A DNA stretch of 64,000 nucleotides from Rhizobium lusitanum (GTDB taxonomy: Bacteria; Pseudomonadota; Alphaproteobacteria; Rhizobiales; Rhizobiaceae): NCBI RefSeq assembly GCF_014189535.1, contig NZ_CP050307.1:496001-560000 (forward strand), in the 5' to 3' direction. Below are positions 1 to 64,000 of this stretch, piece by piece. Each line of letters opens with the position of its first letter. Positions within the stretch are counted from its first letter, which is position 1. The notes under the pieces are model-generated. The model was not told the origin of the DNA, searched no databases, and saw only the letters and a list, made by a program, of their open reading frames with translations. The position numbers were made by a program, and so were the translations under genes.

Positions 1-76
1 CGGTCAGTGCCGCCTGGGTTAGCCATTCCGCGACCTTGTCCAGAAAAATATCGGAAACACTCGAATGAACTGTCAT
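1..76 (-). CDS. N-terminal fragment of an unidentified protein, cut by window edge
   Basis: An ATG at 76-74 opens a frame that stays open to the window edge and reads MTVHSSVSDIFLDKVAEWL and onward. An AAGGA-like ribosome site lies about 12 nt upstream. Only 25 residues are visible, with a helical, amphipathic look. Short N-termini of this kind occur in rhizobial class III adenylate cyclases, but that is a guess and no catalytic motif is in view. It lies on the same strand as the DUF3095 gene, about 350 bases downstream of that gene's stop. Confidence 0.4.
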   Translation of the reverse strand, partial: MTVHSSVSDIFLDKVAEWLTQAALT

Positions 77-428
77 CGCCGCCACGGCCTATCCTTGCAA
101 TCAAAAGAACTGCTCATCCTCGGCAACGCGCTACCGATCACATGATGTGGGCTCGGCACCATCGTCTCCAGGCCTATTGGCATAGGTCGGATGAGAGAAA
201 TACCCGACAAGCGACGGCACACTTCCTCCGAAACTCAGAATCGCGCCGACGCCCTGAAAAGATTTCAACGCGCCTTTGCCGCCTCCAGGCGAACATATGA
301 CGCATTGGAAAATAGGCCGACAGATCTACCGGCTCTCGTTTTGTTCTCCTCAAATAAGGTTCTCATCTCGCTGAAACAATGGTTGAAAACGACGGGGCGT
401 AATAAAAATCCGCCCGCGATGAAAATCG
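77..428. other. Intergenic stretch with no supported gene
   Basis: About 350 bases between the truncated gene at the window edge and the DUF3095 gene. The open frames here show no ribosome site or recognisable protein. A weak hairpin (GGGCG/CGCCC arms around an AT-rich loop) near 396-416 could be a terminator for the DUF3095 gene but is too short to rely on. Confidence 0.4.
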
Positions 429-1625
429 TCATGGCATGCCGGGCGAAGGCAGGGCCGCCGCCGTGGTTTCGCCGGCGTGCAGTTTTTTACGCAATGCCAT
501 AGCCGCCATCGCATAGCCGCCGCTGGCGCCGTCGATGAAATGCATATGGTCGCGCATCAGCGGTGTCGGCACGAAACAGGTCATGAGCGCGCTGTCCTGC
601 CGATGCAGGCCATAACGGCAGACGCCTTCGGCCTCGGCCGCGCGCAGCCGCGCCTCAATGCGCCCGAGATGCGCCGCATCGACATCGATGGTCATCTTCA
701 GCCCATCGTCGAATTTGCGGAAATCGGAATTTGCGGCGAGGTCACGTCGATAGATCTTGGCGTCGAAGTTTGCCAGGCGGATGCCGAATTTGTCGAGAAT
801 GTAGACGAAAACGATCTGGGCGGCGATCGCAAGCTTGCGCCGCCAGCGATTGGCCGCCAGCGCGGTGGCGCGGGCTTCGATCTCGGTACCTTTGAAGACA
901 AGCGCCAGTGTAGGGCCTTCGACGGGGACGGGATGGCCGTCGCGGTCCTGCCCCACGGAAATGGCGATAACATCGGTCACCAGGCGCCGAAATTCCGGGC
1001 CGCTGCCCGCAGCGTCAGGAACGGCGATGATCGAGACGATCTCGCCATTCTGCGCCTTGATCGGGTTCCATCGGCAGGAGAGGCCGGTCAGGTCCGGCCG
1101 CGTCTCCGGTGCTGCCGCCTCGACGACAAAGCGTCCTGCCTTCATCTGGCTTTCCGCCCAGCTCGCACCACCGCCGGCGAACATGGCGTAGGACACGAAA
1201 TCGCTGGGGCTGAAGCGGGCAACGCGTACATCCAGTCCTTCGGCGCGAACGTCCGCCATGGGTACCAGCGCGGTGCGCAGGCTGAGCTGCAACTCTTCCG
1301 TCGCCCAGGTCCGCACGGCTGAGAGCGCTTCCCGCACGCGCACTTCACCGGAAGGAGGGATAGCCACAAGAGCGCCGTCTCCGCCGAAGACGAAGGGGTA
1401 ATCGCCCTTGTCCAGCGCGTTGAGCACGGCGGAAATTACGCTGGCGCCAGCCATGTTGACGGATTTGTAGTGACCAGAGGCGATCGCATTGGTCGAGCTG
1501 ACGATATCGGCCACCGCCAGCAACCAGTCATCGGGAAGCGGCTGGTAGTTGTCGATGTCCGCCACGCCCTCAAAATGGGTAAAAACCGGCAATGCACGGA
1601 AGAAATCGTCGTTCGGATCGGCCAT
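429..1625 (-). CDS. DUF3095 family protein (nucleotidyl-cyclase-like fold)
   Basis: 398 aa. The N-terminal half carries the family hallmarks: LLAVADIVSSTNAI near residue 35, which resembles the first metal-binding strand of class III cyclases, and FVFGGDGALVAIP near 78-90. Proteins of this family are soluble and of unknown function. Their DIxxST and GGDG motifs suggest a nucleotide- or metal-binding fold, and I see no proof of cyclase activity. The gene is monocistronic as far as visible, starts with ATG after a good purine-rich site, and diverges from the methyltransferase gene at 1772. Confidence 0.75.
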   Translation of the reverse strand: MADPNDDFFRALPVFTHFEGVADIDNYQPLPDDWLLAVADIVSSTNAIASGHYKSVNMAGASVISAVLNALDKGDYPFVFGGDGALVAIPPSGEVRVREALSAVRTWATEELQLSLRTALVPMADVRAEGLDVRVARFSPSDFVSYAMFAGGGASWAESQMKAGRFVVEAAAPETRPDLTGLSCRWNPIKAQNGEIVSIIAVPDAAGSGPEFRRLVTDVIAISVGQDRDGHPVPVEGPTLALVFKGTEIEARATALAANRWRRKLAIAAQIVFVYILDKFGIRLANFDAKIYRRDLAANSDFRKFDDGLKMTIDVDAAHLGRIEARLRAAEAEGVCRYGLHRQDSALMTCFVPTPLMRDHMHFIDGASGGYAMAAMALRKKLHAGETTAAALPSPGMP

Positions 1626-1771
1626 GACACATCTCCCTTCTATGCGCGCCGCAACAATCTATCCCTACAGTAACCGCGTCGAAAAACCAGCAAGCGGTCG
1701 ACGCGGCGACATTTGCCATGCTACTCCGGCTCGCAGAGAGATACCACGACGTCAAGGACAAGACAGATACG

Positions 1772-2251
1772 ATGAGCCGCCTGGATAGTTTCATCCGTCG
1801 CCTGACCGCACAGCGCGACATTCTCAACGCCACTGCCGACAAGGTCAAAATGCTCGACGGTCCCGTGCTGGAGCTTGGGCTTGGCAACGGCCGCACGTTC
1901 GATCACCTGCGCGAGCTTTTCCCCGACCGCCGGATCGTCGCCTTCGACCGCGCCGCCAACGCTTATGGTCCGTCGATGCCTGAAGCAGGCAATCTGGTAC
2001 TCGGCGAGATCAAGGACACCGCCCGAGATTTCATCGGCATCGGCGCGTCGCTTGCCCATGCCGATATCGGCACCGGTTATGAGGAAAAGGATGCGGTGAC
2101 CCTGACCTGGCTGCCCGAGATCATGGTGGGCGTGCTGGCCTCGCGCGGTCTCGCGATCAGCGGTCTCTCGCTCGATCATCCCGATCTCGAGCCATTGCCT
2201 TTGCCGCCGGGTGTGAAGGCGGGCCGCTATTTCATCTATCGGCGCCGATAG
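1772..2251 (+). CDS. Small class I SAM-dependent methyltransferase
   Basis: 159 aa from the ATG at 1772 (MSRLDSFIRRL); an in-frame ATG at 1718 is possible, but the later start follows AAGGA and fits the compact fold. Motif I is VLELGLGNGRTFDHL, the SAM-binding glycine loop, followed by an acidic strand end (RIVAFDR). The C-terminal half ends with a strand typical of this fold (AGRYFIYRR). The substrate cannot be read from the sequence. A strong intrinsic terminator follows directly, so it is probably transcribed alone. Confidence 0.7.
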   Translation: MSRLDSFIRRLTAQRDILNATADKVKMLDGPVLELGLGNGRTFDHLRELFPDRRIVAFDRAANAYGPSMPEAGNLVLGEIKDTARDFIGIGASLAHADIGTGYEEKDAVTLTWLPEIMVGVLASRGLAISGLSLDHPDLEPLPLPPGVKAGRYFIYRRR

Positions 2252-2358
2252 GCGTCGGAACGTTTCAGCGCTTCCTAGAATCGCTGAAACGTTCCAACTT
2301 TTTGTTTTTACGCAATTCCGGGCGGAAAACCGCTTCGCACTTTTCCTGGAATTGCTCT
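2252..2358. repeat. RIME-like intergenic element with two palindromes
   Basis: About 105 bp made of two successive inverted repeats: a perfect 14-bp stem (2257-2270 with 2282-2295), then a looser palindrome whose outer arms are GCAATTCC (2313-2320) and GGAATTGC. Two-palindrome elements of this size and position are typical of the Rhizobium-specific intergenic mosaic elements. I recognise the type by structure only; its copy number in the genome cannot be checked from this window. Confidence 0.5.
2257..2309 (+). terminator. Intrinsic terminator after the methyltransferase gene
   Basis: A perfect 14-bp stem (arm GGAACGTTTCAGCG, 11-nt loop) is followed by a T-rich run at 2299-2309, six bases after the methyltransferase stop. 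It forms the first palindrome of the RIME-like element and would end rightward transcription before the convergent FkbM gene. Confidence 0.75.
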
Positions 2359-3235
2359 AGCGCAGGAAGAGGACGTCGAACTGCTCGCCCTCGGTCGGCA
2401 GGTCGGCGACCTTCATCGGCACGGTACGGTCCTCGAAAAAAGCGAGGCATTCTGTATAGTAGGCAGTGAGATCGGCGATGAAAGCCGTCGTCTGCTCCTT
2501 GCCGTAGAAGGCCGGTGTGAACTCCATATAAAGCGGCACCTTGAGGGCCATAAGCGCCCGCATGGATCTGACAGCGACAGGCTCGTAGCCTTCGATATCC
2601 ATCCAGATCAGCCCGATATCTGCGGCCTCGACGCCAGCCTGACCGAGAATATCGGCGACAGGCCGGACCGGCACGGAAATCTTCTCGTCGTTCGGGCTTT
2701 GGCGCAAGGCGCTGCTTTTGCCATGGTTCTTGTGGTTCAGGTAGAAATCGAGCTCCCCATCGCGGTCGCCGGCGGCGCAATTGACGGCGGTCACCAGATC
2801 CTGAAAGCCGTTATCGGCGATATTGACCGACAGAAGCCGGAAATTGCGCGGGTCGGGCTCGACGGTGACGATCCGCCGATAGGCGCCGCTGAGCGCGAAG
2901 TAGCAGGTCTGCGTGCCGATATTGCCGCCGAGTTCGAGCAGCACGGTTCCCTTGCGCAGCAGGCCGCGCTCGCGCAGCACCGTCAGCAGCCGGTCGACAT
3001 GGTCACGCTCGAAATGCCCCTTGCGGAACACTTTACGGCCAATGTAGTCGGCCGGCGAAAAGCTCATAAGGTGATCGCCGCAATCCACCGTCATGGTCTT
3101 CACGCGGGGGCCGATAGCGCTGATGAGGATATCGCGGCCAAGGCGGGTGTCGAACAGGTGCGTAGCAAGGCGATCCCTGTTCTTTCGGAGGGCGCGCTTC
3201 CAGAATTTAGTGGTCAGAATCTTAGTGTCGAACAT
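2357..3235 (-). CDS. FkbM family methyltransferase
   Basis: 292 aa. The central SAM-binding motif is VLLELGGNIGTQTCYFALSG at about 105-124, followed by the acidic strand RIVTVEPDPRNFRLL and the family's AAGDRDGELDFYLN segment; IGLIWMDIEGYEPVAVRSM is the typical FkbM motif (DIEGxE) that precedes the last strands. FkbM enzymes O-methylate sugars or polyketides; in rhizobia they often sit near polysaccharide genes. It converges on the preceding methyltransferase gene and ends inside the RIME-like element. Confidence 0.8.
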   Translation of the reverse strand: MFDTKILTTKFWKRALRKNRDRLATHLFDTRLGRDILISAIGPRVKTMTVDCGDHLMSFSPADYIGRKVFRKGHFERDHVDRLLTVLRERGLLRKGTVLLELGGNIGTQTCYFALSGAYRRIVTVEPDPRNFRLLSVNIADNGFQDLVTAVNCAAGDRDGELDFYLNHKNHGKSSALRQSPNDEKISVPVRPVADILGQAGVEAADIGLIWMDIEGYEPVAVRSMRALMALKVPLYMEFTPAFYGKEQTTAFIADLTAYYTECLAFFEDRTVPMKVADLPTEGEQFDVLFLR

Positions 3236-3264
3236 CGGGCGCCATCCATATACGCCTGAAGGGT

Positions 3265-4989
3265 CTATGCAAAGCGGGTACTCTCTTCCTTCCGCACGAT
3301 ATAGACGCGTAGAGGTTCGCCACGGCCGCGAACGGCGATCTCGCGGCTTTCGATACCGGCGATATCGACGCCGGAAAGGCTCGCCACCGGTTCGGAAAAG
3401 ACGAGCGTGCGGTTGAATTCCTTGGCGACGCTTTCGAGACGGCTTGCGACGTTGACCGTATCGCCGATCGCCGTCACGTTCTTGACATTGCCATAGCCCA
3501 TCGAGCCGACCACCGCCGAGCCAGTATGCAGGCCAATGGCGATTTCGAGCGGAGCTCTCAGGTCGTCGGCGAGTTCCGCGCTCAGCTTGTCGATTTCCCG
3601 GACGATCTCGGCAGCCGCTTTCAGCGCCTGACGGTTGGCTTCCTTTGGCGTGGTGCGCAGGCCGAACAGCGCCATGGCGCCGTCACCGATGAACTTGTCC
3701 ATCCGGCCGCCATTCTCCTCGACGATGCGGCCGACAATGGCAAAATAGCGGTTGAGCAGGAAGACAATGTCGAAGGGCAGGCGTGCCTCGGTGAGCGCCG
3801 TGAAGTGGCGCAGGTCGCAAAAGAAGACAACGATCTCGCGCTCGCGGCCCGGACTTGCCGTCTGGCTGTAGACGGGAATGGCCGTTTCCGCCATCGGCGT
3901 TAGAAGCGGCACGACACTGATATTTCCCGTCGGGCGCAATTGGCAGGCGAGGCGGACATCCGGCGTGGCGCCGATCCGGTTCAGGGTCTTCTGCTCCAGC
4001 CCCTCGGGCGGCGGCAGATTGTCGGCGCCCTCGATAACCTGGACGCGGCAGGTGGAACATTGCCCCTTGCCGCCGCAGACGGAATAATGCGGGATGCCGC
4101 CGAGACGGCTCGCTTCGAGTACGGTGAAGCCGCGCGGCGCATGCACGACTTCGCCGCCCGCATAGCGGATCGCCACCTGATATTGCCGTTCGCGCAGTCT
4201 TCGATGGGTGCGGAAGGCGAAGAGGCTGAGGATCGACATGCTGAAAGCACCATAAAAGCCGGCGCGATACGGCCACAGGGTAATGCTTACCTGGCTGCCC
4301 GGTAAGGAGCCGGTTTCGCCAAGGCTGCGCAAGTCGCTGTAATAACCGCCCCGAAGACCGCGCTCGTCCTCCTGCGCCGCCTCGTGCGATACCACCTTTC
4401 CCATGGCTGCAAAACCCAGCAGGGCGAGAACCGGCAGGGTGATGGCGAAGGACAACATGACCGGTGCGATGGCCGTGTACCAGGCGCGATAGCGCAGCCA
4501 GAAATGAATGCCGATGCAGCCATGGAGCCAGACGAGTAGCAGCACGATCGACTGACGCAAGCCATTGAGCGGCGAAGTGACCCAGAGGCCGCGAACGATG
4601 GCGCGGTAATTGTCGTGATAGCCGTAGATCTCGTGAACAACGCGGGTGGCGATGATGTGGTCGATCAACAGCAGAGGCACCAGCAAGCCGGTAACGATCT
4701 GGAAGGCTTCCCCCGCCGGCATGACCAGGGTGCGGCGCTTGTAGAGCATGCGCAGGACGAGGAGGATATGGACGATTAAAGCACCGTAGAAAAGAACGGT
4801 GCCAACCGGGTTGCGCCAGACCGCCATGAACCAATGCTGCGCCTCGGTGGCAGCGCTGAGCGAGATCAATCCGAGGGAGTGATTGGCTAGATGCATGATC
4901 ACGAAAACGAAGATGATCAAACCGGAACCAAGCCGGAATTTGCGCACGAGGCGATCGGATATGATGGGTTTTCTTGCCTCTGTGGTCAT
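3265..4989 (-). CDS. cyaC: Membrane-anchored class III adenylate cyclase with ferredoxin domain (CyaC-like)
   Basis: 574 aa from the ATG at 4989 (MTTEARKP), three parts. Residues about 15-240 form a six-helix membrane domain rich in histidines (HLANHSLGL, IDHIIATRVVHEIY, LHGCIGIHFWL), resembling the SdhC-like diheme anchor of S. meliloti CyaC. About 275-350 is a 2Fe-2S ferredoxin domain with CGGKGQCSTC and a later LACQLRP cysteine. The C-terminal cyclase domain begins REIVVFFCDLRHFTAL with the first metal aspartate and continues KFIGDGAMALFG. This layout implies cAMP synthesis controlled by quinone or redox state. Symbol given by architecture, not by alignment. Confidence 0.75.
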   Translation of the reverse strand: MTTEARKPIISDRLVRKFRLGSGLIIFVFVIMHLANHSLGLISLSAATEAQHWFMAVWRNPVGTVLFYGALIVHILLVLRMLYKRRTLVMPAGEAFQIVTGLLVPLLLIDHIIATRVVHEIYGYHDNYRAIVRGLWVTSPLNGLRQSIVLLLVWLHGCIGIHFWLRYRAWYTAIAPVMLSFAITLPVLALLGFAAMGKVVSHEAAQEDERGLRGGYYSDLRSLGETGSLPGSQVSITLWPYRAGFYGAFSMSILSLFAFRTHRRLRERQYQVAIRYAGGEVVHAPRGFTVLEASRLGGIPHYSVCGGKGQCSTCRVQVIEGADNLPPPEGLEQKTLNRIGATPDVRLACQLRPTGNISVVPLLTPMAETAIPVYSQTASPGREREIVVFFCDLRHFTALTEARLPFDIVFLLNRYFAIVGRIVEENGGRMDKFIGDGAMALFGLRTTPKEANRQALKAAAEIVREIDKLSAELADDLRAPLEIAIGLHTGSAVVGSMGYGNVKNVTAIGDTVNVASRLESVAKEFNRTLVFSEPVASLSGVDIAGIESREIAVRGRGEPLRVYIVRKEESTRFA

Positions 4990-5190
4990 CAAATCCAATT
5001 TACATTGCCCGTTCACAAGGGAACGGAAAACAGTTATCGCCTAATCATCTAGCTGCAATGCCGCATGCTGTCGAGAATGCGAGCGTTGAAGCTGGGGCCT
5101 TAATCGTCACGCAACCCGTCGGAATTCGGGCATTTCCTGTCACATTTCCGCGCGGAACTATCACTTAATCGTCAACTATTGGCCCGCGCC

Positions 5191-6294
5191 ATGAAGATCG
5201 CCTTCTACGCCCCTCTGAAATCGCCCAACCATCCCGTTCCGTCTGGTGACCGGCTGATGGCACGGCTGATCATTGCCGCCTTCGAGATGGCTGGGCACAG
5301 GGTCGAACTGGCCTCGGAACTGCGCAGTTTCACGCCGACGCCGGAGGCTGGGCCGCGTGCCGAAATCGCCCGGAAAGCGGAGGAGGAAATCGAAAGGCTG
5401 CTGGAAAAATGGCGCGGCGAGAGTGCGCCCGACCTCTGGTTTACCTACCATCCCTACTACAAGACGCCCGACATGATCGGTCCCAAGATCGCGGCCAGCC
5501 TCGGGATCGCCTATGTCACCGCCGAGGCATCCTATGGCAGGCGGCATGACGACAGCGGCTGGAGCGACAACCAGCGCCTCGTCGCCGACGCCGTGCGGCA
5601 GGCGGCCGTCAATCTATGCTTTACAGAGCGCGATCGGATCGGCCTTATCGACGCCATCCCCGAAGGCCGATATGAGCGCTTCCTGCCATTTATCGACGCT
5701 GCTCATTTCGAACCTCTGGCCAGCGAGCATGCGCCACATCGGTTGATCACCGTTGCGATGACGCGTCGCGGCGACAAATTCGACAGTTACGTGATGCTTG
5801 CCAGAGCACTGGAGCTGATTTCCGATCGGGACTGGACGCTGACCATTATCGGCGATGGACCGATGCGGGCAGAGGTGCGAGCCCTGTTTTCCGGTTTCCA
5901 GAGCGACCGCATCACCTGGCTCGGAGAACGCACGGCGCCGGAGATCGCGGAGGAGTTGCGGGCAGGGGGCGTCTATGTCTGGCCCGGTTGCGGCGAGGCC
6001 TATGGCCTTGCCTATCTCGAAGCGCAAGCGGCGGGCTTGCCGGTCGTGGCGCAGGCAACCGCCGGTGTGCCGGAAGTGGTGATGAACGGGGTAACGGGAA
6101 TATTGACGCCTGATGGCGATCTGAAAACCTATGCTGACGCGATCGCACGATTGCTGGGCGACGACGGGGAGCGGCTAGCGATGGCCAAGGCCGCCTATCG
6201 CTTCGTTCATGAAGAACGGTCCTTGATTGCGGCCTCGAGACGACTTGAGGCCATTCTGCGGAAACATCTGGGAGACACCTATTATGACCGATAG
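5191..6294 (+). CDS. GT4-type glycosyltransferase (GT-B fold)
   Basis: 367 aa from the ATG at 5191 (MKIAFYAPLKSPNHP); a TTG 12 bases earlier is less likely. The N-terminal strand and glycine/proline loop fit the acceptor domain of GT-B enzymes. The C-terminal half has the nucleotide-sugar motif: GCGEAYGLAYLEAQAAGLPV, the E-x7-E pattern, then GVPEVV and a GDLKTYADAI helix. It probably transfers a sugar in cell-envelope or exopolysaccharide synthesis. The stop overlaps the start of the deacetylase-like gene, so the two are translationally coupled. Confidence 0.8.
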   Translation: MKIAFYAPLKSPNHPVPSGDRLMARLIIAAFEMAGHRVELASELRSFTPTPEAGPRAEIARKAEEEIERLLEKWRGESAPDLWFTYHPYYKTPDMIGPKIAASLGIAYVTAEASYGRRHDDSGWSDNQRLVADAVRQAAVNLCFTERDRIGLIDAIPEGRYERFLPFIDAAHFEPLASEHAPHRLITVAMTRRGDKFDSYVMLARALELISDRDWTLTIIGDGPMRAEVRALFSGFQSDRITWLGERTAPEIAEELRAGGVYVWPGCGEAYGLAYLEAQAAGLPVVAQATAGVPEVVMNGVTGILTPDGDLKTYADAIARLLGDDGERLAMAKAAYRFVHEERSLIAASRRLEAILRKHLGDTYYDR

Positions 6295-7030
6295 AGCCGA
6301 ATGGCAGCCCCTGCGCGATGAATTGCAGCGCTGGGTCGAGGCCGGGCGAAAGGCGACGCTATGGTTTCGCGATGATGATGCCATCGAGCCGACTGCGGCC
6401 CTCGATCAGTTACTGACGCTCTCGGATCGTTATGCCGTCCCCATGGCTCTGGCGGTCATTCCCGGCCCCACCGGCGAGCTGCTCGCCGAGCGCCTGGCAC
6501 GTCAGGAAGCGGTGACTGTCACGGTCCATGGCTGGACGCATCGCAACTATGCGCCGGATGAGGCGAAGAAGCAGGAGCTAGGCCTGCACCGCCCGCAGGC
6601 GATTGTGCTCTATGAACTCCGCCAGGGTTTCGACAAGCTCAGAGAGCTCTACCCCCGACAATTCGCGCCGATGCTGGTGCCGCCGTGGAACCGCATCGAC
6701 AAGGCGCTGCTGCCCGAGCTTGCCCCCTTCGGCTATCGCGCCGTCTCCGTCTACGGTCTGGCGAAACCAAGGCCGATCGCCCTGGTCAATACCCATGTGG
6801 ACATCATGGACTGGCACGGCACGTACGGGGGGCGTCCACATGGAGAACTGGTGGAGGTTTTGGTTGGCGAGCTCAAAAACCGCTTCGACGGCAATGACGA
6901 GCCGATCGGCATTCTGACGCATCATCTCGTCCACGATGCGCTCGCCTGGGATTTCGTCGATACGCTATTTCAGGAAACGGCCGGCCATGCCGCCATCGAC
7001 TGGCGCCCGGTCGGCGATTTCATGGCTTAA
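6284..7030 (+). CDS. Polysaccharide deacetylase (NodB-fold) family protein
   Basis: 248 aa from the ATG at 6284, inside the end of the glycosyltransferase gene (11-base overlap). Near residue 25 it has TLWFRDDDAIEPTAAL, with the aspartate pair of NodB-fold deacetylases, and then VTVHGWTHRNYAP with the H-x3-H metal-binding histidines. MLVPPWNRID and FGYRAVSVYG match later strands of the barrel. It probably removes an acyl group from the glycan handled by its overlapping partner. It is shorter than many family members but appears complete. Confidence 0.7.
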   Translation: MTDRAEWQPLRDELQRWVEAGRKATLWFRDDDAIEPTAALDQLLTLSDRYAVPMALAVIPGPTGELLAERLARQEAVTVTVHGWTHRNYAPDEAKKQELGLHRPQAIVLYELRQGFDKLRELYPRQFAPMLVPPWNRIDKALLPELAPFGYRAVSVYGLAKPRPIALVNTHVDIMDWHGTYGGRPHGELVEVLVGELKNRFDGNDEPIGILTHHLVHDALAWDFVDTLFQETAGHAAIDWRPVGDFMA

Positions 7031-7857
7031 AGCTCGAGGAGTTGGCGGTCGAAAGCGGCAAAGGCGCCGGGGAAGCTTTCGCGCGCATCGCGCTGCATAT
7101 CGTCCAGGTCCTTGTCCGTGCGCCATTGCGCATGGTGGAAAAGCGCAAGGCGCTTCGCACCCGCCTCTTTCGCCAATTTGACGCCTTCCTGCCAGGTGGA
7201 ATGTCCGAAGCCCTGATACTTCGACATCTCCGCCTCGGTGTAAGTCGTATCATAGATCGCGAGATCGGCTCCGGCCATCAGTGAAAGGGCGGCTTCGTCC
7301 ATATGGCCGTTCACATGCTCGGTATCGTAGACCAGCGCGATGATCCGGCCAGCCCATTCGATACGGTAGCCGACGCAACCGCCCGGATGGTTGAGCTTGG
7401 CGGTGTGGATGACGATGCCCGGATGTGGCTTCAGCGTGTCGCCGGGCGCAAAATCACGGAAACCCATGGTGGCGCGACAGATATCCGGTTCCACCGGAAA
7501 CCAGGGCGGACGCATGAACTGGCCGATCAGTTGCCGCGTCGTCGTTTTGCCTGCGAGATGGCCCGACCAGAGATCGACGCTGACCCCGGGATCGTAGATG
7601 GCCTTGAAGAAGGGCAAGCCGATCATGTGGTCGTAGTGCGAGTGGGTGAAGAAGACATCGACCGCGTGCACGCCATCTTTGGCGAGCGACAACGCCGCTT
7701 CCCGCGCTCCGGTTCCGGCGTCAAAAATAATGCGCCTGCCGTCATGCCGTAACTCGATGCAGGACGTATTCCCGCCGTAACGCTCGAATTCCGGTCCTGA
7801 TACGGGGATACTTCCCCGCACACCCCAGAATCTAAGCTCGAAACTATCGTTTTTCAT
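7027..7857 (-). CDS. MBL-fold metallohydrolase
   Basis: 276 aa. Carries the metallo-beta-lactamase metal motif THSHYDHMIG at about 71-80 and the downstream ligands KLNHPGG, YDTEH and the terminal FHHAQ region. The N-terminus ELRFWGVRGSIPVSG and YGGNTSCIELR are typical of the PhnP/RNase Z-like subgroup often annotated as cAMP phosphodiesterase-like or beta-lactamase superfamily hydrolases. The substrate is unknown. It converges on the deacetylase gene with a 4-base overlap of the two stops. The 250 bases upstream are AT-rich and likely hold its promoter. Confidence 0.75.
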   Translation of the reverse strand: MKNDSFELRFWGVRGSIPVSGPEFERYGGNTSCIELRHDGRRIIFDAGTGAREAALSLAKDGVHAVDVFFTHSHYDHMIGLPFFKAIYDPGVSVDLWSGHLAGKTTTRQLIGQFMRPPWFPVEPDICRATMGFRDFAPGDTLKPHPGIVIHTAKLNHPGGCVGYRIEWAGRIIALVYDTEHVNGHMDEAALSLMAGADLAIYDTTYTEAEMSKYQGFGHSTWQEGVKLAKEAGAKRLALFHHAQWRTDKDLDDMQRDARESFPGAFAAFDRQLLEL

Positions 7858-8107
7858 AGAAGTTTTGACACCATTCCCCTTTCCGTCAACGTAAGCACAC
7901 TTTTCCTACCGTGCGAAGCCAGCAATTTTCACAAAAGTCATACTTCTGCGAAAACAAAATCCCGTCGCTTCATGAGAGCGAGTGCTCGGCTGACGTTCAA
8001 CAAAAGATCGCACTGATCTAATATAGGTACGCAGTGGCGGAATAGATAATCTTTCGAGAACCAAGTATGGCCTCGAAGAAAAGAGCATCATGTGCTTGAA
8101 AAAACGA

Positions 8108-8638
8108 TCACAGGGTCGCGGCCGACCGGGCTGCCTGTTCGTAATAACCCGACAGCGTCCTCAGATGCGATGCGATCCCGGAAAGATCGTCCTGCGACAA
8201 GCCAGAGACCTTGGTCGCCTCTACCAACAATCGCTCGCGGATCTCGGAATAGCGCGTCAGTGCCTCCAGGCCCTTGTCGGTCACCTGGATCAGCTTTTCC
8301 TTGCCGCTCTTGCCGGTCTTGACGAGGCCGGCAGCCCCCAGCTTCTTCACGGCATAATTGGCGACATGCGTGTCTTCAATGTCGAGCACGAGGCAGAGAT
8401 CGGAGAGCGTCTTCGGCCGGTCCCTGTGCCGAACGGAATGAATGATCAGTATCTCGATCGGCGAGAGGCCGGGCGCGCCGGCGGCTGCCATGCAGCGTAC
8501 CATCCAGCGATTGAACGCGTGCGAAAACAGGATCGATCCGTATTCGAGTTCGGAGAGGGCCGGAGAGGTGCCGACCGCCAGATGGGCGGACGACACGATC
8601 AGGTCACGCGGAGATTTTGCTTCCTTCGACTTGTCCAA
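8108..8638 (-). CDS. Winged-helix (MarR-type) transcriptional regulator
   Basis: 176 aa. The core around residues 58-125 has the wHTH pattern LSPIEILIIHSVRHRDRP, a recognition helix in LDIEDTHVANYAVKKL and a wing ending KEKLIQVTDKGLEAL, as in MarR-family proteins. It lies 9 bases after the hydantoinase stop on the same strand, so the two form an operon; it probably controls that operon in response to the substrate. A palindrome upstream of the hydantoinase gene (12310-12342) is a candidate binding site. Confidence 0.75.
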   Translation of the reverse strand: MDKSKEAKSPRDLIVSSAHLAVGTSPALSELEYGSILFSHAFNRWMVRCMAAAGAPGLSPIEILIIHSVRHRDRPKTLSDLCLVLDIEDTHVANYAVKKLGAAGLVKTGKSGKEKLIQVTDKGLEALTRYSEIRERLLVEATKVSGLSQDDLSGIASHLRTLSGYYEQAARSAATL

Positions 8639-8647
8639 AGAGCGCTC

Positions 8648-11600
8648 CTATCTCTCTTTCTTGCCGTAGCCGCCGCCGGTCGGCGTGACCACGGTAAAGG
8701 CCTCGCCCGTATCGAGCACCGTATGGGCGGAGCCGATCAACTCCTCGATCTCGCCGTCATTGCGCCGGACATAGTTGCGCCCGGTCTGACCCGGCTCGCC
8801 GCCCTTGACGCCGAAGGGCGCGATGCGGCGATGGCCTGACAGCACGGCGAATTCCAGTTTTTCGCGGGTGCGGATGGTGCGCTGTGTACCGTTGCCGGCG
8901 TTCCATTTGCCGCGTCCGCCGGAGTTCGGTCGGATATGGAAATCTTCCAGCACCACAGGGAAGCGGGTCTCGAGGATTTCCGGGTCGGTCAGACGCGAAT
9001 TGGTCATGTGGGTGTGAACCGCATCGGCGCCGCTGAAGCCGGGGCCGGCGGGAGCGCCGGAGCAGATCGTCTCGTAATATTGGTAGACTTCATTGCCGAA
9101 GGTGAGGTTGTTCATAGTCCCTTGCGCGGCGGCAAGCGTGCCGACCGCGCCGAACAGGCAGTTGGTGACGGCCTGGCTGACTTCGACATTGCCGGCAACG
9201 ACGGCGGCTGGATATTTCGGTGTCAGCATCGTGCCTTCCGGAATGACGATGCGGACCGGCCGCAGGCACCCGGCGTTCATCGGGATATCGGCCTCGACCA
9301 GAACGCGGAAGACATAGAGCACGGCGGCGCGGGTCACCGGCTGCGGCGCGTTGAAATTGTCGGCGCGTTGCTCGGACGTGCCGGTAAAATCCACCGTCGC
9401 CTCGCGCTTGTCCCGGTCGATCGAAATCTTGACGACGATCTTGCAGCCCTGATCCATCTCATAGCTGAATTCGCCATCGGGCAGGCGGTCGAGAACGCGG
9501 CGCACACTTTCGGCGGCGTTGTCCTGGACATGGCCCATATAGGCATCGACCACGTCTTCGCCGAAGTGGACGATCATCTTCTTCAGTTCGGCGACGCCCT
9601 TCTCATTAGCGGCGACCTGCGCTTTCAGATCGTTGACGTTCTGCGCCAGCTGCCGCACGGGATAGCGCGCGCCAAGCAAGAGCGACGACAATTCCTCCTC
9701 GCGGAAACGGCCACGGTCGAGCAGCTTGAAATTGTCGATATAAACGCCTTCCTCCTCGATATGGGTGGCAAGCGGTGACATCGAGCCCGGCGAGATGCCG
9801 CCGATATCGGCGTGATGGCCACGGCTGGCGACCCAGAAGCGGATCTCCTTGCCGGCATCGTCGAAGACCGGCGTGCAGACGGTGAGGTCGGGCAGGTGCG
9901 TGCCGCCGTTGTAAGGCGCATTGATCAGGAAGACGTCGCCGGGGTGGATGACCGGGTTCTCACGGATGGCGGTCGCGACCGAGGCGTCCATGGAACCGAG
10001 ATGCACCGGCATATGCGGCGCGTTGGCAACGAGATTGCCCTCGGCGTCGAAGACGGCGCAGGAGAAGTCCAGCCGCTCCTTGATGTTGACGGAATAGGCA
10101 GTGTTTTGCAGCGTCACGCCCATCTGTTCGGCGATCGACATGAAGAGATTGTTGAAGATCTCCAGCATCACCGGATCGGCCCTGGTGCCGATGGCGGTGC
10201 GCTGCGGCAGCGCCTTGATACGGGTGAGAACGACGTGGTCCTTCGCCGTCAGCTTCGCCTGCCAGCCGTCTTCGATGACGATGGTCTGGTTCGGCTCGAT
10301 GATGATGGCCGGTCCGGTGACGGTTTGGCCGGGCAAGATCGCCTCGCGCAGCACGACGGCGGCGTCATGGCTCTCCCCCTGGGAGTGGAAGGCGGTGTGG
10401 CGAGCCGCATCGGCTTCGCCCTTGCCCGCTTCTTTCCGTTCGAGATCGATCTCTGCCACGGCACCCCCGATGGTCTCGACTTCGACAGCCTCGACCACCA
10501 GCGGCTTATCCTCGGCGATGAAACCGAAGCGTCGCTTATGTAGCACTTCGAACTCGCTGCGCAGTCGCGTGGGATGATCGAGTTCGGGGAAGGTCACTTC
10601 GACCGTCAGCATCGTATCCGTGCCAGCATAGCGGATATGGGCGCGCAGGACGGTGCGGATGTCGGCCGTCGCTACGCCTTGCGTTTCCAGCTCAGGCAGG
10701 CATTCGCCCTGCAGCTCCTTGCCGAGCGCTGCGATGGCGGCAGGTGCAGCTGCATCGAGTGGCACGCCGAGCGCCTTCTGGCGTGTCGCCCTGATATCGG
10801 CGAGGCCCATGCCATAGGCGGAAAGCAGGCCCGACATCGGGTGCAGAAGGATGCTTTTCATGCCCAGCGCATCGGCGACCAGGCAGGCATGCTGCCCGCC
10901 CGCACCACCAAAGCAGTTGAGGGCATAGCGTGTCACGTCATAGCCGCGCTGCACTGAAATCTTTTTGATCGCCTCGACCATGTTGGCGACGGCAATGCGA
11001 ATGAAGCCGTCCGCCACCTCTTCCGGGCTGCGGCCGTCACCGATCCTGGCTGCAAGGTCGGCGAACTTGCCACGTACCGTCTCGACATCCAGCGGCCGAT
11101 CCTGGTTCGGGCCGAAGATGGCCGGGAAGAATTCCGGCAGGAGCTTGCCAGTCATGACATTGCCGTCGGTGACGGCCAGTGGGCCGCCATTGCGGTAACA
11201 AGCTGGGCCGGGAAAGGCGCCGGCGGAATCCGGGCCGACGCGGAAACGGTCGCCATCGAAATGCAGGATCGAGCCGCCACCGGCGGCGACCGTATGGATC
11301 AGCATCATCGGCGCGCGGACGCGGACACCGGCGACTTCCGTTTCGAAAGCGCGCTCATATTCGCCGTCGAAATGCGCCACGTCTGTCGATGTCCCCCCCC
11401 ATGTCGAAACCGATGACATTGGCGAAGCCGGCCTGTTCTCCGGTCTTGGCAAGGCCGACCACGCCGCCGGCAGGGCCGGAGAGAATGGCATCCTTGCCCT
11501 GGAACATATCGGCGGCCGTCAATCCGCCCGAGGACATCATGAACATGACGCGCGCGCCCGTGCGGGCGATATCGAGTTCGTCGGAAACCTGACCGATGTA

Positions 11601-12275
11601 ACGGCCGAGCACAGGCGAGAGATAGGCATCGACCACGGTCGTATCGCCACGACCGACCAGCTTGATCAGCGGCGAAACCTCATGGCTGACGGAGACTTGT
11701 TCGAAGCCGATAGTGCGGGCGATCCTGGCAACGGCCGCCTCATGGGCGGGGAATTTATAGGCATGCATGAAGACGATCGCGACGGCTCGGTAGCCCTTGG
11801 CGCGCAGGTCCCGCAGGGCGGCCTCTGTCACCTGCTCGTCGAGGGCAAGTTCTACCGTGCCGTCCGCCAGCACACGCTCATCAAGCTCCACGACATCGTC
11901 ATAGAGTGCTTCGGGCTTGATGATCTCGGTCGCGAAGATCTTCTTGCGCTCCTGATAGCCGATGCGCAGTGCGTCGCGGAAGCCCTTGGTGGTCACCAGC
12001 GCCAGCCGCTCGCCCTTGCGCTCCAGAAGCGCGTTGGTGGCGACCGTCGTGCCCATGCGCACCTCGCCGATCAGACCGGCGGGGATCGGCTCGCCGTTTG
12101 CCAGACCCAGATGCAGGCGAATGCCATAGACGGCAGCATCGCGATAGGCCTCGGGATTTTCCGACAGGACCTTGCGGGCGTGCAATTCTCCCGAGGGGTC
12201 ACGCCCGACGATATCGGTGAAAGTGCCGCCACGATCGATCCAGAAATCCCAATGACCCGCTACGCTGCCTGACAA
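8648..12275 (-). pseudogene. Fused hydantoinase A/B (5-oxoprolinase-type), single-base frameshift
   Basis: One reading runs from a TTG start at 12275, with GGAGG five bases upstream, through the HyuA-type motif [15 protein letters not shown] to VIGFDMGG, where it leaves frame. Deleting one G from the 8-G run (plus strand 11393-11400) restores [18 protein letters not shown] and a protein of about 1208 aa. The first ~690 residues are hydantoinase A; the rest is hydantoinase B (NIKERLDFSCAVFDAEGN). Such enzymes hydrolyse hydantoins or 5-oxoproline with ATP. Either a real null allele or a homopolymer sequencing error; both halves are otherwise intact. Confidence 0.8.
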
Positions 12276-12309
12276 GACCGCCTCCATCAAAACCGCTAAA
12301 ATGCTTACT

Positions 12310-12342
12310 GATAAAATATCGATAAATCGTCGATGTTTTATC
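12310..12342. promoter_or_regulatory. Palindromic operator candidate upstream of hydantoinase operon
   Basis: Arms GATAAAATATCGA (12310-12322) and TCGATGTTTTATC (12330-12342) match at 12 of 13 positions around a 7-base spacer, ending 35 bases before the TTG start of the hydantoinase gene. Position and symmetry fit the operator of a dimeric regulator, most simply the winged-helix gene at the operon's end. Confidence 0.5.
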
Positions 12343-12453
12343 GTCAACAGTTAGTTTTGACCAAGGTGCGTTTGACGGCGCAATCCTGTGCGGATGAGGA
12401 GGGTCACAAAAGCGGGTGGACGATAATGCGTGCGGGATTGCCTAGCGCTGAAT

Positions 12454-13509
12454 TCAGGCTGGAGAAGTTGCCCCGAGCCGCTTCACGTTCCCGATCAATT
12501 CCCGCGCCGATCGAAGTGACGCAGCGGTTGCCATCACCATCTGTGGCATTAACAGCCATTCCAGCGTCCAGGCGGCGCCCGAGCGCTCCTGTTCGTGCAC
12601 TAGCGATTGATGAATGCCGGAGAGCTGAACGGCGTTGAAGCGGGCGAGCGTGACCAGCGTCTCGGCGGCAACCGGGTTCTGCTTGTGTGGCATGGCCGAG
12701 GAGCCGCCGCTGCCGGTAAGTTCGATTTCGTCACCGGCCTGCGCGAGGAGGGCGATGTCCTGGCCGATCTTGCCGAGGCTGCCTGAAATCAGCGAGAGCA
12801 GGCCGGCAAGCTCGGCTATCCTTGCCCGCTGGCTCTGCCATTGCGGCTCGTCCGTCAGATCAAGCTCCTGCGCCAGCGACGTCCTGATGTCGGCGGCTTT
12901 CGGTCCAAGCTTTTCCAGTGTGCCGACCGCGCCGCCGAACTGGAGGGGAAAGGTCTCCTGCGTTAGCCGATCGCGATATTTGTCGAGCGGATCGCGCCAG
13001 GCGCGCAACCGGTCGGAGACCGTCATCGGAATGGCGGCCTGCATGCGGGTACGGCCCATTAGCCGGTTCTCGCCACATTGCCTGTCGAGTTTTTCGAGCC
13101 CGGCCGTGATGGCGTAAAGACGACCGGTGAACAGGAAAGCGACCGCCTTGAGGCGGATCATCAGGCTGGTATCGATGACATCCTGGCTGGTGGCGCCGAA
13201 ATGCACATGCTGCGCAGCATCGCCGCCCACCGCCTTGCGCAACTGCTTGACGAGATCGGGAATGACGACGCCATCCGTGGCCGTCGCGGATTTCAGGCTG
13301 GCGATGTCGGGCTGGAACGTGCCGCAGACCTCGGCGATCCGTTGCGCCGCCTCCTGCGGAATGACGCCATGCCGCGCCTCGGCTTTGGCGAGCGCTGCCT
13401 CGAAAGCGAGCATGGCGCGGATATCGGCTTCCACTGAAAAATAAGCGGAAATCTCCTCGTCACCGAGGAGGCCGGAGAGAAACGGGTGGTCGAAGGCGGA
13501 AATGCTCAT
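12454..13509 (-). CDS. pcaB: 3-carboxy-cis,cis-muconate cycloisomerase
   Basis: 351 aa of the aspartase/fumarase superfamily. It contains the signature GSSAMPHKQNP at about 269-279 and the upstream substrate-binding segments SATATDGVVIPDL and HFGATSQDVIDTSL. It converts 3-carboxymuconate, the PcaHG product, to 4-carboxymuconolactone. Last gene of pcaDCHGB: its ATG lies three bases past the pcaG stop. The length fits the rhizobial form, shorter than the roughly 450-aa pseudomonad enzyme. Induced by PcaQ if the operon is read from pcaD. Confidence 0.92.
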   Translation of the reverse strand: MSISAFDHPFLSGLLGDEEISAYFSVEADIRAMLAFEAALAKAEARHGVIPQEAAQRIAEVCGTFQPDIASLKSATATDGVVIPDLVKQLRKAVGGDAAQHVHFGATSQDVIDTSLMIRLKAVAFLFTGRLYAITAGLEKLDRQCGENRLMGRTRMQAAIPMTVSDRLRAWRDPLDKYRDRLTQETFPLQFGGAVGTLEKLGPKAADIRTSLAQELDLTDEPQWQSQRARIAELAGLLSLISGSLGKIGQDIALLAQAGDEIELTGSGGSSAMPHKQNPVAAETLVTLARFNAVQLSGIHQSLVHEQERSGAAWTLEWLLMPQMVMATAASLRSARELIGNVKRLGATSPA

Positions 13510-13512
13510 GGT

Positions 13513-14127
13513 CTATATATCGAGGAAAACCGTTTCCTTGTCGCCCTGCAAATGCACGTCGAGTGTATAGACCGATCCCTCCTGGCTGGCGATCAGGGTG
13601 GCGACACGCTGGCGATGCTCAATGCGGGCGAGCAGAGGATCCTCGGCATTGGCCTTGGCTTCATCCGGGAAATACAGGCGCGTATGCAAGCCGATATTGA
13701 TGCCGCGCGCCACGATCCAGAGCGTGATATGCGGTGCCATCTTGCGCCCGTCCTTATAGGGAGCGCGGCCGGGCTTCACCGTCTCGAAGGAGAAGACGCC
13801 GTCTTCGGCGCTGGTCGGGCAGCGGCCCCAACCGGTGAAATTGGGATCGGCCGCGCCACGCATTTCCGAAGGGCTGTTGTAGAGCCCGGCACTGTCGGCC
13901 TGCCAGATCTCGACGACAGCATCCTTCACCAAAGTATCGGCGCCGTCGAAAATCCGGCCCTTGACCGTGATGCGCTCACCAAGCGTCTTGTCATTGACCA
14001 TGGATGTGCCGAGATCGACGTCATAGACGCCGCCAATGTCGCAAAAGTTCGGCGTCAGGCCGATATGGACATAGGGGCCGGCTGTCTGCGACGGCGTTTC
14101 CTTGAGGTAGCCGAGTTCCTGCACCAT
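13513..14127 (-). CDS. pcaG: Protocatechuate 3,4-dioxygenase alpha subunit
   Basis: 204 aa intradiol dioxygenase alpha chain. Reads TAGPYVHIGLTP at the N-terminus, then KGRIFDGADTLVKDAVVEIWQAD, the beta-sandwich shared with PcaH, but lacks the full set of iron ligands, as expected for the alpha chain. It forms the alpha-beta protomer with PcaH that opens the ring of protocatechuate with O2. Its ATG overlaps the pcaH stop by one base (TGATG type), consistent with 1:1 synthesis. Confidence 0.93.
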   Translation of the reverse strand: MVQELGYLKETPSQTAGPYVHIGLTPNFCDIGGVYDVDLGTSMVNDKTLGERITVKGRIFDGADTLVKDAVVEIWQADSAGLYNSPSEMRGAADPNFTGWGRCPTSAEDGVFSFETVKPGRAPYKDGRKMAPHITLWIVARGINIGLHTRLYFPDEAKANAEDPLLARIEHRQRVATLIASQEGSVYTLDVHLQGDKETVFLDI

Positions 14128-14876
14128 CAGTTGCCCTCCAGTCGGTTTTCGAACAGCGTCGAGCGGCGTCCGCGCAGTACGATGTCGAATTTATAGGCGC
14201 GCGCGTCCATCGGGATCGTATTGCCCCAGTCGAGCGGCGCGATCAGTTGCTCGATCGCTTTTTTGTCGGGGATCGTGCCGACGATCGGACATTTCCAGAT
14301 CATCGGATCGCCCTCGAAATACATTTGTGTGATCAGTCGCTGCGCGAAGCCATGGCCGAAGACAGAGAAGTGAATATGTGCCGGCCGCCAGTCGTTGACG
14401 CCGTTCGGCCAGGGATAGGCACCTGGCCGAACCGTGCGGAAGGCATAATGGCCGTCCTCGTCGGTGATGGCGCGACCGCAACCGCCGAAATTCGGATCGA
14501 GGGCGGCAAGATAGGTCTCCTTCTTGTGGCGATAACGCCCGCCGGCATTGGCCTGCCAGAATTCGAGCAGAGCGCCCGGAACTGGCCGGTTGCGCTCATC
14601 CAGCACGCGCCCATGCACGATGATGCGTTCGCCGATGGCACTTTCGCCTGATTTGGCGAAGTTGTGGATCAGGTCGTTATCGTGCTCGCCGAGAATGGAG
14701 TGCCCAAAGACCGGACCGGTGATTTCGGAGATCGTGCTGTCCAGCGACAGGAGCGCCCGTTGCGGCGAGCGCAGCACCGAGGTCTTGTAGCCCGGCGTCA
14801 AGGCTGGCGCATGCCAGGCGCGGTCGCGGGCGAAAAAGGCGCCGGTTTCGGGCCTGCTATTGCTTTTGTCAGACAT
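14127..14876 (-). CDS. pcaH: Protocatechuate 3,4-dioxygenase beta subunit
   Basis: 249 aa, the iron-bearing chain. The four ligands of the intradiol family are visible: Tyr115 (GGRYRHKK), Tyr154 (GAYPWPNG), His167 and His169 (RPAHIHFS). The N-terminal extension before residue 80 packs on the alpha chain in known structures. It catalyses Fe(III)-dependent intradiol cleavage of protocatechuate to 3-carboxy-cis,cis-muconate in the cytosol. It lies between pcaC (12 bases upstream) and pcaG. Confidence 0.94.
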
Positions 14877-14888
14877 CTTTGCCTCGCT

Positions 14889-15293
14889 TCAAGCCGCCTT
14901 CTCGGCGTCCATCTGTTCGAAAACCTTCTTGGCGATCTTGATCGCGTGATTGGCGGCCGGCACGCCGGCATAGATTGCCACATGCAGCAGCGCTTCGCTG
15001 ACATCGTCGCGTGTCGCGCCGGTATTGGCAGTCGCGCGGACATGCATCGCCACCTCGTCGTCCTGGCCGAGCGCCGCCAGCAACGCGATCGTGACGATCG
15101 AGCGCTCGCGCTTGCTGAGCGCCGGACGCGACCAGACATGGCCCCAGGCGGCTTCGGTGATCAGCTCCTGGAACGGCTGGTCGAACTCGGTCGATGCCGA
15201 TTGGGCGCGGTCGACATGGCTGTCGCCGAGAACGGCGCGCCGCGTCGCCATGCCCTGGCGGTAGCGCTCGGACGGGGCGTTGGGTTCATTCAT
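14889..15293 (-). CDS. pcaC: 4-carboxymuconolactone decarboxylase
   Basis: 134 aa from the ATG at 15293 (MNEPNAPSERY), preceded by GGAG; the next in-frame ATG upstream is 15 bases earlier. A small AhpD-like CMD protein with RYRQGMATRRAVLGDSHVD at the N-terminus and RSIVTIALLAALGQDDEVAMH in the core. It decarboxylates carboxymuconolactone to beta-ketoadipate enol-lactone. Its start lies inside the end of pcaD (8-base overlap), so pcaD and pcaC are separate genes here, not the PcaL fusion of actinobacteria. Confidence 0.92.
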   Translation of the reverse strand: MNEPNAPSERYRQGMATRRAVLGDSHVDRAQSASTEFDQPFQELITEAAWGHVWSRPALSKRERSIVTIALLAALGQDDEVAMHVRATANTGATRDDVSEALLHVAIYAGVPAANHAIKIAKKVFEQMDAEKAA

Positions 15294-16098
15294 GGGGCTT
15301 TTCTCCATGCAAGGCGAAATCGATGAAGGCGCGGATGACGGCGGTCAGCGCCTCGGGCTGTTCGACGCAAGGGATATGACCCGCGTCCTTGATCACCTCA
15401 TAGCGCGCGTTCGGAATGAGCTTGGCGGTCGACAACACCAGGTCCGGCGGTGTCGAGCCGTCTTGATCGCCGACGATGCAGATGGTCGGCACCGCGATCT
15501 TCTTCGCTGCATCGGTAAAATCGGCATCGCGCAGCGCAGCGCAGGTCGCCGCGTAGCCAGCCGCCGGCTGGCGGGTCAGCATGTTGGAATAGCCGGCGAA
15601 GGCGGTGTTTTCCGGGCGGCGGAAAGCCGGCGTGAACCAGCGCTCCATCACCGTGTCGACAATCGATTCGATGCCATGCGCTTCGACCTGCGCGATGCGG
15701 GCATTCCAGCTGTCGGCGGTGCCGATCTTGTGAGCCGTGTCGCAGAGGATGAGCGCCCGCACCAGATCCGGCCGGCGCTGATAGAGCGACTGGGCGATCA
15801 GCCCGCCAACGGAAAGGCCGCAAATGATGGCATTCTTCACATTGAGCAGATCAAGCAGCCCGGCGAGATCTGTGGCATGATCCTCGATGGCATAGGGCAC
15901 CTGGCCGATATCGGAGAGGCCATGGCCGCGCTTGTCGTAGAGAACGATGGCGAAATCGCCGGCGAGCCGCACAATGACGTCGCGCCAGATACGGAAGTCC
16001 GTGCCGAGCGAATTGGCAAAGACAAGCACCGGCTTGTCACCGGCAGCGCCGATGATCTGATAGTGGATCGTGACGTCGTTGATACGGGCGAACTGCAC
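15286..16098 (-). CDS. pcaD: 3-oxoadipate enol-lactone hydrolase
   Basis: 270 aa alpha/beta hydrolase. Nucleophile elbow GLSVGG with Ser96, acid in VGDQDGSTPP, and catalytic His in KDAGHIPCVEQP. It starts with GTG at 16098, seven bases after GAGGAG. It hydrolyses the enol-lactone to beta-ketoadipate. First gene of pcaDCHGB, divergent from pcaQ across a 93-bp promoter region that holds the PcaQ site. Confidence 0.92.
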   Translation of the reverse strand: MQFARINDVTIHYQIIGAAGDKPVLVFANSLGTDFRIWRDVIVRLAGDFAIVLYDKRGHGLSDIGQVPYAIEDHATDLAGLLDLLNVKNAIICGLSVGGLIAQSLYQRRPDLVRALILCDTAHKIGTADSWNARIAQVEAHGIESIVDTVMERWFTPAFRRPENTAFAGYSNMLTRQPAAGYAATCAALRDADFTDAAKKIAVPTICIVGDQDGSTPPDLVLSTAKLIPNARYEVIKDAGHIPCVEQPEALTAVIRAFIDFALHGEKPHE

Positions 16099-16168
16099 TG
16101 GAAATCTCCTCGACAGCGAGATTGTAGGTTTAATTTGGTTAAGTAAAATGATATTTTATGGCTTTCCG

Positions 16169-16184
16169 ATAACCAAAAGGTTAT
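16169..16184. promoter_or_regulatory. PcaQ operator between pcaD and pcaQ
   Basis: Perfect dyad ATAACC-AAAA-GGTTAT, seven bases before the pcaQ start and 71 bases before pcaD. The PcaQ box known from Sinorhizobium has the form ATAACC-N4-GGTTAA, so only the last base differs. It would serve both autoregulation of pcaQ and activation of the pcaD operon. Confidence 0.8.
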
Positions 16185-16191
16185 TATCGGC

Positions 16192-17118
16192 ATGATCGAC
16201 ACGCGCGTCAAATTCCGCCATCTCCAGACTTTTGTCGAGGTCGCGCGACAGAAAAGCGTGGTCAAGGCAGCTGGGCTCCTGCATGTCAGCCAGCCGGCGG
16301 TGACCAAGACCATCCGTGAATTGGAGGAGGCGCTGGGCGTTGCGGTGTTCGAGCGCGACGGGCGCGGCATCAAGATCACCCGCTACGGCGAAGTCTTCTT
16401 GCGTCATGCGGGGGCGGCGCTGACGGCACTGAGGCAGGGCATCGATTCCGTTTCGCAGGAGCGATCCGGCGAAGCGCCACCGGTCCGGATTGGCGCGCTG
16501 CCGACGGTGTCGACGCGGATCATGCCGCGGGCGATGGAACTGTTCCTGAAGGAAGAGACCTGGAGCCGCATCAAGATCGTCACCGGCGAGAATGCCGTTC
16601 TTCTCGAGCAGCTCCGCGTTGGCGACCTCGATCTCGTCGTCGGACGCCTGAGCAGTGCTGACAAGATGACGGGCTTCTCCTTCGAACACCTTTATTCCGA
16701 ACAGGTCGTCTTCGTGGTGCGGGCAGGGCATCCGTTGCTGAAGGGCAGACAATCGCTGTTTTCCAATCTCGGCAAATACACGATCCTGATGCCCTCGCGC
16801 GGCTCGATCATCCGGCCCTCTGTCGAGAGCTTCCTGATCGCCAACGGCGTTGCCAGCCTGCCAAGCCAGATCGAGACGGTATCGGACTCTTTTGGCCGCG
16901 CCTTCGTTCGCTCCAGCGACGCCGTCTGGATCATTTCGACCGGCGTCGTCGCCGGCGACGTCGAGGATGGTCTGCTCAGTCTGCTACCGATCGACACCAG
17001 CGAGACGAAGGGGCCGGTTGGGCTGACCATGCGTACTGACGCCATCCCCAGCATGCCCTTGTCGATCCTGATGCAGACGATCCGTGAGGCGGCCGACGAG
17101 GTTGCGAAGAAGCGTTAA
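16192..17118 (+). CDS. pcaQ: LysR-type activator of the pcaDCHGB operon
   Basis: 308 aa. The N-terminal LysR HTH reads FRHLQTFVEVARQKSVVKAA then LHVSQPAVTKTIRELEEALG; the rest is the periplasmic-binding-like effector domain (IVTGENAVLLEQLRVGDLDLVVGRL, IETVSDSFGRAFV). PcaQ of rhizobia and agrobacteria responds to beta-ketoadipate or carboxymuconolactone and activates the divergent operon. The operator at 16169-16184 and the gene order support this. It converges on pobA with a 12-base gap. Confidence 0.92.
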   Translation: MIDTRVKFRHLQTFVEVARQKSVVKAAGLLHVSQPAVTKTIRELEEALGVAVFERDGRGIKITRYGEVFLRHAGAALTALRQGIDSVSQERSGEAPPVRIGALPTVSTRIMPRAMELFLKEETWSRIKIVTGENAVLLEQLRVGDLDLVVGRLSSADKMTGFSFEHLYSEQVVFVVRAGHPLLKGRQSLFSNLGKYTILMPSRGSIIRPSVESFLIANGVASLPSQIETVSDSFGRAFVRSSDAVWIISTGVVAGDVEDGLLSLLPIDTSETKGPVGLTMRTDAIPSMPLSILMQTIREAADEVAKKR

Positions 17119-17130
17119 GCCGCTTCAATC

Positions 17131-19304
<2,174 letters not shown>

Positions 19305-19310
19305 GGTTTC

Positions 19311-20067
19311 TCAGCGCAAAACCAATCGCAACGCCTTTTGCGTCTCCCGCAATAGCGGCAGAAACCGTTCGGCCATTTCGGCGGCGGCGACATAGGCGGC
19401 TGGGGCGCCGATGTTGATGGCCGCGACCGTCTGGCCGCGATCGTTCTCCACGGGAACAGCGATGGAGCAAAGGCCGATTTCCAGTTCCTGGTCGATGACG
19501 GCGTAGCCCCTCAGCCCGCACCCGACGAAACTCGGCCATCAGCTCATCCGGGTCCGTCTTTGTATTCGGCGTATTTGCCTTGAGTTCCGTTCGGGCCAGA
19601 ACGGCGCGCGCTTCGTTCTCCGACAAGGAAGCAAGCAGGACGCGGCCCATGGAGGCGCAGAAGGCGGGCAGGCGGCTGCCCGGCGTCAGATTGATCGACA
19701 TCACCCGGCGCTGCGACGCCCGGGCGATATAGACGACCTCTGTGCCATCGAGCACCGAGGCCGAGGCATTGTGGCCGGCCTGTTCTGCAAGTTGATCGAG
19801 ATAGGGCTGGATGATCGTCGGCAGCGGCGTGGCGGCGAGATAGGCATGGCCAAGCCGCAGGATCTTCGGCGTCAGCGTGAAGAATTTCCCGTCATAGTCG
19901 GCATAGCCAAGCTCGGCCAGCGTCAGCAGCGAGCGGCGCACCGTGGCACGGTCGAGCCCAGTCAGCTTCGACGCTTCGGCAATCGACAGGCGCTGCTGGG
20001 TCTCGCCGAAAGCCTCGATGACCTTCAGGCCCCTGGCAAAGCCGCTGACGAAATCCGTTTCGCGCAT
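19311..20067 (-). pseudogene. pcaR: IclR-family regulator of pcaIJF, single-base frameshift
   Basis: The frame from the ATG at 20067 encodes a normal IclR protein: HTH region QQRLSIAEASKLTGLDRATV, then LTPKILRLGHAYL and the effector domain, up to FRRVRAEG. There an extra G (CCCC at 19507-19510 on the plus strand) shifts it into arginine-rich nonsense. Removing one G gives AEGYAVIDQELEIGLCSIAV and a 251-aa product stopping at 19311, the usual PcaR length. PcaR activates or represses pcaIJF from beta-ketoadipate levels. The C-terminal third of the effector domain is lost as written; sequencing error is possible. Confidence 0.85.
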
Positions 20068-20090
20068 TGCATCCTCCGATCACGCATCTG

Positions 20091-20133
20091 AATTTGTGCG
20101 ATATATGAACAAAAATAAAATAACGCACAAATT
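20091..20133. promoter_or_regulatory. Inverted repeat in the pcaR-pcaI promoter region
   Basis: Perfect 10-base arms AATTTGTGCG (20091-20100) and CGCACAAATT (20124-20133) with 23 bases between them, midway between the divergent pcaR and pcaI starts. Two separated symmetric half-sites around the promoter fit an IclR-type tetramer; PcaR is the obvious binder. Confidence 0.55.
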
Positions 20134-20220
20134 AATTGCCGTCCAGCCCATGCTGATCTATTTCGAAGGGAGAGGACGGGCCGTCTTTATCCGCCCGCAA
20201 TGGCTAACGGGAGTTTCCGC

Positions 20221-20928
20221 ATGGACAAGACAATTGCGAGTACGGCGGCTGCCGTCTCGGATATCGGCGACGGCGCGACCGTCATGATCGGCGGTTTCGG
20301 CGGCTCCGGTGCGCCGATCGAGCTCATCCATGCGCTGATCGACAAGGGCCCCAAGAACCTGACCGTCATCAACAACAATGCCGGCAACGGGCGTATTGGC
20401 ATCGCGGCGATGATTGATGCGGGCATGGTCAAGAAAATGATCTGCTCTTTCCCGCGCTCATCCGATCCACGCGCCTTCACGGACCGCTATCTGGCGGGCG
20501 AAATCGAGCTGGAACTGGTGCCACAGGGTACTCTGGCCGAACGCATTCGCGCCGGCGGTGCCGGCATCCCGGCCTTCTACACGCCAACCGCCTACGGCAC
20601 CGAGCTTGCAAACGGCAAGGTCGTCGCCGAATTCGATGGCCGCAACTATGTCCAGGAGCGCTGGCTCAAGGCCGATTTCGCCATCGTCAAAGCCCAGGTC
20701 GGCGATGAACATGGCAACCTCATCTACAACAAGGCCGGCCGCAATTTTAATCCGCTGATGTGCATGGCTGCCGCCAAGACGATTGCACAAGTCTCGAAAA
20801 TCGTCGCGGCCGGGGGGCTCGACCCCGAGCATATCGTTACCCCCGGCATCTTCGTCAACGGCGTCGTCGAAGTCGCCGATCCGCAACAGGAAGAAACTCT
20901 CATTCGAGCCGGAGTGGCATACGCATGA
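20221..20928 (+). CDS. pcaI: 3-oxoadipate CoA-transferase, subunit A
   Basis: 235 aa from the ATG at 20221 (MDKTIASTAAAVSDI). Family I CoA-transferase alpha chain: GATVMIGGFGGSGAPIELI is the glycine-rich oxyanion/CoA segment near residues 20-38, followed by LTVINNNAGNG and GTLAERIRAGGAGIPAFYTP. With PcaJ it moves CoA from succinyl-CoA to beta-ketoadipate. Its stop overlaps the pcaJ start (ATGA). Promoter region shared with pcaR. Confidence 0.93.
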   Translation: MDKTIASTAAAVSDIGDGATVMIGGFGGSGAPIELIHALIDKGPKNLTVINNNAGNGRIGIAAMIDAGMVKKMICSFPRSSDPRAFTDRYLAGEIELELVPQGTLAERIRAGGAGIPAFYTPTAYGTELANGKVVAEFDGRNYVQERWLKADFAIVKAQVGDEHGNLIYNKAGRNFNPLMCMAAAKTIAQVSKIVAAGGLDPEHIVTPGIFVNGVVEVADPQQEETLIRAGVAYA

Positions 20929-21614
20929 CCATCGACACACGCGACGACATCAAGCTCTCCAACGCCCAGATCGCCTGGCGTGCGGCTCAGGATATCGAAG
21001 ACGGCGCCTATGTGAATCTCGGCATCGGCTTTCCGGAAATGGTCGCCCGCTACCAGCCTCCGGGACGCCAGGCGATCTTCCACACGGAAAACGGCATCCT
21101 GGATTTCGGCGAGCCGCCGGCGGAGGGTGAAGAAGATTGGGACCTGATTAACGCCGGCAAGAAGGCCGTTACGCTGAAGCCCGGCGCTGCCTTCTTCCAC
21201 CACGCCGATAGCTTTGCCATGGTGCGCGGTGGCCATCTGGATGTGGCGATCCTCGGGGCCTATCAGGTGGCGCAAAATGGTGACCTCGCCAACTGGCGCG
21301 TCGGCTCCCGGGGGGTGCCGGCCGTTGGTGGCGCCATGGATCTGGTGCACGGCGCCAAGCAGGTTTTCGTCATCACCGAACATGTGACGAAGGACGGAAA
21401 GCCGAAACTGGTCGACGCCTGTACCTTCCCGCTCACCGGCGTTGGCTGCATCACCCGCGTCTATACGAGCCATGCCGTCATCGATATCGCCGATGGAGGT
21501 TTCGTCGTGCGTGAAAAGCTAGCTGCCATGACCATGGATGAGCTGCAGGCGATGACCGGCGCTCCGCTCCATGCCAACGGCTCCGTTGCTGACCTTGTCG
21601 TGCCGGCGCTCTAG
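20925..21614 (+). CDS. pcaJ: 3-oxoadipate CoA-transferase, subunit B
   Basis: 229 aa from the ATG at 20925, four bases inside pcaI. NLGIGFPEMVARY is followed by the catalytic glutamate Glu55 in HTENGILDFG, and later GGAMDLVHGAKQ and CTFPLTGVGCI, all typical of the beta chain. It partners PcaI. One oddity: the usual small residue after IGI is replaced by FPEM, seen in some alphaproteobacterial forms. pcaF follows after 10 bases. Confidence 0.93.
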   Translation: MTIDTRDDIKLSNAQIAWRAAQDIEDGAYVNLGIGFPEMVARYQPPGRQAIFHTENGILDFGEPPAEGEEDWDLINAGKKAVTLKPGAAFFHHADSFAMVRGGHLDVAILGAYQVAQNGDLANWRVGSRGVPAVGGAMDLVHGAKQVFVITEHVTKDGKPKLVDACTFPLTGVGCITRVYTSHAVIDIADGGFVVREKLAAMTMDELQAMTGAPLHANGSVADLVVPAL

Positions 21615-21624
21615 GGAGAAGACC

Positions 21625-22830
21625 ATGACCGAAGCCTTCATCTGTGACTATATCCGCACGCCCATCGGCCGCTTCGGCGGTTCGCTTTCCTCCGTGCGCG
21701 CCGACGATCTCGGTGCGGTGCCCTTGAAGGCACTCATCGAGCGCAACGGTTCCGTCGATTGGGAAGCCGTCGACGACGTGATCTATGGCTGCGCCAACCA
21801 GGCAGGCGAGGACAACCGCAACGTCGCGCGCATGTCGCTTCTGCTCGCCGGCTTTCCCATTTCCGTTTCGGGCACGACAATCAACCGTCTTTGCGGCTCC
21901 GGCATGGATGCCGTCATCACCGTTGCGCGCGCCATCCGCGCGGGCGAAGCCGAACTGATGATCGCCGGCGGTGTCGAGAGCATGTCGCGTGCACCCTTCG
22001 TTATTCCCAAGGCCGAGAGCGCCTTTTCGCGCAACGCCGAGATCTACGACACCACCATCGGCTGGCGTTTCATCAATCCTCTGATGAAGAAGCAATATGG
22101 CGTCGATTCCATGCCGGAGACCGGCGAGAACGTTGCCGAGGACTATAAGGTCAGCCGCGAGGATCAGGACGCCTTCGCCGTTCGCTCGCAGGCCAAGGCC
22201 GCCGCCGCCCAGGAGAATGGCCGCCTCGCCAAGGAGATTACACCGGTCACGATCCCACAGCGCCAGGGCGATGCCATCGTGGTTGGCAAGGACGAGCATC
22301 CGCGCGCCACAACAGTCGAAACATTGGCGAAGCTGGGCACGCCCTTCAAGAAGGAAGGGGGCACTGTGACTGCCGGTAACGCTTCGGGCGTCAATGATGG
22401 TGCCGCTGCGCTGATCATCGCTTCGGAAGCGGCGGTGAAGAAATATGGTCTGACGCCGATCGCCCGCATCCTCGGCGGCGCTGCCGCCGGCGTGCCGCCG
22501 CGTGTGATGGGCATCGGCCCGGTGCCGGCGTCGCGCAAGCTGATGGCCCGTCTCGGTATGCGCCAGGAACAGTTCGACGTCATCGAGCTCAACGAAGCCT
22601 TTGCCTCGCAGGGGCTGGCCGTTTTGCGCGAACTCGGCATTGCCGGCGACGATGCCCGCGTCAACCGCAACGGCGGCGCCATCGCGCTCGGCCATCCGCT
22701 CGGCATGTCAGGCGCCCGTATCACCGGCACGGCGGCGCTGGAGCTGAAGGAAACCGGCGGGCGCTACTCGCTGTCGACCATGTGCATCGGCGTCGGGCAG
22801 GGCATCGCCATCGCGCTCGAGCGGGTCTGA
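21625..22830 (+). CDS. pcaF: 3-oxoadipyl-CoA thiolase
   Basis: 401 aa. Thiolase catalytic residues are visible: nucleophile Cys90 in [12 protein letters not shown], the [17 protein letters not shown] histidine motif, and the C-terminal cysteine in [10 protein letters not shown]. It splits beta-ketoadipyl-CoA with CoA to succinyl-CoA and acetyl-CoA, the last step of the pathway. Last gene of pcaIJF; the putative prophage end begins only 28 bases after its stop, so its native downstream sequence is probably displaced. Confidence 0.94.
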
Positions 22831-22858
22831 CCCCTTCACGATGAATTGACGGCGGTCC

Positions 22859-22906
22859 TGTAGCGCGCAAAATCGCGTGGCACCGCGCGCAAGATCAGAT
22901 GGCAAC
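22859..22906. repeat. Putative prophage right terminus with two abutting 22-bp transposase-binding repeats
   Basis: The plus strand reads TGTA at 22859-22862, then two adjoining 22-mers at 22863-22884 and 22885-22906 that agree at 17 of 22 positions (both begin GCGCGCAA and contain TGGCA). Mu's right end likewise starts TG and carries abutting sites of about 22 bp a few bases in. The five preceding bases, GGTCC at 22854-22858, would be the target duplication. Inferred from geometry; the other end is outside the window. Confidence 0.6.
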
Positions 22907-22976
22907 AGAAATCTATTATTTGAGAGGCCTTTAAACGTCCAAAAAAGTGGCGTAATCCAGTTGCCCGCCTGCTTCC

Positions 22977-24620
22977 CTATTTTGGCGAAAACACGACTCT
23001 CGTCATTTGCGGCGATGCATCCACAATGCCACCGGCCCCAGCCTTCATTTCAACGCGAATACGGCTTCCGATAGCAACAGGCAGAGCATCGGTTTCAGCG
23101 CTCACGCTGACCTCGTCTCCAAACGTGGAGCCGAACGCGACTTCCTTGAAGCCGCCACCGCCGTCGACCATGATCCTCAGGTCACAGCCGCCTTGCTGCG
23201 AGGCCTTGAGATGAACGCGGCTCTCGATATCGACCTCGGTCACGCCGGCCGGGACAGTGAATTCTCCTGGCTGATCGGACGGTTTGAAATCGATCCCTAA
23301 ACCTGCGGCGTTCTGATCAGGCACGAACGGCACGACTTGCCACTTGCCGGCGCCGGCTTGTGTCTGTCCGTCAACAGAGCCGATCGTGGAAAGCTCGGTG
23401 TCGAAAGCCTCCCAGGTGATCCGCTTGTGCAAAGGGCTATTGGTGAAGCGATACATCTCCGACACGGTCGATTTGCCCTTTAAGTCCCTCTCGGGTCGAT
23501 TCTTCGAGATCACGATATCTTCGGCACCACTGACCCCGTTATCGGCGATATCGAGAAAGATCGTCCTTTCGCTTGCGAGATTGTCTGAAATATTGCTGTT
23601 GCGGATCGAACCCACCGCCTTGATGGCGGTCTTTGTGACCTTCGATCTATCCATGCCGCTGTAGAACTTGTTGCGTGCGATGGTCGCAGCCGGGCACGTT
23701 CCTATGAAGATGTCGGTTTGATCAGACCCGGCCTTGACGTCCTTGCGCCCGTAGAGAAGGTTATCGACCACGTTGACTTGACTGTAACCCTCGACGTGAA
23801 TTGCTTCGTAGCAGGCGTTGATATGCGTCAGCGCCACCTCGATATGAGGAAGCCCCACGGGCGCGGCCTGAAAATACACACCATGACCGACCCGAACGAA
23901 CGAGCCGCCGTGAAGTCTGAAGCCTTCCAGACTGGTAGCGCCATCTGACCGGCATGCGTAAGCCAGATTGTACATGTAAGTGTCGGTCATCGTGACATCG
24001 TTTGCCGCAGCGAGCACCAATCCCTCGCCCTGCGGATCGGTATCGGCAAGCCCGTTGAACCAGCATCCGATGATCTGGCCGGTGCCTTTGTTCCGGATCT
24101 CAAGCCCGCGAGCAAAGAAATTCTTATCACCTAACGAATTGGAGCCAAACCCGACATCGTCGATGGCGAAGCCTTTCCCGACCGCAGCCTTTGCCCATTC
24201 TAGCTTGAGCGCCGTCCCCTGGTTCTCCCGCTGCGGCAGGAACGATATCCCCTTAAAGGAATACTGAGAGCCAGGCGCGCCGTTTAGGGAGATCCCAACG
24301 CCGTCACAGCGAATCGCGGTGGAGGCCATCCCTTCGCCAGATATGGCGACACGCACGACGTCCTGAGAGGAAACGTCGATTGGCGCATCGAGATCGTGCG
24401 GCGCTCCTCCCGGCAATTGGATGTTGATACCTGATCCAGCCGCTTCTCTAACGGCGTTTTCAAGCTTGGCCCTGAATGACCCCCCCTGAAAATCCAGCAC
24501 CGACCAGCTTGTTTTCTGGTCGGTGCGAACGGAAGGGGCGACCAGTGAATTATCTTGGCCAAAGGCCCTCGATGCCACCACCGAAAGAGCCAAGCCCTGA
24601 ATGAACATTCTCCGCTTCAT
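22977..24620 (-). CDS. Exported right-handed beta-helix protein, prophage cargo
   Basis: 547 aa from the ATG at 24620 with AGGA upstream. The N-terminus KRRMFIQGLALSVVASRAFG has the paired arginines, hydrophobic core and cleavage site of a Tat signal peptide. Residues about 35-400 show the irregular short-strand repeats of pectate-lyase-like helices (LEIRNKGTGQIIGCWFNGL, SNISDNLASERTIF); the last ~130 form a separate beta domain. It could bind or cut a polysaccharide; no catalytic site is identifiable. A Tat signal is odd for a virion protein, so this is likely a lysogen-expressed cargo gene. Confidence 0.65.
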   Translation of the reverse strand: MKRRMFIQGLALSVVASRAFGQDNSLVAPSVRTDQKTSWSVLDFQGGSFRAKLENAVREAAGSGINIQLPGGAPHDLDAPIDVSSQDVVRVAISGEGMASTAIRCDGVGISLNGAPGSQYSFKGISFLPQRENQGTALKLEWAKAAVGKGFAIDDVGFGSNSLGDKNFFARGLEIRNKGTGQIIGCWFNGLADTDPQGEGLVLAAANDVTMTDTYMYNLAYACRSDGATSLEGFRLHGGSFVRVGHGVYFQAAPVGLPHIEVALTHINACYEAIHVEGYSQVNVVDNLLYGRKDVKAGSDQTDIFIGTCPAATIARNKFYSGMDRSKVTKTAIKAVGSIRNSNISDNLASERTIFLDIADNGVSGAEDIVISKNRPERDLKGKSTVSEMYRFTNSPLHKRITWEAFDTELSTIGSVDGQTQAGAGKWQVVPFVPDQNAAGLGIDFKPSDQPGEFTVPAGVTEVDIESRVHLKASQQGGCDLRIMVDGGGGFKEVAFGSTFGDEVSVSAETDALPVAIGSRIRVEMKAGAGGIVDASPQMTRVVFSPK

Positions 24621-24694
24621 CGCCACTATCCTTATGCAGCCGAACTAAGATCAGCTTACGAAGCTAGGGCGACTTATCGGAAATTGTATGTCCG

Positions 24695-25537
24695 TCACTG
24701 CCTGAAGTTGATTTGCGTGGTGGCAAGGCTCCGATTGAACGCCCGCTCTACTTCCAAGGCCTCTATAGCAAGCGCCGCCCGCTCCTGCGATGCTACCTGC
24801 TCATCGATCTTTCCTTTGCGCATCACGAAATAGAATTCGGATCCGTTGTTGGTATGGAACCGCTCTTCGACCAGATCAATCAGGCCGAGCGCCCCCAAAT
24901 CGAACATGATGAGCCTGAAAGATTCCGGGGTGAAGCACCAAGCGTGGGTATCGACATATTTCGTTGAATTGAGAGCGTTCGAAACGAGCTTCTTAGCCTC
25001 GGCAAAGTTATGGATATGATCGATTGGAGCTTCTTCCCGAGGCCCCCAAAGGTTTCTCTTCCCGCGAGACGATGCATTGATCTTCGTATCAAAGAGCGCG
25101 CCGACGTGTCTCGTTCGGCCGAGAAGATGAGCGTCGATGACGTTGCCGGTGGACGTCAGTGGGCGAAGTGCGTCGAATACATGCCGCTTGTCTGGCACGA
25201 TCAGATAGAGGCTCGACCCGTCATGCATCAGACGAGAGCAATCCTTGAGGAACCCGATCATATCCGGAGTGTGCTCAATCAGATGGGCACCAACGATGCA
25301 ATCGAAGGTTCCGTGAACATCGGCCAGAGTGCTGCCGAGAATATCGACGTCCTCGATGAGGTTGATGTTCGCCGAGTGGCCTTTGTACTTCTCTCGAAGC
25401 TGCTCCTTGGTGAGGTGGTCAAAAACGACCGTCTTGTATCCGTCCGCCTTGGGCACGATGGGGTTATAGGATGGCCCAATCTCCAAGCAAACCTTGTCCT
25501 TCTGGATCGCGTTTCTGATTGTATCTCGATAGCCCAC
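24695..25537 (-). CDS. Class I SAM-dependent methyltransferase, prophage cargo
   Basis: 280 aa. Motif I is VCLEIGPSYNPIVPKADGY near residues 16-34, followed by FDCIVGAHLIEHTPD, the motif IV region of the Methyltransf_11/23 group, and SSLYLIVPDKRHVFD. Such proteins often act on sugars or small molecules; there is no DNA-methylase target motif. It is set off from the tail operon by a strong hairpin, and more AT-rich than the head and tail genes, which suggests an independently acquired cargo gene. It could modify surface glycans to change phage reception, but that is speculation. Confidence 0.7.
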   Translation of the reverse strand: MGYRDTIRNAIQKDKVCLEIGPSYNPIVPKADGYKTVVFDHLTKEQLREKYKGHSANINLIEDVDILGSTLADVHGTFDCIVGAHLIEHTPDMIGFLKDCSRLMHDGSSLYLIVPDKRHVFDALRPLTSTGNVIDAHLLGRTRHVGALFDTKINASSRGKRNLWGPREEAPIDHIHNFAEAKKLVSNALNSTKYVDTHAWCFTPESFRLIMFDLGALGLIDLVEERFHTNNGSEFYFVMRKGKIDEQVASQERAALAIEALEVERAFNRSLATTQINFRQ

Positions 25538-25557
25538 TTATGTTTCCACCCGTTAAT

Positions 25558-25591
25558 AAAGATTGCCACAATATGCGTTGCGGCAATCTTT
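25558..25591 (-). terminator. Hairpin between tail operon and cargo genes
   Basis: Perfect 10-bp stem (AAAGATTGCC at 25558-25567 with its complement at 25582-25591), extendable by three more pairs across one mismatch. On the minus strand it is followed by TTTATT. It would end late leftward transcription after the 62-aa gene and so isolate the methyltransferase gene, a common arrangement for cargo genes. Confidence 0.6.
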
Positions 25592-25677
25592 GAGGCAAGG
25601 CGACTTTTGGGCAATCGTATCTAAAGTTGCACGCCGGCTCCCCGAAGCCATGCAGCTATCGAGGACTAAGGCCGCGA

Positions 25678-25866
25678 CTAAGATGAAGCTTCCAAGGCAG
25701 CGACAGCATTCCGGAGTTCAGCCAAAGCGCCAGTCATGATGCCATAGGCTGCTGTCGGATCATCGTTATTGATGAATTCAGTCATACCGGGATAGGCAAG
25801 AATTGCGTTTGCGGCTTCCAACAATTTCTCTTCCGGCGTCGTTTCGGTTGTCTGTTCAGTTGTCAT
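25678..25866 (-). CDS. Small phage protein after the tail spike gene, unknown function
   Basis: 62 aa, acidic, threonine/glutamate-rich start (MTTEQTTETTPEEKLLEAA) then a helical stretch ending LAELRNAVAALEASS. The start is well supported by TAGGAGAG seven bases upstream. It lies 39 bases after the tail-spike stop and is the last gene of the tail operon. The position is where many phages keep a spike-assembly chaperone, but the sequence itself shows no known family. Confidence 0.6.
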   Translation of the reverse strand: MTTEQTTETTPEEKLLEAANAILAYPGMTEFINNDDPTAAYGIMTGALAELRNAVAALEASS

Positions 25867-25905
25867 AGATTGCTCTCCTACTACGGATGCCCAAGCTGGG
25901 GCGGG

Positions 25906-28791
25906 TTAGCCTGCGAAGTCTATCTCGGCCTTCCAGACGACAAGGGACGATGCCGCAAGCGCTGCTGGGAAGGTCACTATCAGGTTTGTTGCATCGGCGG
26001 TGATACGCGGCGCGGCTGCTTCTAAAGTATTGCCCCTCCCATCCCACCAAACCGGTATTTTATAAAGGCCGTGGGGGATAGTGACGGACGTCGCACCTGC
26101 TGTGACGCTGACTTGTCCTCTCGCCTTTTCGACAAGACCAGTGACATTACTTGCGCGGTTTGGTTGACCATTAATCTTCGCAGAAGATCCAGAAACAGCG
26201 ACACTACCGCCGGTCAGGCGCGTCCCGCTAGAAGCAGCGAAATCGTATAGATAGTCTACATTTGCCGAGGATGCCTTGAAGCCAACGAAGTCGAGTACCC
26301 CTGTCGTGTTGACGTCGATCAGAGAAACACCAGCGGCACCGTCAGTGTTACCGTCTCGAGCTCCACCAAGAAACGTGGAGTCGGATGTCCCCGATCCGAG
26401 GATGATTGCCTGGGCCTTACTGGACCGGATATCGCAGGTTATAAACCCACCTGAAACAGTTGACGTCGTCTCCAACCCAACCTTGTCGGCGTAACTGTCA
26501 TAGTTGATGTTAGCCTTCCTGGTGTTGTTCAGATACAAGCCGTGCTCGATAGCTGTGCGGCTGTGAAGCGCGAGGATAGTGACGCCCTGTCCACCGACAG
26601 TACCTATGTTTTCGAGAACCACATTTTTTGTGCCGCCGACCGCGAAGACTTCAGTAATGTGAATGTTCTGAGAAGCGCGCGCAACCGCAGTATCTGTCGT
26701 GACCGTACTGCTCTTGATTGTTAGAAGGTTTGGCGCACCGACGCCCATCTCACTTCCAAGCTTCAAGGTCATGCCGTGGTAACTAATGACGCCACGAAGT
26801 TCCAATCCCATGGACCCACGGTCGATTGTTTCGACGCTGACGTGAGTTACATCTGATGTGTTTTCGATGACCGCTCCGTATCTGCTCCAAGCACGATACT
26901 CATTAGAAATTGTCCCGAAAGCATTTGTTCCGGTATCGACATAATAGATCTGTCCTACCCCCTGAGCCGAACGGGTCGCCTCCGGATCTGTAATTGCCGC
27001 AGTAGAGTTGCAATATGCTCTGAATGAAATCCATTGGGTTTTAAATCCATCTGGACCGAGATTGCCAGAGTCGCTGGTAATGCGAACACATCTACCTAAA
27101 TAGTTGGCGCCATATTTAAGATCGATAACGGACCCATAGGCGTTCACAAAAGCAAAAGATTCATCTGCTCCGATCGGATTTGCTACGGAATAATCCGCAG
27201 TCTGACCACCGCCGCTAACGCGACAAGTAAACTGGCCGCCGCGAGCGTTTCGGGTGGTGATTGCTCTGCCGATCCCGGCATCCGGCTTGATAGAGCCTTC
27301 GAAGACAACGGAACCGACAGACGGAATGCCGCTCAGATCACAGAGGATACCGGACGCCAAGCGATAGCTTCGGTTCCCCGGGAAGACGAGCGTCAGGTTC
27401 GAAGCGCTCTTGAACCAGTTGAAAGCGACCAGCGCGGTCGCGGCATCATCCGTCGTGCCGTCGCCCTTCACGCCGAATACTAGCGCCGACAAACGAGAGC
27501 CTACAAGGCCCCACCGCTTGCTGCCGCTATTGGATGGGTGCTCTCCAGGCTGCGCCGCCTCGATGGCTGCCATACGCCGGCATTGAACCGCACCGCCATC
27601 TCCAGCCTCATAATAGCCAAGCAGCTCGACGACATCAGCAGATTCGGGGACGTTGGCAGCGGCCAAATCCGCAACGGACTTGAACCGGACAGCGTCGGGC
27701 GCCGTGACCTGGCTCTCCAGCGTATCCAAGCGTGAATCGGCGTCGATGGCTTCCTGTGCCGCGATTCGGGCCTCAAGAGCGTCAACATCCGGAGCATAGG
27801 TCGTCGCGTGAGTGATATCCTCCCACCTGATAATCTCGATGTCAGTGACCGGCGTCACGCCATAAGTTTGGACGTAGGGCCGCACGTAACGCGCATCGGT
27901 CGGCGCGACGAGATCTATATCGTCCCCCGCCGATCGGGAGACTGTTGCGGAGACCAGCGTTCTACCCGAGCCAACCGAAAGTGAGGTCAGATCCTGGATT
28001 ATCGTCAGTGGTACGGCGCTTCGATTTGCGCCCTGATCGTACCAGGCGAGCGCGCAACGTACCGCATCATTCGATGGATCGGGGGAATTGACCCGGCGCT
28101 GCACGACGAATTCGACGGCATAGACCTTTGCCGGTTCGAGGGAATAGAGCGTGCGTGTACCGATAATTGCGGGACCGGCGACCCGAAGAACGCGGCCGTT
28201 CTCGTCATACTTCTGCTCGCCTGTCGCAAGAAGCGGCAGCAATGCCGGCACACCGCCGTTGAGCGTATCGACGAAGTGCTGCGGCATATCGCCCGGACGT
28301 GCGTTGATGAGATCGTCCGCCGTGCCGATGAGGGCATAGGCGGCCTTCGAAACCGGCTTATCAGCGTCCCGGGTGTTGTCGATATTGGCGATGAGCGCCG
28401 CGAGATTGCTGACCGACACCCGCAGGGATGTCAGATCCGAATAGTCCCCCGTTCGCGTCCAGCCGGCCGGCGAGGCGACGTAGGTGAATGTGCCGCTGTT
28501 CTTGACGGTCGAGCTGGTCACGGGATCGGTATGCGATCCCGTGTCGCTCTCCGGCACTGTTCCGCGCTGCAACGCTGTGCCGACGATGACCGAAAGTTCA
28601 GTCCATGTTCTGGCATTCTTGCTGCCCAGCGTGGCCCCTTCGATCATGTCGGCAATCGCGCCGGTGCCGGCAAGCTGAGTGGCCAGATCAGCGATCGCCT
28701 GCACGGTCGTAACGCCGTCACGATTGACGAGGACCTCATCAGAGATCGGAACGCCGGTAAGATTGGTTGTTCTGACGCCTGCAATGGTCAT
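25906..28791 (-). CDS. Tail spike protein with pectate-lyase-like beta-helix
   Basis: 961 aa. Residues 1-60 resemble a virion-attachment N-terminus (LVNRDGVTTVQAIADLATQL). About 340-440 is a linker with VTAPDAVRFKSVADLAAANV, then LVFGVKGDGTTDDAATAL, the hallmark opening of phage pectate-lyase-3 beta-helices, followed by some 450 residues of short strand repeats. The C-terminal ~60 residues form a receptor-tip-like beta domain. It probably binds or cleaves the host's capsular or lipopolysaccharide. It starts nine bases after the J-like gene. Confidence 0.8.
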   Translation of the reverse strand: MTIAGVRTTNLTGVPISDEVLVNRDGVTTVQAIADLATQLAGTGAIADMIEGATLGSKNARTWTELSVIVGTALQRGTVPESDTGSHTDPVTSSTVKNSGTFTYVASPAGWTRTGDYSDLTSLRVSVSNLAALIANIDNTRDADKPVSKAAYALIGTADDLINARPGDMPQHFVDTLNGGVPALLPLLATGEQKYDENGRVLRVAGPAIIGTRTLYSLEPAKVYAVEFVVQRRVNSPDPSNDAVRCALAWYDQGANRSAVPLTIIQDLTSLSVGSGRTLVSATVSRSAGDDIDLVAPTDARYVRPYVQTYGVTPVTDIEIIRWEDITHATTYAPDVDALEARIAAQEAIDADSRLDTLESQVTAPDAVRFKSVADLAAANVPESADVVELLGYYEAGDGGAVQCRRMAAIEAAQPGEHPSNSGSKRWGLVGSRLSALVFGVKGDGTTDDAATALVAFNWFKSASNLTLVFPGNRSYRLASGILCDLSGIPSVGSVVFEGSIKPDAGIGRAITTRNARGGQFTCRVSGGGQTADYSVANPIGADESFAFVNAYGSVIDLKYGANYLGRCVRITSDSGNLGPDGFKTQWISFRAYCNSTAAITDPEATRSAQGVGQIYYVDTGTNAFGTISNEYRAWSRYGAVIENTSDVTHVSVETIDRGSMGLELRGVISYHGMTLKLGSEMGVGAPNLLTIKSSTVTTDTAVARASQNIHITEVFAVGGTKNVVLENIGTVGGQGVTILALHSRTAIEHGLYLNNTRKANINYDSYADKVGLETTSTVSGGFITCDIRSSKAQAIILGSGTSDSTFLGGARDGNTDGAAGVSLIDVNTTGVLDFVGFKASSANVDYLYDFAASSGTRLTGGSVAVSGSSAKINGQPNRASNVTGLVEKARGQVSVTAGATSVTIPHGLYKIPVWWDGRGNTLEAAAPRITADATNLIVTFPAALAASSLVVWKAEIDFAG

Positions 28792-28800
28792 TTATTGCCC

Positions 28801-31800
28801 CTATCGAATAGTGACGGTGAACGGGCCAGCCAATGGGCCGGCGACGCCGTCTGAGTTTTGAGGTTCAAGCCAGATGTAATGAATGCCGGCAGCCAGGCAG
28901 GTCGCCGTCTCCTCGAAGATCATGGCATTGTCGACCGAGCCGACGAACGCCGAAGCGGCGGCCAGAGCGAGCGTGTTGTTGCCGGCAACGGCCTGGATGC
29001 GATCGGAAAAGTTGCCGTTCGCCGACCGCGCTGTGCCGCCTTGCGTCGTGCCCCCAGTCAGCTGCGGCGTCAGTGTGCCCGCCGTGACACCGGAGAGCGT
29101 GAAGGCAATGCGGTAGTAGATGCCGACCGTCGTGGCGCGGGCCTGCGATAGGACGCTGGCTGTGCCCGACGCGTGGGTGGCGAGACCGGAAGCAATCGTC
29201 CAGCCGGTTCCCTTCGTCCAGCCGCTATCGGTGTCGAAGCCGCCATTCGTGGCAAGGTTCGAACGCGTCGTGTCGCCGATCGGCGTGCTGTAGCCCCGCG
29301 ACGGCTGGACGGCGACAGGATCGCCGGCCGCGTCTGTGGCGCGGTTGATGGTCGATGACATCGACCGGTAGATCTGCACCTGGACGGTGGCAGCGTCGGC
29401 CGTGGTCGAGAACATGACAGAGCCACCGCCCAGCAGTGCGCCGACCGAGATCATGCTGCTGTCGAGAGCGAGTGGTAGAGCGGCGTCCTGGCCGCCAATC
29501 GTGACGTTGACGACGAGCGAGAAATCCCCGACGGCGCCGGCAGCGTTGAGCGCGGCTGCGCGGATCTGCACCACTTGCCCAGACGAGTAGCCTGCGATCG
29601 AGCAACCGCCATTGGCAGCCGGGAAATCGACGCTGTTCCAGGTCGTGGCGCCGTTGAGGCGGTGCTGGACACGGAACGTCACGCTAGTGACGGCCCCGCT
29701 ACCGGGCGTGAGATTGACCTCCAGGCCGCCGACGACGTCGGTGCCGGATATGCCGGTTCTGATCGAGACGATCACCGGCGCTGGCGGCAGGCCGGTATCA
29801 TTGCCGATTTCGTCGCCAACGCGGCCGGACCAGGGCGGCGGCACTTCGGCGTCGGTCAGCTCGTCGATGATCGGAGATGCATCGACCATCGTGTAAATGC
29901 TCGCCATGTCTTGGCCGGCTTCGACACGGGTGACGAACACCGGGAAGCTCTCCGTCAGAGCTTCCCCGAAATGAATAAGGTCACCAACCTGAGGAATGGC
30001 ACCGTCGCCGGAGAGCTGCACCACCGTGGACGAGCCCGCAGCCGTCCGGAGCTGGCGAAGGACGCTGTTGCCGATCGTGTCTTCATCGTCGGCAAAGGTG
30101 CGAAAGCGGATAGCGTAGTCGTGGCCCGAGATCATTATGATCTCGTCCTCCAGTTCGATGAGCCGGCCGGTGATCGATTTCACACGGCTGGCGACCTGTG
30201 TGCGCTCCAGCACGTCAAAGCTGGCCATGACGAGATCGCCGCGCGTGGCGACCCGAGCTGGGCCATCCAGAGTGGCGGTGTGAACGTCCGGCCGATATTG
30301 CGCCTCGTACATCCGCCGCCGCGCTTCGCGCCAGATCTCGTCGGGATTGGTCTTTCCCGGTAGTTCGAGCTGCTCGGTCAGCAAGATCTCGCCCGAGTAA
30401 CCCGGCCATGGAACAAGCCGCTCAGCTTGCTTGTAGTCGTTGGTCTCGTCGTAGAACTGGACGCGGAAACCGTGCGGCGCTTCGGTATAGGTCCGGACCG
30501 ACTGAAAGCCCCAGCTATTGCGCGGGTTGATGTGGTCGATCACCAGCTCTTGCGGCCGGTCGATGACGACGCCCCAGCGAAGGCCGTCGTGACGTGGCGT
30601 CGCGCGGCCTGCGGCTGCGATCTCGGGGAGGATATCGCGCAGCTTGCTCTCGTCTTCCAGGACTTTGTTGTACTCAAGCCCCTTCGACGTGCAGAACACA
30701 TGCCAGTCTTGGAGAACCGCCAGATCGATTTCCGAATCGGCGGCCGGTTTCGGATTGGCGGCCGACTGGAGAGCGCGACGGTAGAGCGAAGCGGGATTTC
30801 TGGTTTCTCGGACGATCCAGGACTGCGAGGCACTATCCCAATCCAGGCAGCGCCGGCTGCAGAGCGCATTGAAATTATCGAGCGCACCATTGAGCTGATA
30901 GGTCGCCTTTACGCGCACGGCCACCAATGCCAGGGGAGCCGGGAAGTTCAGGGGATATTCCGGCCGCAGAGTCTGCAGCGCCACCCATGTCGTGCGGCCT
31001 TGCGTCTGCTGGCTGGTGAATTCGTCGGTCAGGCGATTGACCTCGATGTCATACCGGGCACGCGTCGCAAAGTTCCAGGTATATTGCCGATAGAAGCCCT
31101 CGAACTTCTTGGCGGAAATGTCGAGTGTGACGACTTCGGTCCAGTCCTCTGTGCCGGTTGGCCGCTGGCGGATGCGGATCTGCACGGTGACCGACTTCTG
31201 CTTACCCTTGTCATCGACCTTGCCGAGACCGGCCGGAAGGCCGATGATTATGGAGGCTCCGGATGCATCCTCGCCGGTCGTGCGAATGATAGGGCTGTCG
31301 ATCCCAGGACCGTCGATCTCGTCGCCCTGGTCGTCGCGATGCTCCGGACGTGCCAATTCCGCGCCGACGCTCTCCTCGAAGATCTGTGTCGGATAGAGCG
31401 TCACCGGTTCGTCGGTCGGCAATCCCTCGCGAACTTCCATCTCGATTTCGTCGTAGTCGCCAGTCGAGGTCTCGCCGATCCGGTATTCGGAAAAGGTCAC
31501 GGGACCGTAGCCGAAGTTGAAGATCGCGCGGATGTATTGCAGGTCGCCAACGATCTCGGTGTAGGAGCCAGCAGCGAAAGGCGGCGCGTAGCGGACCTTG
31601 CCCATCAGATCAGGCACGACCCCGTCAGGGTCCATTTTGTTCTGCCATCCAGTGATCTGGTAGCTCGTATTCTTGTCGTTGCTGGTCGATGTCGGCGGGA
31701 TCAGCGCATTGATGAGCAGGTTGCCGAGCACAGTGACGCCGAGCCCGACCAAGCCCGAGGCAAGGCCTTGGGAAATGCCGAGCGTGCTGGCGAGAGCCGG

Positions 31801-32136
31801 CGCCCATACCTGCCCGAGGGCAATGGCCGCGATCGACACAACGACAGAGAGGATCGACCGTAGAGCGCCGTTGCCGGGTATGATCCGAATGACAACATGG
31901 ACGCCAGGATGTGGCCGGACACGAGCCCAATCCTCGCGCGAAATGATCACGCTGCCACGATCGGATACGAGCGCAACACGGGCATGCGCGAGGTCCTGAC
32001 CCGTTGCTCGTGGCAACGCGACGCTGACGATCTCCGCTACCGTCAAGCCGGCAGGCAGCTCGATATTGACACGGGCCGAGCCGGGATCGAGGAGCGGCGC
32101 TGCGAGAACGGGTATGATGCCCATTTGAACGGTCAT
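28801..32136 (-). CDS. J-like tail tip / host specificity protein
   Basis: 1111 aa from the ATG at 32136 behind GAGGGCGGC. Near the N-terminus, residues about 95-150 are hydrophobic helices (ILSVVVSIAAIALG, SGLVGLGVTVLGNLLI) as in lambda-J-type central tail proteins, followed by the PTSTSNDKNTSYQITG start of the hub domain, the region KVRYAPPFAAGSYTEIVG, and fibronectin-like beta domains from about 770. The C-terminal ~200 residues are a carbohydrate-binding-like beta domain. Overlaps the NlpC/P60 gene by ATGA. Supports a siphovirus-type tail. Confidence 0.85.
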   Translation of the reverse strand: MTVQMGIIPVLAAPLLDPGSARVNIELPAGLTVAEIVSVALPRATGQDLAHARVALVSDRGSVIISREDWARVRPHPGVHVVIRIIPGNGALRSILSVVVSIAAIALGQVWAPALASTLGISQGLASGLVGLGVTVLGNLLINALIPPTSTSNDKNTSYQITGWQNKMDPDGVVPDLMGKVRYAPPFAAGSYTEIVGDLQYIRAIFNFGYGPVTFSEYRIGETSTGDYDEIEMEVREGLPTDEPVTLYPTQIFEESVGAELARPEHRDDQGDEIDGPGIDSPIIRTTGEDASGASIIIGLPAGLGKVDDKGKQKSVTVQIRIRQRPTGTEDWTEVVTLDISAKKFEGFYRQYTWNFATRARYDIEVNRLTDEFTSQQTQGRTTWVALQTLRPEYPLNFPAPLALVAVRVKATYQLNGALDNFNALCSRRCLDWDSASQSWIVRETRNPASLYRRALQSAANPKPAADSEIDLAVLQDWHVFCTSKGLEYNKVLEDESKLRDILPEIAAAGRATPRHDGLRWGVVIDRPQELVIDHINPRNSWGFQSVRTYTEAPHGFRVQFYDETNDYKQAERLVPWPGYSGEILLTEQLELPGKTNPDEIWREARRRMYEAQYRPDVHTATLDGPARVATRGDLVMASFDVLERTQVASRVKSITGRLIELEDEIIMISGHDYAIRFRTFADDEDTIGNSVLRQLRTAAGSSTVVQLSGDGAIPQVGDLIHFGEALTESFPVFVTRVEAGQDMASIYTMVDASPIIDELTDAEVPPPWSGRVGDEIGNDTGLPPAPVIVSIRTGISGTDVVGGLEVNLTPGSGAVTSVTFRVQHRLNGATTWNSVDFPAANGGCSIAGYSSGQVVQIRAAALNAAGAVGDFSLVVNVTIGGQDAALPLALDSSMISVGALLGGGSVMFSTTADAATVQVQIYRSMSSTINRATDAAGDPVAVQPSRGYSTPIGDTTRSNLATNGGFDTDSGWTKGTGWTIASGLATHASGTASVLSQARATTVGIYYRIAFTLSGVTAGTLTPQLTGGTTQGGTARSANGNFSDRIQAVAGNNTLALAAASAFVGSVDNAMIFEETATCLAAGIHYIWLEPQNSDGVAGPLAGPFTVTIR

Positions 32137-32558
32137 TGAGCCGCCCTCAAATGCATCTCGAAATGCCGATAAATACCCGTCAGGCGATGCGCCCAACGGC
32201 CGGAACTGTAATGCTCCAGGCGAGAATGATCGTCGGCCGAGGTGTGCAGCATCAGGCCGGGCGAAACGACGATTCCAACATGCGCCTCCATATGGCCACG
32301 CCTGAAAACAACAATGTCAAAGGTTGCCGCCTGGACTGTTCCCACCCAGATTTCGCTACCAGCAGCCGAGCCGATCAATGCATCCAACTCGCTCCGCTCT
32401 TCCTGCGAAGTGTACTGCTCGATATAGCTTGGCAGCTCGATACCAAGGATTTCGGCGAAAACGAGCTTTGCCAAGCCCCAGCAGTCGACGCCGGCTCGAT
32501 CGCGGCCGAACGCGACATAGGGGATGCCAACGAACTCATTGCTCCAGCCCGCGTTCAT
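32133..32558 (-). CDS. NlpC/P60-type tail peptidase
   Basis: 141 aa. Catalytic cysteine Cys26 in AGVDCWGLAKLVF and histidine in AHVGIVVSPGLMLHT, spaced as in NlpC/P60 endopeptidases. In lambda-like tails this protein (the K position) lies just before J and helps the tail tip cross peptidoglycan. Translationally coupled on both sides by 4-base overlaps. Confidence 0.85.
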   Translation of the reverse strand: MNAGWSNEFVGIPYVAFGRDRAGVDCWGLAKLVFAEILGIELPSYIEQYTSQEERSELDALIGSAAGSEIWVGTVQAATFDIVVFRRGHMEAHVGIVVSPGLMLHTSADDHSRLEHYSSGRWAHRLTGIYRHFEMHLRAAQ

Positions 32559-33079
32559 CGGTGCAATCCTGGGAAGCGGTTCTTGGTCATGCGGCCGGCC
32601 GGCACATATTCCTCCTCGACGTTTTCGCGACTGAAGCTGAGGGTGACCTCGCCGGCATTGATCGTGGCCGAGGTGATCTTCAGGTTCTGATATTCAGCCT
32701 CGACCAGCGATGGAGAGGAGGCGAGAACGACGGCGATATGGATGGTCGCGAGATCCGAGAACGAACGCAGTAGCTTGGCGATATCGTTGTCGACATTCTC
32801 CAGGACGATATTGCCCTCGGCCGGCGCATCGTCGAGATCCGACGGCAGCACGGTCGAGGCAAGCACGAACAGGTATGGATCCGTGACCGTGTTCGCATCC
32901 AGCCAGGTCGAGCGGGTTCCATACATCAGCGGCTCATTCTGCAGGCGCTCGGTCGGGTCCGTCGACAGCCGCACCGGACTATCGAGCATCGAATGCTCGA
33001 TGCAGAAGAGAGCGACGTAGATCTCCGACGTGTTTTGAGCGTCCTGGGCAAGACGGGCATTGAGGGAAACACGTCTCAT
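32555..33079 (-). CDS. Minor tail protein (DUF1833-like)
   Basis: 174 aa from the ATG at 33079 (MRRVSLNARLAQDAQ), overlapping the upstream stop by ATGA. Contains ALFCIEHSMLDSPVRLSTD near residue 24, the beta-rich pattern of DUF1833 tail proteins that occupy the place of lambda L. Probably part of the distal tail ring. No enzyme motif is visible. Confidence 0.7.
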   Translation of the reverse strand: MRRVSLNARLAQDAQNTSEIYVALFCIEHSMLDSPVRLSTDPTERLQNEPLMYGTRSTWLDANTVTDPYLFVLASTVLPSDLDDAPAEGNIVLENVDNDIAKLLRSFSDLATIHIAVVLASSPSLVEAEYQNLKITSATINAGEVTLSFSRENVEEEYVPAGRMTKNRFPGLHR

Positions 33080-33498
33080 GGCATCACCGAAACGGAGAAG
33101 GTTATCCGAAACTCGACACCCACGACGGCCTCGGCCGGCATGGTGTCGCCGAAGAGGCAGAGCCACTGCGCAGCCAGCAGGAGCGGTTGATCGTCGTTGG
33201 TCAAAAGCGGCTGTCCGTCGGCAGTAAATAGGCCCCAACCATCGGTCGTGGGATCAGGCATGTAGAATGGCAGAGAGCCCTCGGACGTCGTCGTTTCACG
33301 AAACTTATCGAATACGGCCTTGCCGTCCCGGTCGACCATGATTGACAGGGTGACGGCCTGAGCGACAGATGAATAGCGGCGACGGTAGCTCGGCGGTCCG
33401 GCGTCGTTCTGCCTCTTCAGGCGAGCGTCTTGCGGCGATTTCTGCCAGCTATCGCGGTCCGGCCGAGGAAGCGTCGTGGGCCAGGTGGGGATGGTCAT
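33076..33498 (-). CDS. Minor tail protein (M-position)
   Basis: 140 aa, beginning MTIPTWPTTLPRPDRDSW, a start common to small distal tail proteins of Mu-like siphoviruses. PSYRRRYSSVAQAVTLSIMVD and the C-terminal VGVEFRITFSVSV suggest a beta sandwich. It sits between tape measure and the DUF1833-like gene, where lambda has M. Overlaps both neighbours by 4 bases. Confidence 0.65.
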   Translation of the reverse strand: MTIPTWPTTLPRPDRDSWQKSPQDARLKRQNDAGPPSYRRRYSSVAQAVTLSIMVDRDGKAVFDKFRETTTSEGSLPFYMPDPTTDGWGLFTADGQPLLTNDDQPLLLAAQWLCLFGDTMPAEAVVGVEFRITFSVSVMP

Positions 33499-36400
33499 CG
33501 GCGAACCCCCACGGTTTTTACGCCATATTGCTGCGCCAGGGCGCGCTGTGCTCCGCCACCCTTGGTCGTCATGGCGTCTCCGGCCTGATCGGCGATGATG
33601 AAGCGGATCTGGCGACCACCGCGCTGATCGGTTGACTGTTCAGTCCTGACCGAAGCTGACGAGTAGTTATGTGTCTCGATCTTGACGTCGCCGCCGCCAG
33701 CCGACGCGTTGCCGCCGTAGTTGCGCGGCACGGCCTGGTTGACACTGAGGGTCACCGGAACCGAGCGGCCGTCCGGAAGCGGGATCGCAGCCTCCGGACC
33801 AGCCTCGGCGAAGATCGAGGGCTGATTGGCAACGCCGCCGGCTGCGAACAGACCGCCGTTGCCGCTGGCGACAGCGGCGCGTGCCTGGGCTGAGCCCGCA
33901 AGGATCGAACTCGAGCTTGGTGTGAAGAGGTTTGATATCCACCCGAACAGTCCGCCGCTGCTGCTTCCGGACGCGGAAGGTGCTGCTGGAAATAGACCGG
34001 TCAGCGATTGGCCGATCTGACCAAGGCCGGTTCCGAATCCCACGAGGTTCTGCGTTGTGGCGGCGGTCGTGTCACCGAGCTTTCCAAGTGCGGTATTGAA
34101 CTTGGCAACATAGCCGCTACCGGTCGTGCCAAGAATATCCGCGGCGCCTGCGCCCTGCGACTGCGGCCGGCCGGTAAACCAGACGCTGGCCGCGTCGTTC
34201 GCGTTACCGTACTTCGCGAGCGACTTGCCAAAGAAGCGATTGAAGACGCTGTCCTGCGCCTTCGGATCCGCCAGGAATTGCGACGGAGAGAGCGACTGGC
34301 CCAGGGTCTCCTTGGTCCAGCTCGGGATATTAGCGCCCATGACCTGATAGGCGCCGTAAGCCCTGTCCCCGCTCTTCGTCAGGGGACCAAGGGCATTGTA
34401 GCCGCCGCTGCCGGCGCTCTCGACCGAACGGATCGCAGCAGCATATTTGCCGATATCGCCGACAGCCATATTGCTGTTGGCAGCGGCAGCACCACCGCCA
34501 AGCAGGCTGCTGACGCCACCGCTGACGCCGCCGTTGACCATGACCGTGCCGGCTGTGACCGTCATCGCCGCGACGGACTTACCGCCCATTGCGGAAGCGA
34601 CCATCGAGGCTGGATCATCCTTCTTACCGCCGAATAGACGGCTGGCTATCCCACCGATCCCACCGACGTCGGAAATCGTGCCGTAGTCAGTCCCGAGTAG
34701 AGAGTTCTTCAGCGGATTGGAGACGGCAAGGGTGAGCGCGGTTTTCTGGATATCCTTCGAGATGCTGTCGAGCGCATCGCCGAACTTGCCATTGGCCAGA
34801 CCTTCGACTGCGCTGTCGATTGCACCTTCCGACGTCTTCTGCACCTCGCCCCAGGCATCGGATTGCTTCTTGATCTGGGTATTGAGGTCGGCGACGGCGG
34901 AAGCCTTGGCGCGGATCTTCTGCGCCTGGTCGCTATCGCTGTTGATGCCGAGCGTCCGGATTTTCTGCTCGGCGTCCAGGAGTGCGTTCGCCTTTGCCTG
35001 GACGGTCGAGTTTTCCCCGATCAACCGCTGCTGCAGCCGGAGCTTTTCGAGCTGCTCATCCTGCGATCGGAGATAGTCGTTGGCGGACGCTTCTTTCTCG
35101 GCGGCGGCAAGGCCGGCATAGCCCGACCGGAGATCCGCCAATACCTTGTTCAGACGAACCTTAGCATCGCCCTCGGCCGTGGCGGCGGCGATGATCAGCG
35201 GCCGGAGCTGCAGTTCCTCCTGGAGGGCGCGCTGCGCATCATCCGTCGTGATCGTGCCAGCGGCAACCTGTGCATTCAACCGATTGCGGATATCGATCTC
35301 AGCCCGCATATCGGACGCCTGGGCGGCGTTGCTGCCAATCGTCTCCTCGATCACCTGGTTGCGGGCGCGCTCTGCTTGCGCGGCGGCCTCGCCGGCATTC
35401 ACCTCCTGGAGGGTGAGCTGCAGCCGCTCGCGGCGCTGGGTGAGATCGGCACGGGTGACCGGATTACGCTCATTCTGGATCTGGATGTCCAGCCGATCGA
35501 TCTGGGTAAGCGTCGCCTGCTTGTTGATCAGCCCATCGAGAGCCGCGCGCTTTGCCACCAATGCGTCGTTGATCTGCCGTTGCTGATCGAGGCTCAGACC
35601 CGGTGCGCTCGCACCCTTTTCCAGCGCGGCAATCTGATCCTGCAACTGCTGTGTCTGAAGCCGGTTAGAATTGGCAGGCGACTGTGCGGCGATGCCGGTG
35701 GCAGTCGCGCCGGCTGCTCGCTTCTCGGCATCGAGCCGATCCTGTTCCGCTTTCCTATTACGCTCCTGGAGTTCGGCTGAACGCCTGTCAAAATCCTTTT
35801 GCGCCGCATCGACGTCCGCTTGCGCTGGGTTGTAGTCCGGCCGACCGGTAAAAGCCCGACCAATCCGTGTGGCCAGGCTATTCGCTGTCCGATCGCGCGT
35901 CCGCTTTTCTTCTTCTAGCCTCTTGCGAGACTCCTCAACTTGTTCATCCAGTGACGGCCCAGAGAATTGCCGGTCGGTTACCCGGCCGAGCCAGTCGTAG
36001 GCATTGCTGGCACCGGAAGCCACGGTATTCCATGCTCTGCCGAGCGCTGTCGTTGCCTCGGTGGCATGGGCAAGACGACCAGGGAGGGCATCGAGCAGGA
36101 CCGATTGTGCTTCGGAAAGCTTGTTCTGGTTGGCGAGCCGCGTCGCATAGTCGGCCGTCGCACCATCGATCAGCCCGTATTGACGATAAAGCACCTGCGC
36201 GGCTTTGGCCGGATCGGAGAACATCTCGGCAAGCGCAGGGCCGGCCTGATCGGCCGTGATTCCGATCGTCGCCGCGAAATCCGATGAATTGGCGATCAGC
36301 CGCTCAAAATTCTCCGAACCGATCTTGCCGGTCGAAAGGAACTGCGCCTCCATGGAGCGGGCGGACTTGACGGTGATATTCGCCGTAGCAGCACCAGCCT

Positions 36401-37328
36401 GGGCAGCGGCTTCCATGGAACCGGCGCTGCCGGCGACGGCGCGGCCGAGGCCAGCCGCAGCGGTCTCAACGGGCTTGATCGAGTTGAGGTAGCTGTTCCA
36501 GGCAGCACCCGCTACCGCCACGGCGCCGATCGTCCCGCCGATCGCCACGTTGGTGACCGTGAACACACTGCCGAGCAGCTTGACGGCATTGCTGACGCCA
36601 CCGACCGCCTGCACGGCCTGCGGACCTTGCTGCAGAAACACCTGGAGCGGCGGCATGCCCAGCGCCAGCGACTGAACGGTATCATTCGTCTGGAAGGCGA
36701 GCTGCTTCAGCTCATTCGACGATAGCTTGATCGCATTGTTATGGCCTAGAACGGCCGAGGCGGCGCGCGTGGCCGATTCCGCCTGCTGATCATAGCTCTT
36801 CTTCGCCTTCGCCAGCGCGACGGTGCTGTCATCGGCGCTGATGACGTTCGCCTTCTGCAGCTCCTGAATATCGGCAAGCGCCTTTTCATAATCGCGCTGT
36901 GCGGCATAGAGCGGCAGATAGGCGACCTTCAGCCTTTCGAGATCGGCGGGCGTCTGCTCTCCAGGTCCCGACTGCGGTGACCTTGGCTGACCACCTGGCT
37001 GCCGTGGCGGCGTGCTGCCACCGGACGGGCTGGATGGGGCTGCCGGGTTCGGCCTGGTGGTCGACGGCGCCGATGGCGTCGGCTTGCTGGCCTGATCGCG
37101 GACTTCCTTTTCGGCTTGTGCCTGGTCGCGCAGCGCATCGGCCGTCTTCTTGGCGGCTGCAGCTTCCCGATCCAGCGCGGCCGAGTGCTTGTCGAGCGCC
37201 TGGGAGGCCTGATCGGCTGCGGTCGCGGCCTGCTCCAGGCCCTCTTTCGTCTCGCGCGTCGCTTCCTTGGCGGACTTGTTGTCGCCGGTAATGAGGAGCG
37301 AAAATCTGAGCTGGTTGGGTGTCGTCAT
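33495..37328 (-). CDS. Tail tape measure protein with transglycosylase-like domain
   Basis: 1277 aa, the longest gene of the tail operon. Residues 1-95 are coiled coil with alanine/glutamine repeats; about 90-125 is a proline/serine-rich linker; about 200-310 has hydrophobic helices and the LGMPPLQVFLQQGPQAV motif typical of lambda-family tape measures; about 480-900 is long coiled coil. Residues about 960-1090 look like a lytic transglycosylase (YAAAIRSVESAG, DRAYGAYQVMG, FGKSLAKYGN). The C-terminus is typical (AGPEAAIPLPDGR). It sets tail length, and the embedded domain may open the cell wall on injection. Confidence 0.9.
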   Translation of the reverse strand: MTTPNQLRFSLLITGDNKSAKEATRETKEGLEQAATAADQASQALDKHSAALDREAAAAKKTADALRDQAQAEKEVRDQASKPTPSAPSTTRPNPAAPSSPSGGSTPPRQPGGQPRSPQSGPGEQTPADLERLKVAYLPLYAAQRDYEKALADIQELQKANVISADDSTVALAKAKKSYDQQAESATRAASAVLGHNNAIKLSSNELKQLAFQTNDTVQSLALGMPPLQVFLQQGPQAVQAVGGVSNAVKLLGSVFTVTNVAIGGTIGAVAVAGAAWNSYLNSIKPVETAAAGLGRAVAGSAGSMEAAAQAGAATANITVKSARSMEAQFLSTGKIGSENFERLIANSSDFAATIGITADQAGPALAEMFSDPAKAAQVLYRQYGLIDGATADYATRLANQNKLSEAQSVLLDALPGRLAHATEATTALGRAWNTVASGASNAYDWLGRVTDRQFSGPSLDEQVEESRKRLEEEKRTRDRTANSLATRIGRAFTGRPDYNPAQADVDAAQKDFDRRSAELQERNRKAEQDRLDAEKRAAGATATGIAAQSPANSNRLQTQQLQDQIAALEKGASAPGLSLDQQRQINDALVAKRAALDGLINKQATLTQIDRLDIQIQNERNPVTRADLTQRRERLQLTLQEVNAGEAAAQAERARNQVIEETIGSNAAQASDMRAEIDIRNRLNAQVAAGTITTDDAQRALQEELQLRPLIIAAATAEGDAKVRLNKVLADLRSGYAGLAAAEKEASANDYLRSQDEQLEKLRLQQRLIGENSTVQAKANALLDAEQKIRTLGINSDSDQAQKIRAKASAVADLNTQIKKQSDAWGEVQKTSEGAIDSAVEGLANGKFGDALDSISKDIQKTALTLAVSNPLKNSLLGTDYGTISDVGGIGGIASRLFGGKKDDPASMVASAMGGKSVAAMTVTAGTVMVNGGVSGGVSSLLGGGAAAANSNMAVGDIGKYAAAIRSVESAGSGGYNALGPLTKSGDRAYGAYQVMGANIPSWTKETLGQSLSPSQFLADPKAQDSVFNRFFGKSLAKYGNANDAASVWFTGRPQSQGAGAADILGTTGSGYVAKFNTALGKLGDTTAATTQNLVGFGTGLGQIGQSLTGLFPAAPSASGSSSGGLFGWISNLFTPSSSSILAGSAQARAAVASGNGGLFAAGGVANQPSIFAEAGPEAAIPLPDGRSVPVTLSVNQAVPRNYGGNASAGGGDVKIETHNYSSASVRTEQSTDQRGGRQIRFIIADQAGDAMTTKGGGAQRALAQQYGVKTVGVRR

Positions 37329-37699
37329 TCGCCCACCTCGACAAAGGTGGCGATTGCTTCCTTCTCCATCACCTGCAGATCGGCAAAGACGCTGTCAGGG
37401 TAGCCATGGCGGCGCAGGACGATATCGACAGCGACATAGTTGAGGCCGATCCACACGAGGCTGGCAAAGGTGCCCACGACATTCCATTGCGTTCCGCACG
37501 CCATGAACGCCGCCAAGCTTTGCCAGTTGCTCTGGAACACTTCGAAACTACCCTCTTCGCTGATGTCGTCTGTTGCTATTCGGTGACCAAGCTCCGCGAA
37601 CTCTTTCGCGGTCTCCTGGTCGATCGCTACCGGCTGGCGCGGGTCGGACTTGCCGAGGCGGGCAAGAGCCCAGGCCCGCGCCGCCGCCTTCAGTTTCCC
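37325..37699 (-). CDS. T-domain of tail assembly chaperone, reached by -1 frameshift
   Basis: The -1 frame opens exactly at the slippery site in the end of the upstream gene and runs without a stop to 37325, giving about 122 residues: GKLKAAARAWALARLGKSD, then a DUF1799-like domain (WNVVGTFASLVWIGLNYVAVD). Only a GTG start at 37540 would let the last 71 residues be made independently, with no good ribosome site. Joined to the upstream ORF it makes a fusion of about 249 aa, like lambda gpG-T. Overlaps the tape measure start by 4 bases, as T does in lambda. Confidence 0.8.
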   Translation of the reverse strand, partial: GKLKAAARAWALARLGKSDPRQPVAIDQETAKEFAELGHRIATDDISEEGSFEVFQSNWQSLAAFMACGTQWNVVGTFASLVWIGLNYVAVDIVLRRHGYPDSVFADLQVMEKEAIATFVEVGE

Positions 37700-38073
37700 A
37701 GGCGGGCTTTTTCGCCGGAAAGGCTTTCCTGGTAAGCGGCGAACACACCGCGTCGGAACCAGACCTGCTTCAGGGAGCCGTCAAAGTTTTCCGGGGTGAA
37801 TGGAACGGGTGTGACCTCGTCCTCCTCGACAATATCCGACCAGTTCTTGCAGATGGCGCGAAGGTGATCGAATTCGGCCGCCGAATACTCAGCCACGGTC
37901 TTGGCCGTGTCATAGGCCTTCTGGCGTTCCTCGGCGGCGTCGCTGCCTTCCGGCTCGAACTGCATCTTGAACGTCTGTTCAAGAAAATCGCCGGCTTTGT
38001 CCGGATCTGGATTCGGCAGCCGGACAGTGACCGGCCACCAGTATTTATGAGAAGTGGAACGCACGAAATTCAT
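37690..38073 (-). CDS. Tail assembly chaperone (G-type)
   Basis: 127 aa between the major tail protein and the tape measure genes, the place of lambda G. Reads YWWPVTVRLPNPDPDKAG and FEPEGSDAAEERQKAYDTA, an acidic, tail-chaperone-like pattern. Its last two codons before the stop are GGA AAC in a GGGAAAC heptamer, so a fraction of ribosomes should shift -1 to make the longer G-T form. The short and long forms coat the tape measure before tail tube polymerisation in related phages. Confidence 0.8.
   Translation of the reverse strand: MNFVRSTSHKYWWPVTVRLPNPDPDKAGDFLEQTFKMQFEPEGSDAAEERQKAYDTAKTVAEYSAAEFDHLRAICKNWSDIVEEDEVTPVPFTPENFDGSLKQVWFRRGVFAAYQESLSGEKARLGN
37693..37699 (-). promoter_or_regulatory. 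Programmed -1 frameshift site GGGAAAC
   Basis: On the minus strand the heptamer G-GGA-AAC is in the correct X-XXY-YYZ phase of the chaperone ORF and is followed at once by its TGA stop. The -1 frame is open for 122 further codons to the tape measure overlap. Lambda uses GGGAAAG at the same place between G and T. Confidence 0.85.
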
Positions 38074-38123
38074 GATGGCTTCCTTGGTGCTTTAAAGAGG
38101 GTTTGAAGGGATGAGATCGCCGC

Positions 38124-39056
38124 CTAACGGACGACGATCTCCAGTTCATCGTTGCCCAGGACCGGAACGGAGCTGAGAGACAGCGAATAGTTGATGATGC
38201 CGTCCGTCTGCCCCTCGGTCGGTCGGCCTATTTCGACAGCGGGCTGGTTGATCTCGACGATGTTGCCGTCCGTCACGCCATGCTGAAGTGCGAGGGGACC
38301 GCGTGCGCGGCTGATGGCCTTGGCGAACCAATCCACCGTTGCGAGCGACCGGGCCTCGACGACGGCGGTGCCCGTGACGCTGCGATCGCTGATGATCACA
38401 ACCTCGTCGCCGATCAGGAAGCGCGGCGTAACAGTATTGCCGAGATCGAAGGACAGGCTTTCAGCAACCGAAGACCAGCCATGAAGCGACATGGTGGTAT
38501 TGGCTTTCGAGACAGCCACCGGCGTCATGAACTTGGTGACATCCACGGTCGGCATTGCCGCGTCCGTGATCGTGCCGAGCAGGCCCGTCATGGTGAACTG
38601 GAACTTGCCGATCTGCTTTGGCACGACATTGCCGGTGACGGTACCACGCGCACCAAGCAGCACATGCTTCACGCCGTCATTGACGAAGTACAGAGAGCCG
38701 CTTTCGAAGCCACTCGAAACCGGCAGGTAGGTGACAGACGTATCCGCCACGATCGTCTCGGACAGGCCGCAGGCACGAAGCAGCGAGCCGTAGCCCGGAA
38801 CGTCGCCGGGAGTTCCGGCGCCAGCGATCTCGATCGATCCCTGCAGCGTCGCATAAAGCCCGGTGGTAATGATGCCCTGATTGCCAAGCCAGGGAAGCAG
38901 CAGGTCGCGGGAAACGTCCGTGCCGGCAAGCGGCGTGAAGGTGACGTCGGTCATCAGCAGCGCGTCGGTCGCGCCGGCCGGAACAGGGTCCGTGCCGTAG
39001 GTGGTCTCGATCTTGAAAAGGATCGCCTTCTTTCGATAGAAGCGCTGTCCGGCCAT
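38124..39056 (-). CDS. Major tail tube protein
   Basis: 310 aa, beta-rich. AGQRFYRKKAILFKIETTYGT at the N-terminus and IGKFQFTMTGLLGTITDAAMP and VEINQPAVEIGRPTEGQTDGI later are typical of phage tail tube proteins of siphoviruses. Position directly before the chaperone pair supports this. It is expected to be one of the most abundant late products. Confidence 0.8.
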   Translation of the reverse strand: MAGQRFYRKKAILFKIETTYGTDPVPAGATDALLMTDVTFTPLAGTDVSRDLLLPWLGNQGIITTGLYATLQGSIEIAGAGTPGDVPGYGSLLRACGLSETIVADTSVTYLPVSSGFESGSLYFVNDGVKHVLLGARGTVTGNVVPKQIGKFQFTMTGLLGTITDAAMPTVDVTKFMTPVAVSKANTTMSLHGWSSVAESLSFDLGNTVTPRFLIGDEVVIISDRSVTGTAVVEARSLATVDWFAKAISRARGPLALQHGVTDGNIVEINQPAVEIGRPTEGQTDGIINYSLSLSSVPVLGNDELEIVVR

Positions 39057-39057
39057 G

Positions 39058-39300
39058 TTACTTGCCTTTCTTCGGGTTGTCGGCGCCAGCAGGAGCGGCC
39101 GGAGTTTCAGTGAGTGTTTCGGTCACGATGTCGATCGGCGGATCGACCGGTTCGCCGCCGCCGATCGGCGTGAGGCCGGATACGGACTTCACGGAAACCG
39201 CGCCGCTATCCGGCAGCTCGGTCGCCACCTCGTCCTTCGTCAGGACGCCCGTCTTGGGATCGCGGTAGTAACGGCCGCCGGATGACGGATGCTCTGTCAT
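39058..39300 (-). CDS. Small phage protein before the tail tube gene
   Basis: 80 aa from the ATG at 39300 (MTEHPSSGGRYYRDPKTG), four bases inside the terminator gene. The second half is an acidic, proline/threonine-rich tail (VTETLTETPAAPAGADNPKKGK), likely disordered. The N-terminal RYYRDPKTGVLTKDE segment is seen in small proteins at this place in other Mu-like prophages. Function unknown. Confidence 0.7.
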   Translation of the reverse strand: MTEHPSSGGRYYRDPKTGVLTKDEVATELPDSGAVSVKSVSGLTPIGGGEPVDPPIDIVTETLTETPAAPAGADNPKKGK

Positions 39301-39728
39301 GGGGTGCTGTCCTCTTCCTGGTAGTAAGCGGTGGCGAAGATGTCCTGGAACCAGACCGTGCCGCTGCGGGCGCGCAGGATCGAGCCGCTGACGTGCTCGA
39401 CAGGATCGCAGCGCTCGTTCGGAACAAAGCCGATGAAATTGCGTCGAACGAACTTCTTCAGCTCGGTCAGATCGTCGGTGACGGCTTGGCCGAGCGGATC
39501 GGACATGTTTTCGCAAATGATGATCACGCCGACGTCGGCCTGTGTGCGCTGGAGCACCGGACCCGCCATTCGGCTGTTCGGTTCGGAAGCATCTTCCAAC
39601 GGAATGACGAAGGCGGCCGGCATGGTGACGGGCCGGTCTTTCACCTGGGCGAGCGCGGTGGCGCCGGCGACCAGACGAAACGGAGTATCGGGCGCGGTGC
39701 GCAAGCGAGCCTGCATCTCGGGGATCAT
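39297..39728 (-). CDS. Tail terminator / completion protein (gp37-like)
   Basis: 143 aa. Layout LVAGATALAQVKDRPVTMPAA, then QADVGVIIICENMSDPLGQ and NFIGFVPNERCDPVEHVSG, is that of the Mu-like gp37 group and of tail terminators that cap the tail tube. It lies between gpG and the tube protein, in order. Overlaps both neighbours by 4 bases. Confidence 0.7.
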   Translation of the reverse strand: MIPEMQARLRTAPDTPFRLVAGATALAQVKDRPVTMPAAFVIPLEDASEPNSRMAGPVLQRTQADVGVIIICENMSDPLGQAVTDDLTELKKFVRRNFIGFVPNERCDPVEHVSGSILRARSGTVWFQDIFATAYYQEEDSTP

Positions 39729-40309
39729 CGCGCGTCCTCCCCGAGATAATGATCTTCGATGATCGCCGCGATCTCAGTACGATCGGCGTCATCGATGCCG
39801 AGATAGGGACGGCCCGGTATCTTGATCTCATGCGCGCCGACGGTGACGTCACGCGCGAAATTGGATCGTCCCCTGGTCCGGAATGTCTGATCCAGAGTGT
39901 CGGTCTTGGCGTCATAGTTCTGGTAGATCGTCTGCTGGCGTTCGGGCATCGCGATCGTGCCGCCGAGATGCTGAATGGCCGCATAGATGACGTTGGTGCC
40001 GACGGCGATACCTTCGTCGTCGGCCTCATAGACGATGCTCTGCTCCAGGCGGCGGCTGACGCGCAGGATATTGGCGTAGCCGCGTGGGCGACCCTTTATG
40101 CGACGTGCGGCCGTGCGCGGCTTCAGGCGCTGCCAAGGCTTGCCATCCGGACCGGTCTCCCGCTCGAAGCGGCGCTGGGTCGAAGTGACGAGGTACGCGC
40201 CGATCGCATTGTTCGCGTCCGACAGGGAGCCGTTGGCCGCGTCGAGCTTTTCCAGGCCGGCAATGATCTGGTCTTCACGGACCTCGAGTCGAATTCCCTT
40301 GTCAGTCAT
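39725..40309 (-). CDS. Virion morphogenesis protein (Mu gpG / P2 gpS family)
   Basis: 194 aa from the ATG at 40309. Contains the family core RRFERETGPDGKPWQRLKP, then RILRVSRRLEQSIVYEAD-type sequence and YAAIQHLGGTIAMPERQ near residue 106. In Mu this protein lies between gp30 and the protease, but here it lies after gp36, as in B3-like siphovirus-tailed relatives, where it acts in head-tail completion. The TGA of gp36 overlaps its start. Confidence 0.85.
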   Translation of the reverse strand: MTDKGIRLEVREDQIIAGLEKLDAANGSLSDANNAIGAYLVTSTQRRFERETGPDGKPWQRLKPRTAARRIKGRPRGYANILRVSRRLEQSIVYEADDEGIAVGTNVIYAAIQHLGGTIAMPERQQTIYQNYDAKTDTLDQTFRTRGRSNFARDVTVGAHEIKIPGRPYLGIDDADRTEIAAIIEDHYLGEDAR

Positions 40310-40740
40310 CACGCGTTCCTCAGGCTGTCGCGGCTGAAGACACGCGACGGTGCTTTCATCTGCACCTGGCCTCCACCGGCCTGTGCCGGCGCAACACCTT
40401 CCGCGTCGATCGTGATCAATCCCTTCGAGACGTTCGTCAGCCAGGTGATGGCGTCCGCATAGGCTCGTTGGACCGCATCGTCCTTCTCGGCGGATTTGCC
40501 GTAGAGGAAGTATCGGGAGATATCGGCCGACATCTTCGTCAGGATCGGCGGCACGACCGAAAGCGGCAGTCGGTAGAGCTTGCCGAGGTAGCCATCGATG
40601 AGCGCTGCGGCATCCGACAGGGCGCGATCGACCGGCACGTCGTCGATCAACGACGGCGGCATGTTCGCCTTATCGGTCAACTGGATCAGCTCCAGCTCCG
40701 TAAAACGGTCGATCAGGTCCTGTTTGGTGCAGTAGGTCAC
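40309..40740 (-). CDS. Mu gp36-like protein (DUF1320)
   Basis: 143 aa. YCTKQDLIDRFTELELIQLTD and DAAALIDGYLGKLYRLPL are the DUF1320 hallmark; the domain is the head-tail connector of Mu-like phages. It lies between gp35-like and gpG genes as expected. The C-terminal third (AGGGQVQMKAPSRVFSRD) binds the neighbouring ring in related structures. Start well supported. Confidence 0.85.
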   Translation of the reverse strand: MTYCTKQDLIDRFTELELIQLTDKANMPPSLIDDVPVDRALSDAAALIDGYLGKLYRLPLSVVPPILTKMSADISRYFLYGKSAEKDDAVQRAYADAITWLTNVSKGLITIDAEGVAPAQAGGGQVQMKAPSRVFSRDSLRNA

Positions 40741-40756
40741 GATGGCGTTTCCCCGA

Positions 40757-41176
40757 TCAGACGATTTCGGCGAAGAGTTCGGGATCCCCGAGGATCGCCT
40801 CGACCTGGTCGGGGTTCATGCCATAGAGCAGGTGATCGGTCGGCTCGGCCGAGTGGGCGATGCCGCCGCGTCGAAAGCCATGCTGGCGTGCCGTCACGCG
40901 AAGGTGCGGATTGCCGCCCTCTGCATTTTTCTGCCACTTGGTCATGGCGGCAGTGATCAGCGGGTACCGTGCCGCGAATTCATCGAGCTGCTCCTCGCCG
41001 ATCGGCAGATATGTGCCATGCTCGGCGGCGATTGCCTCGAACGCGGACTTGAGTGCGGGGATGGCCGAATTGCCATCCCCGCCCGCAGCCTCGCTCTCGG
41101 GAGTATTGATCCCGTCAGGCGCTTTGTTGCCTGCCGGTTCGGATGTCTTGCTGGAATTGTTGGATCTCGATGCCAT
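40757..41176 (-). CDS. Mu gp35-like protein
   Basis: 139 aa with a low-complexity N-terminus (SNNSSKTSEPAGNKAPDG) and a C-terminal domain ALGPxx-free but typical: RVTARQHGFRRGGIAHSAE, as in gp35 of FluMu and related prophages, with the conserved R-GFRR-G pattern. Position between capsid and gp36 fits. Possibly a head-completion or cement protein. Confidence 0.75.
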   Translation of the reverse strand: MASRSNNSSKTSEPAGNKAPDGINTPESEAAGGDGNSAIPALKSAFEAIAAEHGTYLPIGEEQLDEFAARYPLITAAMTKWQKNAEGGNPHLRVTARQHGFRRGGIAHSAEPTDHLLYGMNPDQVEAILGDPELFAEIV

Positions 41177-41230
41177 GATGCTTCCTCTCGGTTCTCAAGA
41201 CAGCGCCGCACAAAGGGCGGCGTTGGCTGG

Positions 41231-41267
41231 AAAACCGCCAGCCGGGTGGGAATACACCCGGCTGGCG
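41231..41267 (-). terminator. Intrinsic terminator between capsid and gp35-like genes
   Basis: Perfect 13-bp GC-rich stem (41236-41248 with 41255-41267, arm CGCCAGCCGGGTG), 6-base loop, then TTTT on the minus strand at 41234-41231. It follows the capsid stop by about 20 bases. It is likely a partial terminator or 3' stabiliser that raises capsid message over downstream tail genes. Confidence 0.75.
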
Positions 41268-41287
41268 CGCTCAACCTGGCTGAGCCA

Positions 41288-42184
41288 TCAATTCAGCCAG
41301 GGAACAACCAGGACCTCGGCGGTACCGAACCATTCGTTGGTGCCGCCATCGGGGTTGAGCTGATTGCCGATCAGACGACGCGCAGCACCTTCGAGCGTCG
41401 AAGGAACGACCAGTAGCTTCGGCTGGATCGCCAACGGCTGGCCGTAATCCGCTTTCATGCTGCTGAGTGCGACACGCGCGGCCTCGTAATGCGTGGCGTC
41501 GAGCGGCTGCTTCGAACCCCAGGCCATCTGCCAGAAGCCGAACCCGGCCGAGCAGCGGCCATCGAGGCCGTACCGGTATTCCTTCTTGTCGAAGACGTTC
41601 TGATCGTCCTCCTTGTCCATCCGGACGAGGTTGGTGAACGGCTTGCGAGACTGGAAGATGATCGGCTTCAGGGGCTGGGATACGTCCATGAGGAACCATG
41701 CCGTACCGCTGCCGCCGTCTGTGTTGGCGACGGAGACGGTGTTGCCGGCCGCATCGAGAACCGGATGATCCACGTCGAAGAAAAACTGGCCGTCGTAGCA
41801 TTTGCTAGTGAAGCCGTTTTTGAGCAACGCCCAGATGAGCGTATCGGGGAAGTTTGTCGCCGTCGCCCCGAGCTGCTGGAACATCGGCGCATAGATGCCG
41901 AGATTGTCGTCATCGAAGTCGTCGCGATTGACGCCGATCGTGTTCTCGTAGGACTTGTTCTTCAGCGTGTAGCCATGGCTTGCGAGGCCGTTGACGACGC
42001 GATCGCCGATCCACTCGCGGAAGCCCGGAAACTGACCGAGCCAGCCATATTCCTGTTCCTTCGTGGTCGATGGAACAGTTGTTGCGATCCGGCCATACAT
42101 GCTGGTTGTCGTGGCAAGACCGGCCTGGAAGGCCGCATTGAAGCCAATGAAGGCCGATCGAAGGGAAGTCGTATTAATGATCAT
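41288..42184 (-). CDS. Major capsid protein (Mu gpT-like)
   Basis: 298 aa from the ATG at 42184 (MIINTTSLRSAFIGFNAAF), typical of Mu gpT. It contains QFPGFREWIGDRVVNGLASH at about 44-63, NRDDFDDDNLGIYAPMFQQ, then FFDVDHPVLDAAGN and the late KLLVVPSTLEGAARRLI segment, an HK97-fold capsid pattern. It forms the icosahedral shell after the protease/scaffold step. The stem-loop at 41231-41267 follows. Confidence 0.92.
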   Translation of the reverse strand: MIINTTSLRSAFIGFNAAFQAGLATTTSMYGRIATTVPSTTKEQEYGWLGQFPGFREWIGDRVVNGLASHGYTLKNKSYENTIGVNRDDFDDDNLGIYAPMFQQLGATATNFPDTLIWALLKNGFTSKCYDGQFFFDVDHPVLDAAGNTVSVANTDGGSGTAWFLMDVSQPLKPIIFQSRKPFTNLVRMDKEDDQNVFDKKEYRYGLDGRCSAGFGFWQMAWGSKQPLDATHYEAARVALSSMKADYGQPLAIQPKLLVVPSTLEGAARRLIGNQLNPDGGTNEWFGTAEVLVVPWLN

Positions 42185-42194
42185 GAACCGGTCC

Positions 42195-42605
42195 TCAGAA
42201 GAACTGGACCCACACACCCTGAGTGTCGACGTCAAAGACCTTGCCGGCGACAGAGCGAGTGTTGGTTCCGTTGGTTTTTGCGACCGTCTGGTCATCGACG
42301 CCGTAGCAATCGGACCCGATATCGGCCTGGGTGATGGCGTCCGTGGAAGCCGAATTGTTGAAGCGAAAGACGCCACGGCGGATTTCGGCGACAAGATCAC
42401 CGGCAGCACCGCTCGTATTGTCGACGGGCTTTTCGACCCGACCAACGCCCTTGAGATTGAGGGCGGTGGACATCGGCACTGCCGTGCCGGCCGCATTGAT
42501 GGCACCCATGGCGCCGGCATGGAGAACAGCGCCAGCCGCAGCAGGGATGCCACGCGTATCGCCGGAGCGCTCGGGCGTCGGACGATCAACAGTCAGGGCA
42601 GTCAT
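42195..42605 (-). CDS. Head decoration-like protein
   Basis: 136 aa between protease/scaffold and capsid. GIPAAAGAVLHAGAMGAINAA then RRGVFRFNNSASTDAITQA and CYGVDDQTVAKTNGTNTRSVA, ending with a beta strand (VWVQFF). This glycine/alanine-rich beta pattern fits DUF2190/decoration proteins at this place in many Mu-like phages. Probably an outer-capsid trimer; no motif settles it. Confidence 0.7.
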   Translation of the reverse strand: MTALTVDRPTPERSGDTRGIPAAAGAVLHAGAMGAINAAGTAVPMSTALNLKGVGRVEKPVDNTSGAAGDLVAEIRRGVFRFNNSASTDAITQADIGSDCYGVDDQTVAKTNGTNTRSVAGKVFDVDTQGVWVQFF

Positions 42606-43219
42606 GCGTCACCGCCTTTCTTGGCCTTGAGGAATTGCTCGCGTGTCAGGCCCAGCTGGGTCATGACGGCGATGTCCGTGTCGTCGAGGTCCGCGACGAC
42701 CGTGGCCGCCGTGGTGGTGGTCCGCTGGGTTGCGGTCAGCACGGGGGCCTTGGCAACGAAAGCCTCGAACTCGGTGGGATTGGCCGTGTGCAGAGCCAAG
42801 CCCCAATCCTTCAGGGCCGGCGCGAGCTTGCCGTCGGTAATGGCCTTGTCGACGGCTTCAGCGGCCTTGTCGGTCTGAACCGACTGCTTCAGCGCGGTCA
42901 GGTCCGCCTGCATGGCGGTGACCTGTTCGATCGGCACATACTTGGCCGGATCGATCGTGCCGGTGCGAGCCGACTGGACGGCGACGGTGATGTCGCCGAC
43001 CTTTGCACCAGCGGAGAGGCCGGCTGCGGTTGCGATCTTGTTGAGATCGGTGCGCATGGCGGTTACGGTGGTGGCGACGTCGCCGGGCTTGGCCGCCTTG
43101 TCGAGACCGGCAGCAGTCGCGATCGCGGCCGAGCCGGTCAAGACTGCATTGATGGCGGTGAGGACGTCATCCTCACTCGCCCCCTGGGCAAGGCCCAGGG
43201 CAAGCGCAATCTTGTCCAT
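42602..43219 (-). CDS. Scaffold protein from internal start (Mu gpZ-like)
   Basis: 205 aa in the same frame as the protease, from the ATG at 43219 with AGGAAG eight bases upstream. It reads MDKIALALGLAQGASEDDV and continues as alanine-rich helix. In Mu and other phages the scaffold is made by such an internal start inside the protease gene, giving an excess of scaffold over protease. The ribosome site makes this likely here. Confidence 0.65.
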   Translation of the reverse strand: MDKIALALGLAQGASEDDVLTAINAVLTGSAAIATAAGLDKAAKPGDVATTVTAMRTDLNKIATAAGLSAGAKVGDITVAVQSARTGTIDPAKYVPIEQVTAMQADLTALKQSVQTDKAAEAVDKAITDGKLAPALKDWGLALHTANPTEFEAFVAKAPVLTATQRTTTTAATVVADLDDTDIAVMTQLGLTREQFLKAKKGGDA

Positions 43220-43741
43220 GTTTTCTTCCTGGTTGGTGAGGTGTGCACTGGCCGCGACTGCGGGCAGGTCGAGATTCGGCGTGTTGGTCAGCGCAGCCGA
43301 AAGCAACGCGGTAACCTTGCCGGATTTGGTGTGCTGGTAGACCGGAGAAACGTAGCGATACTCTTTCCTTGCGATCGCTCGCGCGGCCGGTACGGTCCAA
43401 TCGATCCGGCCCCAAAGGCCATCGGGTCGGACCTGGTATTCCTTGATCCAGCCTGACGCGGGAGCGCGGCCACCGACGCCGGGCACAGCCGAGAAGACGG
43501 TCTGATGATCGTAGTCGAAGACGACATCCGTCTTACCGGCGCGCTTCTGTGTCGCGGCAACTACCTTCTGTAGGTATGCCTCGTCGCCAGCATCATACGG
43601 TCCGCGACCGTCACGTCCGGAGAAGGCGCCTGTCGGAAGCAGCATGACCCATTCGGGAATCTTGCCGTCGACGATCGGCGGCAGCTCGACGGAATGTGCG
43701 GCAACCAGGGCCGGAAAATTTGATTTGATGGCGGTGTTCAT
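42602..43741 (-). CDS. Head maturation protease-scaffold (Mu gpI-like)
   Basis: 379 aa from the ATG at 43741 (MNTAIKSNFPAL). A TTG at 43774 is upstream in frame but lies at the predicted transcript start. Residues about 15-165 are the protease domain (GPYDAGDEAYLQKVV, VVFDYDHQTVFSAVPGVGG, KEYRYVSPVYQH, ALTNTPNLD). After NQEEN at about 175 comes the scaffold part. It cleaves itself and the scaffold after assembly of the prohead. Preceded by a late promoter candidate. Confidence 0.85.
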   Translation of the reverse strand: MNTAIKSNFPALVAAHSVELPPIVDGKIPEWVMLLPTGAFSGRDGRGPYDAGDEAYLQKVVAATQKRAGKTDVVFDYDHQTVFSAVPGVGGRAPASGWIKEYQVRPDGLWGRIDWTVPAARAIARKEYRYVSPVYQHTKSGKVTALLSAALTNTPNLDLPAVAASAHLTNQEENMDKIALALGLAQGASEDDVLTAINAVLTGSAAIATAAGLDKAAKPGDVATTVTAMRTDLNKIATAAGLSAGAKVGDITVAVQSARTGTIDPAKYVPIEQVTAMQADLTALKQSVQTDKAAEAVDKAITDGKLAPALKDWGLALHTANPTEFEAFVAKAPVLTATQRTTTTAATVVADLDDTDIAVMTQLGLTREQFLKAKKGGDA

Positions 43742-43778
43742 GAGGGGCACATTGCCCGACACCGGAAGGCTCAACTAT

Positions 43779-43792
43779 TCACAAGCATATTG
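43779..43792 (-). promoter_or_regulatory. Late promoter element candidate before the protease/scaffold gene
   Basis: Minus strand CAATATGCTTGTGA, 38 bases before the protease ATG. It matches the element before the endolysin gene at 13 of 14 positions. It contains a TATGCT -10-like hexamer but no -35, as expected for a promoter that needs an activator of the Mor/C type. Mu has its PI promoter at this place. Confidence 0.55.
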
Positions 43793-44060
43793 CGACCAAA
43801 GTCGCTTAGCTCGACGCTAGCGCCGGTGAAGACATACCACGGGCCGGAAAGCAATCAAGCTTCGTTTTTGAAGTGGTTTTGAAGGCCGCTGGCGCGTTTT
43901 CGGGGCGCGCGCGGCCCATCGCCCCACAAACGCTCCCTGCGGCGCTCCTGTGGCCGTCTGTTGCGGCCGAGGGTTGGGAGTGGTAAATTGATTTCGTGAT
44001 CGCCATGACAGCCGGGAAATCGCACGTCCGGTTGGGTGTTTGCCGAAAGGCACATCACTC
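43793..44060. other. Non-coding gap with hairpins after gp30-like gene
   Basis: A 268-bp gap in an otherwise gap-free late operon. It holds a GC-rich hairpin (GGCCGC at 43884-43889 with GCGGCC at 43911-43916) and a second (GGCCG/CGGCC at 43952-43968), then GCGAC-CAAA-GTCGC at 43793-43806 next to the promoter element. Reads as terminator(s) for the first late operon followed by the promoter of the next. No coding frame is convincing. Confidence 0.5.
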
Positions 44061-45383
44061 TTACGGGGAAAGTGGCGTACCCCCTTGGCGATCACAGTTT
44101 CCCCATAGCAGATCGTAGAAGCTTGCCGCGAACTGATGCGTGTCGACGACGCCGGCCGTTCGGATCGAATTGGTGATGATCGTCGCCGGCTTGCCACCGG
44201 GCGGCCGCGCCTTCTCCGCAAAGTCCATTCGAACGACGATCTTGCCGCTGCGGCCATCGCCTGGATCAAAGACATAGATCAGTGCTCCATTGCGGTTGTC
44301 TCTGAGGACGGCTTGGGGATTGGCCAGGATCTCGGGTAGCCGTCGCAGCATGCCGGCCGAGGCACCGGCGTTGTTCCCGGCTTTGAAATCCCGAAGCATA
44401 TGCCCGACCGTGCTCTGGGTGAGCGTGATCGCGCCGCTGTCCGGAGTTATGCTTCGTTCAGCGAGGCTGTCGAGCACATCTCGATTGAGCGCGCCGGCCA
44501 CAACCATCGACGGATCGCTGCGGCCGCCCTCGGAAGCCTGATCGAACCAATCGGCGAATTCCTTCGCCGATGGTTTCAGCAGCCAGTCCGGGACGGTGTC
44601 GTACGCGGCTGCAAGTTCTGGCGGCGCGGTAATCAGCTTCTCGGCTGCCGGCAATGCCTGGTGTCCGGTCTTGCCGGGATTATGGCCCCAGCCAGGATCG
44701 ATGCCGTCGGGCACCCTGATGATCTCGCCCGTGCGCTTGTTGACGAAGTTTCGAAAGGTGTCAGCCGGCGGCTCAAACTTAAGCACGTCGCGCATCTGGT
44801 CGACGTCACGTTGCGACAGGCTCTGCAGGGTGCAGCGGCAATTCCAGCCGCAAGGCGGTGCCCAGCTGTCCCAATAGGGATCGTCAACGGGAAGGCAGAG
44901 ATTATGCCGGGCACGATGCGATGGCCGTGTGCGCTCGTCCAGGATGGCGACATAGCGCAGAAAGGGCCGTGCCCTCTTGTTGCGCTGGAAGTTCGCCCAA
45001 TGACCGGCCGCGTAGGAGACGCGCATGTTCGTGTCGAAGATCGTCTGCAGGCGACGGGCCGAGCCGAGCTGCGCCACGACCTTGTCGCCGGTCAGCGGAT
45101 CCGTGACGATCTGGCGGCCCCACCATCCCTTCGCCTGAAGAACCGGCGTCAGATCCTTGGCGAAGTCGCGAAACGTCGTGCCGTTTTGAAGGGCGTTTAA
45201 AAGCCCGTCATGAATGTCTTGAAGGATGTCGAAGCCGGCCGACTTGGCGACGGTGAACATCGAGGCGTGCTCATCACCAAAGGCGTCCTGCCATGAAAAA
45301 GAAGGATCGAGCCTCTGGCCTCGCGACCGCAGCGCCCTGATCGCTTCAGCCGGCGCCAGCGGTTTGATGATGGCCTCGGTCAA
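44061..45383 (-). CDS. Head morphogenesis protein (Mu gp30/F-like) with C-terminal nuclease-like domain
   Basis: 440 aa. Residues about 60-200 are the Mu F domain: TTFRDFAKDLTPVLQAKGWWG, ANFQRNKRARPFLRYV and the cysteine-bearing CGWNCRCTLQSLSQRD. From about 290 the sequence turns into a separate beta/alpha domain (ALIYVFDPGDGRSGKIVVRMD, then TIITNSIRTAGVVDTHQF), which resembles the phage Barnase-EndoU-ColicinE5/D-RelE-type nuclease domains attached to such proteins. Minor head protein injected or lining the portal in relatives. Confidence 0.85.
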   Translation of the reverse strand: MTEAIIKPLAPAEAIRALRSRGQRLDPSFSWQDAFGDEHASMFTVAKSAGFDILQDIHDGLLNALQNGTTFRDFAKDLTPVLQAKGWWGRQIVTDPLTGDKVVAQLGSARRLQTIFDTNMRVSYAAGHWANFQRNKRARPFLRYVAILDERTRPSHRARHNLCLPVDDPYWDSWAPPCGWNCRCTLQSLSQRDVDQMRDVLKFEPPADTFRNFVNKRTGEIIRVPDGIDPGWGHNPGKTGHQALPAAEKLITAPPELAAAYDTVPDWLLKPSAKEFADWFDQASEGGRSDPSMVVAGALNRDVLDSLAERSITPDSGAITLTQSTVGHMLRDFKAGNNAGASAGMLRRLPEILANPQAVLRDNRNGALIYVFDPGDGRSGKIVVRMDFAEKARPPGGKPATIITNSIRTAGVVDTHQFAASFYDLLWGNCDRQGGTPLSP

Positions 45384-46961
45384 TTACAGATCCTCGCCAC
45401 TCTCGCCCGCCAGCCGCGCGTTGAACGCCAAGCGGGCAAGAAGATCGGCCAACGCAGCCGTATCCATATTCTCGAAATGATCGGCGAGGATCCGCCGCGC
45501 ATCCTCGATCGACCCGGCCTCTGCCAGCTTGTCGCCAAGCCCGTCGATCATCGGCCCGACCAGCGGCTCATAGCCATTGTCATCCAGGGCGGAAGAAACC
45601 GCGCGGTCGACGGCATCGAGGCGGGCTTGCGTGGCGGCAGTCATGGCCGCCATCTGTGCCGCCAGGTCGTTGGGTATCTGCCCCACTTGACCGCCAACAG
45701 CAGCTGGCGCTGGGGCTTGCGATGCCTGGAGCAGTTCCTCATCCTTGCCGGGTTCCGGCAGGCCGATCTTGTCGCGCATCGTCGACATGCCGACCTTCAG
45801 ACCGAGCGGCACGAGCGCGACGACATTTTTTATCAGCGCCGTAACGTCCTCTTCGTCCGGCAGGCCGATCTTGATTTTCGGATAGGCCTTCCGAGGCCCG
45901 CGATTGAGATCGACCAGCGGCCGGACCAGATCGCGGTTGAGCGTTGCGGCAAGCTGGCGAGCATCCGCCACCTTGATGTCGTCGCGCACGCCGTCATGCA
46001 CCTTGCCGACCGCATAGGTTCCGCTCTGCGCGTCGGTGGTCGACGTCTGACCGAGCACAAGCTTGGATGTCTGCTTGTCCAGGAATTCGAGCCGGGATTC
46101 ATAGAGATCATGCGACCCGGAGATATCGGCCTTCACGAAGTCGATGATCATTGAGGACGGAATGATTGCGGCGAAGTCGACGCCGATATTGGCGACCGCC
46201 TGCAGGAGGACATCCTTTTGCTCCGGCGTCGCATCCGGACCGAACTTGCCGACGCGCAGCGGCTGGCCATAGGCTTCGCAGAACACCGCCCAATCCTTCA
46301 TGGTGAAGGACTTGAAGAGATAGGTCCATGCGACGGCGCGCGCGAGGCCACCGCGAATGGTCAGGCCGGATTTGACCTTGGCGCGATGAACGATCCAGCC
46401 GTAGGGCTTCAACGGTTCGTCGCCATTCTCTCCCCGCAGAAGCAGAGTTTTAAGGTCGTTGCGGTCGAAGTTGAAGAAGCGCGGATCGTTCCATTCCAGC
46501 CGGTCAGGCATCCATTGACCTTCGGACGTATCCCAAATGATCTCGGTCGCCGAGAAGCTCTTCCCGAGCGCATCGAGCATGTCGATCAGCTCATCCTGGA
46601 AGCAATCACGATCGATCACAGCCCGAACGAGATCGGCGGCGGCAACATCTTCCGGATCGTCCGAAGCGGCGACGACACTGATGTCCAGGCCGGCGACTTG
46701 GCGCTTTCTGGTGGAGAGCACCGCCGCATAATGATTGTCGCGCTCCTCCATGTCCTCGGCAAGCTCAAGATAGGCTTGCGGATCTCCGTCGATCGACTCG
46801 CGCAATATGCGGCCGAGCTTGGCAGGTGTGAGGTTGTTGGCCTGATGCTGACCGAATGGCTGGCGAACGCCGCGCGTGGTCGGGCCACCTTGCTCCTGGG
46901 TAAGTTGGGCGCGCTGGATCGGCCGGCCGTATTGATCGAGAATGGTCGGGGCGATGGCCAT
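45384..46961 (-). CDS. Portal protein (DUF935, Mu gp29-like)
   Basis: 525 aa. DQYGRPIQRAQLTQEQGGPTT is the usual gp29 opening; LAEDMEERDNHYAAVLSTRKR and VAWTYLFKSFTMKDWAVFCE are characteristic DUF935 motifs. The portal ring threads DNA and connects head to tail. The C-terminal ~90 residues are an acidic helical extension. It abuts gp28-like and gp30-like genes with no gap. Confidence 0.93.
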   Translation of the reverse strand: MAIAPTILDQYGRPIQRAQLTQEQGGPTTRGVRQPFGQHQANNLTPAKLGRILRESIDGDPQAYLELAEDMEERDNHYAAVLSTRKRQVAGLDISVVAASDDPEDVAAADLVRAVIDRDCFQDELIDMLDALGKSFSATEIIWDTSEGQWMPDRLEWNDPRFFNFDRNDLKTLLLRGENGDEPLKPYGWIVHRAKVKSGLTIRGGLARAVAWTYLFKSFTMKDWAVFCEAYGQPLRVGKFGPDATPEQKDVLLQAVANIGVDFAAIIPSSMIIDFVKADISGSHDLYESRLEFLDKQTSKLVLGQTSTTDAQSGTYAVGKVHDGVRDDIKVADARQLAATLNRDLVRPLVDLNRGPRKAYPKIKIGLPDEEDVTALIKNVVALVPLGLKVGMSTMRDKIGLPEPGKDEELLQASQAPAPAAVGGQVGQIPNDLAAQMAAMTAATQARLDAVDRAVSSALDDNGYEPLVGPMIDGLGDKLAEAGSIEDARRILADHFENMDTAALADLLARLAFNARLAGESGEDL

Positions 46962-48601
46962 CAGTAATACCCTCGTTTGCGGCGCAAGCTGCCCATGCGG
47001 AAGGGCTTATCGTCGCTGCCAGCTGTTTCGGAAAAGCGATCGGGCTTCGGTGGCGCGGGGGTATAGGCATATTCGTGCCATTCCATCCGGCTGGCGTAGT
47101 GCGCCAGCGCCAGGGCGATCGCGTAGTCGCCGTGGCGCTTCTTGTTACCTTCTCCTGTCCGGGCATCCGGAATCATCGGAATTCCGCGGATGACTTTGAC
47201 GAGGCGCAGATCGCCGAGATGATCGGCATTCTTCGACAGCGAGATCGCATCGTCTTCGAAGGCCACCTTCAGCGGCGGCATGTTCAGCCGATACCATTCC
47301 TGCGAAAACTTGATCGCATGGACGAGGCCGGCCGGATGATCGTTGTCGCGCAGGCCGAACAAGCGGCCCATATCTTCAGCGACGATCCAGCCCATACCGG
47401 TAGCATCGAAAGCAGCTCCAACCAGGCGCGGCGCTGCTTCCAGGATCATACGGACGATCATCTTCTGCTCGTCGCCAGGAACACCGCGCAGCTCGATTGT
47501 CAGAGCACTTTCGCGGCGCAGAGTCTTGTCGATCGACAGCAGCTTGCCGACCGACAAATCCGCGACGCGAGCAAAGTCGAAGCCGAAGGCATGTATGCGC
47601 AAAGGGTCGAGCGTCGCCAGGGCGGCTTTAAGCTCTTCCAGGAACGGAGCAAGCAGGCTCTGGCGCTTCAGCTCCGGCAGATGAAGGAAGTCCTGAGGCA
47701 GATCGAGAGACAACACCGGCGCATCGGACGTCATACGCGCTTCAATCAGAGGACCGGGCAACCAAGCGCCGGTGCCCATCGTCGGGACACAGAACAGCTC
47801 TTCATCGGCGCCATCACCGTAAAACTTGATGATGTCCTCTCGCCAATCGGCCTCGGCTTCTGGCGTCCATTCCTTGCCAGTAACAAGGCAGATGCGCTGA
47901 TAGAGACCTTGCTCCAGCGCTTCGTCGAAATCGATATGCAGATAGTCGTAACCCGATCGCCCGGAGAGGATGTCCTGGATCTGCAGATTGAATTCGTTCT
48001 CGGCTCCATTGTGGGTCGAGCAGACAACGACCTGTCCGCCCCACATAAGGAAGGCTAGAGCTGCCTTCAAAAGCTCTTTGAGATTGTCGACGAATGCGGC
48101 CTCGTCGATCATCACGACGCCCTGCTTGCCGCGCAACGATCGCGGAGCCGAGGACAGGCCGATGATTTCGAAGCCGGAAGCAAAGCGAATGCGGAACGCC
48201 TGGATTGAACGGGTGCCTTCGTCGTCGCTGTCGTCGAAGAGGAATTCGTCCATCTGCATGGCAGCGCTGGAAAAGGCGCGGGCCCACATGGCGCAAGCGT
48301 CGATGAACTCGCGCGTCATCTCCTGCGAATAGGAGATATACATCACGTCCATGCCACCCGCCGATTTGGCACGCGCTGCGCGCAGCACCGCATAGGAGGC
48401 AAAACCCCATGTCAGACCGATACGTCGGCTCTTTTCGATGAACAGCACGCGACAGGCGGTGCTTTCGAGGAGCGCGATGGTTTTGGCCTGGTAGGTCAAC
48501 AGCGCGCGCCGTTGACCTACCTTCTGGACCAAGTCGATAACAGCGTCAGTCGATTGGCGGCGGATCTCGGCCCATTGCTCTTTGGAAAGAGGCGCGGTCA
48601 T
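46961..48601 (-). CDS. Terminase large subunit (Mu gp28-like)
   Basis: 546 aa. ATPase region: EKSRRIGLTWGFASY at about 56-70 as a Walker-A-like loop with paired arginines, then GVVMIDEAAF at 161-170 as Walker B. The C-terminal nuclease domain starts about 330 (FGFDFARVADLSV, FDATGMGWIVAEDMG, GDYAIALALAHYA). It packages DNA headful-wise from the integrated copies. One-base overlap with the portal gene. Confidence 0.93.
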   Translation of the reverse strand: MTAPLSKEQWAEIRRQSTDAVIDLVQKVGQRRALLTYQAKTIALLESTACRVLFIEKSRRIGLTWGFASYAVLRAARAKSAGGMDVMYISYSQEMTREFIDACAMWARAFSSAAMQMDEFLFDDSDDEGTRSIQAFRIRFASGFEIIGLSSAPRSLRGKQGVVMIDEAAFVDNLKELLKAALAFLMWGGQVVVCSTHNGAENEFNLQIQDILSGRSGYDYLHIDFDEALEQGLYQRICLVTGKEWTPEAEADWREDIIKFYGDGADEELFCVPTMGTGAWLPGPLIEARMTSDAPVLSLDLPQDFLHLPELKRQSLLAPFLEELKAALATLDPLRIHAFGFDFARVADLSVGKLLSIDKTLRRESALTIELRGVPGDEQKMIVRMILEAAPRLVGAAFDATGMGWIVAEDMGRLFGLRDNDHPAGLVHAIKFSQEWYRLNMPPLKVAFEDDAISLSKNADHLGDLRLVKVIRGIPMIPDARTGEGNKKRHGDYAIALALAHYASRMEWHEYAYTPAPPKPDRFSETAGSDDKPFRMGSLRRKRGYY

Positions 48602-48906
48602 CAGCCCTTGGCCTCAGTCGATGTAATTGTGACAGTGCCATGCATGGTCTTACGCGCGTGGATCGTATCAATGATCTCGCCTGAGCGCAGGACGACATCT
48701 GCGAGCAACGGTTTGCCAGCCTCATCGTTGAGGTAGTAGGTCACAAATCCTAAATCGCCAGAGCGGGCCTCGTAGACTTGTTCAATGATTTCGCCGTCCA
48801 GGCGGATGACGGGAGGTTTATCGAAGAAAAGTCGCCAGAAGTTCGTGTCATTCCGGTTTGCGCTGATCCTGACGTCACGGTCTATTTTCAGCTCGATTGG
48901 CTTCAT
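48601..48906 (-). CDS. Small phage protein between terminase genes
   Basis: 101 aa, MKPIELKIDRDVRISANRND then FFDKPPVIRLDGEIIEQVYEA; beta-rich, no recognised family. It is wedged between the small and large terminase genes with 1- and 4-base overlaps, and appears more AT-rich than they are. This is not part of the basic Mu plan, so it may be a later insertion. Function unknown. Confidence 0.65.
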   Translation of the reverse strand: MKPIELKIDRDVRISANRNDTNFWRLFFDKPPVIRLDGEIIEQVYEARSGDLGFVTYYLNDEAGKPLLADVVLRSGEIIDTIHARKTMHGTVTITSTEAKG

Positions 48907-49490
48907 TTTGTCACTCCCAAAATGCGATCGAGGATCTCTTCCGCGCCCTCGTCGGAAATGCCGCGCGTCTTGGCGACCGCCTTGACGGCCTCGGTGGCCT
49001 TGGCTTCGAACTCGGCCTGTGCCTTCTGACGCGTGGAGAGCGAGACGCTCTGGGCCTGGGTCGCGCTCCGGAGTGCGTTGGCGAGCGCCATTGCACCCTT
49101 AGGATCAATGCCGGCTTCACCGCCGACCGTCAGGATCTCGAAGATGAGAGTCTTGAGAGCTTCTGCCGCAATGAGTGTCAGATCATCCGAGGCCTGAGCA
49201 TCGAACTTCTCAGCGAGCGTGGTGGCGATCTCGCGTGTTTGATTGAGGCGGGACGACAAGGTCGCGAGCCTTAGGGAATAGCGGTTAAAGGCCGAGAAGC
49301 TTGGGATGGCGAAGTCGATCTCGCCATGATGCTCTCTCAGTAGACCTTCAAGCTTCCCGTGAAACTCCTCGTAAATGCCCGTCTGGGTCCGATCACGGTT
49401 CTGTAGCTCGGAAGCCGCCCAGGCGACGATCGGCGCACATTCCTCGGGAAGTAGCTCAATGCCGGAGAGCCGGCTGCGGCCGATCCCCAT
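48903..49490 (-). CDS. Terminase small subunit-like protein (DUF3486, Mu gp27)
   Basis: 195 aa from the ATG at 49490 (MGIGRSRLSGIELLPEEC). The DUF3486 pattern is present: an N-terminal helix-turn-helix-like region ELLPEECAPIVAWAASELQNR then SAFNRYSLRLATL. The rest is coiled coil. In Mu this protein recruits the packaging site to the large subunit. It abuts the HTH gene at 49492. Confidence 0.85.
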   Translation of the reverse strand: MGIGRSRLSGIELLPEECAPIVAWAASELQNRDRTQTGIYEEFHGKLEGLLREHHGEIDFAIPSFSAFNRYSLRLATLSSRLNQTREIATTLAEKFDAQASDDLTLIAAEALKTLIFEILTVGGEAGIDPKGAMALANALRSATQAQSVSLSTRQKAQAEFEAKATEAVKAVAKTRGISDEGAEEILDRILGVTK

Positions 49491-49491
49491 C

Positions 49492-49803
49492 TCACACCTC
49501 TGGCGAAGGACGATTGACACCTTCGATCAAGCTGCGGCGCTCGACATGATCCACCCCGGCGCGGGTGATGGAAGCAATCAGCACCGTGCCGGCCTCGGCA
49601 AGAGCGACCGCGCCGAGTTCATGGAGCTTGCGGAGCTGGGTGCGAACCCAATCGCGCGAACGGTTGTGGCCGAACGTCTCCAGTAGCGCGGTCAACATGA
49701 TTTCATTCAGTCGGCCGTCGAGCTGACCATTCAAACCGCGAAGGATGATAAGACGCGCGTCACGCGCTGCATGCTCTTCAAAGCTGATATGGAGCTGGCT
49801 CAC
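49492..49803 (-). CDS. Mu gp26-like winged-helix protein
   Basis: 103 aa. The N-terminal AARDARLIILRGLNGQLDG and middle RDWVRTQLRKLHELGAVALAE form a small winged helix, ending ITRAGVDHVERR. This matches the gp26 slot upstream of the terminase genes in Mu-like phages; the family is sometimes annotated as ArsR-like. Role in packaging or regulation is not established. Overlaps its neighbours. Confidence 0.75.
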   Translation of the reverse strand: MSQLHISFEEHAARDARLIILRGLNGQLDGRLNEIMLTALLETFGHNRSRDWVRTQLRKLHELGAVALAEAGTVLIASITRAGVDHVERRSLIEGVNRPSPEV

Positions 49804-50126
49804 TTCGCTTCTTCCCTCAGATAATCGTCAATGCGGTGGACGGTACGCGACACGCTCGCCAAGGTTTCGGTCAGCGTGCCGACAGTGCCTTTCATGTCGG
49901 CCATGGCGAGCCTGATATCGTTGACCATGTCCTTACTCGGCATGTGCTTCATTTCTCCCTCGACGGTCTGGATGCGGCGATCGTGGTCGATCAGCTTCTT
50001 CTCGATGGCGTCGAGCTTCTTGGCGTTTGCAGCCTCGCCGCTACCGAAGAAGGTTTTCAGGTGCCCGAGGATCGCGATCACTGACAGGATCGCGGCCGAC
50101 CAAATGGCAAAATTATTGATATCCAT
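49800..50126 (-). CDS. DUF2730 membrane-anchored coiled-coil protein (Mu gp25-like)
   Basis: 108 aa from the ATG at 50126 (MDINNFAIWSAAILSVIAI). One N-terminal membrane helix (residues 8-28) then a charged coiled coil (KKLDAIEKKLIDHDRRIQ), the DUF2730 pattern. It sits between the DksA-like gene and the gp26-like gene. Often annotated as unknown; position close to lysis genes suggests an envelope role. Confidence 0.8.
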   Translation of the reverse strand: MDINNFAIWSAAILSVIAILGHLKTFFGSGEAANAKKLDAIEKKLIDHDRRIQTVEGEMKHMPSKDMVNDIRLAMADMKGTVGTLTETLASVSRTVHRIDDYLREEAK

Positions 50127-50347
50127 CAGCGGCCCTTCATCTGACGCTCGTAGAGACCTTGGCATTTGATGCAGCGGCGCGCGGATGGGCAGGCGGCACG
50201 CCGATCGGCGGGTATTTCTGCGGGACAGTCCTGGCAATAGATCGTGCCCTGGCTGCGTAGCGCACGGGAGGCCGCAGCAATCTGCGCCTCCCGCTCTTCC
50301 TCAGCTCGCTGGTCGGCGAGGTCGAAATTGACAGATCCAGAGTTCAC
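50126..50347 (-). CDS. TraR/DksA-type C4 zinc finger protein
   Basis: 73 aa from a GTG at 50347. Contains C-QD-C near residue 39 and C-IK-C about 17 residues later, the four-cysteine zinc finger of the TraR/DksA family, with DLADQRAEEEREAQIAA as the coiled-coil arm. Phage members of this family bind RNA polymerase like a small DksA. Its start lies 4 bases inside the holin gene. Mu-like phages usually have such a gene here. Confidence 0.85.
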   Translation of the reverse strand: MNSGSVNFDLADQRAEEEREAQIAAASRALRSQGTIYCQDCPAEIPADRRAACPSARRCIKCQGLYERQMKGR

Positions 50348-50931
50348 GGCGACGCCTGGGCTGCGGCCGGGGCCGTGGTGGTGGCCGACGCTTCCCCGAT
50401 CAGCGGCGTCGCCAAGGCCGTCCAACTGGCGATGGTCGGCACCTTGGAAAGGATGATCTGCTTCAGCGCCTGCTCGGTGACGCCGAGAGCCTTGATCGTG
50501 TCGGGATTGTTCGACTGAACATAGGCGATCGCATCGGCGAGCACCTCCGGCGACGGCGTCAGCGAAGGCGGCAGGCCGAGTTTCGCGAAGGCATATTTCA
50601 AGGCGTTCTCGGCACAGAAGTGGAGAGCGTCCCGCAGCTGGCCCTCGACCTTGAGGCGGGTGGCCTGATCGGTAATGCCGAGCAAGGCGACGATCTTGCT
50701 GATCAGCCAACCAACGACGGCGGCGATCGCCGCGTAGACGACATCGACCACATGTGAAAGCACCAGGTCGAGAAGGCCGGAGCTGGTGGCCACCGGCGTT
50801 GCATCCTGGGCATAGACGCAAATCGCGCCAATCAGCAGGAAGGAGGCGGCAGCTACCAGTAGGCCGAGGAGATGCCAGGGAAAGATGTCGGCCAAATCGG
50901 CGCCGAGCAGGCGGTATCTGGAAGTTCTCAT
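50344..50931 (-). CDS. Holin-like membrane protein
   Basis: 195 aa with two clear membrane helices: about 20-42 (LLGLLVAAASFLLIGAICVY) and about 62-85 (VVYAAIAAVVGWLISKIVAL), then a soluble C-terminal region. The first helix ends in AQD like a cleaved signal. It lies after the endolysin and lipoprotein genes and so is the likely holin that releases or activates the endolysin. Confidence 0.6.
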   Translation of the reverse strand: MRTSRYRLLGADLADIFPWHLLGLLVAAASFLLIGAICVYAQDATPVATSSGLLDLVLSHVVDVVYAAIAAVVGWLISKIVALLGITDQATRLKVEGQLRDALHFCAENALKYAFAKLGLPPSLTPSPEVLADAIAYVQSNNPDTIKALGVTEQALKQIILSKVPTIASWTALATPLIGEASATTTAPAAAQASP

Positions 50932-50975
50932 GTCACGGGTTCCTTCAAAGTTGCTTCAAAGAGGGATGAACAGGC

Positions 50976-51308
50976 CTATGAGCCGGTCTTGGCCTTGGCC
51001 CGATTGATTGCATCGAGCGCGTCGATGACCTTTTGCGGCGCCGTCTGGACGGTGACGGATGCGGGATCGGCACAGAAGGTTTCCGCCGTTTCATAGGCAA
51101 CCTTCTCAGCGTCCTTCACCGACTGCGGGACATCGACGACCCAGGTGATCAGGACGAAAGTCGTGTGCGCCTGCTCGACCTTCGGGCAGTACGCTTCCAG
51201 CTTCTCCTGGACGGTGGCGTTGACATCGTCGACCTTGCTGGTGACGCAGCTGGAAAGCGTCAGGGCCAGCATCGAGGCGGCGGCGGTAACGAGGATCATG
51301 CGGCGCAT
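50976..51308 (-). CDS. Lipoprotein, possible spanin
   Basis: 110 aa. A lipobox is plain: LALTLSSC with Cys21. The mature part is short and mostly helical (VQEKLEAYCPKVEQAHTT). It lies directly after the endolysin gene (10 bases), where outer-membrane spanin lipoproteins are found; alternatively a lysogenic lipoprotein. No inner spanin partner could be recognised. Confidence 0.65.
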   Translation of the reverse strand: MRRMILVTAAASMLALTLSSCVTSKVDDVNATVQEKLEAYCPKVEQAHTTFVLITWVVDVPQSVKDAEKVAYETAETFCADPASVTVQTAPQKVIDALDAINRAKAKTGS

Positions 51309-51318
51309 AGCGGTTCCT

Positions 51319-52032
51319 TCAGGCTTCGTTCTTGGAGAGAGTGCCGTTCACGGCCATAAGCACGCGGCCACCGACCGGTTCTTCGCCAGTGAGCGGCCAA
51401 CGGATGTCGTCGAGCCGCCCCTTATCGACGCGGGTGATGGAAACGCTGTTGGACTGATTGCCCCCGAGGACGTGATAGGCGGTGCTATCTTCGCCGACGT
51501 AGAGGCCGACATGACCGCCGCCATCACGATGGAAGGTCAGGATCGCGCCGCGTGCCGGGGTCTTGACGGACTTGCCGAAGTCGGACCAGTTGAGCGCGCC
51601 GAGCGGATTGGCGGGCAGTCGTTCCGACGGCAGGCTGGCGCTGATGCAATGACCGATGAAGAGGCCACACCAGGGCGTGTCGTCGTTGGTGTAGAAGGTG
51701 GCGATCCAGCCGCCGAGCGCCTTGGCCCAACCGATAATGGTGCTGTTGGACTTCGCGCCCGCGATCTCCTTCAGGCCCATGAAACGGCGGGCCTCACGCA
51801 TCCAAGTCGGTTCAGCGGGGGCGGTCGGTGCGGCTGGGGAAACGGAAGAGGTTCCCGACTGGCGCAGAGCGGCGACGGTCTCAGGGGTGGCGGTGCCGGT
51901 CGCCTTGATGCCATTGGCTTGCTGGAAAGCGGAAACTGCGATGCTGATATCGCGTGCGGTCGCCTGTTTAGCGGTGCCGGAATAAAAACCGCGCGCCGTC
52001 AAGCGCGCCACCAGCCATTCGTCGAAAGTCAT
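51319..52032 (-). CDS. Endolysin with peptidoglycan-binding and CHAP-like domains
   Basis: 237 aa from the ATG at 52032 (MTFDEWLVARLTARGF). Residues about 1-62 form a PG_binding_1-like domain (ISIAVSAFQQANGIKATGTAT). After a proline/alanine linker the C-terminal domain of the TIGR02594 type reads EARRFMGLKEIAG, TPWCGLFIGHCI with the catalytic cysteine, and GHVGLYVGEDSTAYHVLGG with the histidine. It cuts the cell wall at lysis. First gene of the late operon, 67 bases after the late promoter candidate. Confidence 0.85.
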   Translation of the reverse strand: MTFDEWLVARLTARGFYSGTAKQATARDISIAVSAFQQANGIKATGTATPETVAALRQSGTSSVSPAAPTAPAEPTWMREARRFMGLKEIAGAKSNSTIIGWAKALGGWIATFYTNDDTPWCGLFIGHCISASLPSERLPANPLGALNWSDFGKSVKTPARGAILTFHRDGGGHVGLYVGEDSTAYHVLGGNQSNSVSITRVDKGRLDDIRWPLTGEEPVGGRVLMAVNGTLSKNEA

Positions 52033-52098
52033 TTTCTGCCCCAAGTCCAAGTGCAACTATCTGCGAGGACCTTGGGGGATTGGCGGCAATAATACTTC

Positions 52099-52112
52099 TC
52101 ACAAGCGTATTG
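52099..52112 (-). promoter_or_regulatory. Late promoter element candidate before the endolysin gene
   Basis: Minus strand CAATACGCTTGTGA, just after the activator gene and 67 bases before the endolysin ATG. It is the near twin of the element at 43779-43792 (13 of 14). A TACGCT -10-like hexamer is present without a matching -35. Mu places its Plys promoter between C and the lysis gene. Confidence 0.55.
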
Positions 52113-52121
52113 TAAGTCCGC

Positions 52122-52484
52122 TCAAAGCTTGCTGAAAAATGAGAGCTGCCGCTGGTCTTTCGGCTTTAGCCACTTGCGCACCGTCACATCGGTGACGTGC
52201 AGTTCCCGCGCTATGGCGAGGGTCTTCCAGCCTTTGGCCGATAAACGGTTCGCGATCCATTCACGATTGATCGGCACGCGGAAGATATGACCGGGACCGA
52301 GCGCCTTGGCAAGAGCCGCGACATGTTCGGCGCTCATGAACTCGATAAGTTGCGATCGATCTTGCGGCCGTCCCGCCAGATATAGAGGCGCTCCACCGAA
52401 CCGCAGAAAGAACCTGATGGCCAGATCTTCGCCGAGGGCATGAACATAGGGCTGAAGATGTGCGGGAACCTTGACGTCCGTCAT
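52122..52484 (-). CDS. Mor/C-type transcriptional activator
   Basis: 120 aa from the ATG at 52484 (MTDVKVPAHLQPYVH). The middle, AIRFFLRFGGAPLYLAGRP and LGPGHIFRVPINREWIANRL, resembles the dimer domain of Mu Mor and C, and residues about 74-107 are the HTH (KGWKTLAIARELHVTDVTV). It sits at the end of the early/middle genes immediately before the endolysin operon, exactly where Mu has C. Likely activator of late transcription. Confidence 0.8.
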   Translation of the reverse strand: MTDVKVPAHLQPYVHALGEDLAIRFFLRFGGAPLYLAGRPQDRSQLIEFMSAEHVAALAKALGPGHIFRVPINREWIANRLSAKGWKTLAIARELHVTDVTVRKWLKPKDQRQLSFFSKL

Positions 52485-52708
52485 CCAGCACCGCCCTTCG
52501 TCGGCCAACGTGCCTTCAGCGTCGTCACGACAACGCCGTCCTCGATGATGAACTTCACCTTCTCGATCACCACGCCGGCAGCGCCGAGCCTTACACCGGT
52601 CTCGCAACGAGCCGCGATGTGCCGGCGCACTGCCTCGATATCGAGACCATGGGCGCGCTCCAGGTAGCGCAGGATCGCGTGATCGGAAACAACGATAGGA
52701 TCAGTCAT
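52481..52708 (-). CDS. Small early phage protein, unknown
   Basis: 75 aa, MTDPIVVSDHAILRYLERAH then beta strands ending VVVTTLKARWPTKGG. The first part, DHAILRYLERAHGLDIEAVR, resembles small toxin-like or RelE-like folds but no catalytic set is visible. It overlaps the activator gene by 4 bases and may be co-translated with it. Confidence 0.6.
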   Translation of the reverse strand: MTDPIVVSDHAILRYLERAHGLDIEAVRRHIAARCETGVRLGAAGVVIEKVKFIIEDGVVVTTLKARWPTKGGAG

Positions 52709-52904
52709 GAAAGGTCCCGCCGAAGAGCTTGGCTTCCAGCTCGATTGCCTGAAGGGTGATAAGGCGAGCCCGCTCTTCCAGCGCGACCCGCTTATGAGCG
52801 TGTGGGCGCAACGTCCTGATGCGGCTCAGGAGCGCCTCGCGATCCTCCCGGAGCTTTTCCAGCTCCGACAGTTCGCGCCAATTTAAGAGCGGGAGCGCCG
52901 TCAT
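52701..52904 (-). CDS. Small coiled-coil early protein, unknown
   Basis: 67 aa from the ATG at 52904 (MTALPLLNWRELSELEKLRED). Almost all helix, with ELEKLREDREALLSRIRTL and ALEERARLITLQAIELEAK. Coupled to both neighbours by short overlaps. No family recognised. Confidence 0.6.
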   Translation of the reverse strand: MTALPLLNWRELSELEKLREDREALLSRIRTLRPHAHKRVALEERARLITLQAIELEAKLFGGTFHD

Positions 52905-53191
52905 GGATGAACCACCGCTGCGAGCGGAACATCGTTGCAATGAACCATGCCATCCAGTCGCAAACTACGACGCATGGCACGCACCCGACGTTTCGCATCA
53001 CGGCGCGACCAGGCCCAAAGCTCGATGCTCCATTCCTTGTCGGCATAGCGATAGGAATAGACAAAGAGCTTCATCTCACGGCCATTGTGATCGATTAGCA
53101 GCGGCTGCGGGCGTTGGACGCCGAGGAGAGGATAAACGTTATCCACGGGCGGCTCCCTTCCCGGAAGCGCGAGGCTCGACTGGATAGTCAT
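52901..53191 (-). CDS. Small basic early protein, unknown
   Basis: 96 aa from the ATG at 53191 (MTIQSSLALPGREPPV), which overlaps the upstream gene by 53 bases; a GTG at 53146 behind GGGAG would cut the overlap to 8 and is a real alternative. Reads PLLIDHNGREMKLFVYSYRYA, WSIELWAWSRRDAKRRVRAM, strongly basic near the C-terminus. No family recognised; could bind nucleic acid. Confidence 0.55.
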   Translation of the reverse strand: MTIQSSLALPGREPPVDNVYPLLGVQRPQPLLIDHNGREMKLFVYSYRYADKEWSIELWAWSRRDAKRRVRAMRRSLRLDGMVHCNDVPLAAVVHP

Positions 53192-53417
53192 CCTCCCATC
53201 CTCGCCATTCGGCTTTCGCGGCCCGCTCCCGCATATGAACGAGTTCGCCGTGCCACTTGGCGAGAAGCGTTTCCTCGGACCGGCCGGCATAACGCTTCAT
53301 GGCTTCGACCAGGACCGCTTCCATCAGCATGGCCTGTCGCGGGCTATCAACGCTAATCATGCCCATGACACGCCCCCATTGATCCTTCGGTTGGCCGTAG
53401 ACGGGAACGCGCGTCAT
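53139..53417 (-). CDS. Small early protein, unknown
   Basis: 92 aa from the ATG at 53417 (MTRVPVYGQPKDQWGRVMG). Mostly helical (RQAMLMEAVLVEAMKRYAG), charged C-terminus. Its start overlaps the gemA-like stop by 4 bases, so they are expressed together. Function unknown. Confidence 0.55.
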   Translation of the reverse strand: MTRVPVYGQPKDQWGRVMGMISVDSPRQAMLMEAVLVEAMKRYAGRSEETLLAKWHGELVHMRERAAKAEWRGWEDDYPVEPRASGKGAARG

Positions 53418-54073
53418 GCCGGGCCTGCCTTTCTGGCAGCGCGGACGCGGGCACCAAAGCCGTTCATGACCGCCTGCCAATCACGCGGCTTCAGATCGGC
53501 AAGCCAGACGAACTTGATCTTGAGAAGCTTGGCGACCTCCTCATCGAAACCCTTGCGGACGATCAGGCCGGCGTCCGGATGCAAGATCTTCCACTGTGCC
53601 CAGGCGACCTTGGCCGGATCGCTGCCAAGCCACTCCTGGCCGTTGGTGTTTCCGAATCCGACGCGGCCCTCGCGCGTGAGCCAGCCTTTCAGCCCCTCGA
53701 TCGCGGCTTTGGCATCGGCGTGCGCCCGCAGGAACCGCGTGTCCGGAATGCCGGTCTGATCCTCGATCCAGGCGATCATGGCGCGATCGTCGCGGTTGCG
53801 GATAATCCCGAGGTTATAGCCGGCGATCCAGAGCGCCCGCAGCTTGCCGAGATACGGGCCGGTCAGCTCGCGGCGTCCGTCGTTGCGGCTCTTCTTCGGG
53901 CCGCGACGAAAGCCCTCTTTCTCGAATACGGTGATGACCTGGCGCATCTGCGCTTCCGTCATCTTCCGCAGCGAGGTTTCGCCGGTGATGTTCTTCAGCT
54001 TGGCTCGGTAGGTCTCTTCGTCGAGACCGAGCGTTGTCTTGGCGATATTGATGATGGCGGTCGAAGAGGTCAT
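53414..54073 (-). CDS. gemA: GemA-type regulator (Mu gp16, DUF1018)
   Basis: 219 aa. IINIAKTTLGLDEETYRAKLKNITG and KMTEAQMRQVITVFEKEGF are the DUF1018 opening; GPYLGKLRALWIAGYNLGIIRNRDDRAM follows the typical pattern. In Mu GemA modulates host gene expression and DNA supercoiling early in growth. The C-terminal half includes AHADAKAAIEGLKGWL. It is coupled to the genes on either side by 4-base overlaps. Confidence 0.88.
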   Translation of the reverse strand: MTSSTAIINIAKTTLGLDEETYRAKLKNITGETSLRKMTEAQMRQVITVFEKEGFRRGPKKSRNDGRRELTGPYLGKLRALWIAGYNLGIIRNRDDRAMIAWIEDQTGIPDTRFLRAHADAKAAIEGLKGWLTREGRVGFGNTNGQEWLGSDPAKVAWAQWKILHPDAGLIVRKGFDEEVAKLLKIKFVWLADLKPRDWQAVMNGFGARVRAARKAGPA

Positions 54074-54345
54074 TTCTCGTCTCCCAAATACGGCAGCTGC
54101 AGCAGCGGTGCCGGCAGCGCCAGAGGCTTAGTCTTGGTGGTTGGAGTTTTCTGGGTGGCCGGCTTGACCGATGTCTGCTCGCGTGAGACTTCGTCGAGCT
54201 GGCGAAGGATCGAAGAGATCGCCCAAGGGTCTTTCACCGAAATCTCGATCTTGATGAGAGTTTCGACACCCTTTGTTGTGCTCTTCGAAGACGAGGAGAA
54301 GGCTTTGAGTTGGGCTTCGTCGGGCGTCCAGTAAATGCCTGTCAT
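54070..54345 (-). CDS. Small early phage protein, unknown
   Basis: 91 aa. MTGIYWTPDEAQLKAFSSSS, a helical middle (IKIEISVKDPWAISSILRQLD) and a low-complexity threonine/proline/lysine tail. Start has little upstream spacing from the divergent accessory gene at 54432. No family recognised. Confidence 0.5.
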   Translation of the reverse strand: MTGIYWTPDEAQLKAFSSSSKSTTKGVETLIKIEISVKDPWAISSILRQLDEVSREQTSVKPATQKTPTTKTKPLALPAPLLQLPYLGDEK

Positions 54346-54431
54346 GCTGCACCTCGCGGCGTGCTTGCAGCGCGCTGGGCATTGTGGTGGTAATTGCGCG
54401 AACCACTTTGGGAAGAAGGGCTGAGCGCAGC

Positions 54432-55187
54432 ATGTCTGAGCGCATTCGGAAAGCGATTTTGGGAGCGGCTGGCGTGATCGCTTTTGCTGCCGTCGCCTCG
54501 GTAGCGATAATCGGGAAGCCGCAACCGCCGACCAACTGGAGTGATCTCGGTGATCGTTGGGCGAACTTCGTTTACAATTATCAGACCCTGATCACCGGCA
54601 TTATAGCCGTCGGAGCGGCTTATCTTACTATCAGGCAAATGCAGGAGAGCGACCGCCGGGAGGACGCTCGACAAAAGCGCCAGTTGCAGAGCGATCGTTG
54701 GCGAGAAAAAATCGCGGCGGAGCGGTTCGTGGAACGTCTCAGGCCGCGACTGTGGGCGTTGAAGGTTTCTTCTCGGGATATCCAATCCAGGATGGAATAC
54801 GACGCCTTTGTCCACGCTAACGGCGGCCAACATCTGAAAACAGGCTGGACGGTAGCTCGGAGGAACAATTTCCTGCAGCTGCTCTTCGAGGTAAAAAAGC
54901 TGCGAGAGATTATATCCGACAAAACCAGCGCGGAAATGGACTTCTTGCCCCATCAGGCCGAGGAAAGTATCGAACAGCTTCGTGATATCCTGGATCATGC
55001 GAAGGCAATCACCGAGGTGAAAAAGTCGTGGGGCAATTACATCGAGGGCGAACATCCGCCGCTGACGTATGACGGAGAAGCCGCCGCCATCATGGTCTCG
55101 GTGATCGGTCAAGCGGAAACTGTCTTGGCCGTGCTGGACAAGTGGTACGTGCAATTCCTTGACGACTTGGGGGAAGTACCGCATTGA
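54432..55187 (+). CDS. Two-TM coiled-coil membrane protein on the opposite strand (accessory gene)
   Basis: 251 aa from the ATG at 54432 (MSERIRKAILGAAGV), the sole rightward gene of the early region. Helix 1 is about residues 9-30 (AAGVIAFAAVASVAII), helix 2 about 48-68 (TLITGIIAVGAAYLTI). The rest is cytoplasmic and charged, with RREDARQKRQLQSDRW coil and PHQAEESIEQLRDILDHAK. It lies between gam and a small gene, converges on gam, and is less coupled than all neighbours: the usual look of a lysogenic-conversion gene. Phage exclusion is a hypothesis only. Confidence 0.7.
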   Translation: MSERIRKAILGAAGVIAFAAVASVAIIGKPQPPTNWSDLGDRWANFVYNYQTLITGIIAVGAAYLTIRQMQESDRREDARQKRQLQSDRWREKIAAERFVERLRPRLWALKVSSRDIQSRMEYDAFVHANGGQHLKTGWTVARRNNFLQLLFEVKKLREIISDKTSAEMDFLPHQAEESIEQLRDILDHAKAITEVKKSWGNYIEGEHPPLTYDGEAAAIMVSVIGQAETVLAVLDKWYVQFLDDLGEVPH

Positions 55188-55193
55188 CGCACC

Positions 55194-55724
55194 TCACGCC
55201 GTTACGCTTGGAGGGGTCATTTCCGTCGGCGCAATCTCGAAATCTTCGCCGGCCGATTTGATGGTGACGCCCGCCGCCAAGCGGGCCTTGTCAGGGTCCG
55301 CGAGCATGGCCTCCTTGTTCAGCTCTTCCTTGGTGCGGACGAAGTCTTTGAAACCAAGCTTTTTGAACGCCTCGATAATGGTCTCCATGCCGCGCACAGT
55401 GACGCTGGCAGGCCGCGACCGCCATTTGATCTGACCGGTACCGAAGTCATGGAACTTGACCTTGCCGTCATTGGTAAGCGAATTCCGGTTCGCCTCGCAC
55501 CACGTCTGAACGCCGCGCTCATGCTCTGCCAACTCTGTTGCTAAATCGGCGGTGTCACGCTCAAGCTTCTCTCCAGCAACCCGAACGGCTTCTTCCGCCG
55601 TCGCCTGATTCTGCGCGATCATCCGGCGCAGCGTACCAATGCGGCCGACTGACCACACGGCGTCTTCGCGAGACTGCGGCACGCGGGAGATGGCTTTCGA
55701 TTTCGTCTTTGCCTTAGCGGCCAT
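55194..55724 (-). CDS. gam: Gam-like host-nuclease inhibitor
   Basis: 176 aa. SREDAVWSVGRIGTLRRMIA and the long helix NQATAEEAVRVAGEKLERD, then the KVKFHDFGTGQIKWRSRPASV core and MLADPDKARLAAGVTIKS are the Mu Gam pattern. Mu Gam is Ku-like and protects linear phage DNA from exonucleases. The usual coiled-coil dimer is visible. Convergent with the accessory gene. Confidence 0.92.
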   Translation of the reverse strand: MAAKAKTKSKAISRVPQSREDAVWSVGRIGTLRRMIAQNQATAEEAVRVAGEKLERDTADLATELAEHERGVQTWCEANRNSLTNDGKVKFHDFGTGQIKWRSRPASVTVRGMETIIEAFKKLGFKDFVRTKEELNKEAMLADPDKARLAAGVTIKSAGEDFEIAPTEMTPPSVTA

Positions 55725-55726
55725 GT

Positions 55727-56473
55727 TCAGATCCTTTCAAAGGTGGTTTGAAGAGTTTTCAGGGAGGCTTCGAGCGCCTTGCGGGCCGGGCGCTCGTTGA
55801 TGGTCATTTGGGCTGAGTTCAACGCCTTGAGCTTGGTGACCACGGTGGCTGCGGCAGCAAGTGCTGCGTCAGTTCTCACGGTGCCGAGGGCGAGATTCGC
55901 CAGCCGGTCCTCAAGCGTCGAGCGCTCCCGATGCCAAAGATCCGTTTGGGTATTCAGGATATCCTGGTGGCGCTCCAGTTCGGTCTCTGCCTGGGCAAGC
56001 ATCGCGTTGGCGTGATCCAGTTCGGTCACGTAATGCAGGACGCCCATACACAATGCTCGGATGGCCTCCAGCGATGGCATAAAGTCCCGGAACTTCGCTT
56101 CCAGGAAGGCTTCGGCGGTTTCGAGCGGATCGATGTCGTGGAAGCGAACGGCAGTGCGGTCGGCTTTGTCCGACGCCTCGCCCAGGACGGTGATGACCTC
56201 GACGAGCTGCATATAGTTCGCAGCTATCTGCGGATCGCTGCCGAGGGCCTCCTCGATCCTGCGCACACCATGAATTATCGTGGTGTGATCACGCCCGCCC
56301 ATGAAGCGCCCGATCTCCGGAAACGAACGCTCAGTGAGCCTTCTCGCCAGGGTCCAGGACATATGGCGCGGCAGAACGACGCCATCTCCCTTGCGACGGG
56401 AATTCAGATCGCGCACCGTGACACCATAGGACTTGGCCACGGTCTCGCTGATGAGCCTGCAGGTGATCGTCAT
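55727..56473 (-). CDS. Phage protein with DnaA domain IV at the N-terminus
   Basis: 248 aa. Residues about 8-78 read like the DNA-binding end of DnaA: ISETVAKSYGVTVRDLNSRRK, LPRHMSWTLARRLTERSFPEIG and the signature FMGGRDHTTIIHGVRRIEE. There is no AAA+ part; residues 90-248 are long helices, some coiled coil (EAFLEAKFRDFM, ERSTLEDRLANLALG). It could bind DnaA boxes in phage or host DNA. Coupled by a 2-base gap to gam and a 4-base overlap upstream. Confidence 0.8.
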   Translation of the reverse strand: MTITCRLISETVAKSYGVTVRDLNSRRKGDGVVLPRHMSWTLARRLTERSFPEIGRFMGGRDHTTIIHGVRRIEEALGSDPQIAANYMQLVEVITVLGEASDKADRTAVRFHDIDPLETAEAFLEAKFRDFMPSLEAIRALCMGVLHYVTELDHANAMLAQAETELERHQDILNTQTDLWHRERSTLEDRLANLALGTVRTDAALAAAATVVTKLKALNSAQMTINERPARKALEASLKTLQTTFERI

Positions 56474-56769
56474 GCCGCGTTACCCCCGGTCGGACGATGA
56501 TCCGGAGCGCGGCCTGGAAAGGCGACGACGTTGCTGCCGATCGGCAACTCGTCGATGTCGAGCACCTTGCCGTCGCGGGCCGCGCGGTCATTCCACTCGC
56601 GACGAGAGATCTCGGCTTCGAGCTTGCGGGCGATCTCGGTGAACCGGTCGAAGCGCTTGATGAAGCCCTCCAGTTCCTCGTCGTTCAGGAAGATGCCGCC
56701 GTGACGAAACTCGGCCAAGCGGTTGCGGGTGGCGATCAACTGATCGGACAAATATTCCAGGTCACGCAT
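56470..56769 (-). CDS. Small early protein, unknown
   Basis: 99 aa: MRDLEYLSDQLIATRNRLAEF and GFIKRFDRFTEIARKLEAEI, a helical pair, then a proline/glycine-rich end. Coupled to the DnaA-domain gene by a 4-base overlap. No family recognised. Confidence 0.6.
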   Translation of the reverse strand: MRDLEYLSDQLIATRNRLAEFRHGGIFLNDEELEGFIKRFDRFTEIARKLEAEISRREWNDRAARDGKVLDIDELPIGSNVVAFPGRAPDHRPTGGNAA

Positions 56770-56992
56770 GATTGCGGCCCTCCAGATAAGGCTTGATGGA
56801 GATGATGTTGGTGTCGGTCGGGATATCGGCCGGATCGGCGCCCAGGGCGCGCAATGCGAGCAGCCTGTATTCGATCTCGTAGAGCTGAAGCATGGTGATC
56901 AGCGCCGAGACGCCGTCGGCATCGAGGACAGTGCCGCTATCCCGGTAAGGCTCAAGCCGGACGCACATCAGGCGCAGGGTCTCAAGAACCAT
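56762..56992 (-). CDS. Small early protein, unknown
   Basis: 76 aa from the ATG at 56992 (MVLETLRLMCVRLEPYRDSG). Helices LITMLQLYEIEYRLLALRAL and a C-terminal IPTDTNIISIKPYLEGRN strand region. Overlaps the genes on both sides. No family recognised. Confidence 0.6.
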   Translation of the reverse strand: MVLETLRLMCVRLEPYRDSGTVLDADGVSALITMLQLYEIEYRLLALRALGADPADIPTDTNIISIKPYLEGRNHA

Positions 56993-57218
56993 GATGCACC
57001 TCCCGCCCCATATCGAAGCCGAAGATGGTGACCGGTGCTGAGACCAGGTGTCCGTCGAGCGCGACATGCGGCCGGCCGGTGAGAAGCTCGATCCGCTCCT
57101 CCATGTTCCGCGCCTCCAGCTCGAAGGCGCGGAAGGTCAGCAGGAGGCCGGCAACACTGTCCGGGACGGCTCCGACCTTCACGCGTTCACGCAATTCACG
57201 AATAGCATCAGAGAGCAT
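56982..57218 (-). CDS. Small early protein, unknown
   Basis: 78 aa from the ATG at 57218 (MLSDAIRELRERVKVGAVPD). Helix-turn pattern then ELEARNMEERIELLTGRPHV and a C-terminal beta stretch. Overlaps upstream HTH gene by 11 bases. No family recognised. Confidence 0.55.
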   Translation of the reverse strand: MLSDAIRELRERVKVGAVPDSVAGLLLTFRAFELEARNMEERIELLTGRPHVALDGHLVSAPVTIFGFDMGREVHHGS

Positions 57219-57630
57219 CGTCAACCTCGCTTCTGTTGGTGGAAATTCGGCTATGCGGGCAGCCTGAACGGCATGCCGTGTACATCCGGACCCGGTGCGA
57301 CGATGCCGTGCCGAACGGCTTCTTCTGCCAGGACTGGCATACGTCGCGGGCCATCTCGCCCATGATCGGGCAGATGATGGTTTCGGCCATGAGCGCGCCA
57401 CGAACCATCTGTTCGACACGCGTCAGGTCGCCGTTCTGATACTTGTTGCTGAGCACCTGGCTGATCACCGGGCCGGAATAGCCGAGGTCCTTCGCAACTG
57501 CCGACTGACTGGATCGGTTGCAGGCTTCGGCCAGGGCGACGATCCATTCAGGAGTATCGTCGCCCCAGGCGATCTTCACTTTGGCAATGTGGTCGACGGC
57601 CGCGCGGCCGGGGATAGGTCCACGGTTCAT
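57208..57630 (-). CDS. HTH protein with cysteine-rich C-terminus
   Basis: 140 aa. The middle has an XRE-like HTH (SQSAVAKDLGYSGPVISQVL) and the C-terminal third has several cysteines (ICPIMGEMARDVC, then TACRSGCPHS), possibly a zinc site. Likely early regulator; its place after transposition genes is common to Mu-like phages of alphaproteobacteria. Function not established. Confidence 0.65.
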   Translation of the reverse strand: MNRGPIPGRAAVDHIAKVKIAWGDDTPEWIVALAEACNRSSQSAVAKDLGYSGPVISQVLSNKYQNGDLTRVEQMVRGALMAETIICPIMGEMARDVCQSWQKKPFGTASSHRVRMYTACRSGCPHSRISTNRSEVDDAL

Positions 57631-58244
57631 ACGCGTTCCTCCTCGGCAATGCTTTCGCCGACCACTTCATGCCGGTTCTGGTCGAACACGACCTTCGTGC
57701 GCAGGACCATCGGCGGCAGCGGGCCGGTGTTCATACCGGGAGACAGGCGCCATATGGCCAGCTTGTGCCGATTGCCCGGTGCCAACTGGATCAGATAGCC
57801 GGCGCTCGCCAGCGTGGTGATGTAGTTGAGCGCCGTTCCCTTGACGATCTTCAGTTCATCGGTTGATCCCCAGGCGACGATATCCTGGGCGGTGAAACCA
57901 GAGCGGCTGACAGGCGAGCGCATGGTATTCCACATGGCTTGCAGTCTGCTCGCCCCGGCAACGATCGTGCCGTCACGCCGCACTTTCGGCGTGGTGCGCT
58001 GCTTGATCTGGACCTTCCAGCGAATGGGCGACATAAGTGGCACACGCTCAATGAAGCCCGCCTTCTCCAGCCGCCGGACGAAATCTTTGACATCCTCTTT
58101 CCAGGTATTCGAGCCGCCAAAGATATCGGCGATGCTGAAGGAATCATCCGCGACGGCGTGATCCATCATGACCGACCAGAAATGATCCGAACCGCGAATG
58201 ACGGGCTTGCCCTTCTTGGCAGTGAGCTTAAGGACGAGCGGCAT
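57627..58244 (-). CDS. Early protein with two winged-helix-like units
   Basis: 205 aa. Two similar units are visible: FSIADIFGGSNTWKEDVKDFV then RRLEKAGFIERVP, and GFTAQDIVAWGSTDELKIV then NYITTLASAGYLIQLAP. Both look like winged-helix folds with a strand-turn-strand wing. It abuts the MuB-like gene by a one-base overlap. May act with MuB on DNA, but I recognise no named family. Confidence 0.6.
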   Translation of the reverse strand: MPLVLKLTAKKGKPVIRGSDHFWSVMMDHAVADDSFSIADIFGGSNTWKEDVKDFVRRLEKAGFIERVPLMSPIRWKVQIKQRTTPKVRRDGTIVAGASRLQAMWNTMRSPVSRSGFTAQDIVAWGSTDELKIVKGTALNYITTLASAGYLIQLAPGNRHKLAIWRLSPGMNTGPLPPMVLRTKVVFDQNRHEVVGESIAEEERV

Positions 58245-58993
58245 CAGGCTGCCTCCCGCCTGGAGGGCAGCTTGCCACCTGAGAAATGGCCGCTGTACTG
58301 AGATGCTGAGATCTCATCCAGTCCGCGAAAGGTCGCGAAGCCGGCAATGTCGTGCAGGCTGTTGCCGATGCGGCGGACGCGGCCGTCGCCCTTGGCTCGC
58401 ACCATCTCCAGCAGATCGTCGTTTATGCGCAGGCCGGGATAGAATGTGCGTGCAAGCGTGCGCGTGTCGTCTAGATCGCAGGGCTGGGCATAGTCCATCA
58501 CCAGCACGAGGTCGCGAAAGCGGTCGACATTGTCCAGCTTCCGGGGGAACAGCTCTTCACCGATCAAGAGCACCGGAACGTTGGACTTCTTGGCGATCAT
58601 GCGGACAAGCTCGATCATGTTCTTGTCGACCAGCTTGTCCGCCTCGTCGATGAGCAACGGCCGATGCGGATCTCGCGCCAGAATGGCGATGATCTCGTCT
58701 TCCAGGTCGGACAGCGTGCCGGTCGGCTTGTGCTGGCCAAGCTCGCTCAGGATCGACGACAGCAACTTCTTACGCGTCCAGGTGTCGGACACCTCGACAT
58801 AGGCTGCATCCGTCTTGTTCTGCGCATAGAGCGCGGCGACCGACTTGCCGTAGCCGGAAAAGCCGGCGAACACACCAAGGTTCGGCTGCAGCGGATGGCG
58901 GTTCTGTAGGGACCGGACAAGGGTCAGGCAAGCGGCGACGTTCTTGATCGGCGCGGCTTCACCGTTGTTGACAGTTCTAGGATTTGCAGTCAT
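58244..58993 (-). CDS. MuB-type transposition target ATPase
   Basis: 249 aa AAA+ ATPase. Walker A GFSGYGKS at 44-51, Walker B LLIDEAD at 113-119, and a later KFxxPRKL-like sensor (IGEELFPRKLDNVDRF). Shorter than Mu B (312 aa) and without its N-terminal DNA-binding HTH, as in other B-type proteins of this phage group. It selects target DNA and stimulates the transposase. Downstream of the transposase gene by 63 bases. Confidence 0.88.
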   Translation of the reverse strand: MTANPRTVNNGEAAPIKNVAACLTLVRSLQNRHPLQPNLGVFAGFSGYGKSVAALYAQNKTDAAYVEVSDTWTRKKLLSSILSELGQHKPTGTLSDLEDEIIAILARDPHRPLLIDEADKLVDKNMIELVRMIAKKSNVPVLLIGEELFPRKLDNVDRFRDLVLVMDYAQPCDLDDTRTLARTFYPGLRINDDLLEMVRAKGDGRVRRIGNSLHDIAGFATFRGLDEISASQYSGHFSGGKLPSRREAA

Positions 58994-59056
58994 TTTGCCC
59001 TCATAAGTTCATTGAAATGCAGGGCTCCGGTGCAACGGAGCCTTTCTTTTTCCGGC

Positions 59057-61270
59057 TCAGAGCATTCGCAACGCGTTCTCCAGGCCAAAATCCTTCATGC
59101 AATCCATGGCCGTCCGGTACTGAGGCGTGCTCTTGAACCGGGCGAGCTGGATGGCGGTTTCGTCGTCGATCACAGCACCGGCAGCGATCTGGTCGTCGAT
59201 CGCGAGCGCCCATTTGACGCGGCGCGCGGTCTCGCTAAGACCGGCGTCGGGATCGAGGTGAACGACCTTGGCGCTGACGCGCTGCGCGCTCTCGCGAACG
59301 ATCGCCTCGTGAAGCTTGGCGGCCTGATCGTTCAGCGGCTTGGGTGTGGATGAGTTCTGCGGGATCGTCATGGCATCGATGGCGGCGGCGATCGCGGGTG
59401 TCGTGTGCTGCTCTTCGCGCTTCGGCAGCTGGATGACGTTGTCCTTCGCGGCTTCGCGCTCTGCGGCCTTCTTCTTGGCAAGCCGTATGGTACGCTCGAT
59501 GCCGGAAGGGCCTCTCTTCAGCTCGCGGATATCCGCCTTGATCTCGCGCTCCTTCTCGCGGATGAGTTCGGCGGCAAGTTCCTTCTGAGCCTTGACGAAT
59601 GTCTGCGGATTGATGCCCGCCCGTTCCGGGCAGATCGCCACATCGAGATACCGGCCATCATCGGCGGAAAAGGCATACAGGCGCCCCATGTCGATCGGAT
59701 CGAGGCGGCAAAAAACGTCCGTACCGACCATGACCGAGCCGATAAGATACTGCGCGTTGTCGTGTTTGATGCCTTGCTTGCCAACCGTGCGAATGCCGTT
59801 CTTTCCGGCGACCGGCATCAACAGAGCGTCGAGTGCGCGTTCATCGACGCGGCGGATCGGTGTCATGGAGGCCGCCACGACTTGCTCCGGTGACCGGCCG
59901 TTCAGCGCGCTATGCACGCGCGTGGCATAGACGTACTCCACCCAATCGTCGATGTGACGCTGCAGCTGCTCGGCGGTGAGCGAGACTTCGAACAGGTCAT
60001 TTTCGTCCGCGCCCAGGCGTTGCGCAAAGCTCTTGCGTCCTTCGATCGCCTTGCGGTCGGCGACATTGTGGCCGATGTAGCCGGGCAACTGCGGGCATAC
60101 CTCATGCTGAAAGGTTTTGATGACGCGCTCGACATGGCCCTTCTGTTCTGGGCTGTAGGCGTCGGAAACGTCTGCCTCGGTATCGAGATTGCTGAACAGC
60201 CGCTTCGTGGCGATGGCAACGAAATCCGAGCCGTTGTCCGTCTTGATGACGCGGGCCACGCCCCATTTGAGGATGGACTTGCGGATCAGCAGGCCAACGG
60301 ACGAGGCGCGCGGTGTCTTCGATAGGGTGATGATCAGCCGGCGCGTGGCAATGTCGATGCAGGCATACATCGAATAGCGACCATCAACGCAGAGCGCATC
60401 GACCGGCGAAGCATCGATCATCCAGAGCGCATTCGGCTCGTCGATATAACGATAGGTGCCTGTGCCCGACAGCTTCATCGTCGAGCGGAACTTGTCGGGG
60501 TCCGTAATCTTGGTCAGAACGACGTTTTCAGAGGCCTTTAAAGCCTTGATGAAATGCTGGAAGGTGCGCGGTGGTGGCAGCGGTTTCAGCTCGCCATTGC
60601 GGTCCGTCAGTTCCGCGCCGAAATGATCTTCGCAGTAGCCGCGTATGATATCGGCGGAAAGATGCGGACTTCTGGCAATCCATGCGAGGACGAAGGCCCG
60701 CACCGCGCCGTTATTGGCGGTTTCCAACAATCCGGTACCGGCGCGTGCTTTACTGCGATCGACGCCAAGAGCATCGGCGGTACCGCTTCGCTTTGCCGAC
60801 AGCCACCGCAACAGCGTCCGCCTGGAGGTCGCCGGAATGACCGACTTCACCCACTCGTCGACACGAATGGAACCCATCTGGTAGCGGTCGCAAAATACCT
60901 GAATGCAGGCCTGCTGATTGAGCTTCAAGCCGCGAGAGAACAGCTCATAGGCGGAAAGGACAGCCAAGCGGGCATCCCGTTCCTTCGTTTCGCGGTCGGT
61001 GAGTTCAGCCTTGCCCTTGAGGCGGACATCCAGTTCGGGGACGTCATCCCCGACGACCTTATACTTCTGAAAATAGGCGATCTGCGCCAGCGAAGGCAGC
61101 AGGCGAAAATGGTATTCCAATCCGCCACCGAGACCGCTCCGTCGACGGGCGAAGGTCGGGTGCTGGTCCCAGTTTTCCCTCTTGGCGAGACGGATAACGG
61201 AACTCTCGGCGGTTGGCAGATGTGGCAGCCGTTCCTCGGCAATTTCGCGTGCGGTCAGCCAATCCTTCAT
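59057..61270 (-). CDS. MuA-type DDE transposase
   Basis: 737 aa from the ATG at 61270 (MKDWLTAREIAEERLPHLP), behind a 4-base overlap. N-terminal end-binding domains precede the catalytic core, where the DDE residues are visible: Asp286 (LWMIDASPVD), Asp345 (VIKTDNGSDF) and Glu381 (QKGHVERVIKTF). The C-terminal part has a basic/helical MuB- and ClpX-contact type region (REKEREIKADIRELKRG). Performs replicative transposition as well as integration. Binding sites proposed at the right end. Confidence 0.93.
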   Translation of the reverse strand: MKDWLTAREIAEERLPHLPTAESSVIRLAKRENWDQHPTFARRRSGLGGGLEYHFRLLPSLAQIAYFQKYKVVGDDVPELDVRLKGKAELTDRETKERDARLAVLSAYELFSRGLKLNQQACIQVFCDRYQMGSIRVDEWVKSVIPATSRRTLLRWLSAKRSGTADALGVDRSKARAGTGLLETANNGAVRAFVLAWIARSPHLSADIIRGYCEDHFGAELTDRNGELKPLPPPRTFQHFIKALKASENVVLTKITDPDKFRSTMKLSGTGTYRYIDEPNALWMIDASPVDALCVDGRYSMYACIDIATRRLIITLSKTPRASSVGLLIRKSILKWGVARVIKTDNGSDFVAIATKRLFSNLDTEADVSDAYSPEQKGHVERVIKTFQHEVCPQLPGYIGHNVADRKAIEGRKSFAQRLGADENDLFEVSLTAEQLQRHIDDWVEYVYATRVHSALNGRSPEQVVAASMTPIRRVDERALDALLMPVAGKNGIRTVGKQGIKHDNAQYLIGSVMVGTDVFCRLDPIDMGRLYAFSADDGRYLDVAICPERAGINPQTFVKAQKELAAELIREKEREIKADIRELKRGPSGIERTIRLAKKKAAEREAAKDNVIQLPKREEQHTTPAIAAAIDAMTIPQNSSTPKPLNDQAAKLHEAIVRESAQRVSAKVVHLDPDAGLSETARRVKWALAIDDQIAAGAVIDDETAIQLARFKSTPQYRTAMDCMKDFGLENALRML

Positions 61271-61419
61271 TTGCGGCCGTCCTTCCGCTGGTCGCTGCGG
61301 GAGGACGGTCCCCAAATGATGACGCCGATCGCCAAGCCCGCGAAGAAGGCAAAGCCCGTCGCCATGATCATCAGGAGAAGAAGCTGCAATAAGGTCGACA
61401 CTATCTCTGTGGAAATCAT
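61267..61419 (-). CDS. Small 50-aa membrane protein before the transposase gene
   Basis: 50 aa from an ATG at 61419 behind GGAGG. One strong membrane helix (LLLLMIMATGFAFFAGLAIGVI) lies near residues 13-35, then a short charged tail (SRSDQRKDGRK). ATGA overlaps on both sides tie it to the neighbours: it starts inside the preceding gene's stop and ends at the transposase start. Too small for most gene finders. Function unknown; may anchor or moderate transposition at the membrane. Confidence 0.6.
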   Translation of the reverse strand: MISTEIVSTLLQLLLLMIMATGFAFFAGLAIGVIIWGPSSRSDQRKDGRK

Positions 61420-61874
61420 CTTTTTGTCCTCCATTCGAGGTCGGCCGCCTGTTCTTCGCGATCGAGCAAGGCGCGGAGTTCGCGTGCCCGTTCGCGGCGC
61501 AGCAGCGCCTCATATTTTTTGGGGATCACGATCATGCCGGCCTCTTCGAGCAGGACATTCAAAGCCCTCACATCGCCGGTGATTGCCACGAGGGCGGCAA
61601 GGCGGATGGCGGGGATCGAATGCTGCTCGCGCGCCTGGCTCGCATATGCGTCCAGCATCGCCTTGGAGACCGAGGCCTTCGTGATATCGGACATGGCAGA
61701 CGCGATCGCATCGCGCGTCATGCCGCTTTCTTCCATCGTAAGAGCGACGGCCTTCGACAGCCGGCCCGCGAGAGACCACGCCTTGACCTCGTCGGCGTCG
61801 AAACGCTCGACGACAGGCTGCGGCTCGTAGTCCCGGAACAGGTCGGCGGTGAAGGTGTCGCGCTTGCGGGTCAT
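61416..61874 (-). CDS. Early phage protein, unknown (possible HTH)
   Basis: 152 aa: RKRDTFTADLFRDYEPQPVV, then VALTMEESGMTRDAIASAMSD and a DITKASVSKAMLDAYASQ helix pair that could be an HTH, with AEQHS-like helices and charged C-terminus. It is coupled to both neighbours by 4-base overlaps. Common in Mu-like prophages of this group but without an assigned role. Confidence 0.6.
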   Translation of the reverse strand: MTRKRDTFTADLFRDYEPQPVVERFDADEVKAWSLAGRLSKAVALTMEESGMTRDAIASAMSDITKASVSKAMLDAYASQAREQHSIPAIRLAALVAITGDVRALNVLLEEAGMIVIPKKYEALLRRERARELRALLDREEQAADLEWRTKR

Positions 61875-62782
61875 TTCTGTTTCCGCTTCGCCTGCCAGCG
61901 CACGATCGCCGGCTCATTGAGATCGAAGAAGCGATCCTGCTCGGCCTCGACAAGGCGGGAAAACTTGCCCGCGAACTTCTCCCAGGCGGCAACGATATCG
62001 CGGGGCCGCTGGTCGAGGATCGCCATGGCGTCTTCGACACTGGCTGCCTTGTTGCCGAGGATCAGATCGATGATCGCGGCCTGCCGCTCTGAGCCCTGCG
62101 CCGCGAGCGCCATCAACTCCGCCTGGTTTTCGGCCAAGGGATGAAAGGTGATGCGCTCACGCTGCAGAGAGGTGATGGAGGCGATCTTCAGGGCACGAAA
62201 GACGCCGGCACGGGACACGCCGAGGAATGTCTGCGCCGCTTCCGAGAAGCTGGCGGCAAACTGACCGCTGGCCTCCTGTAAATCGGTATCAGATGAATTG
62301 AGTATCAAGTTGAGACTCAATTCGACCCGCTCGGCTCCGGCTGGTTTCCGACCCGGTTTGATGCCTGGATGAGCGGCACGGTAGATGCCGCACCAGTCGG
62401 CGATCGCGGCGCTCTTTTCCAGCACGGTGAGGTCGCGGCGCGCCATGTTCTCGACGATGGAGCTGAGACGGATGGTCGCCTCGGATGAGAACTCTTCGGC
62501 ACGCTTCACGATCGCCGGGATCTTGGCCCGGTTCAGATATTGGTAGGCGTCGACGCGCAAGGCACCGAAGGCCAGCCGATAGAGGCCGTCAGGCTCGACG
62601 ACAACTTCGATCGCCTGCTTCAGGCCGAAGATATCGACGTTCTCGGCGAAGGCCTGGACGGTCGCACGTTCATGCTTGCGATGGTCGGCCGAGCGGCGGA
62701 TCTTGCTGATCTCGACGAGCTGACGCCCATCGGAGTCAAACTCGTTGTCAGCGATGACGGAGCGATTTGACTTGACTGTCAT
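61871..62782 (-). CDS. ParB-like N-terminal domain protein
   Basis: 303 aa. Residues about 20-85 resemble the ParB/Srx N-terminal domain: LVEISKIRRSADHRKHERAT, ENVDIFGLKQAIEVVVEPDG and LAFGALRVDAYQYL in place of GERR-x-A. The middle has an HTH-like part (TFLGVSRAGVFRALKIASIT) as in ParB HTH domains. Probable DNA-binding early protein; relatives of this phage group carry a ParB-type gene here. May act in DNA partition or regulation. Confidence 0.75.
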   Translation of the reverse strand: MTVKSNRSVIADNEFDSDGRQLVEISKIRRSADHRKHERATVQAFAENVDIFGLKQAIEVVVEPDGLYRLAFGALRVDAYQYLNRAKIPAIVKRAEEFSSEATIRLSSIVENMARRDLTVLEKSAAIADWCGIYRAAHPGIKPGRKPAGAERVELSLNLILNSSDTDLQEASGQFAASFSEAAQTFLGVSRAGVFRALKIASITSLQRERITFHPLAENQAELMALAAQGSERQAAIIDLILGNKAASVEDAMAILDQRPRDIVAAWEKFAGKFSRLVEAEQDRFFDLNEPAIVRWQAKRKQK

Positions 62783-63084
62783 GCGACGCTCCGCACGCGG
62801 TCAGCGGCAGACGACGTTTTTGCACTTCCGTTGCAACTCTTGTTGCTGCTACTCTTCCCTTCGTCATGACGGCCACGCGTGTAGCTGTCGGGGAACATTT
62901 CGCGAAAGGGGACTTGGCAGGCGCGAGCAATCGCCTCTGCTCCTGCTCTGCTTGCGCCGATGATCCCCTGCCTGCACGCACTGTCGTAAAGGCCGGCGTC
63001 GCGTGCGATGCCGGTAAGGGTGAGGCCGCGCTTGGCAAGCTCCGCCCTGATTTCTATCCGATCCCACTTTTTGGTGGCGGTCAT
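62779..63084 (-). CDS. Ner-like early repressor
   Basis: 101 aa from the ATG at 63084 (MTATKKWDRIEIRAELAKRG), behind GGGAG. The Ner/Nlp pattern is clear: KKWDRIEIRAELAKRG, then LTLTGIARDAGLYDSACRQGI as HTH, and IARACQVPFREMFPDSY at the end of the domain, like the WPSRY ending of Mu Ner. The C-terminal 30 residues are a serine/lysine tail. First leftward early gene, opposite the repressor gene. Likely shuts down early and repressor promoters. Confidence 0.85.
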   Translation of the reverse strand: MTATKKWDRIEIRAELAKRGLTLTGIARDAGLYDSACRQGIIGASRAGAEAIARACQVPFREMFPDSYTRGRHDEGKSSSNKSCNGSAKTSSAADRVRSVA

Positions 63085-63171
63085 GATTGCTCCCTGCTGA
63101 TCGACCTCTTCCGAAGGTCGGTTGGTGTGGGGGTAGGTGTTCAAACAGTTGTTGCAACTAATGTCGCATAA

Positions 63172-63204
63172 ATTCGCGAACTAGACAATGAGTATTCGCG
63201 AATA
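63172..63204. promoter_or_regulatory. TTCGCGAA operator sites in the early control region
   Basis: ATTCGCGAA at 63172-63180 and the perfect 12-base palindrome TATTCGCGAATA at 63193-63204, both between the Ner-like and repressor starts. Another copy, ATTCGCGAA, lies at 63402-63410 inside the repressor gene. Likely sites for the Ner-like protein or the repressor. Confidence 0.5.
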
Positions 63205-63209
63205 TCCAC

Positions 63210-63323
63210 GGTCAGAGTTACATGATGCGCAAAATGCTGCGAGCAGCTCGCAATATTTAACGATATCAATGAGATGAGATTTGGCCGATGTGACAAACCA
63301 AACTCTGACCATGGGTCAGAGTT
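63210..63323. promoter_or_regulatory. GGTCAGAGTT operator repeats
   Basis: A perfect 10-base inverted repeat (AACTCTGACC at 63301-63310, GGTCAGAGTT at 63314-63323, 3 bases between) ends 13 bases before the repressor start. A third half-site, GGTCAGAGTTA, lies at 63210-63220. Also TGCGAGC-A-GCTCGCA at 63238-63252. Typical of a phage operator region with sites for a dimeric repressor. Confidence 0.6.
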
Positions 63324-63336
63324 AAAGGGCTTGTGA

Positions 63337-64000
63337 ATGGAAAGTGACGCTTCGAGCTTCGCTAAACGCCTTCGCGACGCGATTGGCGAATCGGTTAATG
63401 CATTCGCGAAAAGATGCGAGATCCCTGAAGCCACGATGCGTGGCTATGTAAACGGAAAGTTTCCGCCATCTGACGTGGCATTGAAAATAGCTGATACGGC
63501 TAATGTTAACCTGGAATGGCTAATCTCAGGTCGTGGCCCGCAAGGCAAAGCTCCAACAGAGCCAAGCATTAGTGGGCGTTCGATTGATATTCGTGGCCGT
63601 ATTATGGATGATTTTGCTTTTATTCAGCGCCTGGACGTGCAGGCTTCCGCCGGAAGTGGCGCTATAACGATCAACGAGGACGCCGTTGAGCTTCTTGCCT
63701 TTCAATCCGACTGGCTGAAATCCCGCCATATTAACCCGACTTCTGCCAGAGTTTTGACGGCCAAGGGCGATTCGATGGAGCCGACAATCCGCGATGGCGA
63801 TATCCTGCTCGTCGATACGTCGATCACCAGCGTGCGTGACAACGCCATCTATATCGTCGTCTACGGTGGCCATGTCCTTGTAAAACGGGTCAATTTGCGC
63901 CGGAACGGCTCGCTTGTGCTGATCTCTGACAACGATCGGCATGCGCCGGAAGAAGTGCCGGAGAGCGAGGTGCTCGACCTCCATATTGCCGGGCGCGTAA
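63337..64000 (+). CDS. CI-type repressor with S24 peptidase domain, cut by window edge
   Basis: 221 residues visible from the ATG at 63337, no stop in the window, so the gene runs on. N-terminal HTH: FAKRLRDAIGESVNAFAKRC, IPEATMRGYVNGKFPPS. The C-terminal LexA-like domain has Ser146 (KGDSMEPTI) and Lys183 (HVLVKRVN) and an Ala105-Gly106 site (ASAGSG) for self-cleavage. This makes the prophage SOS-inducible, unlike Mu's c repressor. Only rightward gene at this end, divergent from the Ner-like gene. Confidence 0.88.
   Translation, partial: MESDASSFAKRLRDAIGESVNAFAKRCEIPEATMRGYVNGKFPPSDVALKIADTANVNLEWLISGRGPQGKAPTEPSISGRSIDIRGRIMDDFAFIQRLDVQASAGSGAITINEDAVELLAFQSDWLKSRHINPTSARVLTAKGDSMEPTIRDGDILLVDTSITSVRDNAIYIVVYGGHVLVKRVNLRRNGSLVLISDNDRHAPEEVPESEVLDLHIAGRV

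Follow-up and report, generated by a model that had tools for sequence, protein, structure and literature searches.

Phage Mu has adjoining end sites R1 and R2 at the right, sites L1 and L2 at the left, and a 5-bp duplication of its target. RcapMu (Rhodobacter phage, NC_016165) is a transposable phage of the Alphaproteobacteria whose record annotates attL1, attR1 and an adjoining attR2, and describes these att sites as imperfect repeats potentially tied to transposase recognition. Two Sinorhizobium phages, Aussie and StopSmel, are named transposable phages of a rhizobium and contain a match to the Gp27 family of small terminases.

The window studied here, a stretch of 64,000 bases, corresponds to C4:496001–560000 of a 6.94-Mb genome and contains a prophage, E1, whose left end falls 196 bp beyond the window. 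Positions past 64000 continue the numbering of the window and are marked as extended.

Termini and gene content of E1

It was originally predicted that the sequence following an ORF called pcaF is the right terminus of a prophage built on the plan of the Mu right end. The letters are confirmed in the window: TGTA is followed by two abutting 22-mers alike at 17 of 22 positions. The block also stands where it had been placed, 28 bases from the end of ORF 21571–22830 and 70 before ORF 22977–24626. For one comparison at 25% per base an identity of 17/22 has P of about 4e-7, and 22863 is the sole start in the 64,000-base window at which adjoining 22-mers match at 17 or more positions. The features of the two ends are as follows.

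21571..22830, plus strand: host ORF called pcaF in the original prediction; the hairpin after it is the insertion site
22854..22858, no strand: GGTCC, one copy of the 5-bp target duplication; the second copy is just outside the left end, extended 64197–64201 (C4:560197–560201)
22859..22862, plus strand: TGTA, right terminus of E1 (TG...CA ends); homology with prophage E2 starts at most 3 bp away and the duplications abut the terminus
22863..22884, plus strand: R1, first 22-bp end repeat, putative transposase site (position, conservation)
22885..22906, plus strand: R2, second 22-bp end repeat, adjoining R1, putative transposase site (position, conservation)
64054–64075 (extended), minus strand: L2-like site
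64166, 64156, 64136 and 64096 (extended starts), minus-strand reading: GGGA units of the left-end array
C4:560174–560196: L1, degenerate, at the left terminus (pattern match)
22859–64196, 41,338 bp (in-window part 22859..64000), no strand: prophage E1, both ends read

The left end had been expected to close with CA and GGTCC and to contain similar sites. Beyond 64000 E1 finishes in GGGTTACA (CA), followed directly by GGTCC, and the similar sites are present as a degenerate L1 at the terminus and an L2-like site further in. GGTCC is found outside both ends, consistent with the 5-bp target duplication that had been proposed. It is this finding of GGGTTACA and then GGTCC past 64000 that sets the extent of E1 listed above. 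The genes recognized in E1 are listed below.

41288..42589, minus strand: Mu gpT-like major head protein
42602..43774, minus strand: Mu I-like head protease
44061..45383, minus strand: Mu F-like minor head protein
45384..46961, minus strand: Mu portal protein
46961..48601, minus strand: large terminase
48903..49520, minus strand: Gp27-type small terminase (PF11985), putative reader of the left-end array
53414..54073, minus strand: GemA
55194..55724, minus strand: Mu Gam-like end-protection protein
58244..58993, minus strand: MuB/TniB-like AAA ATPase, next to the transposase
59057..61513, minus strand: MuA-type DDE transposase (HTH_Tnp_Mu_1 and Mu-transpos_C over the cut-off, rve just under)
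62779..63144, minus strand: Ner-like winged-helix regulator (HTH_35; phrog_769, transcriptional repressor)
63526–63984, minus strand: leftmost ORF of E1, starting about 210 bp from the left end

Tape-measure and lambda-J-type tail fibre genes were found in the part of the tail ORFs that was scanned. E1 combines TG...CA termini and a 5-bp duplication with adjoining R1/R2 sites of about 22 bp and spaced L1/L2 sites. It encodes a DDE transposase with Mu DNA-binding and C-terminal domains, a MuB/TniB-type ATPase alongside it, and Mu-like head and packaging genes. E1 is a Mu-type prophage and an ordinary addition to the Mu kind.

Insertion site

The two host flanks of E1, joined, were searched for in 60 genomes of the genus, that of E1 among them; a full-length match is found in eight, none of which is the genome of E1. 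Seven of these eight were aligned, and in each the flanks run through the junction without an insert. It had been predicted that an unoccupied relative would show the flanks joined directly with one GGTCC; the uninterrupted flanks agree with this, but the single GGTCC is seen only in the joined site of this genome and not in the relatives. There the five duplicated bases vary, being GGGTC and GGGCC in the two closest. The 22-bp repeats, which in such a place had been named as counting against a terminus, are absent from the prophage-free sites of the aligned relatives. Among plasmids, the host flank is matched best by Rhizobium replicons, with identities of about 85% or below, so the host is Rhizobium-like.

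When the site is empty, the stretch downstream of the pcaF ORF folds into a strong, terminator-like hairpin with a run of T's behind it (−26.2 kcal/mol, z −3.7). GGTCC sits in the 5′ arm of this hairpin, and it is there that E1 is inserted (22831–22858 / extended 64197–64240). At the left junction the hairpin is re-formed from the duplicated GGTCC (the fold of a longer stretch has z −1.0), and at the pcaF-side junction the fold is no better than shuffles (z about 0). Judging from these folds, transcription of pcaF may now continue into the prophage.

Related prophages and the end family

The same replicon carries a second prophage of this type about 61 kb further on, with near-identical ends and a separate duplication.

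125422–166360 (extended; C4:621422–662360), 40,939 bp: prophage E2, related Mu-type, GCTCT on both sides

Homology between E1 and E2 begins and stops within 3 bp of the termini. We also note a copy of the tail-side last gene of the prophage at C4:273057–276361, 87–90% identical over 1.7–1.8 kb; the end pattern TGTANCSCGCAANNNCNNNTGGC has no match in its vicinity in this genome.

Of 397 genomes from the order, 37 contain that pattern, with a reversed-pattern control of 0 in each row; it also occurs in 105 stretches of viral contigs. Right ends read TGTAGC... and left ends TGTAAC..., the remainder of the motif being set by the pattern. The 183 ends collected comprise 113 with TGTAG, 60 with TGTAA and 10 others, which were left out; dereplication of ends of at least 150 bp gave 111 right and 52 left ends. 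The consensus of the E1-type right ends is TGTAGCGCGCAA-(7 bases)-TGGC, repeated at 22 bp. The Mu-like right-end plan that had been proposed from the one locus is borne out by this set, as the R1–R2 spacing is 22 in 96 of the 111 right ends. A third conserved site is not seen in these 111 ends, no column exceeding 0.6 bit at offsets 48 to 119.

The two kinds of end are also told apart by their surroundings. Of 31 left-type ends with 3.5 kb or more of sequence, 28 have a MuA match on their inner side, compared with one of 47 right-type ends, and an L2-like site is present in 52 of 58 left ends. In the 52 with such a site the distance from L1 to L2 tends to be close to 103, 117, 127 or 139 bp, in steps of roughly one helical turn.

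An exact 5-bp duplication is found in 18 of 22 further left/right pairings, 17 of them computed and one, G181, read by eye, its right end having been collapsed into that of a near-copy. Counting E1 and E2, exact duplications are thus known in 20 elements. Four pairings have no exact duplication: an internal one in L124, one at G359C90 and two in G359C2. The three from G359 lie where partial copies of the right end are stacked. Stacking of such partial copies outside the terminus was noted in three places, L225, L229 and L094.

Two short elements, in G076 (contig C55, 11.3 kb, L257) and G316 (contig C5, 9.5 kb, L258), have both ends and matching duplications and have most phage genes missing. 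We considered them as natural satellites that keep a packaging site and rejected this, as they resemble internally deleted prophages: the MuA match in G076 spans residues 78–246 only, and G316 has gpT and tape-measure genes beside Mu DNA-binding domains.

Chance can produce one pair of similar 22-mers, and the repeats might in principle be a host repeat or a chance similarity, with the prophage ending elsewhere or being of the integrase type. However, the right-end sequence recurs at prophage ends of other genomes with matching duplications and is missing from the site in the aligned prophage-free relatives, and we give this explanation practically no credence. A chance or host-repeat origin of the 22-mers is ruled out by the left end, the empty site and the uniqueness of the pair within the window. 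We therefore retain the 22-mers as the prophage end; from their position and conservation, R1 and R2 are likely to be transposase sites.

The left-end array

In the interval from L1 to L2, left ends carry GGGA(T/A)TA units on one strand in 10-bp steps. At least two GGGA occur in bases 25–110 of 44 of the 52 dereplicated left ends, compared with two of the 111 right ends. GGGA pairs are spaced 10, 20 or 30 in 123 of 172 cases (200 shuffles: mean 2.7, maximum 8), and the reverse motif TCCC forms no pair in bases 25–110 of the left ends. The array is in register with the terminus, 105 of 154 GGGA being at offsets divisible by 10, and its place is fixed, the first GGGA lying at offset 29–41 in 48 of the 52 left ends. 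In E1 and E2 the offsets are 30, 40, 60 and 100.

A weight matrix trained on the E1-family left ends was then applied to whole phage genomes. The score of Mu peaks at its terminus, at 24.5, above all 15 shuffles (maximum 6.9). The best score of the genome is likewise at a terminus in HS6 (17.3; shuffle maximum 6.6), RC1 (15.8; 10.8) and B3 (14.7; 9.4). In D3112, DMS3, SuMu and RcapMu whole-genome scoring gives no array above shuffles. None of the 15 named phages, Mu among them, has a match to a strict three-unit pattern. Four-unit and three-unit scans of viral contigs gave, among the matches listed, many arrays which by eye lie 25–45 bp inside TG termini; the L1 sequences beside them differ strongly from one another, again by eye, and the other matches are plain tandem repeats, which we took as controls. 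Our literature search, with most subscription journals outside its coverage, turned up no paper describing the array.

The leftmost ORF of E1 begins so close to the end that a promoter could be near, and the array could then be an operator for a phage repressor or early promoter, located at the left end by chance. Against this, RC1 and RS1 have the array at the end with the tail genes, a long way from repressor and transposase, the array of B3 is beside Mor and GemA, and the leftmost ORF of E1 has a relative in only 13 of 31 left-end loci. Given the array at the tail-gene end in RC1/RS1 and beside Mor/GemA in B3, an early-operator role is unlikely, and we rate it as quite improbable.

Association of the array with the small terminase

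Among 15 named transposable phages, which include near-twins, PF11985 (Gp27) is found in 11 and PF08822 (DUF1804) in the other four. The DUF1804 gene of RcapMu is directly before the large terminase gene, and in D3112 one opposite-strand gene lies between the two.

The sample of array contigs consisted of the 50 distinct contigs of at least 30 kb among the matches listed in the three- and four-unit scans, with L142 left out; these were sorted by eye into terminal and non-terminal arrays before the PF11985 search. PF11985 is present in 29 of the 31 contigs with a terminal array, compared with one of the 19 with a non-terminal one (Fisher 2e-10). Array contigs L301 and L326 gave no PF11985 match, and the one non-terminal exception with PF11985, L290, looks terminal when re-read. 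DUF1804 was found in none of 38 array contigs by a profile that does find its family in the named phages. Starting from the terminases instead, the strict array is found in seven of 28 Gp27 contigs compared with none of 47 DUF1804 contigs (Fisher 6e-4), and Gp27 in none of those 47, again with a profile that finds its family in the named phages. The strict pattern is absent from 21 Gp27 contigs; of the ten among them that were read, nine have no array by score. In these nine MuA starts 1.9–4.2 kb from the contig end, so the left end has possibly been trimmed.

Two phages were examined from a list of relatives of the E1 Gp27 that names four others as well, and both have the array: POA1180 scores 24.4 (shuffle maximum 11.4) and Mwe-Yong1 25.4 (8.1). 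The ten viral contigs read, together with POA1180 and Mwe-Yong1, include no Gp27 phage that lacks a transposase. In Microcystis phage Mwe-Yong1 (L649) we observed an annotated integrase together with a Mu-type transposase pair, and the array end adjoins head genes.

A significant left-end array is missing in five of the nine named Gp27 phages first scored. In MuM16-1 the array score is highest at the terminus yet does not exceed the shuffles; no array is found by whole-genome score in ThpS-P1 and RhkS_P1; the best sites of Aussie and StopSmel are at the right end, that of Aussie not above shuffles and that of StopSmel at 9.0 (shuffle maximum 8.2). The Gp27 scores of ThpS-P1, RhkS_P1, Aussie and StopSmel are below those of Mu, HS6, RC1 and B3, and that of MuM16-1 is the highest.

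In a MuA tree of 53 rows the array label needs four changes, at least two of which are forced by well-supported branches. For this tree 16 of 55 sources were dropped, having no MuA in the stretch examined; RhkS_P1, ThpS-P1, Aussie and StopSmel were placed in neither class; the array class took in MuM16-1, whose array is not significant, L326, which gave no PF11985 match, and 13 rows (left-end loci L113 to L192 and L155) that lay outside the PF11985 search. L295, L311, L320 and L290 have both array and Gp27 and lie inside the D3112/SuMu transposase clade, the positions of L295 and L311 being well supported and those of L320 and L290 less so.

On the sequences compared, the array is seen to follow the small-terminase family rather than the transposase, with the exception of five named Gp27 phages, L301 and L326. 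The association implicates the packaging module and not Gp27 alone, and the large terminase could be the reader. The AlphaFold model of Gp27 is of middling confidence (mean pLDDT 65.8), and a fold search with it gave no match at E 0.001 among solved structures. The Gp27 terminase profile, run against the sequences of solved structures, gave a single match, to an unrelated enzyme (E 0.24).

A probable packaging role for the array

The array of Mu begins at base 33. Packaging of Mu starts from the left end, with its pac site mapped near bases 32–54, and the coincidence of the two is one reason to read the array as pac. A second is that the packaging module changes with the array. A third lies in published lengths of flanking host DNA: PMC5557969 gives about 50 bp at one side and about 2,000 at the opposite one, and PMC5977238 gives 31–36 bp to the left of Ab30.

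The place of the array between L1 and L2, in fixed phase with the terminus, would also suit a bend or enhancer of transposition bound by HU or a MuA domain and aiding the transpososome. The 10-bp period fits DNA bending, and in Mu HU acts in the L1–L2 spacer. However, the array is lacking in the four named DUF1804 phages, which are known as transposable, and within a single MuA clade it comes and goes with the type of terminase. Bending by itself would not call for units confined to one strand, as those of the array are, and the array stays while L1 changes greatly (by eye). Since the array survives changes of L1 and MuA and is missing in DUF1804 transposable phages, we do not tie it to the transposase, and we regard the bend or enhancer as possible but doubtful. 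An enhancer or regulator site was our initial idea, dropped when the array looked steadier than L1 and tracked the terminase.

In our view, held with good confidence, the 22-mers stand at the right end of a 41.3-kb Mu-type prophage and are likely bound by its transposase, and the left array is likely the packaging start read by Gp27. We also favour, with more reserve, a wider interpretation in which Mu-like phages would share one packaging code: phased GGGA(T/A)TA repeats in register with the terminus and read by Gp27, which would be kept from Mu to the phages of rhizobia while the transposase sites change, and lost with the DUF1804 module.

In the mechanism that we propose, MuA would pair L1/L2 with R1/R2, cut at the TG/CA ends and join these to target DNA whose strands are cut 5 bp apart, so that a copy of GGTCC would be left at each end. 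Once the element has transposed replicatively, an oligomer of Gp27 would hold the phased repeats along one face of the helix; the large terminase would cleave host DNA shortly outside the left end and fill the head toward the right end.

The exact ends of E1 and E2 allow both prophages to be delimited correctly and their insertions to be compared. If the array is pac, one readable DNA motif would give the place and direction of the packaging start in Mu-like phages, mark prophage left ends that may have been trimmed from viral contigs, and link each phage to its type of terminase. The array would, in addition, offer a clean system for the reading of DNA by small-terminase oligomers, because helical register is set by the repeats to the single base.

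Comparison with known systems

E1 shares with Mu (Escherichia phage, NC_000929) a Gp27 small terminase and TG termini, and its genes for head proteins, portal, protease and GemA have matches in families named after Mu. The Mu transposase is related to those in the MuA tree, and the phased GGGA array just inside the left end of Mu, CCGGGAGGACATTGGATTATTCGGGATCTGATGGGATTAG, is as in the E1-type left ends. The right end of Mu is unlike the E1-type right-end consensus, the end-site sequences being different, and E1, unlike Mu, has a lambda-J-type tail fibre gene.

The best named MuA matches to E1 are those of the Rhodobacter and Rhodovulum phages RC1 and RS1 (38% identity over 72%), whose Gp27 small terminase is 50% identical to that of E1. 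They have a tandem right-type end and an array-type end, as E1 does, but the two end types are on opposite sides of the gene map from those of E1. In Aussie and StopSmel the transposase matches cover only 21% and 9% of the E1 query, and the G-rich repeats at their left ends deviate from the array and give no score. RcapMu differs from E1 in having DUF1804 in place of Gp27, and no array. The ends of the prophage are ordinary for a Mu-type phage; the noteworthy part is the conserved phased array that is paired with one terminase family.
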